This document shows, in pieces, positions 1-40,641 of a stretch of 40,641 nucleotides of DNA. The stretch is from assembly GCF_020144665.1 (NCBI RefSeq), contig NZ_JAAHBQ010000055.1, forward strand, positions 1 through 40,641, in the 5' to 3' direction. Below the pieces are notes generated by a model that worked only from the letters and a program-made list of their open reading frames with translations, made no database searches and had not been told where the DNA came from. Every line of letters starts with the position of its first letter. Positions within the stretch are counted from its first letter, which is position 1. This DNA is from Oscillatoria salina IIICB1 (GTDB lineage Bacteria > Cyanobacteriota > Cyanobacteriia > Cyanobacteriales > SIO1D9). The position numbers and the translations under genes were made by a program.

Positions 1-10
1 ACTCCTTACT

Positions 11-22
11 CCCCCTTGGGGG
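11..22 (-). terminator. Short GC stem just after the first gene's stop
   Basis: CCCCC-tt-GGGGG lies directly beyond the TAA stop of the transglutaminase-like gene. The loop is too tight and no T-run follows on the minus strand. It is at most part of a terminator or repeat cut by the window edge. Confidence 0.2.
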
Positions 23-2359
23 TTAGGTAGAATTCCTGGAAATAACACGCCGAAAACTACGTTTTAGTAATTGAAATTGTTGGCGCAAATAATCAGTATT
101 GGGTAACTTTTCACCATAGCGCCAATCGATATAAGCTTGGGAAATTTCGGCAATAATTTCCGCCACAGCTTCTTGATGCTGCTGACGAGATAGATCTGCA
201 TATTCCAAAGGAGTTTGGGCTGGATGTTTTTTGTAACCTTTCGCCGCCAAAAGATCGAGCATTTGCTGATATAATCTTGCCATTGGCGGCAGTTTCGTCA
301 ACCTGCGTTGATAACTCCAGCTTCGCAATTGATTCCAAGCGAACCAACCCAGGAAGACAAAAGCGATCGCGCCAATTAAACCGCCAAATAAACCTAACAA
401 ACCACTAGAGAAAAATCGCCACAAGTTAGCAAATAATCTCGTCAGTCCCCCAACAATAATAATCCACAACTGATTAAGAATCGCTGTCACAGGCGAAGGC
501 AGCCAACCAGCAACCCAATTCCAAAACCTACGCAATACCCCAAAAGTCTCATTTTCTTCAATCGAAGGCGGAATTAATTCATTACCAGGAATCGGATCGA
601 AAGTAAACCAACCGTATCCAGGAAAATATACTTCAGTGATTGCTTGAGCATCAGTATTACTAACCAGATAATAGCCAGTAAACGGATTAAAATCACCTTG
701 ATTAAACCCCGTTGCTAATCTCGCCGGAATGCCAATCGAACGCAACATTATGGTTAAGACAGTGGGAAAATGATCCGGATAGCCGCCTTCATACTTAAAT
801 AAAAACGCTTCCACTAAATCTTCATCCTCAGCAAAAAAAGGTAGATCCCCTTGAATGCTATAACGTTGTTTTAAAGCTTGGGCGAGAAATAAAGCCTTTT
901 CGTAAGCAGAAGTAATCGGTTTCGGCGAAGTAGCCAAAATTTCTTCTGTACGTTGGCGAACTTTGGCAGCAATTTCTGGCGGAACTTGTAAATAGTAATT
1001 TTGAATTTCTTCCGGATAATCAGTAGAAGCTGTTCCTAGTGCAGTGCGATCGCGAAATGGGACTTCCGAAACTACCGTATAAGTCAATCCATCCACCAAA
1101 CCCAAAGGCGATCGCAAATCGCCCTCTGGTCCAATAGCTACCTCTCGCGTCGGAAAATAAAGTCTTTCTGGATAAGCTAACGCGGCAATTACATTTGGTA
1201 AATCAGCCACTGCCGTGTAACTTTGAATTACATCTTTGGTTCTAACTCGGGGAACAAAAGTTTGATTAGGGATGAAAAATTGATAAGACCAACTCGGACG
1301 AGTTAGAGTTTCTTCCTCTTCAACACGAGACACTTCCCAACCCTGACCAGTATAGCGGTCAAATGCCAGCACCCGCCAAAATCCCGGTGCTTGGGAACGC
1401 ACCCGCAGCAAAACTTTTGGTTTCAGTTGTCCGCGTAGATTTTGATTAATTTTGGTATCAAAACCATAGTAATAAGTTTCGTCAACTTCTCCGGCACCTT
1501 CACTAGGATTTTGTCCCACACCACCACTACCTTCTTCACTTTCGGTACTACCAGGATTAACAATGCCGCGATTTTCAGGATCGAAACGGACATTATCGAG
1601 ATCCACAGGCGAACTGACAGGTAAGGTTTGCAATTGATAACCGGGAAAGCGCGGCATTAAAGCAAAAATAGCTAACCCTAAACCGACAACAACCAACAAC
1701 AATACGAAAAGACGTTGAGGAGACAGAGGAGAATATTTACTAGGTCGAATTCGATTTAATCTCGTTTTACGAGGAGCATTAGTGGGAGTGGGTAAAAAAT
1801 CTAAACTAGGGAAATTAAGTCGAGAACGATAATCGAGGACTAAAACCGGAAGCGCGATCGCCAAAAACAACAATAAAAAAGGCGCAAAAGCCAAAGTTTG
1901 GGAAATCGTCCCCGCCACACCCAGTAAAATCAAGCCAATGACCATCGAATACCCCAAATCCTTACGTTGGGGTAAATGGAAACTGTGGATAACTTGCAAT
2001 TGCACTAACAACTGAGCCAGAACCAAGCGCGTATCATTTAAATTAGCGAAAATATTCTCAAAAAAAGATGCCAGAGCAAAAAGCATCGCGATCGCTAAGA
2101 CAAACTTCGTGGTAACATTGCGCTTGCGCCGTCGATACCAACTCCAAAAAGCGCCAACAATGGAAAGCGGAATCGCCCACAAACTCATCTGCGTATCTTC
2201 AGCCGCAATATCAGTAGCGACGATTCCCACAATTACTAGCGCCTGTACCAGCACCCGTAACCAAATCGATTCTTCAGTTTGAGGCAAAGGTATTCGAGCA
2301 AAAAACTGTTGCAGTGGGGCAAACAAAGGTAAATGCCCGATCCGATCTGATTTGAACAT
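23..2359 (-). CDS. Membrane protein with TgpA-type N-terminus and degenerate transglutaminase-like domain
   Basis: A 778-residue protein of the TgpA / DUF3488-transglutaminase architecture. A hydrophobic N-terminal third holds about six membrane segments (residues ~35-235). A long extracytoplasmic part follows, with a transglutaminase-like core at ~500-595, a further membrane segment at ~655-680 and a C-terminal cytoplasmic tail of the DUF4129 kind. In active family members the core carries Cys (as in G-x-C-E-H), His (D-A-H-A) and Asp (DP). Here the aligned positions read GGYPDHF with Pro528 in place of Cys, DAQAITEV with Gln572 in place of His, and FDP with Asp588 kept. Transamidase or cysteine-protease chemistry is therefore unlikely, and a structural or binding role on the periplasmic side is inferred. 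It lies 292 bp downstream of patU3 on the same strand, and operon membership is uncertain. The start is the ATG at 2359. Confidence 0.85.
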   Translation of the reverse strand: MFKSDRIGHLPLFAPLQQFFARIPLPQTEESIWLRVLVQALVIVGIVATDIAAEDTQMSLWAIPLSIVGAFWSWYRRRKRNVTTKFVLAIAMLFALASFFENIFANLNDTRLVLAQLLVQLQVIHSFHLPQRKDLGYSMVIGLILLGVAGTISQTLAFAPFLLLFLAIALPVLVLDYRSRLNFPSLDFLPTPTNAPRKTRLNRIRPSKYSPLSPQRLFVLLLVVVGLGLAIFALMPRFPGYQLQTLPVSSPVDLDNVRFDPENRGIVNPGSTESEEGSGGVGQNPSEGAGEVDETYYYGFDTKINQNLRGQLKPKVLLRVRSQAPGFWRVLAFDRYTGQGWEVSRVEEEETLTRPSWSYQFFIPNQTFVPRVRTKDVIQSYTAVADLPNVIAALAYPERLYFPTREVAIGPEGDLRSPLGLVDGLTYTVVSEVPFRDRTALGTASTDYPEEIQNYYLQVPPEIAAKVRQRTEEILATSPKPITSAYEKALFLAQALKQRYSIQGDLPFFAEDEDLVEAFLFKYEGGYPDHFPTVLTIMLRSIGIPARLATGFNQGDFNPFTGYYLVSNTDAQAITEVYFPGYGWFTFDPIPGNELIPPSIEENETFGVLRRFWNWVAGWLPSPVTAILNQLWIIIVGGLTRLFANLWRFFSSGLLGLFGGLIGAIAFVFLGWFAWNQLRSWSYQRRLTKLPPMARLYQQMLDLLAAKGYKKHPAQTPLEYADLSRQQHQEAVAEIIAEISQAYIDWRYGEKLPNTDYLRQQFQLLKRSFRRVISRNST

Positions 2360-2651
2360 TTTGCCATAAATATAGATATCAGGGAGAGGTTTTCCACACT
2401 CTCAATATCCTCTAGGGTATCTTTTAGTTGTTAACGATGGCGAGGAATATTAGCCGAACAGTAGAGATTATTCGCACCTGAAACGTCACTGCTGAAAAAT
2501 TACTGCGGGGCGATCGAAGCGGAGAAAAGGTAAGTCGGAGAGAGAGAAGGAAAAAAGAAGCCGGCAAAATTTAGACTAAGATATTGAGGCGCAATCGCTG
2601 CACCGACACGCATAGGGCGTATAGCCAAAAACATTTCTGGCAAAAAGTTGA

Positions 2652-3722
2652 CTACTCACAAACCGCGATCGCAAAATTCAAAGGAGAAGAAGCGCGATCG
2701 CGCAGCTTAATCTCTAAAGGATAAATTTGTCCTACCTGACAATCAAACAACTCTACACAAAGATAGCCCGGATAAGTACGCTGTGCCATCACCGAAGCTT
2801 GAGGCGAAACCCAATTCAAACTACCACCTTGAGGCAATCTTAGTCTTACCCGTACCGAAATACCTGGATAAAAATCGCCACCGACTTCACTAGTTTGAGC
2901 CAAATCTGCTCGGATCTTCACCACTCCTGCTGTCGTCTGCCATTGACGTTCTACCGTAGTTTGCACGGGCGAGAGATTTAGCGTCAAACTATTAACAATT
3001 TCTCTAGCCGCGAGTAACGAAAGGGCAATTTGTTGTTCGATAGTAGCAGCTTCGTAATTTTGAGGTAATAAAGAAGCCAAATCTTGTTGAGTTTGCTCTA
3101 CTGACGACGAACGACTCGGAGACAAACTAGGAGAAAGCAAAACAAATCCTAAGCGATCGAGAGCTTGAGAGCGTTCGGGAAACAAACTACTAACCGCACG
3201 TACCATTTTAGCGGCTGGCGGAATAGGCAATTGCATCGCTTCCGAGCAAGCCTCTAACAAATTTACCAGAACCCTTTCCGGCATCGGCATCAAGAGCCTC
3301 AACGTCGCCAATTGTGGATGCCACAACTGTCGAGCAGGAACCGAAAGGTTAACTACCTCGTCTGATAACTCGGCTTCATAGTCGCGAATTTCAGTTTCCC
3401 AAGGAAACAAAGGCAGATGAGCTTCAATTTCCTGTTGCATTTTGCGCTTCAAAAGCGCCTGAAAACGATTTTCCACGGTTGGTATCTCTCCCATAGCTGA
3501 AGAAGGGGGGGCATTAGCTGGATCGCGAATCTCCGATTCATCCCAATCAAGATCGTCTAATTCTAATTCTTCGACAAACCAATCTTCCGCCAAATCGGCG
3601 CTTGGCTTGAGTCGATCTCGATCTGGGCGATCGGGAACGGACTTTTCTTGGAGCCAATTTAGTAATTGGCAATACAAAAAATCCAAGTTTTGATTCATGT
3701 CACTATTCATCTTCAGATGCAC
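2652..3722 (-). CDS. patU3: PatU3-like heterocyst-pattern / cell-division regulator
   Basis: A 356-residue protein that I recognise as PatU3, mainly from its position directly after hetZ and its general character: an acidic N-terminal half, a conserved middle around residues 85-165 (FQALLKRKMQQEIEAHLPLF and following), and a DUF1822-like beta-rich C-terminus with LRLPQGG and ending near AIAVCE. In heterocyst-forming Anabaena, PatU3 works with HetZ and counteracts differentiation; the pair is also kept in filamentous species without heterocysts. The longest frame starts at GTG 3722. ATG codons at 3710 and 3698 are alternatives and no clear Shine-Dalgarno chooses between them. The gap to hetZ is 84 bp and contains a HIP1 site, so co-transcription is likely. 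No enzymatic motif is visible. The name is a recollection of the family, not a search result. Confidence 0.7.
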   Translation of the reverse strand: MHLKMNSDMNQNLDFLYCQLLNWLQEKSVPDRPDRDRLKPSADLAEDWFVEELELDDLDWDESEIRDPANAPPSSAMGEIPTVENRFQALLKRKMQQEIEAHLPLFPWETEIRDYEAELSDEVVNLSVPARQLWHPQLATLRLLMPMPERVLVNLLEACSEAMQLPIPPAAKMVRAVSSLFPERSQALDRLGFVLLSPSLSPSRSSSVEQTQQDLASLLPQNYEAATIEQQIALSLLAAREIVNSLTLNLSPVQTTVERQWQTTAGVVKIRADLAQTSEVGGDFYPGISVRVRLRLPQGGSLNWVSPQASVMAQRTYPGYLCVELFDCQVGQIYPLEIKLRDRASSPLNFAIAVCE

Positions 3723-3806
3723 CCGATCCGGATACTTAACAACCGTGCTTTTATCATAATTGGCATGAAGACTACCGCGATCGCGACCGACTTAAACGTT
3801 AGTAGT

Positions 3807-4916
3807 TCATGGATTGCGAATACCCCACGCGAGGGAAAGCAGTTTAAACCATTGCTTGTCCACTTGATTCGCAGTCATCGAAAGTGTTTGAGCAATTTCT
3901 GAGTTAGGTACTTTTTTTTGCTTGAGTTCAAGCAGTTTTGTTTGTTCTGGATTTAGTTGGTTTTTAAATTGCTCCCACTCTCCAGGCGTAAGTCCGAGAT
4001 TGCGCTCTAAATCAGCTTCTAACCACTGATGAACGAGTTCCCAACGATGGGAAAGAGCAAAGCGGATCAGATGATATTTAAATCGCTGTTGCAAGTAATC
4101 TCGTTCGCGAGCAGTTAAGCCGAGAATCTCTTCTATTTCGCTAGCAGTCAAGTCTTGTAACCGCAAAATGAAGTAGTTAATACACTCAGGTTGCTGCCGT
4201 TCTTCTAAATAAGCGATTAGTTCCTCAATTATAGTCTCGCGTAGCGTCCCCTCCAAAAAGGCGGACTGTTGCTCGACCATTACTTCCCGAAGCTGCTGCA
4301 CAGCAGAATCATTCCAGTTGTTGGTTGACTCTGGCGCTCCACCTTCAGCCGCTAAGTCCATATCTACGACTGATTCGCGAGGTTGTTGTTGAGAAAAAGT
4401 TTGCGCTCGCAAAACGATCAATTGTTGAGATCTCTTTGGTCCGAGGGGAATGCGTCGCTTGGCGTAGCGTTCGGAAAATGCCATATATTCTGCTAGTTCG
4501 AGCAGAGTCCGGGGACTGTAATTTTCACTCAGTTGGTTTTCCCGGCGAAAGGCATTCAACGCTTCAGCATAAAATCCTTGTAAGAAATCTTCAATCAGTA
4601 CCAATCTGGCTTGATAGCTGGCTCGATTTTGTCCGCCAGAGATGTAGCGATAGACGATCGCGCTGAGGGTACTTTGTAGTTCGATCCGTCCTCGCTTTGA
4701 GCCAAGTTGGTAATAACGCCGACACTGTTCGAGACGGTGTAGGGCGAGTTTTTTTGCCCAGCTTTGTATATCTCCAGATGCTTGAATTCTCCTACTTTGT
4801 TGACAAATCCTGGTTACTTCGTCTGTAATACGCGCTGCTACCTCGCGACATTTCTCTGATGATGCCCGAGTAAGCTGCTTAAGTCGCTCGAATAGTAGTT
4901 GAAAGATTGCCTCCAC
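3807..4916 (-). CDS. hetZ: HetZ, DNA-binding developmental regulator of filamentous cyanobacteria
   Basis: A 369-residue protein closely matching remembered HetZ sequences over its whole length: FQLLFERLKQLTRAS near the N-terminus, RRYYQLGSKRGRIELQSTLS (~80-100), FYAEALNAFRRENQL, LLELAEYMAFSERYAKRRIP, the LILRAQTFSQQQP-type block, and a C-terminal RDYLQQRFKYHLIRFALSHR block followed by a helix-turn-helix-like segment (ELKQKKVPNSEIAQTLSMTA) reminiscent of sigma-factor region 4. HetZ acts early in heterocyst differentiation with HetR and PatU3, and it occurs widely in filamentous cyanobacteria. The only usable start is GTG at 4916, because an in-frame TAA lies 30 bp upstream. The N-terminus is thus shorter than in some homologues. 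I found no HetR-type inverted repeat (GGGTCTAACCC-like) in the 180-bp upstream spacer. Confidence 0.85.
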   Translation of the reverse strand: MEAIFQLLFERLKQLTRASSEKCREVAARITDEVTRICQQSRRIQASGDIQSWAKKLALHRLEQCRRYYQLGSKRGRIELQSTLSAIVYRYISGGQNRASYQARLVLIEDFLQGFYAEALNAFRRENQLSENYSPRTLLELAEYMAFSERYAKRRIPLGPKRSQQLIVLRAQTFSQQQPRESVVDMDLAAEGGAPESTNNWNDSAVQQLREVMVEQQSAFLEGTLRETIIEELIAYLEERQQPECINYFILRLQDLTASEIEEILGLTARERDYLQQRFKYHLIRFALSHRWELVHQWLEADLERNLGLTPGEWEQFKNQLNPEQTKLLELKQKKVPNSEIAQTLSMTANQVDKQWFKLLSLAWGIRNP

Positions 4917-5096
4917 GCTCTGGTCGATTTTCCACCGAAATTATCTATATTGAAAACACGCCCTAGCTCACACTCATAAGGGGAAACTCTGGTTCAAAAG
5001 GTTTGCCAGTTGCTTAGGCGGAGCCTTCTCCAAAGGAGATCGCGCTTTACTTCTTTAGTTAATGGTAGTTAACATCTGAAAAAAGATTAAAAAAAA

Positions 5097-5585
5097 ATGG
5101 ATTTAGAGCAACAAATTTCTCTTTTGATTCAGGATGCTCCTCGTTATGGTGTTTCTGCTGTCGCGATCGAACAGGCGATCGCGCCAGTGCTCAGACTCTT
5201 TGCTAACCAGCTCCAACATCTCGAATACTATGTTCTTCAGACGCTCGCTGACGATTGGGTCTTGACTACTTTAACCAATCGCGCTCAACCTTCTCTGGAA
5301 AAAAAGGTTATTTATGCTTTCCCGACGCTTAAAGATGCTGCTGATTTTCAGGTCAACAAAGATCCGCAAATTATTGCCTCATCCGTTCCTGTTGCCCATA
5401 TTTTGTTCCAGGTTTTTCATCTCGAACAGGTAGACAGTGTGGTATTTGTCGAAACACCAGGTAATTTAACCTCTGGTCAAGAAGTACGGATTGAGGACTT
5501 AAAAAAGTTAATGATGATGCAAATTCAACAATTACGAGCTAAACCCTCATCTGATGCTAGTAATCTTCCTCCCGATTTTGCTTAA
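5097..5585 (+). CDS. Conserved hypothetical protein between hetZ and sds
   Basis: A 162-residue soluble protein with no signal peptide or membrane segment. It has an N-terminal helical part (residues 1-55, MDLEQQISLLIQDAPRYGVS...), an alpha/beta middle (EKKVIYAFPTLKDAADF, VAHILFQVFHLEQVDSVVFV) and a helical C-terminus (EDLKKLMMMQIQQLRA). I do not recognise a catalytic motif. It is divergent from hetZ (180 bp apart) and convergent with sds, ending only 7 bp from the sds stop, so the two transcripts must overlap or terminate inside one another. An A-run rather than a Shine-Dalgarno precedes the ATG at 5097. It appears to be a cyanobacteria-specific protein of unknown function. Confidence 0.75.
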   Translation: MDLEQQISLLIQDAPRYGVSAVAIEQAIAPVLRLFANQLQHLEYYVLQTLADDWVLTTLTNRAQPSLEKKVIYAFPTLKDAADFQVNKDPQIIASSVPVAHILFQVFHLEQVDSVVFVETPGNLTSGQEVRIEDLKKLMMMQIQQLRAKPSSDASNLPPDFA

Positions 5586-5592
5586 TAATTTT

Positions 5593-6564
5593 TTAGTACA
5601 GACGACTAACTACATAGTCAGCCAGATTAATTAAAGCTTGGCGGGATTCTGAAGCTTTGAGGCAGCTAATTTTATCCACCGCTAATTTAGCTTGTTGGCT
5701 TGCTAGCAGTCGGGAACGCTCAATCCCGCTACTTTCTTTAATCAGTGCTAGGGCTTGCTGAATATCCCCTTCTTGGCTGAATTCCCTTTCAATGAGGGTT
5801 TCTAAATAAGGTTTTTCTTCTAAAGCGTATAAGGCAGGAATGGTCAGATTGCCACTGACTAAATCTGAGCCTGCTGGTTTGCCCAATACTTCTGTTGAAC
5901 CAGTAAAGTCCAAGATATCATCAACAATTTGAAATGCCAAACCTAAATTGCGTCCGTACTCGTATAAATTTTGGGCAATTTCTGGAGAAACTCCGCTTAA
6001 TATTCCTGCTGCCTTGCTACTATTAGCTATTAATGAGGCTGTTTTATAGTAACTCTTTTCTAGGTAAGCTTCAATAGATAAGCTAGTGTCAAATCGGTTT
6101 AACCCTTGAAGAATTTCTCCTTCGGCGAAGTCGCGAATTACTTCTGAAAGTAGTTTGACTACTAGGAGATTGTCCAGGTTGGCTAAGTACCATGAAGATT
6201 GAGCAAATAAAAAATCACCTGCGAGAACGGCAATCCGATTGCCAAATCGACTATTGACTGTCGCTACGTTCCGCCGCATTTCTGATTCGTCAACAACGTC
6301 GTCGTGTACTAAGCTCGCTGTATGAATCATTTCGGTGATTTCTGCCAAGCGGCGGTGACGCTGAGTAATCTCGGCATCGAGCATTGTTCCCCGGGAAATT
6401 AACAACACGATCGCTGGTCTGAGTCGCTTTCCTCCTGCTCCAAACAAGTGTTCGGCAGCCGCTCCCAAAATTGGGTGTCGCGCACTCACCAGGTTTTTTA
6501 AGTTCTCTGTCAAGAGTTTTAAATCTCCCTCAACAGGAGCGAACAGGGTGGTTACTGAGGTCAT
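5593..6564 (-). CDS. sds: Solanesyl / all-trans-polyprenyl diphosphate synthase
   Basis: A 323-residue trans-isoprenyl diphosphate synthase. It adds isopentenyl diphosphate units to an allylic primer to make the long prenyl tail of plastoquinone. Seen: the chain-end lysine/arginine region GAGGKRLRPAIV (~44-55), the first Asp-rich motif DDVVDE (~87-92) followed by RR, the KTASLIANSSKAAG block (~175), and the second Asp-rich motif DDILDF (~214-219). The length is normal for the family. Small residues before the first Asp-rich motif (MIHTASLVH) leave room for a long product, in keeping with a C40-C45 enzyme rather than a farnesyl or geranylgeranyl synthase. The start ATG is at 6564. The gene follows amiC on the same strand across an 876-bp gene-free spacer. 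Confidence 0.92.
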   Translation of the reverse strand: MTSVTTLFAPVEGDLKLLTENLKNLVSARHPILGAAAEHLFGAGGKRLRPAIVLLISRGTMLDAEITQRHRRLAEITEMIHTASLVHDDVVDESEMRRNVATVNSRFGNRIAVLAGDFLFAQSSWYLANLDNLLVVKLLSEVIRDFAEGEILQGLNRFDTSLSIEAYLEKSYYKTASLIANSSKAAGILSGVSPEIAQNLYEYGRNLGLAFQIVDDILDFTGSTEVLGKPAGSDLVSGNLTIPALYALEEKPYLETLIEREFSQEGDIQQALALIKESSGIERSRLLASQQAKLAVDKISCLKASESRQALINLADYVVSRLY

Positions 6565-7083
6565 TGGTTAGCCTGTTCTGGCGTTCTAGTTACGAAATTT
6601 TACATTTACTTTAATTTATTTTAAGCCAACCTTTCCCGACATGAAAGTCTTTTTCTGAGAATTATCATCTTGGAGTTTGACCCACATTACCAGAAATTGT
6701 CAAGTAAATTTGCGGCGATCTCTTTAAGATTTCTGTAGATTGTGTTATTCTTATATTAAGGGTTTTAAGAATTTAAGCAGCTCGTTGATTCCCAAATTGG
6801 CGGTAAAAATATTTACCCGCAAACCAATTTTGGAGACAGGTCTAGTTAGGCGATTTTCGTCTAACCACTTGATTATAAGTCTCAATTATTTAAGCCCTAA
6901 GTTTTGCTTCTGTAAACTCTCAACAACAGGAGCGCAGTTTCTGGTGCGGTTTACAGTAGCAGCAAGGCAAGGACTTTTGTGATTAACAAAAAGTCAGTTC
7001 TGCTGTACTTATCCGCCAATGTCCGCAAAACTAATCAAGCACTCTGCCTCAGCCTCACCACGGGCAAAAACGCAGTGAGTGTA

Positions 7084-7103
7084 AGTTCAAGCTAGCTCGA
7101 ACT
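7084..7103. repeat. 20-bp imperfect palindrome (possible operator)
   Basis: AGTTCAAGCTAGCTCGAACT is a palindrome except for one mismatched pair and is followed by an A-run. It could be a regulator-binding site or a small hairpin. No partner gene starts close by. Confidence 0.3.
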
Positions 7104-7304
7104 AAAAAAAGCGAGTTATCCTCTACAAATTGTTCACCCTAGATGAGTTATGGAGTTATGGCCGTGATTATCCCCCTTCTTGCCACTAGCTATTTATTAG
7201 CTATTTATTTGTTATTAACTTTAGTTGGGCGTACAGCTAAAGTAACACAATCAAATTCTAAAGAGATCACATAAGGAAAGCAGCTAGCTTCAGGTTTGCT
7301 GAAG

Positions 7305-7337
7305 AAATTTAAGGAGTAAACGACACTCCTTAAATTT
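7305..7337. terminator. 13-bp perfect hairpin downstream of amiC
   Basis: Arms AAATTTAAGGAGT and ACTCCTTAAATTT are separated by 7 nt. It lies about 100 bp beyond the amiC stop on the minus strand and is A/T-rich at the base. It could terminate amiC transcription, though no long T-run follows. Confidence 0.4.
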
Positions 7338-7349
7338 CATATCTAGAAG

Positions 7350-7388
7350 CAGTCAGTAGAAGCAAGGTAATTTTTGCTCTACTGACTG
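7350..7388. terminator. Long bulged hairpin downstream of amiC
   Basis: CAGTCAGTAGAAGCAA pairs with TTGCTCTACTGACTG with a single bulge and an 8-nt loop. It is the first hairpin met after the amiC stop (53 bp away) and may be a terminator or an RNA stabiliser. It stands in tandem with the 7305-7337 hairpin. Confidence 0.4.
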
Positions 7389-7440
7389 GTATGGTAATTA
7401 AGCAATGAGGAACGGGGGTAGCCTCGATCGCGCCAGCAGA

Positions 7441-9321
7441 CTAAACACGATTTTGTTGAATGTACTCTAAAATTCCCACAGCGATCGCCTGCGCCATTTG
7501 GTTTCGATAAGTTGGGTTAGAGAGATTAGCCGCATCATCCCGACCAGTAACAAAACCAACTTCGACCAATACCGAAGGCATAGAAGTTCTGCGGAGGACA
7601 TAAAACCGAGCTTGTCGCACCCCGCGATCGCGGACATTGACATTGCGGAGAATACTACGGTGAATTGTTTGAGCCAGACGCAAACCGCTACGGTAATGAT
7701 AAGTTTCCAAACCATTAACATCCGGACGGCTAAGACTAATCGCATTAGCGTGAATACTAACGAACAAATTAGCCCCCGCCCGATTAGCCATTTGCACTCG
7801 CCCTTCCAAGCTAATAAAGCGATCGTCAGAGCGAGTCATCATCGCATTAACTCCCTGCTGTTCCAGATATTGTCCCACTTGCTGGGCGATCGGCAAGATA
7901 ACATCCTTTTCTTGGAGTCCTCCTCTACCGATCGCCCCTGGATCTTTTCCCCCGTGTCCAGGGTCGATCGCCACCAGCGCTCGTCCGTTAGGAACTCTCG
8001 GCAAAGATCTTGACGGCGGCGAACTCAGATTATTATTGGGCGTTGGCTGCGTCCTTTCTGGTGGCGGTACAGGAATAATCGTGCTGTTATTAGAACTACT
8101 AGCCAAAGTTGGTTGTCTAGTTTGTTCCAGCTCTAACGAGATACTATTTTCAGTTGGTTGATTAAGTTGTCCGATCGCTACCCCCACCCCAGGCTTAACT
8201 GCTACCACAACAGTATCTCGATCTTGTTGGCGAATGCGTACTTGGGAAATCGTACTACCTGCGGGTAGAGAAGGTCCTCTAATCGTGTCAGCCAGTTGAG
8301 CATTAGGAATACTAATTTCGTAAGTTCCCTCTTGACGATTCCAACTGCTAGTAGCTCTGAGTGATTGGTTAGCACGAATAATCAGTTGACTACCGCCAAC
8401 AGTCAAATCCACCGCCTCAATTATTACCCGTCGCTCAACCGTTTCCCCTCGAACTTCTCGTTCCGGAGTAGAAGAAGAAGCATCTTCTAGCTGTCTAGCC
8501 GGGACTCCATCGGGTAAAATCACCAAACCGCCACTACTAAAACTCGCCTTCCAATCAGGACTATCTCGGTCTACCTCCAAAGTAATTCGAGCCACTGGAG
8601 GAGAATTCGAGCCTTGGCGAAATGCCACCTGACTAACTCCATAACGATTAACCTCCAAATTCTCTTGAGCCAATCGATTCGGGAGAGTCACACCTTCAAG
8701 TTGAATATCGATTTCGCGGCGATCGCGGCTGCGGGTAATTTTAATTTTTTTAGGTTCTCCATCATTGAGACGCACAAAAAAACCACTCCGCGTTACCTGA
8801 AAATCATCAAGCGTTTCTACCGAACGATTTTCTCGAGTTGGTTGGGGAGGACTTTGTACCCTCGGTTGCTCATTTTGAGGCGAAGTTTGCTGCGTCGGTG
8901 GCGGTTGTATGGGCTGTGGTTGAGGTTGTACGATCCTTTGCGGTGGCGGTAATACTACCGTCCACTGAGTCGGAGAAATACCTCGAACTCTCACTTGTTG
9001 AGGATCTACAGTATATCCCGGTGCTAATTCAATCACCAAACGAGTTGTTTGGCTATCAACCTGTCCAATTCGTAACTCTGTTAACAATCCACCTAAATTT
9101 TGCCGAACTGAAGGTCGTCCCAAACTAGTTCCGGGTAAATCGATTACGATTCGACTAGGATTAGTAATCAATTGCGCCCTTGGTTGAACGCCTTCGTTCG
9201 TACTAAACGAAAGTCGGTTTTGACTCTTATCAAAACGCCAAAAAAGTAGTCTCCCAGCTTCAGCCGGAGAGCTAAACAGCAAAACACTTAAAAAACTTAG
9301 TAATAACCAGTGAAATCTCAC
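7441..9321 (-). CDS. amiC: N-acetylmuramoyl-L-alanine amidase with AMIN domains (AmiC type)
   Basis: A 626-residue exported amidase that cleaves the lactyl-amide bond between muramic acid and the stem peptide. It has a signal peptide (residues 1-23, cleavage after AEA), a first AMIN domain (~28-115), a Pro/Gln-rich linker, a second AMIN-like beta region (~170-285), a further AMIN domain (~297-390), another Pro/Ser linker and a C-terminal Amidase_3 domain (~446-622). Zinc and catalytic residues are visible: His in PGHGG (~454), Glu in LQEKD, His in SIHANA and the catalytic Glu in EVGFVTG. In filamentous cyanobacteria AmiC enzymes drill the septal nanopores needed for cell-cell communication, which fits the nearby hetZ-patU3. 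Upstream is a 590-bp spacer with no gene on this strand, so it probably has its own promoter. Confidence 0.92.
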   Translation of the reverse strand: MRFHWLLLSFLSVLLFSSPAEAGRLLFWRFDKSQNRLSFSTNEGVQPRAQLITNPSRIVIDLPGTSLGRPSVRQNLGGLLTELRIGQVDSQTTRLVIELAPGYTVDPQQVRVRGISPTQWTVVLPPPQRIVQPQPQPIQPPPTQQTSPQNEQPRVQSPPQPTRENRSVETLDDFQVTRSGFFVRLNDGEPKKIKITRSRDRREIDIQLEGVTLPNRLAQENLEVNRYGVSQVAFRQGSNSPPVARITLEVDRDSPDWKASFSSGGLVILPDGVPARQLEDASSSTPEREVRGETVERRVIIEAVDLTVGGSQLIIRANQSLRATSSWNRQEGTYEISIPNAQLADTIRGPSLPAGSTISQVRIRQQDRDTVVVAVKPGVGVAIGQLNQPTENSISLELEQTRQPTLASSSNNSTIIPVPPPERTQPTPNNNLSSPPSRSLPRVPNGRALVAIDPGHGGKDPGAIGRGGLQEKDVILPIAQQVGQYLEQQGVNAMMTRSDDRFISLEGRVQMANRAGANLFVSIHANAISLSRPDVNGLETYHYRSGLRLAQTIHRSILRNVNVRDRGVRQARFYVLRRTSMPSVLVEVGFVTGRDDAANLSNPTYRNQMAQAIAVGILEYIQQNRV

Positions 9322-9911
9322 AGTTGTCGATCCTCGCTTGTACCAAGCACAGTAACAGTAGAAAGAACTGTTCTAGTTTGGCATAGGTTCGCTCCTTAAA
9401 TTATCTCAAAAGCAGCGATCGGGCTATTTCCCAGATACCACAAGTTGGCAGAATCATCGTGCTTTGGGATAACTTAGTTGCCACAGGACTTATTTAGCAA
9501 GCCTATTCCTAGGGTTTGTATGTTAGCACCTTATACCACTATTCGTGTCTGACCGGGAATTAGCCAAGTCCTCGCAAAAATGCCATAACTTGAGTAGCAG
9601 CATTAATGCACCTCTAGTTTTCGCGATGCTTTCTAGACTTAAATATTATCGACGCAAACAGCAACAGTTTAGTTTCAAAAATTTTAGTTGAAATTCCTAC
9701 TTGCGACTAGGTTATTTGCTTCCAGTGCTAACGCTAGCGCCGAGCGCATCAGAATTATCGCTCTCCTGCTTAATTTTCATTTTGTCACTGTTAAAATCAA
9801 GCTTGACAAATCGAAAAAAATGTGGATAAAAACCTGTGCCAGATTTTTATCCTTTTGTTCTCTGTTCAATTAATAGTAGCTAAGTAAGCGATCGCGCTTT
9901 TGAACATCTTT
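9322..9911. other. Gene-free spacer between amiC and the antiporter gene
   Basis: 590 bp holding the amiC promoter region and the antiporter terminator (9824-9852). A 61-codon frame at 9688-9873 runs through the terminator hairpin and has no ribosome-binding site, so I do not call it. No RNA gene is recognised. Confidence 0.55.
9824..9852 (-). terminator. Rho-independent terminator of the antiporter gene
   Basis: A 9-bp perfect stem, GGATAAAAA / TTTTTATCC, with an 11-nt loop. On the minus strand it is followed by CACATTTTTTTCG, a T-run. It lies 59 bp beyond the antiporter stop. Confidence 0.6.
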
Positions 9912-11399
9912 TTAATTGTTAGGTTTTTGCGCAGTTTCAATTTCTGACGAGGGAGAATCACTTTCTGAACTAGCTGACAAATTCACTGATTCAGTTGTCG
10001 TCCCATTCAAAGAAGATGCTGTTTGCGGTTCTTGGAAAACAAAGCGTAACAGAGGCGGCGCGATAAAGGTCGTCAGAATTACCATCATAATAATCGCAGC
10101 TTCCGTCGCTTCCGACAAAGCACCACTCGCTGCGCCCACACCAGCAAATACCAATCCTACTTCGCCTCTTGGTATCATCCCGACACCAATAGCCAACTTG
10201 TTCAAATCCGGCTGACCGAAAAGAGTAAAACCAGTAATTACCTTACCAACAATAGCCACCACAATTAGAAAGGTAGCAATGATTAATCCTTCTCGATTGC
10301 TAGGGACGGCAGGATTGAGGACTCCTAAATCAGTTTTTGCGCCGACACAAACAAAGAAAATTGGCACAAGAACGTCAGCCACGGGAACCACTTGTTCTTC
10401 TAATTCTTTCCGCTTTTCGGTTTCTGCTAGCACTAGCCCAGCAGCAAAAGCTCCTAAAATTGCTTCTAGCTCAATTACAGTGGCAATATACGACAAGCTG
10501 AGAGCAAAAATCAGTGCGGTGAGCAATAACTCGCCACGAGTCCTCATCTGCTTAACCAAAGCGATTAAGTAAGGACTGAGGAAGCGTCCGACTAAAATAG
10601 CGCCGATGAGGAATACCCCAGCACTAATAATCAGGTAAATGATATTACTGATTTGAATTTCTCCAGTTTTTACCAGGGAAGCCACAACTGCTAAGACGAT
10701 AATTCCTAGAACATCATCGAGTACCGCCGCTCCAATAATTATCTGACCTTCTCGCGAACTAAGCTGTCCTAATTCCGCGAGAACCTTGGCGGTAATCCCA
10801 ATACTGGTAGCAGTTAAAGCAGCACCCGCAAAGACTGCTGGGACGACGGGAACGTTAAACAAATAAACCAAACCTGCGGTACCTGTAGCAAAAGGGGCGA
10901 CAACCCCCACTACAGCAACGATCGCAGCTTGGGGTCCGACGCGAATTAGTTCTTGCAGGTCTGATTCTAAACCGATTTCAAACAAAAGTATAATCACTCC
11001 CAGTTCGGCTAGGAGAGAGATGACTTCGCTTTGCGTAGCGAAAATTGAGTCCGCGATTTCGGGACTCACCGTAGTAGTACGAGCAAGAAAGCTCATCACC
11101 AATGAATCGCTGGCTGCGGCACCACCTTCGGGAAAAACGAGTAGATGTAAAGCAGAAACGCCGATGACAACTCCGCCCACCAATTCGCCTAATACTGGTG
11201 GTAAGTTGATTCGCGAGCAAATTTCTCCGCCGAGTTTGCTGGCGAAGTAAATTACGATTAAACTTAGCAGTACCCCAGCAAGAATTAGGGTACTGCTTGC
11301 GGTTTCTGTTTCTTCTGCTGTTGCCAGCAGAGGTGCTAGGGAGAAGTTGAAAGTGAAAAAACTCACTGATGTTATTAGATGAGCCATTTGGTGCGGCAA
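9912..11399 (-). CDS. CPA2-family Na+(K+)/H+ antiporter
   Basis: A 495-residue integral membrane protein with about 12-13 hydrophobic segments and a short Ser/Glu-rich cytoplasmic tail (~465-495). Typical CPA2 features are present: GGEICSRINLPPVLGELVGG at the start of the core, LFEIGLESDLQEL, the unwound-helix region ALTATSIGITAKVL, and the ion-binding Asp pair in GAAVLDDVLGII. A second DDxG-like loop is absent. The Asp-Asp pair is the signature of electrogenic Na+/H+ exchange in the NapA branch, rather than the Asn/Gln seen in KefB/C, and no TrkA-N domain is attached. NhaS3 of cyanobacteria belongs to the same family, but I cannot assign orthology. The N-terminus (MPHQMAHLITSVSFFTFNFS...) may be a signal-like first helix. 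It is transcribed after glmS on the same strand, 281 bp away. Confidence 0.88.
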   Translation of the reverse strand: MPHQMAHLITSVSFFTFNFSLAPLLATAEETETASSTLILAGVLLSLIVIYFASKLGGEICSRINLPPVLGELVGGVVIGVSALHLLVFPEGGAAASDSLVMSFLARTTTVSPEIADSIFATQSEVISLLAELGVIILLFEIGLESDLQELIRVGPQAAIVAVVGVVAPFATGTAGLVYLFNVPVVPAVFAGAALTATSIGITAKVLAELGQLSSREGQIIIGAAVLDDVLGIIVLAVVASLVKTGEIQISNIIYLIISAGVFLIGAILVGRFLSPYLIALVKQMRTRGELLLTALIFALSLSYIATVIELEAILGAFAAGLVLAETEKRKELEEQVVPVADVLVPIFFVCVGAKTDLGVLNPAVPSNREGLIIATFLIVVAIVGKVITGFTLFGQPDLNKLAIGVGMIPRGEVGLVFAGVGAASGALSEATEAAIIMMVILTTFIAPPLLRFVFQEPQTASSLNGTTTESVNLSASSESDSPSSEIETAQKPNN

Positions 11400-11550
11400 A
11401 AATCACTATTATCTAATTTACAAGCTTCACTGTAAATAATTTGTCAACTCATAAAATAAAAGTTTAGCAGTTTCCCCACCGCAGCGAGAGCGAATCAACT
11501 TAATTGAGCGCTTCTGCTGCTTCTTTGGGTCTAATTCTAATCGAAAGTAG

Positions 11551-11597
11551 TAAAGCTCTATATCACAGAAAATTTTATTTGCTGATATAGAACTTTA
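11551..11597. terminator. 15-bp hairpin between glmS and the antiporter gene
   Basis: TAAAGCTCTATATCA and TGATATAGAACTTTA pair with one mismatch around a 17-nt loop, about 84 bp after the glmS stop. It probably attenuates or ends glmS transcription, but there is no clear T-run on the minus strand. Confidence 0.4.
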
Positions 11598-11680
11598 TTT
11601 TGTAGTACATGAGTTTATCTCATAGTATACGTTCTTATCTTGAACGCTCCATCAACTAAATCACAGATTATAGTTTTTGT

Positions 11681-13582
11681 TTACTCAACAGTTACCGATT
11701 TAGCAAGATTGCGAGGTTGGTCTACATCTAAACCTCGCCTTGCGGCGATATGATAAGCCAGGAGTTGTAAGGGAACTACTGCCAGAATTGGCGAGAGTAA
11801 TTCTTCGACTTCTGGTACGGGTAACAAATCGTTGAATGTTTCTGCGGCTTCAAGATCGTTAACGGGAGTTACGCCGATTAAACGAGCATCTCGTGCTTTC
11901 GCTTCTTGGGCGTTAGAAACAACTTTTTCGTAGACACCACCAGGCATCGCGATCGCCACTACTGGAACTTTAGCATCTAATAGGGCGATCGGACCGTGTT
12001 TCATCTCTCCGGCGGGATAACCTTCTGCATGGATGTAACTTATTTCTTTCAGTTTTAGCGCTCCTTCTAAAGCAATGGGAAAGTTAATTCCTCGTCCGAT
12101 AAAAATAAAGTCTTGTGTCTCAGCAAAATCGTGTGCTAAGTCTTCTATTACTCGCTCTTGCTGTTCGAGAACGTTTTCAATGTGTTGGGGTAAGTGACGC
12201 AAACCAATCAATATTTCTTCGATTCTACTCGCAGATAAAGTTCCCCGACGATCGGCTAAATCTAACGCCAAACAGTAAAAACCAATTAATTGAGTAACAA
12301 AAGTTTTTGTCGCTGCTACACCAATTTCAATTCCCGCTTTAGTATCAATTATCTCATCAACAATGGAAGCAAGGGTACTTTCGGGTCGATTTGTCATTCC
12401 TAACAACCGCGCTTGAAATTCTGGTTGCAATTGACTGCGACGCTGTTTTTCCATTTCCAAAGCGGCTAAAGTATCGGCAGTTTCTCCCGACTGAGTAACG
12501 CCAATTGTTAGTGTATTCGGTGTAATTGGTGTGGGTGCATAGCGAAATTCCGAAGCATATTCTACCTGAGTAGGAATTCCGGCTAACTGTTCCAATAGGT
12601 ATTTTCCCACTAAAGAAGCGTGCCAACTCGTACCGCAAGCAAGAATTTGAATTTGTGCTAAATTTTCCGATAGTTTCGGCGATAAACCCAGGTTAATTGG
12701 TGATAATTCGCAATTTTCTTGAGCGTGCCATGCTTGGTTAACATAAGCTTCTAAACAGTTACGCACTACTGCTGGTTGTTCGTAAATTTCCTTGAGCATA
12801 AAGTGGCGGAAACCGTGTTTTTCCACCAAAGTTGGACTCCAGCTTAGGGTGCGGGGCATTTTTTTCAGCCTTGTGCCAGTGAAATCATAGACTTCTACAC
12901 CCAAGGGAGTCAACCGCGCTAATTCCCCATTTTCTAGAGATAGTACAGCGCGAGTGTGCGGAACTAATGCCGTAATATCTGAAGCACAGAAAAACTCCCC
13001 CTGTCCAAAACCGATCGCTAAAGGAGCTTGCTGGCGGACTACAATTAACTCATCAGGATATTCTGCTGCCGCGATCGCTAAAGCAAATGCTCCTTCTAAG
13101 CGGTTTACTGTTTTCTGTACTGCCTCTAAAAACGCATTTGAGTCTTGAAGTTCGGGAATTGGTTTTTCCGGCAAAAACTGGGCAATTAAATTAGGAATAA
13201 CTTCTGTATCTGTTTCTGAGCGAAATTCACAGCCTTTACTTTTCAATTCATCCCTTAATTCGCGGTAATTTTCAATAATCCCATTTTGTACTACTGCTAC
13301 CCGCATTCCACAATCTAAATGAGGATGAGCATTATATTCTTCTGGTTTACCATGAGTTGCCCAGCGAGTATGTCCAATACCTATTTGCGCATGATTTACT
13401 TCTCTTTCCAGCTTTTCCCGTAAATTGTAGAGTTTGCCTTTAGCCCGCACGCAATGAATTTTACCTTCACTGACTGTAGCAATACCAGCAGAGTCATAAC
13501 CTCGATATTCCAGCCTTTCCAAACCAGCCAGCAAAATCTCTGTAGCTACTTGAGTACCAATATAGCCAACAATTCCACACAT
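11681..13582 (-). CDS. glmS: Glutamine-fructose-6-phosphate aminotransferase (isomerizing)
   Basis: Makes glucosamine-6-phosphate from fructose-6-phosphate and glutamine, the first step toward UDP-GlcNAc for peptidoglycan. I set the start at ATG 13582, giving 633 residues beginning MCGIVGYIG: Cys2 must become N-terminal after Met removal to act as the class II amidotransferase nucleophile. A frame extension of 13 codons upstream (to 13621) would bury it and is rejected. Domains: glutaminase (~1-240, with RLEYRGYDSAGIA and GHTRWATHG), then two SIS domains (~300-430 and ~475-610, with CGTSWHA, TQSGETADT, GRGINFPIALEGALKLKEIS and GYPAGEMKHGPIAL), ending LAKSVTVE. psaC lies upstream on the same strand and is separated by a strong terminator, so glmS has its own promoter in the 189-bp spacer. 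I see no glmS ribozyme. Confidence 0.96.
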   Translation of the reverse strand: MCGIVGYIGTQVATEILLAGLERLEYRGYDSAGIATVSEGKIHCVRAKGKLYNLREKLEREVNHAQIGIGHTRWATHGKPEEYNAHPHLDCGMRVAVVQNGIIENYRELRDELKSKGCEFRSETDTEVIPNLIAQFLPEKPIPELQDSNAFLEAVQKTVNRLEGAFALAIAAAEYPDELIVVRQQAPLAIGFGQGEFFCASDITALVPHTRAVLSLENGELARLTPLGVEVYDFTGTRLKKMPRTLSWSPTLVEKHGFRHFMLKEIYEQPAVVRNCLEAYVNQAWHAQENCELSPINLGLSPKLSENLAQIQILACGTSWHASLVGKYLLEQLAGIPTQVEYASEFRYAPTPITPNTLTIGVTQSGETADTLAALEMEKQRRSQLQPEFQARLLGMTNRPESTLASIVDEIIDTKAGIEIGVAATKTFVTQLIGFYCLALDLADRRGTLSASRIEEILIGLRHLPQHIENVLEQQERVIEDLAHDFAETQDFIFIGRGINFPIALEGALKLKEISYIHAEGYPAGEMKHGPIALLDAKVPVVAIAMPGGVYEKVVSNAQEAKARDARLIGVTPVNDLEAAETFNDLLPVPEVEELLSPILAVVPLQLLAYHIAARRGLDVDQPRNLAKSVTVE

Positions 13583-13709
13583 TTTGCCACTCACTCCTCT
13601 CAATCGTACTTGTAACATCATAAATCTTTGCTCAGAGGTACTCGGTTTTTCAGGAGAACTTGACTAACTTACTAGCTGGGTTTAATTCTACAGCCACCCA
13701 AAGGAAAAA

Positions 13710-13731
13710 AGAGGGGCAAAATGCTCCCTCT
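13710..13731 (-). terminator. Rho-independent terminator of psaC
   Basis: On the minus strand AGAGGGAGCA pairs with TGCCCCTCT (one bulge) around a short TTT loop and runs directly into TTTTTTCC. It is 40 bp beyond the psaC stop and isolates psaC from glmS. Confidence 0.8.
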
Positions 13732-13771
13732 CTCGCAAGAAATATATTTAACTTAACAATGATTGCTACTT

Positions 13772-14017
<246 letters not shown>

Positions 14018-14026
14018 TTACTATTG

Positions 14027-14033
14027 ACTCCTT
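14027..14033 (-). promoter_or_regulatory. Ribosome binding site of psaC
   Basis: AAGGAGT on the minus strand with a 9-nt spacer to the psaC ATG. It is one of the strongest sites in the window. Confidence 0.75.
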
Positions 14034-14180
14034 ACCGAGTGTTCTCCGTTTAATACAGCTTTTGGCTGTAGGCTAGTTTACCCTTGCATTTAACCTCCCT
14101 AACGTAAAAAGCTACAAACCTTTAAATTCCTTAACAAGTTAACCAAAATCTAGAGGTTACATACCACATTTTTACGCTAG

Positions 14181-14197
14181 CGAGCAGTTTTTGCTCG
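14181..14197. promoter_or_regulatory. Small hairpin in the psaC / membrane-protein divergent spacer
   Basis: CGAGCA and TGCTCG are separated by 5 nt. It lies just upstream of the GGGGGAGGT ribosome-binding site used by the rightward gene and could modulate its translation or be an operator. Confidence 0.3.
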
Positions 14198-14223
14198 TTC
14201 TGATGAGGGGGAGGTAGGGATGT

Positions 14224-15678
14224 TTGGGAAACTTAGGCTCAATTTTGACGTCTTGTCAACTTATTAGCACTGCAAAAAGTCGCCCAAATTATATGTTCCA
14301 AAATGCTCGGGGAATACCCGGTTTACCCGATCTTACCCACCCGGACGAATTAATCAATTTTGGCATTCAATTACTCAAATTGTTCGGGGTTGTAGCTATT
14401 TTAATCTGTGTGTTGGGAGTTGCGATCGCTTTGATGAGCTTTTCCTTGCGTCGTCGAAATACAGAGAGTGAGATTTTCGTTTTCCAGTGGTTTCGGCGCT
14501 ATGATACTTGGTTAAAATCTCTGCAACACGGTGCTTTGATTTTAGCACTGTTGGTTGTTGGTTTCTTACTTTTTTCTACTCTCAGCAATCGCTACCATCA
14601 CTGGGAACAAGCTAAAGTGGCTCAAGTTGCTGCTAGTGTTGAGGGAGAGAGACTCACCCAACCTGCACCAGGAGTTCGTTATTTGGTCGAGGAACCTTAT
14701 ACTTATACTACTTTTGTGGATGGTCAACCAGTTCAGGTGGAAGAGATACAAAAAGTAAGTCGCTCTCTCACTCTGGACTCGTCTTCAATTTCGGTTAATA
14801 TCAACGAAGTTAAGAATTTAGCTAATAATAAAAGCAATTATAGCGTTGATTTTAGCGCTCTTTATCAAGTTACTAATTCTCTTGCTGAAGGAGAAGATTT
14901 CTTTTTTGAAATTGCTCCTCCTTACAGTTATTTATTGTTGCAAAATTTCCGGGTTGAACGAGAAGAGGAAATTTTGCAACCTAGTAATCAGGGTGTTTAT
15001 AGCTTTCCTTTCCGTTTAGAATCAGGGGAATCTACTCAGTTTCGGGTTATTTATCAAGCTCAAGGTTCGCCGCGTTGGGTTTATGAAGCTGGGGGACAAT
15101 TATTAAGTAATTTTCGTTTGACAATTAATACTAATTTTAAGAATGCTGATTTTGCAAGTGGAATTACACCTACAGAAATAGAAAATCGCCAGAATGGTAC
15201 AGTTTTTACTTGGATTTTTACGGAAAATGTTTCGGTACAAAATCCTTTTGGTGTCTTTACAGCTACAGAAAGAATTACGAATACGGGAATTTTACCTCGC
15301 TTGCTAATTTTAGCTCCGGCGGTATTTTTGTGGTGGTTGCTGTTATTGTATTTATCAATACCATTATCGCTGAGAAATGTGGCGATCGCTGGGGGATTAT
15401 TTTTTGCTTGTCTGCTCGCTTTAACCTATTTTAGTCGAGTTATGGCTCCTACTTTCGCTTGGAGTATAATTTCGTTGGTACTTTTGGGACTGGTTTGGGG
15501 TTTGGGAAAATCTCGTAGTACATCCCTGGCTGCGGTCATTTGTACTATTGCGGGGGCGATCGCGCCTATTTTTGGTTTGCTTGTTCCTTATTCTGGACTT
15601 ACTCTTAGTTTAGCGGGATTATTATCGGCTATTTGGTTGACAATTCTCAATTGGTATGATTGGAAACCACTAAGATAA
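14224..15678 (+). CDS. Conserved membrane protein of unknown function
   Basis: A 484-residue protein that I do not recognise. It has a membrane helix at ~45-70 followed by RRR, a second at ~100-118, and a long extracytoplasmic beta-rich domain (~125-375: VRYLVEEPYTYTTFVDGQ, SLTLDSSSISVNINE, RWVYEAGG). Four closely spaced helices then fill ~380-480. The start is ambiguous. TTG at 14224 lies 8 nt after the strong site GGAGGT (14210-14215). The next ATG (14293, residue 24, MFQNARGIPGLPDL) looks more natural as a protein start but has no Shine-Dalgarno. The C-terminal helical bundle with a large external domain suggests a surface or assembly role, but nothing firm can be said. It runs 12 bp ahead of the next gene, so the two are probably an operon. 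Confidence 0.75.
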   Translation: MGNLGSILTSCQLISTAKSRPNYMFQNARGIPGLPDLTHPDELINFGIQLLKLFGVVAILICVLGVAIALMSFSLRRRNTESEIFVFQWFRRYDTWLKSLQHGALILALLVVGFLLFSTLSNRYHHWEQAKVAQVAASVEGERLTQPAPGVRYLVEEPYTYTTFVDGQPVQVEEIQKVSRSLTLDSSSISVNINEVKNLANNKSNYSVDFSALYQVTNSLAEGEDFFFEIAPPYSYLLLQNFRVEREEEILQPSNQGVYSFPFRLESGESTQFRVIYQAQGSPRWVYEAGGQLLSNFRLTINTNFKNADFASGITPTEIENRQNGTVFTWIFTENVSVQNPFGVFTATERITNTGILPRLLILAPAVFLWWLLLLYLSIPLSLRNVAIAGGLFFACLLALTYFSRVMAPTFAWSIISLVLLGLVWGLGKSRSTSLAAVICTIAGAIAPIFGLLVPYSGLTLSLAGLLSAIWLTILNWYDWKPLR

Positions 15679-15690
15679 TCTCTAAAGGAT

Positions 15691-16110
15691 ATGGCATTAA
15701 TTTCATCTCAATGCTATGACTGTAAACAATTAATTAAATTTGAAGTTCAGCAAACAATAATTAATCAAAAACTAAGATGGTATCTTTCAGGTAATTGCCA
15801 TTTATGTGGCTCTTCAATTGAACTTGACGATGTAGGTTTTCTGCCAGAAAATCTTCGTCAAAAAATACTAAAAGAGGAAGGAGAGTGGAAAATAATAATC
15901 AAAAATTATGCCCAGAATAAATCAGTAATAATTAAATGCTTTCGTCAAATTTTAAATATATCAACTGTAGAAGCTTATCGAAAAATTCAGGAAACGGTAA
16001 ATAATCATGACTTCATCTATAGAGGAACAAAAGTTGAAATTGAATGGTTATTGTCGTACTTTCAATTAGAGAAGATAAATTGCATTGTTCAACGGATTGA
16101 AGCGAGCTAA
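15691..16110 (+). CDS. Small zinc-ribbon protein with L7/L12-C-terminal-like fold
   Basis: A 139-residue protein. The N-terminal half carries two Cys pairs, CYDC (residues 8-11) and CHLC (~36-39), which could bind one zinc ion. The C-terminal half (~66-136) follows the pattern of the ribosomal protein L7/L12 C-terminal domain: a beta strand (WKIIIKNYA), the helix SVIIKCFRQILNISTVEAYR resembling the VIKxVRxxTGLGLKEAK segment, a turn, a helix with acidic residues and a last strand (INCIVQRI). This fold match is a by-eye inference. A good ribosome-binding site (AAAGGA) lies just upstream and the gene directly follows the 14224 gene. The codons are A/T-rich compared with neighbours. Confidence 0.7.
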   Translation: MALISSQCYDCKQLIKFEVQQTIINQKLRWYLSGNCHLCGSSIELDDVGFLPENLRQKILKEEGEWKIIIKNYAQNKSVIIKCFRQILNISTVEAYRKIQETVNNHDFIYRGTKVEIEWLLSYFQLEKINCIVQRIEAS

Positions 16111-16282
16111 TAACCTAACTTGATAGGTAATAAGATTGATTTTAAGAACTAAAAAATGAGTAATGGGTGTAAACTTGTAAATTAATTTATTTCGGTTTTT
16201 AGATAATATTTTTACTTGGAAAATTTAGGACATTTGTGTGTAAATGGATCGTTAGTATTTAAGAGTTATTTTAATTAATCTA

Positions 16283-16307
16283 AGAGACGTAGCACTGCTA
16301 CGTCTCT
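16283..16307. terminator. Perfect palindrome between convergent genes (dispersed repeat)
   Basis: Arms AGAGACGTAGC and GCTACGTCTCT are separated by 3 nt, with A/T runs on both sides. This GTAGAGACGT-type palindrome is familiar from cyanobacterial intergenic repeats. Between a rightward and a leftward gene end it would work as a bidirectional terminator. Confidence 0.6.
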
Positions 16308-16320
16308 ACAAAAAGAGGTT

Positions 16321-16335
16321 AATTGATAATCAATT
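16321..16335. repeat. AATTGAT-A-ATCAATT palindrome next to the kinase stop
   Basis: A perfect 15-nt palindrome 5 bp beyond the stop of the hybrid kinase gene. It is A/T-rich and possibly incidental. Confidence 0.25.
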
Positions 16336-16340
16336 GAAGA

Positions 16341-19300
16341 CTAAATTGCTTCCGCTTTCAACAATACCTCACCTTTAAGCATCCGTTCAGCAGCATCGAG
16401 TAATTCAGGTTCTTTATAAGGCTTGACAAAGTAACCTTTTGCCCCTTTATCTGCCGCTTTTTGCTGGTGTTTTTTCGCGCCACGAGAGGTAATCATCGCC
16501 ACCGGGACTTGAGAAAGTTTTTCGTCTTCTTGAAGCTGAGACAGCAGTTTTAAGCCATCCATACGGGGCATTTCGATATCGCAGAAGACGATATCAAAAC
16601 CTAAATCGGAGTTGAGTTTTTCCCAAGCATCTTGACCATCGCGGGCTTGTTCTACTTGATAACCTGCTTTTTTAAAGGTAGCTGAGAGCAATTCGCGGAC
16701 AACAACCGAGTCATCAACGATGAGAACCTTGATTTCCGACTTAGGACGTACTTCCTGAATAAGTGTTGGCGGTTCTGTGGGAATTGGTTGTGGCTTACTT
16801 TTGCGGGTACTATTTGGTAATAAAACTTCGCCTTTGATCATGCGCTGGGCAGCATCGAGCAAGGCTTCTTCGAGATAAGGTTTGGTAAAATAACCACTAG
16901 CACCTAGTTGAGCAGCGACCTGGCGATGGCGATCGGCTCCGCGAGAGGTAAGCATAGCAATGGGAATAGAGGAAAGTTCTTCGTCTTTTTGCATCCGAGA
17001 CAAGAGTTCTAAGCCATCCATGCGGGGCATTTCAATGTCGCAAAAGACGATATCGCTAGGCAAGCCAGAACTGAGTTTTTCCCAGGCTTCGTGACCGTCG
17101 CGAGCTTGTTCGACGCGGTAGCCGGATTTAGTAAAGGTAATCGAGAGGAGTTCGCGGACTGTAATTGAGTCATCGACAATTAAGACTAATGGCTCGCTCT
17201 TCACCGTACTAGGTTCTGGAGTTGCATTGGTGGTATCTTTACGCCAGAGGATGTTGGCGCCATCTTTGCGAATGCGTCCTTGGGAGATGTCAATCAGTTC
17301 GAGAACATCAGCGATCGCCATAACTCTTCCGTCTCCTAAAACAGTTGCACCTGCAATTCCTGGGGGTTTGGGAACAGGACCGCTAAGTTGTTTAATGACG
17401 ATTTCTTGTTCTCCAAGAACTTGATCTACTTGAATGGCGAGTAAACTACCTGCACTGCGCAAAATTACAATCGAAATTAAATCATCTTCGCGTTTACCAG
17501 CATAGTGCTGACTTCTGCCAATTTGACGGTTGTAAGTTAGGAGTTCGCAGAGGGGCTGGAAGTTAAGTTGGCGATCGCGCCAGCGAATGCAATGATTGCC
17601 ATCAGAAGTGGTTTGAATTTCACTGTGCGGTACGTCGAGCATATCTTCTACACCGTCCATCGGGAAGGCGATCCGATTTTTGTTGCTGATGCAGCAGAGG
17701 GCTTTACAAATACTTAAGGTTAAGGGTAGGCGAATCGTGAACGTGGTTCCCTTACCTAAAGTGGAGTCAATAGTGACTGTACCGCGAATTTCTCTAATGC
17801 TGGTACGCACTACATCCATACCTACACCGCGTCCGGCGAAGTCGTCGGCTTTGTCTTTGGTACTGAAACCAGCATGAAATAGCAACTCGTAAACTTCGAT
17901 ATCGGACAAGTTTGCTGCTTGTCGTTTGGTAATTAATCCGATTCCGACTGCTTTGTTTTTGACTCGTTCTGGGTCAATTCCGGCTCCGTCATCGGAGACG
18001 GAAATCACGGTTTGGTTTCCTTGGTGAAAAGCGCGAATAGTAATTTGTCCTGCGGCTGGTTTCCCGGCAGCGAGGCGCACTTGTTGGGGTTCGATTCCAT
18101 GAGTCAGGGCGTTGTTAATCAGGTGTTTCATGGGATCGGAGAGATGCTCGAGAATCATCTTGTCGATCGAGGTTTCTCGACCTTCGATATGCAGCTTAGC
18201 TTCTTTATTCAATTTCATACAGATGCGCTTGACTGCACCAGGGAGATGAATGGCGGTTTCAGCAAAGGGAACCATGCGGGATTTGGTCAAGCCTTCTTGG
18301 AGTTGGTTGGTGACTTGCTGTAAGACTCTGGCGACTTGGTTAATTTCGTCAACGAGAAACTCGATATCTGAGGTGGACTCTCGCACCCGCACGATTAATT
18401 CGATCATCTCTTGAGAGAGCAAATGGAAGCCTGTAAAGCGATCCATTTCCAGGGGATCGTAATCACCGTGACGATCGTGACGATCGCTGCGAGACCCTGC
18501 GCTAATGTTGGCTGCTGCTCCGGTACTGCCGCGATCGTAAGAACTACGATTGGCAAGTAAGGCGCTTTCGAGTAGCGATCGCTCGTACAAGTCTTGCATT
18601 CTGCCGCCTACGTCGCTCAGTTGTCCTACTTGATGCAACAAATTATCTAAGAATTGGCGCAGTCTTTCTTCGTCTTGTTCGAGGCTATTGCGGTTGACTA
18701 CTAACTCCCCAACCAGGTTACTCAAGTTATCCATTTGCTTGACTGGTACTTTGAGAGTTTGATCGCTGACTCGCGTTTGTCTGGAGTAACGTGGTGTTGG
18801 GGTAGTAACTGCTGTTGGGGGTCCGCCCATGGTTTGGGTGGCGAGGTCGAGTAATTCTTCTAAATCGGCAAAGTCTTCTTCGACAAGACTTTCACTACCC
18901 GCCTCAGTTACAGTTGTTTCTTCTTCTACTTCTACTAAGGCTGCTACTACTGCTTTTGCTGGTTGTTCTAGCCATGCTTCCAACTTCTCAAAGTCGCAGT
19001 TGTTAGTCTCGTCGAGTTCGTTTGCTTCAGGGATGGGTCGATCGAGCATTGCTTCTAGTTCGTCGAATTGCTCGAAATATTCGATGGACGCAGTTTCGGT
19101 TTGGACTGCTTCTTTTGGTTTGCTGGTTGGTACTACTGGGGGCGCAGTTTCATCGCTCAATAAGTTTGCTAAACTGTCTCCTGGCGTTTCTGAGTCGTGA
19201 GAATCGGTTTTGGCGGTGGCGAAGAGTTCGTTTAAGTCTGCTGATGTCTCAATTGATTCGTTTGTTGTTGAGTCGAACTCAGCAAATATATCTTCTAACT

Positions 19301-20942
19301 CTTCGAGGTTGGAACTTGTTTGTGTGTCGCGAAGCTGAGAATCTTCTAGTTTGAGCAACCTATCTGGGCTGTCTGACTCTATTTGAGCAAATAATTCATT
19401 CAATTCGTCAGCATCTTCGCTCCCGAAACGATTTTCTCTGACTAAATCTTTATTTTTGTTCGTTTCTGGGGCTGTGGATAAGGATAAGTCTTCTAATTCG
19501 CCGAAAGTGGTGGGTTTAGCTTGAGTTTCTTCTTCAAAAGCAAAGTCTTCGCCAAATAATTCGCTCAAATCTTCTGCTGAGGATGCGCTTGGGGTTTCGG
19601 CTTGAGTTTCTTCTTCAAAAGCAAAGTCTTCGCCAAATAATTCGCTCAAATCTTCTGCTGAGGATGGGTTTGGGGTTTCGGTTTGAGTTTCTTCTTCAAA
19701 AGCAAAGTCTTCGCCAAATAATTCGCTCAAATCTTCTGCTGAGGATGAGGTTTTTGTCTCGTCAATTGCCAAGATATCTGCTAAATCCTCTTCTTCAGTT
19801 TCTAAATCGGTTTTTAAATCAGTTGTTGGTGGATTGCGGGACTCAACTGGTTTTGCAGTTGTTTCTTCTGCAAACAGATCGCTCAAATCTCGATCCAAAC
19901 TTTTACTGCTAGATTCTTCCGCTTTGTTGACATCACTGAATAAATCGGCAAAATCTCCTGTCTCGATTTCGAGATTGCTGTCAACTTTTTCTTCGGATGC
20001 AAAATCGGGTTCTTCACCTGCGAAAAGATCGGCTAAAGTGTTTAATTCTGCCATTCCCACTTCCGGTTCGACAGTAATCAGTTGGTTATTTTTGCCGACT
20101 GCGGTGAGTTTGGCTGATTCTGAAGTTGCAATGGTTGGTGAGGTTTTTTTGCTCGCTATTGCTTGCAGTTGCTGACTGGCTTTAATTTCGTCACCGCGAT
20201 TTGCCACGACAAGTTCTGCTGCTTGTTTAATTTCTTTAACGACAATGCTGGCTAGTTTGGCAGTAGAATTTTGTGGATTGGCGATCGCTCTTGAAGCTGT
20301 TTGTAACAATTTTACCCAGTTTTTCTGTCCTTGATTGGCTCGCAGATGAACGAGTTTCTGACAGCTATTTTGCAGTTTGACACGGTTTTCTGGCAGATCT
20401 GGCTGCTTAAACAACTCCAGCATTGCTCGTAACTGAAGCAAAACTTGCTTGTGAAAGTTTTGCTGTTGGTTGGAGGCTTTCTTTTTCTGGGCTGGCTGTT
20501 TGCTTGCTGATTTGCTTTTACCGTAAGCAAGTTCTTTGAGTTGGCGATCGATTTGAGGAAAAAGTGGCTCTACTTCTGCCATTAATGATTTTCCTACGGT
20601 TTCGGGGATACCGCCCGGTTGTTGCAAGTGTTTGAGGAGTTTGTCTAGCACGGCAAACACCTGCATTAATTTTGATTTTAGTTGTTCGTTAACCTTAACT
20701 GGCGATTGTTTGAGAAATTTAAAATAATCTTCTAAGTGTAGGGCTGTTTTTTGAATGCTACCCAGATTTAACATTGCTGCTCCCCCTTTGATTGAGTGGG
20801 CTGCACGGTATACTTCTTGGATAGCTTCGGGATCTGCTAATGTCTCTGCGAGATTGGTAATCCCTTGTGAAATCGTTTCGAGGTATTCTTTTGATTCTTC
20901 TATAAAGTAACCTGTAATTTTTTGTAGTTGTTCTTGTTCCAT
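16341..20942 (-). CDS. CheA-type hybrid histidine kinase with Hpt and two receiver domains
   Basis: A 1533-residue cytoplasmic chemotaxis/phototaxis-type kinase. In order: an Hpt domain (~1-105) with phospho-acceptor His49 in AAHSIKGGA; a very long acidic Ser/Glu-rich linker (~110-715) with three 27-residue repeats (~398-473, FGEDFAFEEETQ); the dimerisation helices (~722-920, LKVPVKQMDNLSNLVGELVV); a HATPase domain (~925-1075, HLINNALTHG, DDGAGID, GRGVGMDVV, GKGTTFTI); a CheW-like coupling domain (~1080-1230); receiver 1 (~1252-1370, LIVDDS, DIEMPRMDG, TSRG, TKPY); and receiver 2 (~1403-1522). Both receivers keep Asp-Asp, the acceptor Asp and Lys. Family members in cyanobacteria drive type IV pili or phototaxis. 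No cheW, receptor or pil gene lies nearby, so this copy is an orphan whose pathway I cannot name. Confidence 0.93.
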   Translation of the reverse strand: MEQEQLQKITGYFIEESKEYLETISQGITNLAETLADPEAIQEVYRAAHSIKGGAAMLNLGSIQKTALHLEDYFKFLKQSPVKVNEQLKSKLMQVFAVLDKLLKHLQQPGGIPETVGKSLMAEVEPLFPQIDRQLKELAYGKSKSASKQPAQKKKASNQQQNFHKQVLLQLRAMLELFKQPDLPENRVKLQNSCQKLVHLRANQGQKNWVKLLQTASRAIANPQNSTAKLASIVVKEIKQAAELVVANRGDEIKASQQLQAIASKKTSPTIATSESAKLTAVGKNNQLITVEPEVGMAELNTLADLFAGEEPDFASEEKVDSNLEIETGDFADLFSDVNKAEESSSKSLDRDLSDLFAEETTAKPVESRNPPTTDLKTDLETEEEDLADILAIDETKTSSSAEDLSELFGEDFAFEEETQTETPNPSSAEDLSELFGEDFAFEEETQAETPSASSAEDLSELFGEDFAFEEETQAKPTTFGELEDLSLSTAPETNKNKDLVRENRFGSEDADELNELFAQIESDSPDRLLKLEDSQLRDTQTSSNLEELEDIFAEFDSTTNESIETSADLNELFATAKTDSHDSETPGDSLANLLSDETAPPVVPTSKPKEAVQTETASIEYFEQFDELEAMLDRPIPEANELDETNNCDFEKLEAWLEQPAKAVVAALVEVEEETTVTEAGSESLVEEDFADLEELLDLATQTMGGPPTAVTTPTPRYSRQTRVSDQTLKVPVKQMDNLSNLVGELVVNRNSLEQDEERLRQFLDNLLHQVGQLSDVGGRMQDLYERSLLESALLANRSSYDRGSTGAAANISAGSRSDRHDRHGDYDPLEMDRFTGFHLLSQEMIELIVRVRESTSDIEFLVDEINQVARVLQQVTNQLQEGLTKSRMVPFAETAIHLPGAVKRICMKLNKEAKLHIEGRETSIDKMILEHLSDPMKHLINNALTHGIEPQQVRLAAGKPAAGQITIRAFHQGNQTVISVSDDGAGIDPERVKNKAVGIGLITKRQAANLSDIEVYELLFHAGFSTKDKADDFAGRGVGMDVVRTSIREIRGTVTIDSTLGKGTTFTIRLPLTLSICKALCCISNKNRIAFPMDGVEDMLDVPHSEIQTTSDGNHCIRWRDRQLNFQPLCELLTYNRQIGRSQHYAGKREDDLISIVILRSAGSLLAIQVDQVLGEQEIVIKQLSGPVPKPPGIAGATVLGDGRVMAIADVLELIDISQGRIRKDGANILWRKDTTNATPEPSTVKSEPLVLIVDDSITVRELLSITFTKSGYRVEQARDGHEAWEKLSSGLPSDIVFCDIEMPRMDGLELLSRMQKDEELSSIPIAMLTSRGADRHRQVAAQLGASGYFTKPYLEEALLDAAQRMIKGEVLLPNSTRKSKPQPIPTEPPTLIQEVRPKSEIKVLIVDDSVVVRELLSATFKKAGYQVEQARDGQDAWEKLNSDLGFDIVFCDIEMPRMDGLKLLSQLQEDEKLSQVPVAMITSRGAKKHQQKAADKGAKGYFVKPYKEPELLDAAERMLKGEVLLKAEAI
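19521..19747. repeat. Three tandem 81-bp repeats inside the kinase gene
   Basis: Units start at 19521, 19602 and 19683 with an exact 81-bp period. Identical blocks such as GCAAAGTCTTCGCCAAATAA recur at 19540, 19621 and 19702. Each unit encodes 27 residues including DLSELFGEDFAFEEETQ. The copies are nearly identical at DNA level, which points to recent duplication or active expansion and contraction without frame loss. Confidence 0.95.
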
Positions 20943-21256
20943 TACCCAAATTCCCCCTCTTAGGAAGTCAGCTTATTTTTAGGGAATGCTGGACTCCTAG
21001 TTTTTTCTCGAATCTTTGATGTTCTTAGCTTAACGCGATCGCCTTTCAGTTGGACTTTCTTTTCTGGATACTTTTCCTTATTTTTCTCGGCTCGGTGGCG
21101 ATCGCGATCGCCACCGCTATTGTCTCATATCACTATCAATGAGTATCGCGATCGCTAAATCCTAGTGGACGCGATCGCAAAAAGACCTAATTTCCCTCAC
21201 CCACATAAGCTCTCAAATAAACGATCTTAGAAGTATCGAGTTCAGTATAAGTTTTT
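20943..21256. other. Divergent promoter spacer rich in HIP1 sites
   Basis: 314 bp between the kinase gene and the 80-residue gene. It holds five GCGATCGC octamers (21035, 21098, 21104, 21148, 21171), two of them fused in a 24-bp palindrome (21093-21116). No gene or RNA is recognised. Both neighbouring promoters must lie here. Confidence 0.6.
21093..21116. repeat. 24-bp perfect palindrome built on two overlapping HIP1 octamers
   Basis: The half-site CGGTGGCGATCG is followed by its exact reverse complement. The two HIP1 octamers share two bases at the centre. As DNA it is a perfect dyad with no loop. Confidence 0.85.
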
Positions 21257-21499
21257 ATGAATAACAAATTTTTAGTCCCTCCTCGTCTTCTTCCTGGTGC
21301 TGTCTCGGATCTTTTCGCTCAAGTTAGCAAATCTGGATGTATTACTCTTGCCGATCGTTATGGCTTGATGGCAGCTATTTTAGAAGAAGATTCTCTCTCT
21401 GAGGAAGAAAAGGCTTCTCTCGATCGATTGTTGCGAGCTACTATCCGAGGACGAATGCGACTGGTGGATGAACTTTCTGCTGTTTTAATCATTAATTGA
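21257..21499 (+). CDS. Small conserved cyanobacterial protein
   Basis: An 80-residue, mostly helical soluble protein (LLPGAVSDLFAQVSKSGCIT, LADRYGLMAAILEEDSLSEE, LDRLLRATIRGRMRLVDELS). I recognise the pattern as a recurrent small cyanobacterial protein of unknown function, with the compact helical look of regulatory partners or antitoxin-like proteins, though no toxin gene is adjacent. No Shine-Dalgarno precedes the ATG. It is convergent with era, whose stop is 55 bp away. Confidence 0.7.
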   Translation: MNNKFLVPPRLLPGAVSDLFAQVSKSGCITLADRYGLMAAILEEDSLSEEEKASLDRLLRATIRGRMRLVDELSAVLIIN

Positions 21500-21553
21500 T
21501 TCGCGCTACTCCTGTTCTACTTTTCATGCACCAGTTCACTGCATTAATTTAAT

Positions 21554-22510
21554 TTATTCTTCGATTTTATATCCTAATTCTGCTAACGTTAATCTCGATT
21601 GTCTCCATTTCGGCTGCACCTTGACAAATAATTCTAAATAAACTTTTCCAGCTATTAATTTTTGGATTTGCTGACGCGCAGCAGTACCAATTTCTTTGAG
21701 CATACTGCCACCTTTACCAATTAAAATACCTTTTTGCGATTTTCTTTCTACATTAATTGTCGCATAAATACGGGTGATATGTTCTTCTTCTTCTACTTTT
21801 TCGACCGCAATTGCTACTGAATGAGGAATTTCTTGACGAGTTAATAACAAAATTTGCTCGCGAATTAATTCACCCATGATAAAACGTTCTGGTTGGTCGG
21901 TGACTAAATCTGGGGGATAATAATAAGGTCCTGGTTCTAAGTTAGCAATTAACAAGTTTTGCAGTTGCTCTAATCCAGTCCCTGTTAGGGCTGAGAATTT
22001 GATTGAATCCCAATTATTGGCTTCAGAAATTTCCGCATAAGTTGCATCAATTGCTAAGAAATTTTCCGGCTGTTGGTCTGATTTATTTAGCCCCAAAATA
22101 ACTGGTGTATCGGTATTTTCGAGAACATCAACAATAAAGCGATCGCCACCTCCAGCTTCTACCGAACTATCTACTAAAAATAATACTAAATCTACAGCAT
22201 CGATTGCACTCAAGGCATTTTTGACGATGACTTTACCTAATTCGTGATGGGGTTTATGAATTCCCGGTGTATCGACAAAAATTATTTGGGCTTCTGCGGT
22301 GGTTAAAATACCTTGGAGTCGGTTGCGGGTGGTTTGGGCTACAGGCGAAGTTATCGCTATTTTTTGCCCGATTAATTGATTCATCAAGGTAGATTTACCT
22401 ACATTTGGTCGTCCGATAATGGCGACAAATCCCGATTTGAATCCTTCGGGTGCTAAAGGGATTGTATATTCGCTTCTTTCGGGATTTATTTCTAAGTTTT
22501 CGTTAGTCAT
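21554..22510 (-). CDS. era: GTPase Era
   Basis: A 318-residue ribosome-assembly GTPase that binds the 3' end of 16S rRNA and helps mature the 30S subunit. Seen: G1 GRPNVGKS (~33-40), the G2 region around TTRNRLQG, G3 DTPGIH (~80-85), G4 NKSD (~141-144) and G5 SALTG, then the Era linker and a C-terminal KH domain (~215-318) with LIGKGGSMLKEIGTAAR and LELFVKVQPKWRQ. About 20 residues before the G1 strand are an extra N-terminal stretch common in cyanobacterial Era. Its upstream spacer (22511-22913) is gene-poor, so it probably has its own promoter. Confidence 0.96.
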   Translation of the reverse strand: MTNENLEINPERSEYTIPLAPEGFKSGFVAIIGRPNVGKSTLMNQLIGQKIAITSPVAQTTRNRLQGILTTAEAQIIFVDTPGIHKPHHELGKVIVKNALSAIDAVDLVLFLVDSSVEAGGGDRFIVDVLENTDTPVILGLNKSDQQPENFLAIDATYAEISEANNWDSIKFSALTGTGLEQLQNLLIANLEPGPYYYPPDLVTDQPERFIMGELIREQILLLTRQEIPHSVAIAVEKVEEEEHITRIYATINVERKSQKGILIGKGGSMLKEIGTAARQQIQKLIAGKVYLELFVKVQPKWRQSRLTLAELGYKIEE

Positions 22511-22913
22511 TTTCCTAATTATATTTTTGTCGATTTGTCTAATTTTAACCTGCCATAAAGGCTAATTTTGCTTTTTTTCATCAAGTCAAACTACAGCCTT
22601 GACTTCAAGGAAAATATCAAATAATTCTAACATATTTTCAAGCATTTTTTTATTAATTAAATTACGAAATTCATCTAACTTAACTTTAATTTCAATCAAA
22701 ATATTTAGCCATCTATTCACCTAACTCATTTTAATTTTCCGGTGCTAGCAAAAGTGTATTTTCCCTTAAATTAGAATCATATTTTTGGTAAATAATTTTC
22801 AGCCAAATTTGATAATCCTCTCCTGAACTTCCACAAAAACTATTGAACATTTAACTATCAACTCACCTCTAAAAAATAACATTTTTGCTCCTAAACTAGT
22901 TAAAAAATCGCCT
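22511..22913. other. A/T-rich spacer between era and the deacylase gene
   Basis: 403 bp that contains the era promoter region. Two short minus-strand frames are open: 22731-22850 (39 codons, ATG, with AGAGGTGA about 10 nt upstream) and 22586-22720 (44 codons, GTG). Both have protein-like composition but no recognisable family. They may be decayed remnants of one gene. A weak hairpin, AAGTCAA/TTGACTT, lies at 22583-22605. Confidence 0.45.
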
Positions 22914-24047
22914 TTATATTTCCATAATTGAAAGGACATATTCTCCTTGATTAACTGATTTATTAGTAGCTACATCAAAAACTATTCCTGTAGCTTCGGC
23001 GCAAATTTCGATCGCCGTTGGTACTTTTCCTTGCTTGTTAAAGCTAAGGAGTTGATAAAGTCGATCTCCTGGTTGCACTCTACTTCCTAAAGGAACTATT
23101 TCTTGAATCATTCCACCACCAAAAGTATAGTATTTTTTAATTTTACTTTTCTCAACCAAGGTGATTTGATGTTTCGCAGTTTCAGCGAGAGGAAATTCAG
23201 CTAATTGAAGCATTTCTTTAGCAGCTAAGTAATTAATAATTCCGCGAAAACCTTTGTCAACAGACTCTCGTTCCATCTGCATTCCCGAACCTAATTCGAG
23301 CGTCCAAGATTCCAAATCAAATCTAGTTTCTTGTCCCAGTTGAGCTAATTTTTTTTCTAAAGCTAGCCAAGGTTTGATAAAAGCTTCGTCAAAAGCATCA
23401 CCATCATATTCATTGAGAACAATCCCATAATCGAGGAGAAAATATTTAGCACTATCTTCGCGACTTTGGGAACAATAAAGATAATCGATAGCTTGGTTAC
23501 TCGAACTATGAATATCGAGCGCATAATTAGCATCTAAACATAATGATTGTAAGATATAGCGATACTGTTCGTGATAAGGAAGACTGCTAGGTTGGTGAAT
23601 TTTGGCAATTTGTTTTTGGAAAGCAGCTTGGATTACTTCCAGAAAATGATACCTAAGTTCTTCAGTTTCTTCAGTAATATTTTTCGAGACAAAAGAATCT
23701 AAGCGATTTGTTTCTTTTTCATAATCCCAAAAAATGCGGTTCCAATCTTTGCCATCATAACTATTGTAGCGACCCGAAGCAAAAAAATGACTGCGTTGAT
23801 TGGTACTAAGAGGGTTACAAACAGGAACAAGCCAAATTTCGCCCTCAAGTTGAGTTGATTCTAAACTAGAAAAAAACTCAATTAATTGGTGAATAACAGC
23901 ATTACCGACAATTTCTGCACCGTGCAGGTTACTTTGAAGATAAGCTTTTTTACCTGGTTTCGAGCCAATAAACTTGTAAACTTGGAGAGAAAGGCGATCG
24001 CCAGATGCTAGTTGTAGTAAATCGAAGGTGTCAATTTTGGGGATCAT
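22914..24047 (-). CDS. Succinylglutamate desuccinylase/aspartoacylase-type zinc hydrolase
   Basis: A 377-residue AstE/AspA (M14-like) family protein. A zinc site is visible: the first HxxE element as LHGAE (~41-45), a PVCNPLSTNQRSH segment with the Asn-Pro and Arg typical of substrate binding, and the second zinc His in ALDIHSS (~178-184). The Glu in LELGSG (~264) is the likely catalytic residue. The last ~85 residues form a beta-rich biotinyl/lipoyl-like tail (KSKIKKYYTFGGGMIQEIVPLGSRV...) seen in many deacylases of this family. The substrate cannot be deduced; these enzymes remove acyl groups from N-acyl amino acids or related amides. It is divergent from the receptor/vWA/tubulin operon (184 bp). 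Confidence 0.85.
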   Translation of the reverse strand: MIPKIDTFDLLQLASGDRLSLQVYKFIGSKPGKKAYLQSNLHGAEIVGNAVIHQLIEFFSSLESTQLEGEIWLVPVCNPLSTNQRSHFFASGRYNSYDGKDWNRIFWDYEKETNRLDSFVSKNITEETEELRYHFLEVIQAAFQKQIAKIHQPSSLPYHEQYRYILQSLCLDANYALDIHSSSNQAIDYLYCSQSREDSAKYFLLDYGIVLNEYDGDAFDEAFIKPWLALEKKLAQLGQETRFDLESWTLELGSGMQMERESVDKGFRGIINYLAAKEMLQLAEFPLAETAKHQITLVEKSKIKKYYTFGGGMIQEIVPLGSRVQPGDRLYQLLSFNKQGKVPTAIEICAEATGIVFDVATNKSVNQGEYVLSIMEI

Positions 24048-24231
24048 CGCATTGAGCTATTGGTTCAGATAAAACTCCCATTGTAATTTATTTAAATCAG
24101 GATGCAAACGCAATCGCTCGAATTCGTTAACGCTAGCTGAACAAGCTGGCTTGAGCGTGTTATCTTCAAGTTAATAGCTAAGAGAAAATTCTAAAATAGT
24201 ACAAATAAGGGTAAAACGGAGAGCAAAGAAA

Positions 24232-25827
24232 GTGAATCCAAAGGGTGAATGGACTTGCGATGGAGTGCCGAAAAATGATGCTTATTCCTCTCAGGGTACA
24301 GGTCCCCATCCCCCACATCAAAATACGGGTCCCGATTGTGCAGTTTGTGGTTTACCTAGGGAAGCAATGGAAACCTCTAAGAAATCGAAGACAACTGTGG
24401 TTTCTAATCCAATTGGTTCGTCTAAACCGGGATTAGTTCCCATTTTACTAGCGGTAGTTGGGGTAATTCTGTTGTTGGGTGTGGGGTTCGGTTTGTATCG
24501 AGTTGTTGCGACGCGAAATAATAATGTCTCAGATTCAGGGACGACAGAATTTGTTAGTAGCAATGCGGTTAATGAAAGTTTAATTTCTCAAGGTGAGAAA
24601 GTTTTATTAGAGGTAACGCCAGCAAAAAGCAGTGCTGCGTTAGCATTTACAAGTAAAGATTGGTTAGAAGCGATCGCGCTTTATCAACAAGCAACTGATA
24701 GCGATCCTAACGATCCCGAAAGTAAAATTTATCTGAATAATACCCAAGCTATCCAAGCTGGTAATCCTTTAACGATCGCCGCAGTGGTTCCGATTTCCTC
24801 TAGTAGCGATACGGCTAAGGAAATCTTGCGCGGTGTGGCTCAAGCTCAAGATGAGTTTAACTCATCGGCTCCCCCTGGAGGTCGTTTGTTACAAGTTGCG
24901 ATCGTCAACGATCCTGAACCGACAAAATCGGCTACTTTGGCGCAAGATTTAGTTCAGTCGCCAAATATTCTGGGAGTATTAGGACATGGAATCGATAGCG
25001 GTAGTCGTCAGGCGATCGCAATTTATGAGCAAAATAATTTAGCGGTACTTTCTCCGGTGAGTACGAGTATTACTCCTAGTGGTGATGGGAATTCGACGGT
25101 AAAAACTATTCCCCAAACTGAGAAAACTGGTGAGTTACTGGGTAATTATTTGCAAACGGTGGGGATCACTTTGGCTAAATACGCTAATACTCAACAATCT
25201 TCCCCCGCAGCAGTGGTTTTCTTTAACTCTGATAGTCCCTACAGCGAATTACTCAAACGCGAATTTATTAACGCTCTTTCACAACAAAATGGGAGAGTAG
25301 TTAAAGAAGTAGATGTGACAACGGCTGATGTTGCAACGGAAATCAATGCTGCTTCCCAAGCAGGTGCAAACATAGCGATGCTGGCTTTAAGTAAAAATAA
25401 GGTTAACCAAGCTGTAGAACTCGCCCAAGCTAATGCTAACCTACCTCAACCCTTAACCTTAATTGGCGGTGACGAACTGTATAACCCGACAATTCTCGTT
25501 GAAGGAGGAGACGCGATCGCGAATATAGTTTTAGCAGTTCCGTGGCGATCGCAACCTAACGATCCTTTTGCGGCAGACGCAGCTAACATTTGGAAAGGAA
25601 GGGTAAGCTGGCGTACTGCTACCGCTTACGATGCTACCCAAGCTTTAATTCAAGCTATTAGTCAAAACTCTACCCGCGAAGCCGTTTCCCAACAACTCGC
25701 AAGCGGTATCCCCATCGAAGGTACAAACACCGAAGCGAACGTTCTTGAGGAAGTTCCTCTCGTTCAAGCAACTCCCGGTACTCAAGGACCTCCCGGTTCT
25801 AAATATCAATTCGATCCTGTTCCCTAA
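24232..25827 (+). CDS. Membrane-anchored periplasmic-binding-type receptor with N-terminal Zn-ribbon-like and TPR-like segments
   Basis: A 531-residue protein with an unusual order. Residues 1-45 form a cytoplasmic zinc-ribbon-like stretch (Cys9 in WTCDG, then the CAVC pair at ~36-39 in GPDCAVCGLPRE, with several His in between). A single membrane helix spans ~67-90 (PILLAVVGVILLLGVGFGLY). A TPR-like helix pair follows at ~133-170 (DWLEAIALYQQATDSDPNDP). A type I periplasmic-binding fold (~178-520) starts TIAAVVPISSSSDTAKEIL and resembles the Leu/Ile/Val and amide receptors. There is no lipobox and no ABC permease or ATPase nearby, so transport is unlikely and ligand sensing is inferred. It starts at GTG 24232, with a GGAG about 10 nt before. 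It opens a three-gene operon; the next start is 29 bp on. Confidence 0.85.
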   Translation: MNPKGEWTCDGVPKNDAYSSQGTGPHPPHQNTGPDCAVCGLPREAMETSKKSKTTVVSNPIGSSKPGLVPILLAVVGVILLLGVGFGLYRVVATRNNNVSDSGTTEFVSSNAVNESLISQGEKVLLEVTPAKSSAALAFTSKDWLEAIALYQQATDSDPNDPESKIYLNNTQAIQAGNPLTIAAVVPISSSSDTAKEILRGVAQAQDEFNSSAPPGGRLLQVAIVNDPEPTKSATLAQDLVQSPNILGVLGHGIDSGSRQAIAIYEQNNLAVLSPVSTSITPSGDGNSTVKTIPQTEKTGELLGNYLQTVGITLAKYANTQQSSPAAVVFFNSDSPYSELLKREFINALSQQNGRVVKEVDVTTADVATEINAASQAGANIAMLALSKNKVNQAVELAQANANLPQPLTLIGGDELYNPTILVEGGDAIANIVLAVPWRSQPNDPFAADAANIWKGRVSWRTATAYDATQALIQAISQNSTREAVSQQLASGIPIEGTNTEANVLEEVPLVQATPGTQGPPGSKYQFDPVP

Positions 25828-25856
25828 TTAGTTGTCTCACCTCTTACCTCAAAAAA

Positions 25857-26774
25857 ATGACTTTCTCTCGTCGTCCTTTGTGGTTGTATCCCTTATTTCA
25901 AATTCCCCTAATTTTGTTGGGTATTTTCTTAGCAACAGCATTACTTTTCTGGCTATTTGGGATTGGTAGACCGAATGTAGCCGTAGCTATTGGTTTGGAT
26001 CTGAGTACGAGTACCTATGCACCCCAAGAATTTAACGCCCCAGGTACAGTAATGTCTCAGGAAGTAGCGGCGGTGCGATCGTATTTAGACATCAACGATC
26101 GCCTTTTACGTCAACCAAACCAAGTGCAAGTATTTGGGTTTGGAGGAGTTACAATCTCGCTAACTGGTGATTTTCAAACCGACAGTCAAAAAATCAACGC
26201 AGAATTAACTCAAGCCTTACAAGATCCCAATTTACCTCAAAGCGTCGCTAACGAAAGCACCGACATTAATTTAGCCATCCAAAGTGGGATCAATGCACTC
26301 AGCCAAATTAGCGATCGCTGTCGAGAATTTCTCTTAGTCACCGACGGTGGCGCCCCCGTTTCCGCCGAAATCATCGCTAACGCGAGATCCCAAAGAGTCA
26401 AAATCAATACTGTTATTATCGGGGGCGAATCTTTAGAATTACGAGCAGCAGCTTTTGCCACTAGAGGTAACTATCACACCACTGCTAGCAACAATCTCGA
26501 AACCTTATTTACCGAACGATTATTCACCAGTTTCAACAGCAATCTCAAATGGATAATCTTCTGGCTAGGTGCAGCTTGGATAGCTTTAATGTGGACGCTA
26601 GTTTTACCTTTAGATCGTTGGCTTTTCCAAAATATAATGCAAATGCCCATTAATTTAGCAGGTCAATTAGCATTAGGAAACGCCTTCTTCTGGACTGCTG
26701 CCACCCCAGGAATTATCATCGGCATCTATCGCTTATTAAACCTTTCCGGCTTACCCTTCTTTTCTAGTTGTTAA
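25857..26774 (+). CDS. Membrane-anchored von Willebrand factor A domain protein
   Basis: A 305-residue protein. Helix 1 spans ~12-35 and is preceded by SRR, placing the N-terminus inside by the positive-inside rule. A vWA domain (~40-220) follows with a complete metal-ion-dependent adhesion site: Asp48-x-Ser50-x-Ser52, a Thr in ESTDINLAI (~139) and Asp in LVTDGGAP (~162). Two or three C-terminal helices (~229-250, ~272-292) return to the membrane. The vWA domain is thus predicted to be periplasmic, on the same side as the binding domain of the preceding gene. vWA domains bind protein partners through the metal. Middle gene of the receptor-vWA-tubulin operon; an 81-bp gap with a palindromic repeat precedes the tubulin-like gene. 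Confidence 0.87.
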   Translation: MTFSRRPLWLYPLFQIPLILLGIFLATALLFWLFGIGRPNVAVAIGLDLSTSTYAPQEFNAPGTVMSQEVAAVRSYLDINDRLLRQPNQVQVFGFGGVTISLTGDFQTDSQKINAELTQALQDPNLPQSVANESTDINLAIQSGINALSQISDRCREFLLVTDGGAPVSAEIIANARSQRVKINTVIIGGESLELRAAAFATRGNYHTTASNNLETLFTERLFTSFNSNLKWIIFWLGAAWIALMWTLVLPLDRWLFQNIMQMPINLAGQLALGNAFFWTAATPGIIIGIYRLLNLSGLPFFSSC

Positions 26775-26780
26775 AACCCT

Positions 26781-26825
26781 CGTTACCTAGCTCCGCCTGG
26801 TAACGCCCTCCAGAGGCTCCCCCTC
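26781..26825. repeat. Palindromic repeat between the vWA and tubulin-like genes
   Basis: CGTTACC...GGTAACG (26781-26805, inner AG/CT pairs, loop CTCCGC) is followed by GAGGCTCCCCCTC (26813-26825). The combination looks like a dispersed cyanobacterial repeat (CTCCGCCTGGTAACG type). It could reduce read-through or stabilise the upstream mRNA within the operon. Confidence 0.6.
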
Positions 26826-26842
26826 CCCCGAAAATCATCACC

Positions 26843-26849
26843 AAAGGAG
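26843..26849 (+). promoter_or_regulatory. Ribosome binding site of the tubulin-like gene
   Basis: AAAGGAG with a 6-nt spacer to ATG 26856. It is strong and fixes the start. Confidence 0.7.
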
Positions 26850-26855
26850 TAACCA

Positions 26856-29800
26856 ATGCCAGCACAAACAGAAGAAAAAAGTATGGTTCCCACAGTCCTC
26901 GTCGGCATCGGCGGAACCGGAACCGAAGTCTTAGCCAGAGTACGAAGATTAATCGAAGAAACCTACGGCAGCTTAAACAAATTTCCCATCGTTAGTTTCC
27001 TAATTATCGATACCGACAAAGATTACAAAATTAATAACACTGAAGCCGGAGGTTCCCCCTTCAAAGATAACGAAAAACACTGGGCAAGAGTAAGCGGCAA
27101 ACAAGTCCGAGAAATGGTCGCCGACATGGAAAATTATCCTTGGATTGACCGTTGGTTTCCCAGAGAATTAGAGCGAAATATCACCTCCCTTGAAGCAGGT
27201 GCGGGACAAATTCGCGCTTGCGGACGCTTCGCTTTTTTCTGCAATTATCACGAGATTCAAAAGAAGTTTCTTGAAGCAGTTAATCGCACCAAGGGCAAAG
27301 ATAATTTCATGTTAAACGAGTATGGAATTAAAGTAAATAGCGGCAGTATTAATGTTTTCGTTACAGGTTCTTTATCCGGCGGTACGGGTAGCGGAATGTT
27401 AATCGATATCGGCTACTGCGTTCGTAACTGGCTAAAAAAAGAACAAAGTCCCCTCATAACTGCAATTGTCCCCACCCCAGAAGCTTTTGCAGGTATCAAT
27501 GTTGGCGATAAAGTCTTAGCAAATGGCTATGCGGCGATGATGGAATTAAGTTATTTTTCCGATTATCGCACCGAATATGTCAGTCAATTTAGTAGCGGTT
27601 TAGTTGACGAAGTTCGCAGCAAATCGGCGCCCTTCGATTTCACCTATTTAGTAGGGACAAAAAATGGGGAAAGTGACTTTAAATTAGAGCAAATTCGGGA
27701 AGCGATCGCTCAAAATATTTTCCTCGATTTAACCTCTGATTTTTCTCCTCATAAACGTTCAATTCGCGATAACATTAAAAGTGCTTGGGCGCAAGCAGAT
27801 CCTGGCGGACGAGGCTACCCGAAAAACTTTATGAGTTTTGGGCTATCAACCATCGAAATTCCGATCGCGCAAATTCGTACTTCTTTAAGTAACCGAATCG
27901 CTCAAGATTTAGTTAGTTGGTGGCTGAATGAAAAAGTAAATTTGCATCCACAAATGCGCGAATTTGTGCAAAACGATATTCTCAAAAGAATGCGCCTTAC
28001 CGAAGCAGAAACGATCGCCGATATTTCTGCCGCCCAAGATCGTTCTTATCTGGCAATAATTTCCGACTGGATTAACAGTATTCGTCAAGAAATTGCTAGT
28101 GAAAATTTACTCCAATGTACCCAACAAGGTGTCAATATGTTGGGGCGAGAAAAAGGTAAAATCCTGCAATTCGTTGATGGATATTTAAAACCCAAAGTTG
28201 ATGAATATCGCAGCAATCATTTTCGCGAATTAAGTACCGACGAACGCTTACACGGCGATTACTTGCAGAAAATGTACGACAATCGGAATCAATTAGTTAT
28301 CCGAGGTCGTCAAAGTTTAGAAAGCGAATTTTATCGCATTTTAGAAGACCGCACTCAAGGACCCAAATTCGCAGCTAGCTTTATTGTGACTGTGCGGCAA
28401 ATCTTGGAAGATATGGCGGAAAAATTCCGTTCCCAACGCGATAAAATTTGGGAACCAAAAGAAAACGAACGTCAAAAACAATACGAACAAGGACTTCAAG
28501 ATTTAACCGAATTTAAAGACAAATTTGGCACAACTAAACAAGCAAAAATGGAGCAGTATTGTGAAAATGCTCTCAGTGGTTTAGAAGGTACTTTAATCGC
28601 GATAATTCAACGCAAAGCGCGGTCAATAAGCTTAGATGTAATCGACCGCTTACAAGAGCATTTAACCTTATTAGAACGACGTTTTAATCGCTGGCAACAA
28701 AAGTTAATTCAAACCCGCGATTTGTACAAAGAAAAAGCTGACAAGCAGGCTAAAAGCGCCGATGCTTTAGTTATTAACGGGATTAAACTATACGATCGCC
28801 AAGAACTCAATAGCTTGTATCAAGACTTAATCGAACAGCTAGCAGGTGCAACAGTAGGTAACAAAACTGCTTATGAAACTGGTATGGATTCGATTTGTAG
28901 TACCATGTCTCAAGATGTTCTCGATCGAGCAAGTTCCTTGTGGAAAGAAACCCGTGCAGCTAACGAAATTATGCGGCTATTTGACATTACTGAAATTCCC
29001 GATGTCAAAGATGAAGATTTCCAGCAAATTATCTTCGAGCGCACGAAAAAAGTAGTAGAAGAGGCGCCCCAAACAAGTAAAATTAAACAAGAATTAGCTG
29101 CCTGCGATCGCATCTTTAAGCTTTACAATGACAATAGCGAAATTGTCAATAATATTCGCATTGCTTTTAACAAATCTAAACCTTTAATTCTCCTCAATCA
29201 AGCTGTATTACGCGGCAAAGATGCCAATTTCACCCCCGCACTAAATGTCAATGTTGCTGTTTTAGGAGGTCGGAAAACTAGCGATCCTGCCGCTCAAAAA
29301 TTTATTCCCATGTTACAAGAATTTATTGGCAATGAAGATGCCATTAAACCATTAGGAGATCCCGAACGCCATCGCATTATTTTTGTGCAAGAAATTGGTG
29401 GTTTTTCTCTGCGGTGTATTGATGGAATGCGCGATTTACGACAGTCTTACCAAGATTGGAAAGGTGAATTTATTGTCGCTAAACGAGCGCAATTAAAAGG
29501 TGAAAGTCGCGATTTACCCGTTCCCGTTCACATTCAAAAAGAACCGCCTTTCTGGGACATATTTCCTGAAGATCCGCGCGTTTTTTACTTAGTAGTCCAA
29601 GCGAGAGCATTAGATATTCTTCGCCAAGAAGAAAACAAAGCTACCAAAGAAAATTCGATTCGCTATACAAAATCAACTGCGATTGGCGAACAAAAAGTCG
29701 ATCTGGCTTCGAGTTGGGAAGAAGTAACCCAAGTGTTAGAAATTAAAGCTTGTCGTGAAGATCGCGAAGAAATTCAACGTCAATTGTTGCAAAAATTAAA

Positions 29801-30182
29801 TGCGGCTGATACTGAGGCGAAAAAACAAGCCTTATTTCGGCAATTACTTGCTTATTTAGAGCAACGTGCGTTAGAATTAGAAGGAGGAAAAGATAGTCCA
29901 GATTATAAACGAGAAGCACAAATTATTCTCAATTTAATCGAAGCCAAAAAACTAAAAACTGCAACTGAAATTTCCCTCCAATCAGAGCAAATTAAACAAC
30001 CCGTAAAAGTTACCCAACCAGTAAATTCAACAGGTGTACCTAATCAAATAGAGGGAAATAATGGTGCGAGAAATCAACAAGATCCGACACCGCGAAGTCA
30101 CGTTTTTTGCACTAACTGCGGTACGCCAAATCCGGCTAATTCTAAATTTTGCTTTAAGTGCGGCACAAAGTTAGTTAAGTGA
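26856..30182 (+). CDS. Tubulin/FtsZ-superfamily GTPase with C-terminal zinc ribbon
   Basis: A very large (1108 residues) protein of the bacterial tubulin-like group (Tubulin_2 type). The N-terminal nucleotide-binding part shows the glycine loop VGIGGTGTEVLARVRRL (~15-31) and the tubulin signature TGSLSGGTGSGMLIDIGY (~169-186, equivalent to GGGTGSG). A second domain follows to ~370. A long helical, probably coiled-coil region (~385-760) comes next, then an alpha/beta part (~790-980), another helical stretch and a four-Cys zinc ribbon at the extreme C-terminus (C1085, C1088, C1099, C1102; FCTNCG and FCFKCG). It is more than twice the length of FtsZ, so extra domains dominate. Related tubulin-like families are known in bacteria beside vWA proteins and are thought to remodel membranes. 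Whether this one hydrolyses GTP or polymerises is unknown. Third gene of the operon; no membrane helix. Confidence 0.9.
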   Translation: MPAQTEEKSMVPTVLVGIGGTGTEVLARVRRLIEETYGSLNKFPIVSFLIIDTDKDYKINNTEAGGSPFKDNEKHWARVSGKQVREMVADMENYPWIDRWFPRELERNITSLEAGAGQIRACGRFAFFCNYHEIQKKFLEAVNRTKGKDNFMLNEYGIKVNSGSINVFVTGSLSGGTGSGMLIDIGYCVRNWLKKEQSPLITAIVPTPEAFAGINVGDKVLANGYAAMMELSYFSDYRTEYVSQFSSGLVDEVRSKSAPFDFTYLVGTKNGESDFKLEQIREAIAQNIFLDLTSDFSPHKRSIRDNIKSAWAQADPGGRGYPKNFMSFGLSTIEIPIAQIRTSLSNRIAQDLVSWWLNEKVNLHPQMREFVQNDILKRMRLTEAETIADISAAQDRSYLAIISDWINSIRQEIASENLLQCTQQGVNMLGREKGKILQFVDGYLKPKVDEYRSNHFRELSTDERLHGDYLQKMYDNRNQLVIRGRQSLESEFYRILEDRTQGPKFAASFIVTVRQILEDMAEKFRSQRDKIWEPKENERQKQYEQGLQDLTEFKDKFGTTKQAKMEQYCENALSGLEGTLIAIIQRKARSISLDVIDRLQEHLTLLERRFNRWQQKLIQTRDLYKEKADKQAKSADALVINGIKLYDRQELNSLYQDLIEQLAGATVGNKTAYETGMDSICSTMSQDVLDRASSLWKETRAANEIMRLFDITEIPDVKDEDFQQIIFERTKKVVEEAPQTSKIKQELAACDRIFKLYNDNSEIVNNIRIAFNKSKPLILLNQAVLRGKDANFTPALNVNVAVLGGRKTSDPAAQKFIPMLQEFIGNEDAIKPLGDPERHRIIFVQEIGGFSLRCIDGMRDLRQSYQDWKGEFIVAKRAQLKGESRDLPVPVHIQKEPPFWDIFPEDPRVFYLVVQARALDILRQEENKATKENSIRYTKSTAIGEQKVDLASSWEEVTQVLEIKACREDREEIQRQLLQKLNAADTEAKKQALFRQLLAYLEQRALELEGGKDSPDYKREAQIILNLIEAKKLKTATEISLQSEQIKQPVKVTQPVNSTGVPNQIEGNNGARNQQDPTPRSHVFCTNCGTPNPANSKFCFKCGTKLVK

Positions 30183-30234
30183 GATTAAGAGTGGGTAGCG
30201 ATCGCTATTGAAGGCTCGATCTGATTGACACGCC

Positions 30235-30501
30235 CTAGCGATCGCCAGTTAGATATTTTGCTAACATTTTCTCAATTTGCTTAACTGAGGCGCGTGGAGA
30301 AGGGCGGGGTAGGATTTGCTCTTTTCCTCCTTGGCTGACAGATAATACTGGTACTTCGTATTGGTAAGCGGCAAACCAATCTTCACGAGTAGTAATATCT
30401 CGCATTTCGAGGTCGAAATGCGGTTCTTGTATTTGGGCTAACTTTTCTGCTAGTCCCTCGCAGAGGTGACAACCAGGTTTGCCATAAAGAATCAGTAGCA
30501 T
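30235..30501 (-). CDS. Glutaredoxin-like thiol-disulfide protein
   Basis: An 88-residue thioredoxin-fold protein of the DUF836/glutaredoxin-like group. The redox motif is Cys11-His-Leu-Cys14 (KPGCHLCEGL). The cis-proline loop is at EVPVLSV (~49-55) and a C-terminal helix begins at SVKQIEKMLAKYL. The protein is short, with no signal peptide, so it works in the cytoplasm, where it may reduce disulfides or glutathione adducts. It is convergent with the tubulin-like gene (52 bp) and divergent from cysH (90 bp). A role near thioredoxin/glutaredoxin-dependent PAPS reduction is tempting but is only inferred from this adjacency. Confidence 0.85.
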   Translation of the reverse strand: MLLILYGKPGCHLCEGLAEKLAQIQEPHFDLEMRDITTREDWFAAYQYEVPVLSVSQGGKEQILPRPSPRASVKQIEKMLAKYLTGDR

Positions 30502-30580
30502 AGTTTTAGTCTCGATAAAAATACGGTTTTCCGGTCGGGTTATGTTTGTTTATGCTTTACAATAAAAATTGACCGTTGGA

Positions 30581-30586
30581 AAGGAG
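30581..30586 (+). promoter_or_regulatory. Ribosome binding site of cysH
   Basis: AAGGAG with a 5-nt spacer to ATG 30592. Confidence 0.7.
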
Positions 30587-30591
30587 TCCAC

Positions 30592-31326
30592 ATGGCAAGC
30601 CATACTACTCTCAGCCCAGTTCAAATTTCTCAGCTTGACCTCGAAGAACTTAATCAACGCTTTGAGAAAGCCGATCCGAAAGAAATTATCGCATGGGCGG
30701 TGTCTAATTTCCCGACTCGCTTGGTGCAAACTAGCGCTTTCAATATTGATGACTTAGTTATCACTGACCTGATCTACCGCAAACTTAAGCCAGCAAAGCC
30801 AGTTCCGGTGTTGTTTCTCGATACTTTGTTCCACTTTCGGGAAACGCTGGAATTGGTGGCAAAAGCTAAAAGAATTTATCATCTCAACCTCAAAGTATCT
30901 CAAACCCTGAATGTTAATAGTCGCGAAGAATTTGCGGCTAAGTATGGCGAAGCTTTATGGGAAAAAGACGTAGCTAAATTCCATGAAATCACGAAAATTG
31001 AGCCTTTGCAACGGGGATTAGCTGAGTTAAAGGCAGGAGCTTGGATTACCGGGCGGCGACGGGATCAAGCGCCAACTCGCGCTCATATGCCAATTCTGGA
31101 ATTAGATAACCAAGGACGTTTAAAAATCAATCCCCTGGCTAACTGGACTCGTAAAGAAAGTTGGGCGTATGCTTATGAATACGACCTAATTTACAATCCT
31201 CTCCACGATCGCGGCTATCCTAGTATTGGCGACGAACCTTTAACTACTAAAGTTGGTCAAGGCGAAGACGAACGCGCCGGACGTTGGCGTGGTATGAGTA
31301 AAACTGAGTGTGGTATCCACCTGTAA
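30592..31326 (+). CDS. cysH: Phosphoadenosine phosphosulfate (PAPS) reductase
   Basis: A 244-residue assimilatory reductase that converts PAPS to sulfite with electrons from thioredoxin or glutaredoxin. Seen: the nucleotide-binding region around TSAFNIDDLVITDL (~43-56), LDTLFHFRETLELV (~79-92), the ITGRRRDQAPTRA phosphosulfate loop (~153-165) and the C-terminal catalytic tail KTECGIHL with Cys240. The CC...CC pairs that hold the [4Fe-4S] cluster of APS reductases are absent, so this is the cluster-free, PAPS-specific type. The length is typical. It is a single gene followed by a palindromic terminator-like repeat at 31334-31360. Confidence 0.94.
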   Translation: MASHTTLSPVQISQLDLEELNQRFEKADPKEIIAWAVSNFPTRLVQTSAFNIDDLVITDLIYRKLKPAKPVPVLFLDTLFHFRETLELVAKAKRIYHLNLKVSQTLNVNSREEFAAKYGEALWEKDVAKFHEITKIEPLQRGLAELKAGAWITGRRRDQAPTRAHMPILELDNQGRLKINPLANWTRKESWAYAYEYDLIYNPLHDRGYPSIGDEPLTTKVGQGEDERAGRWRGMSKTECGIHL

Positions 31327-31333
31327 AACAACT

Positions 31334-31360
31334 AGGGTGCGTTGTCTACTAACGCACCTT
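31334..31360. terminator. GGTGCGTT palindrome between convergent cysH and TPR genes
   Basis: GGTGCGTT and AACGCACC enclose a 7-nt loop, with extra wobble pairs outside. TTGCTTT follows on the plus strand. It is the same palindrome core as at 38968-38999 and likely a dispersed repeat used as a bidirectional terminator. Confidence 0.6.
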
Positions 31361-31391
31361 GCTTTAAGTAAATTAATATTTTTGCTGAGTT

Positions 31392-31874
31392 TTATGCGGC
31401 TTTTTTCTGATTAGGCTTTTTTTTACACTTACGAGTTGGTTTTTCCGGTTCAACAAAATCTAGAATCCAGTTCAACATCCCTCTGATTTTGCGCTTAAAA
31501 GGATTTCTTTTAATTCCGAGAGTGGTGTCGAAGCTTTCGTAAGCTTTCTGATAGTCTCCCATGTGTTGGAGTGCCATTCCTCGAAATAACATCGCTAAAT
31601 TATCTTCTGGTGCTACTTTTAAAGCTTCTTCAAAGCTAATAAGTGCTTCTTCGTAGCGATCCAAATGAGTTAGCGCTGCACCCCGCAACACCCAAGCAGT
31701 GTTATCATCAGGCTGCATTTCTAAATACTTATCGTAGCTGGCGATCGCTTCTTCGTATTTAGATTCGCTAGCTAGCTGCTGCCCTTTTTGATAGAAGTAT
31801 TGGCGATCGTCACGAGGATTTTTTGATGGTTGATTTGGTGTGGTACTTTGCTGGTTCATCATTGCTGTCAGCAT
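31392..31874 (-). CDS. TPR repeat protein
   Basis: A 160-residue soluble protein. Three consecutive tetratricopeptide repeats occupy ~28-130 (QYFYQKGQQLASESKYEEAI, AWVLRGAALTHLDRYEEALI, AMLFRGMALQHMGDYQKAYE), each with the Gly8/Ala20-type spacing. The C-terminal tail is basic (~135-160: RKCKKKPNQKKAA). TPRs form a protein-binding groove, and the tail could touch RNA or acidic membranes. The first ATG is at 31874; an internal ATG pair near 31860 (MMNQQS) is an alternative start. No partner is evident from context. Confidence 0.82.
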   Translation of the reverse strand: MLTAMMNQQSTTPNQPSKNPRDDRQYFYQKGQQLASESKYEEAIASYDKYLEMQPDDNTAWVLRGAALTHLDRYEEALISFEEALKVAPEDNLAMLFRGMALQHMGDYQKAYESFDTTLGIKRNPFKRKIRGMLNWILDFVEPEKPTRKCKKKPNQKKAA

Positions 31875-32403
31875 TTGCTTTGTCGGAGTTAGTAGATGTG
31901 ATGTTTACCCTGAAAACCCTACTTAACAAGTCTTCTCCTCATGAAAGTATTTTGTCATTTTTCCTGAAAAGGAGTCTTGCTAGCATGAAATTAGACAAAA
32001 AGGAACGCGAAATTGACTAGCAAATCTGAGTTGGCAAATAACTCCAATTCACTAGTTTAATTATCTATTTTATTAGAGAGCTTAACATATCATTTAACAA
32101 AAATCCATTTTTTCACGGAGACTTTAGAAAACCTTTACAAATGAAGACTTTCTTCTTAAGTATGAATACTAAGATTAGGAACAATGTTGTCACATTCTTG
32201 AGTGAAATTACTGAAATTTCTTGAGTGTCAACAAATAAATTATACTTCAAGAAAACTAGCGATCGCTAATTGAGGAGAAACAGCAAATTTGCTTAACTTA
32301 ACAAGCATATTTACCACAAAAACTTGTGCGGTGATTCTCTCATAGGATGTACTAGCGAACTTTTGCTGACAAAATAAAATAAGACACAGTAATCGAGAAA
32401 AAA
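31875..32403. other. Divergent regulatory spacer before the SbcD-like gene
   Basis: 529 bp with no clear gene. An 11-codon frame at 31985-32020 has AAAAGGAG upstream but is too short to call. At 32185-32232 a partial dyad (TGTTGTCAC...GTGTCAACA) encloses two copies of TTCTTGAGTG (32195 and 32218). This could be an operator for the nuclease gene. The A/T content is high. Confidence 0.45.
32185..32232. promoter_or_regulatory. Candidate operator: dyad with two TTCTTGAGTG copies
   Basis: The outer half-sites TGTTGTCAC and GTGTCAACA are near-inverted. Inside are direct repeats of TTCTTGAGTG 23 bp apart, about two helical turns. It lies about 170 bp before the SbcD-like start. No regulator is assigned. 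Confidence 0.3.
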
Positions 32404-33675
32404 ATGATTCAAGTTCTTCATTTATCTGATATTCACATGGGGAGTGGTTTCTCCCACGGTCAAGTTAATCCCGAAACTGGCTTAAATACACGATTAGAAG
32501 ATTTTATCAATAGTCTAGGAAAATGTATCGATCGAGCGATCGCCGAACCAGTAGACTTAGTATTATTCGGTGGCGATGCGTTTCCCGACGCGACACCAGC
32601 CCCCTACGTCCAAGAAGCCTTTGCCGGGCAATTTCGGCGTTTAGCAGACGCAGGAATTCCCACCGTAATGTTAGTAGGTAATCACGACCAACATTCCCAA
32701 GGAAACGGCGGCGCGAGTTTGTGCATTTACCGAACCTTAGGAGTACCTGGGTTTATTGTCGGCGATCGCATCGCTACCCACAAGATCCCTACTCGCAACG
32801 GCGACATTCAAGTGATAACTTTACCTTGGTTAACTCGTTCCACACTCTTAACTCGTCCCGAAACCGAAGGACTTTCCCTCGGCGAAATTAACCAATTATT
32901 AATTCAACGTCTCCAACCCGTCTTAGAAGCCGAAATTCGTCGATTAGACCCCGAAATTCCGACAATTTTACTCGGACATTTAATGGCAGATCGCGCTAAC
33001 CTAGGAGCAGAGCGTTATTTAGCCGTCGGGAAAGGATTTTCCGTTCCCGTTTCCTTGCTAATTCGAGAACAATTTGATTATGTCGCATTAGGTCACGTTC
33101 ACAAACACCAAAACCTGAATAAATCTAACCAGCCACCAATTATCTATCCGGGTAGTATCGAAAGAGTAGACTTTTCCGAAGAAAAAGAAGACAAAGGTTA
33201 TGTCATCGTTGAAGTCGAACCAGGAAAAGTAAAATGGGAATTTTGTCCTTTACCAGTACGTCCTTTCTGTACAATTGAAGTTGATGTTTCCCAAGTCGAA
33301 GAACCAGAAGCGGCAATAATTGCAGCTATCGAAAAAAAAGACATTCAGGATGCAGTCGTGCGCTTAATTTACAAACTGCGATCGGAACAGTTAGATTTAG
33401 TTAATACTGGTAAGTTGCACGAAGCTTTGACAACAGCACATACTTTTAGTATTCGTCCAGAATTAGTTTCTCAACTAGCCCGTCCTCGCTTACCAGAATT
33501 AGGAGTTGGTAGCGGTTTAGATCCTTTATCAGCTTTGCAGACTTATTTAGAAAATCGTGAAGATTTAAAGGATATTCAAAAAGAAATGGTCGCTGCCGCA
33601 GAACGTTTATTGAGTGGTGTTGAAGATGAAGGTATAGTGGTAGAAACGAGTAGCAAACAGTTACGGTTGTTGTAA
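32404..33675 (+). CDS. sbcD: SbcD/Mre11-family DNA exonuclease subunit
   Basis: A 423-residue calcineurin-like phosphoesterase. The five metal motifs are visible: LSDIHMG (Asp8, His10), FGGDAFPD (Asp~58), VGNHDQHS (Asn/His~98), LLGHLMAD (His~196) and ALGHVHKHQ (~230-238). With its ATPase partner SbcC, the family opens DNA hairpins and trims double-strand-break ends, needing manganese. The C-terminal part (~290-423) is the cap region and ends with a helical segment that could contact SbcC. No sbcC lies in the window, so the partner must be elsewhere or absent. The ATG at 32404 has no Shine-Dalgarno (GAGAAAAAA before it). Confidence 0.87.
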   Translation: MIQVLHLSDIHMGSGFSHGQVNPETGLNTRLEDFINSLGKCIDRAIAEPVDLVLFGGDAFPDATPAPYVQEAFAGQFRRLADAGIPTVMLVGNHDQHSQGNGGASLCIYRTLGVPGFIVGDRIATHKIPTRNGDIQVITLPWLTRSTLLTRPETEGLSLGEINQLLIQRLQPVLEAEIRRLDPEIPTILLGHLMADRANLGAERYLAVGKGFSVPVSLLIREQFDYVALGHVHKHQNLNKSNQPPIIYPGSIERVDFSEEKEDKGYVIVEVEPGKVKWEFCPLPVRPFCTIEVDVSQVEEPEAAIIAAIEKKDIQDAVVRLIYKLRSEQLDLVNTGKLHEALTTAHTFSIRPELVSQLARPRLPELGVGSGLDPLSALQTYLENREDLKDIQKEMVAAAERLLSGVEDEGIVVETSSKQLRLL

Positions 33676-33710
33676 GTTGGGTTTTTGAGATGGGTTGGGT
33701 TTTGAGTGTC

Positions 33711-33747
33711 TCGCCAAGACGCTAAGACGCAAAGAAAGGGCGCAAAG
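33711..33747. repeat. Dispersed repeat tract (GACGC-AAAG units)
   Basis: Iterated CCAAGACGC / TAAGACGC / AAAGAAAGG / GCGCAAAG units match a repeat type common in cyanobacterial spacers. This is a recollection of pattern; copies elsewhere in the genome would confirm it. Confidence 0.45.
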
Positions 33748-33965
33748 TAATTTTGCTGTTGGTATGATTGAGGGGGATTTTATTTATTTGCTGATTTGAT
33801 GCCAGTATTGGGAAAAGAGTTGACTTTACCACCAAAATTATACCCTTAGCCAAATCCTCTATCGAAGAAATCAAAATTTAATTTTTTCAATTCATGCTTG
33901 TCTCCCAATTCCCCTAAATTTCCCTCTAAAGGTCTATTTTCTTGGAGAAACATCAAAGATTAGGA

Positions 33966-33989
33966 TTGAGTTTGGGTAAATAAACTCAA
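33966..33989 (+). promoter_or_regulatory. Leader hairpin before the trkA-N gene
   Basis: TTGAGTTT and AAACTCAA flank an 8-nt loop and end 19 nt before ATG 34009, where the ribosome would bind. It could control translation of the potassium-uptake pair. Confidence 0.35.
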
Positions 33990-34008
33990 CTATCTATGAA
34001 AACTGACC

Positions 34009-34428
34009 ATGTATTTTATTATCGTTGGTGGAGGAGCAGAAGGAGCTAGCTTGGCATCTCTAGCCTTAGAATTAGGACATCAAGTAGCAATGATCGAGAG
34101 TAATTCCGAACAAGCTCAGACTCTCTTGCAAAAATTTGATAATGTTAAAGTATTTAATGCTGATATTGCCGAAAGTGGTATCCTCGAAGAAGTTGATATA
34201 GAACGAGCAGATGCGCTTTTTGCCACCACAGACGATGACTCGGCAAACTTAATGGCTGTTTTTTTGGCAAAAGAAAAAAAAGTCAAAAATATAGTCACGA
34301 TGCTGAATAACAAAGGACACCAACAGATGTTTGAACGTCTGGGAGCTAAAGTTTTAGTCAATCCAGAAACAATTATCGCTCAGCGTTTGCTTGATTTCCT
34401 CGATCGCGAGGAGGATACATCTGAGTGA
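34009..34428 (+). CDS. TrkA-N (RCK_N) potassium-channel regulatory subunit, short form
   Basis: A 139-residue NAD(H)-binding Rossmann protein, with the nucleotide loop VGGGAEG (~6-12), an acidic residue closing strand 2 (MIESN, ~29), a second Asp in FNADIAESG, and VDIERADALFATTDDDSANL. It gates the partner TrkH/KtrB pore in response to bound nucleotide. It ends after the RCK_N domain (DFLDREEDTSE). The RCK_C ligand domain found in typical KtrA proteins of ~220 residues is missing, so regulation by RCK_C-bound c-di-AMP or similar is not expected here. Its stop overlaps the trkH start by 4 bp (GTGA), so translation is coupled. There is no strong ribosome-binding site, but a leader hairpin is present. 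Confidence 0.88.
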   Translation: MYFIIVGGGAEGASLASLALELGHQVAMIESNSEQAQTLLQKFDNVKVFNADIAESGILEEVDIERADALFATTDDDSANLMAVFLAKEKKVKNIVTMLNNKGHQQMFERLGAKVLVNPETIIAQRLLDFLDREEDTSE

Positions 34429-35945
34429 ATCCTTACCTGAAAACAATTCTCCGTGACCTTGGCTTATTTTTGCACGTTCCCGGCATCATGGCGCTAGTGT
34501 CATTGCTGGTATGTGTAGCCTGGGGCGAATATTTTGCCATTCGTGCTTTTACGATAACCGCGATCGCCACTCTTGCTACTGGTCAATTATTCTACCGCAC
34601 TTGTAGTCAAGGTGCTTCGGCTTCTCGAATACGCTATGCGATGTTAACCGTAGCTTTAGCTTGGGCGATCGTACCTTTGTTTGGTGCAATTCCGTTTATC
34701 CTTATCGCCCAAAATTTAACCATCTCTGGCGACGCTTCAGCAACAGTTATCTATTTTCAAAACTCACTCAATGCTGTGTTTGAAGCCTTTTCTGGCTTTA
34801 CCAGTACCGGATTGACAATGGCACTAAATCCCAGCCGACTACCTCATAGTATACAGTGGTGGCGATCGCTGATGGAATGGGTTGGTGGAGTTGGTGTAAT
34901 TGTTTTAGTTGTCTCGTTGCTCGATCCCAGTACGGATGCTTATCAATTATATAGTGCTGAAGGACGCTCGAAAAGAATTGGTTTAACTGTACAAGTAACT
35001 GTACGCCGCATTTGGTGGATTTATATCCTATACACTTTTGTTAGTATTATTTGGTTGCGCTTAGTGGGAATGCCTTGGTGGGATGCAATTAATCATGGAA
35101 TGACGGGAATTTCTACCGGAGGTTTTAGCATTCAAGATGACAGTATTGGTGCTTATAGTCAAACTATTCAAATGGCAGTAGTACCAATTATGATTGCTGG
35201 GGCAATTAGTTTCCCAGTTCATTATCAATTAGTGCGCGAGTTTCGTTTTTTTGCTTTGTGGAAAGATTCTCAACATAAAGCTTTCTGGATTTTACTTGCT
35301 TTAGGAATCTGTTTACTTTGGTTTTTTAACTATTCTTTTAATTGGTCAGTTGTTTGGCGGGAAGCAGTTTTTCAATGGGTCTCAGCTTTAGGTACTTGTG
35401 GTTTTAGTACGGTTAATCTTAAAAAATGGACGGCTGGGGCTAAGTTACTATTAAGTATAGGAATGATTATTGGTGGTGCGGCAGGTTCTACTGTTGGTGG
35501 AATTAAACTTAGTCGAGCAGTGGTATTGTTTAAAGCAATCCTTTGGCGTTTTCAGCGTTTGCATCTGAAACCTCACCAAATTATGCGTTACAAATTAGAT
35601 GAACGGGTAGTAACTGAAACTGAAGCTATTCGCCGCGTAGAAGCAGCCGCAGTCTTAACAATTCTTTGGCTGGGATTGCTGTTAATCGGAGTTTTTGTCT
35701 TGCTTGAGGTAGTTTCTGCTTATGAATATAACTTAAGTGATGTTATTTTTGAGGCGGCTTCGGCTTTGGGAAGTGTTGGTTTATCTACCGGAATTACGGC
35801 TCCGGATCTAGCGCCTCTGGGGAAAATAAGTTTAATTATTTTTATGTGGATGGGACGCTTGGAAATTATTCCAGTTGTGCTTTTATTTTCGGCTCCTTTC
35901 GTAGCTTTGACTAAGGTATCGAGGTCGAGAAAAATTAAAAAATAA
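34425..35945 (+). CDS. TrkH/KtrB-family potassium uptake pore
   Basis: A 506-residue membrane protein with four M1-P-M2 repeats. All four selectivity-filter loops are visible: FTSTGLTM (~125), ISTGGFSI (~229), GTCGFSTVN (~325) and GSVGLSTG (~448), each with the filter glycine. Hydrophobic helices surround each loop, and two more helices precede the first repeat. The protein takes up K+ (or Na+/K+) when gated by the RCK subunit made by the gene before. It starts with GTG inside the end of that gene. Family members are 440-500 residues long, so this is the longer TrkH-type form. Confidence 0.93.
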   Translation: MNPYLKTILRDLGLFLHVPGIMALVSLLVCVAWGEYFAIRAFTITAIATLATGQLFYRTCSQGASASRIRYAMLTVALAWAIVPLFGAIPFILIAQNLTISGDASATVIYFQNSLNAVFEAFSGFTSTGLTMALNPSRLPHSIQWWRSLMEWVGGVGVIVLVVSLLDPSTDAYQLYSAEGRSKRIGLTVQVTVRRIWWIYILYTFVSIIWLRLVGMPWWDAINHGMTGISTGGFSIQDDSIGAYSQTIQMAVVPIMIAGAISFPVHYQLVREFRFFALWKDSQHKAFWILLALGICLLWFFNYSFNWSVVWREAVFQWVSALGTCGFSTVNLKKWTAGAKLLLSIGMIIGGAAGSTVGGIKLSRAVVLFKAILWRFQRLHLKPHQIMRYKLDERVVTETEAIRRVEAAAVLTILWLGLLLIGVFVLLEVVSAYEYNLSDVIFEAASALGSVGLSTGITAPDLAPLGKISLIIFMWMGRLEIIPVVLLFSAPFVALTKVSRSRKIKK

Positions 35946-35961
35946 CTAAAAATTACAGGTT

Positions 35962-36702
35962 ATGATTGTCAATTTGTTAGAAAATGGTTGGGAAATAATT
36001 TATCATCGCGCTCATGCTTTACTTGCGGCGCAAATTGCCGGATACTGGCAAAAAGAACCTTCTTCACCTTCCTCGCGTTTGTTTGAAACTGTAGCGGCGA
36101 TCGCGCAACATGACGATCTCGAACGAGAATGGGAGGAAGAGTTACTTACTTCTGCGGGCGCACCTCTAGATTTTCGCCTGGAAAAAAGTTTAAGTGTAGA
36201 ACAATTATACGGACAAATTGAGGAAGCATTTTATCGCGGACGTTGGGTGGCGATGCTGACTTCGATGCACTTATGCTTCCTTAACCAAGCTAAGTCAGAT
36301 AAGTCTGAGGAGTTAAAGAAATTTCTCGACGAACAAAAATTTAGACAACAGCAGTGGCGTAAAGAATTAGGTATAAACGATCGAGAAGCAGAGAAACAAT
36401 ATGCTTTTATGCGCTGGTGCGATCGCCTCTCTTTAATTCTTTGTCTGCAAGAAATTCCTAGCGCCCATCGTTCATTAGAAATTATCACCTTTCCTGATGG
36501 CACTCGCTACGATATTCAACAGTTAGAAAATAGTTATCTTACCGTTACACCTTGGGTTTTCGCTGAAACGAAATTTACTGTTAATGTCGATGCTTGCTAT
36601 CTCGATCGTCTCAAGTTTGAAAGTAACGACGAAATTAAAGCAGCATTGAAAACAGCGCCGAGAAAACTCCGCGAATGGACTTTTGTGAAAGACAGTTGTT
36701 AA
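35962..36702 (+). CDS. DUF3891-like protein
   Basis: A 246-residue soluble protein. Conserved-looking histidines occur near the N-terminus (YHRAHALLAAQIAGYW, ~15-30) with an acidic helix following, and HDD at ~50-52 (AIAQHDDLEREWEEE). A central helical region is followed by a beta-rich C-terminus ending AVKDSC-like (TFVKDSC). The His/Asp arrangement is reminiscent of HD-type metal enzymes, but I cannot assign a reaction. It starts 16 bp after trkH and is probably the last gene of that operon, although a role in K+ uptake is not evident. Confidence 0.7.
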   Translation: MIVNLLENGWEIIYHRAHALLAAQIAGYWQKEPSSPSSRLFETVAAIAQHDDLEREWEEELLTSAGAPLDFRLEKSLSVEQLYGQIEEAFYRGRWVAMLTSMHLCFLNQAKSDKSEELKKFLDEQKFRQQQWRKELGINDREAEKQYAFMRWCDRLSLILCLQEIPSAHRSLEIITFPDGTRYDIQQLENSYLTVTPWVFAETKFTVNVDACYLDRLKFESNDEIKAALKTAPRKLREWTFVKDSC

Positions 36703-36823
36703 CTTAAAGTGAGACAAACGTAACATTTGCTCGTTGCTAATGCTTCAAGTCAGGCTAAAAAAGCAAGATATTCTGAATTTATCTAACTTTTGTTAGATGC
36801 CAAAGCGAGATTTCATGGTTTAA

Positions 36824-37366
36824 TCAACCAGTAAAATGTTTTGTAATTAAAGCGGAGATTTGTTCGGGATGCACGTTGCTATAACGAGCTTTATCTGGCA
36901 TAACGACAATATTGGGTCCACTTTTACATTGCTTGAGACAACCAGTGGCTCTAATTGTAACTCGATCTTCAAGCTGGTGCGATCGCAAAGTTTCCGCGAT
37001 CGCACCATAAACCACTCTCCCACCTCGCTTACAGCAATCAGCTTTCTGACAAACTAAGATACTCGCTTTGGCTTTCGGTGGGCTAACTGCATTCACTGAT
37101 TGAGGATTAGCTGCTAACTTCACCTCATAAGCTGTTAACTTCAGTTTCCCCGTTTTGTACTTTTGCTCTCCTGTCACCTCAACCCAGCACCCAGGTTGAA
37201 TTGCTGGATCTAAACGATAACGAATCTCTTTTGAGAGTTTAAACCAATATTCTCTTTGCGCGATCGCTATTCGCAGATACTTAATTTTGTAACCGTCTTC
37301 GATAACGAAATCCAACAATTTCCCAACTACGGTGAATTCTGTAACTGGGGATTTTAACATAACCAT
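36824..37366 (-). CDS. OB-like domain fused to thioredoxin-like [2Fe-2S] ferredoxin
   Basis: A 180-residue protein. Residues ~8-80 are beta-rich and resemble an OB fold (FTVVGKLLDFVIEDG, WVEVTGEQKYKTGKLKLTAY). Residues ~100-178 form a thioredoxin-like [2Fe-2S] domain with ligands in CQKADCCKRGG and CLKQCKSGPN. The Cys spacing agrees with the NuoE/HoxE-related ferredoxins. It may act as an electron carrier or a cluster-sensing protein. The OB-like part could hold nucleic acid or a protein partner; this is inferred from shape only. It follows the 84-residue gene by 21 bp on the same strand, so the two probably form an operon. Confidence 0.8.
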   Translation of the reverse strand: MVMLKSPVTEFTVVGKLLDFVIEDGYKIKYLRIAIAQREYWFKLSKEIRYRLDPAIQPGCWVEVTGEQKYKTGKLKLTAYEVKLAANPQSVNAVSPPKAKASILVCQKADCCKRGGRVVYGAIAETLRSHQLEDRVTIRATGCLKQCKSGPNIVVMPDKARYSNVHPEQISALITKHFTG

Positions 37367-37387
37367 AACTTTTGCCCAAACCTCGGA

Positions 37388-37642
37388 TTAACTTTCTTCG
37401 CGAGAAGTTTCTAGCTGCCAACAACAGTTTAGCCAATTAATTAGATCGCGGCGAGAAGCTGTAAGATTCCTGACAACGCTCCAAAGTTGAATTGCCCCTG
37501 TTGGACTGTAAACTTCAACTTGTAACTCCTGATTAGTAGCACAACGACAGGGGATCTGTAAGTCTTGCAAACGGTAGTAGACTTGCCAGCGATCTGCCCA
37601 GTTAACTGCTACACCTGTTTCTAGTTTTGGATTTGAACTCAT
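37388..37642 (-). CDS. Small conserved protein, partner gene of the [2Fe-2S] protein
   Basis: An 84-residue soluble protein with three Trp and several Cys (IPCRCATNQEL, INWLNCCWQLE). The Cys pattern does not match a known cluster motif. It looks like a cyanobacterial orphan family and may bind a metal or cluster in concert with the gene that follows. The ATG at 37642 is preceded by GTGAGGGC, a weak ribosome-binding site. Function unknown. Confidence 0.7.
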   Translation of the reverse strand: MSSNPKLETGVAVNWADRWQVYYRLQDLQIPCRCATNQELQVEVYSPTGAIQLWSVVRNLTASRRDLINWLNCCWQLETSREES

Positions 37643-37820
37643 TAGCCCTCACGACGATGAAGATTAGCACTTTTGGGTTGCCCAGCACGGTTACTAGGCT
37701 TAATTTTTGGTTTTAGTTGAATTTGTTAAAAAATCGTGACTATAATTAATATAGACTAAAACGCAAATAATTCTCAATTAGCTGAAAAAAATTTAAGAAA
37801 GTTTTTTGAGTAAGCGAAAA

Positions 37821-37844
37821 GCCTGTTAGCTAGGGATGACAGGC
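37821..37844 (+). promoter_or_regulatory. Hairpin in the dps leader
   Basis: GCCTGT pairs with ACAGGC across a 12-nt loop, 77 bp before the dps start. It lies in a 278-bp spacer holding the divergent promoters and could be an operator or leader structure. Confidence 0.3.
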
Positions 37845-37920
37845 AAATGCTCCTATGGCTGAAGTGTGTGGTAGACTACTCTCAGTTAGCAATAAAGCCC
37901 CCTAGCTCAAAGGTAAAGAA

Positions 37921-38481
37921 ATGACACAAGCACAAGGTTTGCTCCGCCCCTTTGGTGAAGTAGCAGATAATCCAATCATGCTAGAGCGCAACGTTACCGA
38001 GCCAATTTGTGAAGGCTTAAACGTATTGCTCTCCAGTTTTCAAGCTTTGTATTTGCAGTATCAAAAGCATCACTTTGTTGTTGAAGGTTCAGAATTTTAC
38101 TCTCTGCACGAATATTTCCAAGAAAGCTACGATGACGTACAAGATCACGTCCACGAAATTGGCGAACGCTTGAATGGATTGGGAGGAACTCCCGCAGCGA
38201 CATTTAGCAAATTAGCTGAGTTATGCTGCTTCGAGCAAGAAGAAGATGGCGTTTTTCCTTGTCGGGAAATGATCGAACACGATCTAGCTGCCGAACAGGA
38301 GATCATAAAAGTGTTACGCCGTCAAGCTGCCCAAGCAGAAAGTTTAGGCGATCGCGCTACCCGCTATCTCTACGAAAAAATCCTCCTGAAGACAGAAGAA
38401 CGTGCTTATCATCTCGGTCACTTCCTTGTCCCTGACAGCTTAACCCTTGGTTTTGTCGCTAGCAAAAACGGCGCCGCCTAA
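37921..38481 (+). CDS. dps: Dps-family ferritin-like protein with His-rich ferroxidase site
   Basis: A 186-residue four-helix protein that assembles into a dodecamer, oxidises Fe(II) with peroxide and stores it, and may protect DNA. The signature [19 protein letters not shown] spans the ferroxidase region. Aligned to E. coli numbering by the shared block DH-V-x-E/T-x-x-ER, the site residues are His51, His63, Gln67 (Asp in E. coli), His78 (Asp in E. coli) and Glu82. The three-histidine pattern resembles the unusual DpsA of Thermosynechococcus, which has been reported to bind zinc. A short ~20-residue N-terminal extension and a C-terminal tail (VASKNGAA) carry few Lys/Arg, so strong DNA binding is not predicted. 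It is monocistronic with a double terminator. Confidence 0.92.
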
Positions 38482-38494
38482 GCTAAGATTCACC

Positions 38495-38553
38495 AAAACT
38501 GCAAAAGTCTCCCCAGCTTTTGTAGTTTTTTTTGTCAGCCTACTTGACAAAAA
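38495..38553 (+). terminator. Tandem terminators of dps
   Basis: Hairpin 1 (AACTGCAAAAG / CTTTTGTAGTT, one G-U pair) ends in eight T's. Hairpin 2 (TTTTTGTCA / TGACAAAAA) starts inside that T-run. The first is a textbook Rho-independent terminator, 14 bp after the stop. Confidence 0.8.
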
Positions 38554-38742
38554 CTCGCGTTTATTCTCTCACTAAGATTTTCAAGACAGTTTGCTAATGC
38601 TTAACTTTTTTAACAAGATGTTGAGATATTTGTAAAGATTGGGCTGAAATCAAGCAAAAATTGCAGTGTCATGGTAACTTCAATTGGTGTTAAGCCACAA
38701 ATCCGTAAATAACGAGTAACAAATTAAGCAAGGAGGACGCGA

Positions 38743-38943
38743 GTGAAATTACAATCTACTCAAGCTGAGAACCAACTCTTCCGTGAAGATATCAGTGAGT
38801 ACGTTGCCGAGCTACAGCTACACATGACATTACAAGCTCGTAACTTAGTACCCAATCTCAGTCAAGCAGCAGATAGTCGAGAACAGTTGTTACAAGAAAC
38901 CCAAGCTAATATCGAAAAATTGGTTTCACGTCAAGGAATTTAA
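38743..38943 (+). CDS. Small helical protein of unknown function
   Basis: A 66-residue, Gln-rich helical protein (SEYVAELQLHMTLQARNLVP; QLLQETQANIEKLVSRQG). It starts at GTG 38743, chosen because a strong AAGGAGG lies 7 nt upstream. No motif is recognised. It is flanked by the dps terminators and by a palindrome shared with the SGNH gene end, so it is transcribed alone. Confidence 0.65.
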   Translation: MKLQSTQAENQLFREDISEYVAELQLHMTLQARNLVPNLSQAADSREQLLQETQANIEKLVSRQGI

Positions 38944-38967
38944 GAAAATTTAACTTTAAAATTAGCG

Positions 38968-38999
38968 ATCGGGTGCGTTAGTTATGTAACGCACCCGAT
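38968..38999. terminator. GGGTGCGTTA palindrome between convergent genes
   Basis: The 13-bp perfect arms ATCGGGTGCGTTA and TAACGCACCCGAT flank a 6-nt loop, exactly between the stops of the 66-residue gene and the SGNH hydrolase gene. It shares its core with 31334-31360 and is likely a bidirectional terminator. Confidence 0.7.
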
Positions 39000-39002
39000 T
39001 AA

Positions 39003-39947
39003 TTAATCGCGACTGAGAGCAAGCCAAGATTCAGCCAGTTTGAGTCCAGTTTGCCAAACCTGATAACCTTTGCGATTGAGATGCAGACCATCAGTAGTTA
39101 ACTCTTGGCGTAGCAGACCATCAGCATCAACAAACAAGCGATGTAAATTAAGATAACTTGCCCCTTCCTGTTTCGCAATAAAAATAATTTCTCGATTCAG
39201 ACGACGAATGCGATCGCTAGGAATACTAGCCAAGCGAGTTGGTAAAATCGACTGGACGATAACTTCCGCTTGCGGATGACTTGCTCTCAATTTCTGGACG
39301 ATCTGGCGAATATTAGCCAAAATCGTTTCATCACTCGCCCCTTGACGCAGATCGTTAATTCCCACCATCACATAAATCGTCTCCGGTCGAGTTTGCTCAA
39401 AAGCCTGAATGCGTTGCAAAACCTGAGGAGAATTTTCGCCCGAAATCCCTTGATTGAGCCAAAACTTCCCTTTAGGTAGCAATTGGGAAGGAAACCAAAG
39501 ACTCAGCGAATCACCAACCAAAACATTCAAGCGATTATTACCTTGACCCTGAGCTAAAGCTAGTGCCTCTTTCTGTAATAATTGTTTCCAATGTTGATGA
39601 GTAGGTCGATCCGACGCTTTCTCCCAAAGCGATTGAAAACTATTCGGACTCAAGCGAGTATACAACGTTCCCCGATTCAAAGCAGCCAGCCTTTGCTGGT
39701 AAAGTTGAGAACCAGAAGCCGGAGTCGGGAACGAAGATTCGAGAGTAGAAAATTCGCTAAACTCCGGATCGAGACTTTCCACAGTGGGAATAATATTCTC
39801 AGTTTCAGCAGCCTCAGATAGCCCCGCATCGTTAGCAGCAAAAATAGTTAATAGATTTTCCAGGGGGTTTTGAGGTATCGGCGGAGGCGGAGCAGAAACA
39901 GGTCCAGTAGATAGTAAACTAACAGCCAGTAAATAAGGATCGCTCAT
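39003..39947 (-). CDS. SGNH/GDSL-type hydrolase
   Basis: A 314-residue esterase or lipase-type hydrolase of the SGNH fold. Seen: block I with the nucleophile Ser in LVGDSLSLWF (~147), the Gly of block II in LNQGISGEN, block III GINDLR (~197-202), and block V DGLHLN with the catalytic Asp/His (~291-294). The N-terminal ~115 residues are Pro/Glu/Ser-rich and probably flexible (APPPPIPQNPLENLLTIFAA). A clear signal peptide is not seen, although the first helix is weakly hydrophobic. I use ATG 39947; the longer TTG start at 39950 is less likely. The substrate is unknown; relatives de-acetylate sugars or cleave lysophospholipids. Confidence 0.87.
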   Translation of the reverse strand: MSDPYLLAVSLLSTGPVSAPPPPIPQNPLENLLTIFAANDAGLSEAAETENIIPTVESLDPEFSEFSTLESSFPTPASGSQLYQQRLAALNRGTLYTRLSPNSFQSLWEKASDRPTHQHWKQLLQKEALALAQGQGNNRLNVLVGDSLSLWFPSQLLPKGKFWLNQGISGENSPQVLQRIQAFEQTRPETIYVMVGINDLRQGASDETILANIRQIVQKLRASHPQAEVIVQSILPTRLASIPSDRIRRLNREIIFIAKQEGASYLNLHRLFVDADGLLRQELTTDGLHLNRKGYQVWQTGLKLAESWLALSRD

Positions 39948-40090
39948 CAAGTCACCACAATCTCTTATTCCTTTGACAAGACTTAGATGTCAAACTCAGG
40001 AATTTTTTCTAGGGTAGATAAGTTTGGGTAAGTCTTATGTAACGGCAAAACCTAAAATAGTGTCGGTGAATAAAAACAACACGCTCTGTA

Positions 40091-40641
40091 ATGACAATTA
40101 AGATGCAATCTGTAGAATCAAAAACCCAAGATGCGCCAGACTGGTATAAACGCCTGTTTGCTTGGTTGATGGCTCATGGTACTGCTAAGTACGAAGCCCA
40201 AATGGCTGACTTTAAGCGAGCCTTATTCAATGACTTACAAGGGAATGTTTTAGAAATAGGGCCTGGAACTGGTCCAAACTTATGTTATTATCCGGCTGAC
40301 ATTCATTGGATTGGGATTGAACCAAACCGATTCATGTATCCCTATTTGAAGCGAGAAGCTGAACGACTTGGCTTAGACATCGACCTTCGTTTGGGAACCT
40401 CGGAACGATTGGATATCGAGGATAACAGCATCGATGCTGTTGTCAGTACGCTTGTTTTGTGTTCGGTGGATAGTCTCACCGTAACGTTACAGGAAATTAT
40501 TAGAGTTCTCAAGCCTGGTGGACGCTTCTTTTTCCTCGAACACGTAGCTGCACCAGAGGGTACTAAGTTACGACAGATACAACAATGGGTGCGACCCTTA
40601 TGGAAAACTTTTGGTGATGGTTGCCGCCCCGATCGCGAAAC
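40091..40641 (+). CDS. SAM-dependent methyltransferase, 3' end outside the window
   Basis: Open from ATG 40091 to the window edge (183 codons and still open). Class I Rossmann methyltransferase: motif I VLEIGPGTGPNL (~54-65), the acidic end of strand 2 in IGIEPN (~76-81), an Asp in NSIDAVVSTLVL (~115-126) and the LKPGGRFFFLEH post-motif (~144-155). The region after it (LRQIQQWVRPLWKTFGDGC) resembles METTL7-type and UbiE-related small methyltransferases, which act on thiols or quinone-like small molecules. The methyl acceptor cannot be deduced. It is divergent from the SGNH gene (143 bp). Confidence 0.85.
   Translation, partial: MTIKMQSVESKTQDAPDWYKRLFAWLMAHGTAKYEAQMADFKRALFNDLQGNVLEIGPGTGPNLCYYPADIHWIGIEPNRFMYPYLKREAERLGLDIDLRLGTSERLDIEDNSIDAVVSTLVLCSVDSLTVTLQEIIRVLKPGGRFFFLEHVAAPEGTKLRQIQQWVRPLWKTFGDGCRPDRE

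Follow-up and report, generated by a model that had tools for sequence, protein, structure and literature searches.

What business does a tubulin-like GTPase of the cytoplasm have with proteins that face the outside of the cell? FtsZl1 proteins (the Tubulin_2 family, PF13809) and their vWA partner have been known since 2010, when they were described from sequence and their function was only predicted (Makarova and Koonin, PMC2875224). The reviews printed with that paper asked how a cytoplasmic tubulin works with outside-facing partners and whether filament-forming structural elements are present (PMC2875224). The locus considered here, from Oscillatoria salina IIICB1, brings both questions back. 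Within the window (the whole stretch of DNA analysed, 40,641 nucleotides) three genes lie on one strand with gaps of 29 bp (receptor/vWA gene) and 81 bp (vWA/tubulin gene), just as an earlier, sequence-only reading had placed them:

24232..25827, + strand, receptor gene (531 aa): zinc finger, one transmembrane (TM) helix, TPR-like stretch and type I periplasmic-binding domain
25857..26774, + strand, membrane vWA protein (305 aa) with three predicted TM helices
26856..30182, + strand, tubulin-superfamily protein (1108 aa) of the FtsZl1/Tubulin_2 family
30400..30423, + strand, candidate terminator-like hairpin 3' of the tubulin gene and possible operon end, not above the chance count of the hairpin scan

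Are these three genes a unit at all? The sequence-only reading depended on their being conserved together, and they are, in a set of 388 genomes from the order to which the window belongs, its own genome among them. Receptor and tubulin are both present in 59 of these, with 2 receptor-only, 24 tubulin-only and 303 having neither. The corresponding values for the vWA protein and the tubulin are 65, 2, 18 and 303. By genus (149), both, partner-only, tubulin-only and neither number 22, 2, 19 and 106 for the receptor and 35, 0, 6 and 108 for the vWA protein. These are raw genome tallies that ignore kinship. Misses are also possible, as the searches scored no more than 3, 2 and 6 candidates in any one genome. 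A broken tubulin piece (G051) was omitted from the tally and four contig-end or broken tubulins (G346, G353, G345, G292) were counted. Of the 83 tubulins, G153 and G267 stand out with an identity of only 33-34%. A receptor had to exceed 300 bits, which leaves out divergent tubulin neighbours like the ones in G130 and G202. At least 11 of the 24 tubulin genomes (out of 83) that lack a receptor above 300 bits have a divergent or swapped finger-bearing receptor near the tubulin.

In 39 of the 71 named clade-B loci the genes run receptor-vWA-tubulin; another 9 of the original 80 belonged to other clades or were fragments and were set aside. Named and unnamed loci are partly the same record (for instance L187/L133, L185/L142, L169/L035) and the two sets are not summed. 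The set is carried by Arthrospira, Crocosphaera and Spirulina genomes. Could the genes simply be chance neighbours with separate roles? They do come apart in some lineages. Microcystis carries receptor and tubulin only, and in 12 genomes (genus taken as Microcystis from matching tubulin positions) these two lie at separate places with no vWA match. However, co-occurrence is strong even where the genes are apart: of 20 genomes picked for having no tubulin beside the receptor in the fetched stretch, 18 do possess a clade-B tubulin, either farther down the same contig or at another place in the genome, and only two have the receptor without one. The arrangement is beyond chance because it recurs in dozens of genomes. 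Together with the repeated order and a finger shared by receptors with swapped sensors (see below), these counts already contradict the chance reading, which we consider highly improbable. The three genes are a conserved system.

The tubulin is the easiest member to place:

26895..27914, + strand, GTPase domain, residues 14-353 (PF13809, E 2.9e-113)
27375..27395, + strand, T4 loop SGGTGSG, residues 174-180 (G175-S179 in 49/49 aligned tubulins)
27954..29210, + strand, helical insertion, residues ~367-785, with a long helix pair at 502-553 and 561-637 (AF2 secondary structure)
29238..29570, + strand, putative resumption of the second tubulin-type domain, residues ~795-905 (from the ranges of the structural matches)
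30105..30173, + strand, C-terminal zinc ribbon, residues 1084-1106 (PF13240, E 1e-7)

The tubulin fold, the SGGTGSG signature and the ribbon had all been read from the letters, and all three are borne out. PF13809 is found in 45/45 chosen clade tubulins, and the AF2 model, searched at full length, matches CetZ, FtsZ and tubulin from residue 10 to ~850-905, across the large helical insertion. All 50 listed matches end at model residues 851-905. CetZ (3zid, 4b46) is the best of them (Z 24.0, 309/342 residues aligned), and FtsZ 2vxy gives Z 20.5 with 274/306. With its 342 residues, the CetZ chain has no room for a helical insertion of ~420 residues or for the C-terminal module. In their AF2 secondary structure the long helices fit the coiled coil and helical C-terminal part of FtsZl1. 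Conserved acidic residues lie near 291-305 and could belong to the catalytic T7 loop. The C-terminal module varies, being a PF13240 ribbon in 26 of the 45, SHOCT in 8 and GYF_2 in 3. Both tubulin sets (45 and 49) were chosen from the loci, and most near-identical sequences, such as those of Microcystis and Laspinema, were omitted.

The second member is a membrane protein:

25977..26483, + strand, vWA domain, residues 41-209, MIDAS D48xS50xS52, T135 and D163 (AF2 pLDDT 93, Foldseek, conservation)
26319..26321, + strand, Cys155, half of a proposed disulfide, kept or lost jointly with the C-terminal Cys
26544..26735, + strand, TM2, the next helix and TM3 (residues 230-293), retained in forms without the vWA domain
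26769..26771, + strand, C-terminal Cys305, other half of the proposed disulfide, kept or lost jointly with Cys155

The window's protein has no Pfam match by itself, and two scanned homologues pass PF13519. AF2 models it as a vWA fold (pLDDT 93), for which Foldseek finds a TFIIH subunit best (E 3.4e-10) and the vWF A3 domain at E 3.5e-8. The full MIDAS claimed earlier is in place. Among 59 homologues D48 is kept in 59, S50, S52 and D163 in 58 each and T135 in 44, the other 14 having D at that position. Exact duplicates were removed from this set and homologues below 270 aa were listed separately as short forms, a list that includes contig-end pieces (L088, L189) and broken ones (L204, L223).

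Which side of the membrane does the vWA domain occupy? The sequence-only reading relied on the positive-inside rule, and the rule fares unevenly. A hydropathy scan finds two TM helices, and the AF2 model and several homologues have three. The rule agrees at vWA TM1 (21 for, 2 against, n=36), is weak at the receptor helix (20 for, 9 against, 15 ties, n=44) and points the contrary way at vWA TM2 (6 for, 23 against, n=36). Better evidence comes from the conserved cysteine pair. Cys155 and the terminal Cys are both present in 58 of the 59 full-length homologues, both absent in one and never found singly. This is consistent with a disulfide, and hence would put the vWA domain and the tail outside.

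The vWA domain is separable from the membrane part. Short forms without it occur in three separate parts of the tree and arose at least three times. Since the full form is the more frequent one, we read them as losses; the count itself does not distinguish gain from loss. The idea of the vWA domain as an obligatory core is rejected on account of these membrane-part-only forms.

It is the receptor that bears most directly on the opening question:

24250..24348, + strand, Cys-His-Cys-Cys finger, residues 7-39 (W7 C9 G11 H26 C36 C39), presumed to bind zinc
24433..24501, + strand, TM helix, about residues 68-90 (hydropathy; end approximate)
24766..25722, + strand, LivJ-type binding domain, the swappable sensor, residues 179-497 (PF13458, E 2.3e-20)

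The membrane helix and the ligand-binding fold of the earlier description stand, the latter with a PF13458 match of 74 bits (curated cut-off 31.7) and solved structural relatives 3hut, 4mlc and 2liv. The TPR pair does not: in Pfam there is about one repeat, and only below the curated cut-off. What had been called a zinc ribbon is a compact pattern, W-x-C-x-G..H..N..C-x2-C, for which the Pfam scan of the window's receptor gives no match. It is not of the RanBP2 type, which we take to follow a four-cysteine pattern, C..C..C..C; the receptor has C, H, C, C. The finger is invariant in 44/44 aligned receptors (20/20 in a smaller alignment). The 44 rows are 41 from named loci plus the window, L032 and L039. 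L160 (truncated where its contig stops), the split receptor of L223 and, for L229, a second receptor-like ORF were not included. In a set of 120 genomes (own included) the finger is present in 29, 25 of them among the set's 26 tubulin-bearing genomes. LivJ-type receptor-like ORFs are spread far wider than the system (323/388 genomes at E 1e-10). The finger had been proposed to pair with the ribbon of the tubulin. That pairing is rejected, since the tubulin ribbon is found in 26/45 and is otherwise replaced or absent, whereas the receptor finger stays in 44/44.

While the finger remains, the domain behind it is exchanged. The place may be taken by a binding protein of amino-acid, phosphate or phosphonate type, by a Ppx/GppA-like domain or by a coiled coil. 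The outer domains of the 44 receptors include 31 of LivJ type (PF13458), 4 of PstS type (PF12849; forms in Microseira, Symploca and Desmonostoc), 2 of PhnD type (PF12974) and 1 PF02541. Among solved structures, the swapped sensor of L184 is related to phosphate-binding proteins and that of L221 to PhnD. On a quick tubulin tree the sensor changes at least 8 times, with labels from Pfam where scanned, otherwise from a receptor profile made here, and with unlabelled rows uncounted. This invariant finger before the TM helix, paired with an exchanged outer sensor domain, is new here, as are the short vWA-protein forms, the jointly kept cysteine pair and the extent of the tubulin model's structural match.

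LivJ-, PstS- and PhnD-type domains are transporter families. What if the binding protein hands its ligand to an ABC permease encoded at an unlinked site, with the tubulin positioning that transporter? The 2010 referee indeed proposed transport or signalling (PMC2875224). However, none of the neighbours scanned on the two flanks (22914-24047, 30592-31326, 31392-31874) is a transporter by Pfam, and the receptor is TM-tethered with its conserved finger before the helix. We therefore think solute uptake very unlikely. Another thought is that the receptor and the vWA protein do no more than anchor a tubulin-like scaffold, the outer domains binding wall or envelope material without any signal. This would suit the outer domains of L039 and L241, which resemble coiled coils, and also the vWA protein's membrane part occurring without its vWA domain. 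Nevertheless, most outer domains are solute-binding folds, as counted above, and such a static anchor seems unlikely to us.

How, then, might the parts work together? The explanation we favour, with some confidence, is a transmembrane solute-sensor complex controlling a membrane-tethered tubulin-family GTPase. The receptor probably faces outside and binds nutrients. Its outer domain would bind a small solute; in the LivJ-type form of the window this would be an amino-acid-like ligand, and in swapped forms phosphate or phosphonate. Its single TM helix would relay the state to the cytoplasmic zinc finger. The vWA protein would be the membrane partner, with three TM helices and with its vWA domain and C-terminal tail disulfide-joined outside. 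The receptor/vWA pair would hold the cytoplasmic tubulin-fold GTPase at the membrane, and the GTPase would assemble or be released according to receptor state. The cellular output could be the organisation of the inner or thylakoid membrane, which is a guess. A bolder version, which we put forward tentatively and rate somewhat below an even chance, is that a modular receptor family (nutrient-sensing outside, zinc finger inside) directly switches a tubulin-family cytoskeletal GTPase, its sensors being exchanged between amino acid, phosphate and phosphonate as lineages change diet. If true, outside chemistry would directly control a bacterial tubulin.

A quite different possibility is a membrane-linked conflict system, anti-phage or self-limiting. 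Tubulins with a helical or coiled-coil C-terminal part occur with a membrane vWA protein, its domain outside, in the GAP1-N2 systems described in 2020 in firmicutes and actinobacteria (eLife 2020, PMC7159879). In addition, one copy of the present system is plasmid-borne with an SNase-fused receptor, no vWA gene being seen there. However, the GAP1-N2 systems are built on double GTPases and FNIII proteins (PMC7159879), and on inspection of the scanned window neighbours none of these, nor a GAP1, was noticed. PADLOC anti-phage profiles match none of the three proteins (0 families up to E 1), and the window neighbours look like housekeeping genes. These include a PAPS reductase (Pfam) and two genes that, from their sequences, look like Era and SbcD. 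There is one clade-B copy in 8/9 genomes (two in G059) and one in each genome of another set of 21. A conflict role is thus quite unlikely. The plasmid collection yields 9 records and the phage collection 1, of which only a Cylindrospermopsis plasmid is close (58% identity).

Pho-box control of the operon was considered and is rejected. Scanned with a Pho-box consensus, 17 upstream regions gave no consistent signal; L032 alone stood out, with a score reached by 2/200 shuffles, and the next region's was reached by 20/200.

How does the set compare with FtsZl1 as first described? Common to both are the tubulin N-terminal domain, the coiled coil with a helical C-terminal part and the adjacent vWA gene (PMC2875224). 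The 2010 loci include OmpA-like proteins, kinases and a P-loop GTPase as well, and the main text of that paper describes no conserved receptor (PMC2875224), whereas here the third member is a zinc-finger receptor with swappable binding domains. The sequence-only reading had offered a binding-protein receptor, a membrane vWA protein and a predicted tubulin-fold GTPase as one set, which holds, and as a combination without known experimental description in cyanobacteria, which must be qualified as regards print: the 2010 referee pointed to one binding-protein neighbour in Arthrospira (PMC2875224). The invariant inner finger and swappable outer sensor make a concrete bridge from a cytoplasmic tubulin to outside-facing partners. 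The second tubulin domain also appears recognisable in the model, unlike in the 2010 description as far as its main text goes, and the model's match from residue 10 to ~905 may bear on the question of filament-forming elements.

Cyanobacteria also have another FtsZl1 type (most of L043-L063), in which a vWA-sized membrane gene of ~370 aa, called vWA from its size and the main text of the 2010 paper (PMC2875224), adjoins a tubulin of the same family. However, the tubulins are ~23-39% identical over the aligned part. The zinc-finger receptor was not seen in the fetched stretches, and the partners are different ones, of ~500 aa and ~220 aa.

The three-gene set is a real, conserved and modular membrane system. 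Its best reading, held with moderate confidence, is that solute receptors act on a tubulin-family GTPase. As described before from sequence, all three open reading frames lie on one strand, separated by 29 and 81 bp:

24232-25827, plus strand, receptor, with a PF13458 match
25857-26774, plus strand, vWA protein, with no Pfam match in a scan of the window protein itself
26856-30182, plus strand, tubulin of the FtsZl1 family, with PF13809 (Tubulin_2) and a C-terminal zinc ribbon

The surrounding genes look ordinary. The Pfam scan names an AspA/AstE-like enzyme, a PAPS reductase and a TPR protein in the flanks, and two more neighbours we take, from their sequences, to be Era and an SbcD-like protein. 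Further upstream (16341-20942, minus strand) is a CheA-like hybrid kinase of 1533 aa with Hpt, CheW and two receiver domains.

The core pair of this system is already known: FtsZl1 and its vWA neighbour were first described by Makarova and Koonin (2010; PMC2875224). In the printed review of that paper the referee Jekely pointed to a branched-chain amino-acid binding component adjoining FtsZl1 in Arthrospira platensis, and proposed a role in transport or signalling. The survey of the window's order shows that this neighbour is widespread there. What is added here is a receptor slot with an invariant inner zinc finger and an exchangeable outer sensor. Elsewhere, firmicute and actinobacterial tubulin and vWA systems have been classed with conflict systems (eLife 2020; PMC7159879), and in a 2023 phylogeny the one role of Tubulin_2 proteins is that of a divergent root (PMC9871819). 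Among the open-access literature matches listed, none reports experiments on the cyanobacterial set.

The window's own genome has one Tubulin_2 gene. A tubulin search of 60 genomes, this one included, revealed two levels of relatives: a close one (64-69% identity, plus one further paralogue at 40%), termed clade B, and a distant type, 26-39% identical along part of the length, that has other partner genes. Receptor, vWA and tubulin searches were then compared on a common set of 388 genomes from the order, with the best few candidates per genome scored. A clade-B tubulin is present in 83, a receptor above 300 bits in 61 and the vWA protein in 67.

Co-occurrence of each partner with the clade-B tubulin
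Partner and unit; both; partner only; tubulin only; neither
Receptor, 388 genomes; 59; 2; 24; 303
vWA protein, 388 genomes; 65; 2; 18; 303
Receptor, 149 genera; 22; 2; 19; 106
vWA protein, 149 genera; 35; 0; 6; 108

The sequence-only reading had taken the three genes to be one system, and their co-conservation bears this out. Fisher values, uncorrected for the species tree, are extreme. In at least 11 of the 24 tubulin genomes lacking a receptor above 300 bits, a finger-bearing receptor, divergent or swapped, lies close to the tubulin. Twenty-three genomes were inspected for the tubulin. Three (G004, G096 and G170) were already known to have it beside its partners, and the other 20 were picked since the fetched stretch showed no tubulin beside the receptor (in a few, a contig end). 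A clade-B tubulin is present in 18 of these 20; G043 and G158 have the distant type only and no clade-B tubulin.

Among 80 named loci, 71 are clade B. Of the 71, 39 read receptor, vWA (full-length or short), tubulin, and two have all three genes in another order; eight have vWA and tubulin, and two receptor and tubulin. The tubulin stands alone at 20, including Microcystis and Laspinema, some close to contig ends. Uma2-type genes (L040:3276-5245) or a GNAT gene and a TacA-like antitoxin gene (L037:9992-10823) can lie between receptor and vWA genes. In Crocosphaera watsonii WH 8501 (L212) the tubulin frame is in three pieces and the receptor has 438 aa, beside a full-length vWA gene; this system may be decaying. 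A tubulin about 70% identical lies on a contig labelled Candidatus Gracilibacteria (L162), possibly a misbinned cyanobacterial contig.

The tubulin fold attributed to the third protein is also recovered. Loops T1, T3 and T4 are conserved across 49 sequences (T1: G19, G20 and G22 in 49/49, T21 in 48/49; T4: G175-S179 in 49/49). The AF2 model (49 rows, pLDDT 85.5, pTM 0.70) best matches CetZ (Foldseek E 1.5e-4; by VIA, Z 24.0, 309/342 residues aligned, model residues 10..884). FtsZ 2vxy aligns over 274/306 residues (model 10..851, chain 11..316). All 50 structural matches listed have spans ending at model residues 851 to 905, which means that part of the known second domain is matched by residues past the helical stretch. 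These span ranges suggest that the protein has a second tubulin domain, split by a helical insertion (about 367-785) that contains a long pair of helices. Makarova and Koonin (2010; PMC2875224) described the C-terminal part of FtsZl1 as without similarity to known second domains, and gave as one option that the missing elements are "present but extremely diverged". The C-terminal module of 45 chosen tubulins is a PF13240 ribbon in 26, SHOCT in eight and GYF_2 in three; examples of replacement of the window's ribbon are GYF_2 in Cyanothece sp. BG0011 (L178:8590-11931) and SHOCT at L039:5872-9261. Two different clade-B tubulins stand in tandem downstream of one vWA gene at L241:4615-11537, possibly a two-subunit tubulin. 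About 5 kb past them, on the opposite strand, are two zinc-finger/TM/coiled-coil-like genes.

Two homologues of the window vWA protein pass PF13519. Its AF2 model (36 rows, pLDDT 93) has a vWA fold with one membrane helix before and two after; its top Foldseek matches are vWA-fold TFIIH subunits (E 3.4e-10), and the vWF A3 domain gives E 3.5e-8. Across 59 unique full-length homologues the MIDAS residues are D48 in 59, S50, S52 and D163 in 58 each, and T135 in 44, with D at that position in 14. Cys155 (or a Cys at most two positions off) occurs together with a Cys among the last four residues in 58/59, and 1/59 lacks both. Because there are three TM helices, the two cysteines lie on one side, and the simple reading is a disulfide outside the cytoplasm. 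The positive-inside rule had been used to place the vWA and binding domains in the periplasm and the GTPase in the cytoplasm. Charge counts agree at vWA TM1 (N-terminus inside 21 vs 2, n=36) and mildly for the receptor (20 for, 9 against, 15 ties, n=44), but disagree at vWA TM2 (23 against, 6 for, n=36). In several lineages the membrane part also occurs alone (113-220 aa; L143, L185, L187, L203 twice, L209, L218 and L222). By eye, the two segments each contain a cysteine in some of these short forms, and others have none. Full and short forms have interchanged at least three times on the tubulin tree, a quick tree with 10/44 inner branches open. One short form (L203:15655-16317) carries an extra C-terminal stretch past the last TM helix, without a Pfam match.

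The receptor is modular: a constant finger (Cys-His-Cys-Cys, presumably zinc-binding) ahead of the TM helix, and a differing domain behind it. The W, C, G, H, C, C pattern is invariant in 44/44 aligned receptors. By Pfam, the sensor is PF13458 in 31, PF12849 in four (Cyanomargarita, Microseira, Symploca, Desmonostoc), PF12974 in two (Anabaenopsis and a Cylindrospermopsis plasmid, whose receptor carries SNase as well) and PF02541 in one; by difference, six have none of these, including the coiled-coil-like L039. Top solved relatives are branched-chain amino-acid-type proteins for the window receptor, Sll0540 and phosphate-binding proteins for a PF12849 form (L184) and PhnD for a PF12974 form (L221). 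The sensor has changed at least eight times on the same quick tree (10/44 inner branches open). Outside genomes with the system the finger is rare: it occurs in 29/120 genomes, 25 of them clade-B, in a set with 26 clade-B genomes. Receptor-like ORFs as a class are much more widespread (323/388 genomes at E 1e-10). Two further zinc-finger/TM proteins are possible extra receptors, one at a separate locus with a PsbP_2 outer domain above cut-off (L240:4587-5411) and one whose PsbP/DcrB-like outer domain stays below cut-off, with a clade-B tubulin about 2 kb away (L257:497-1312).
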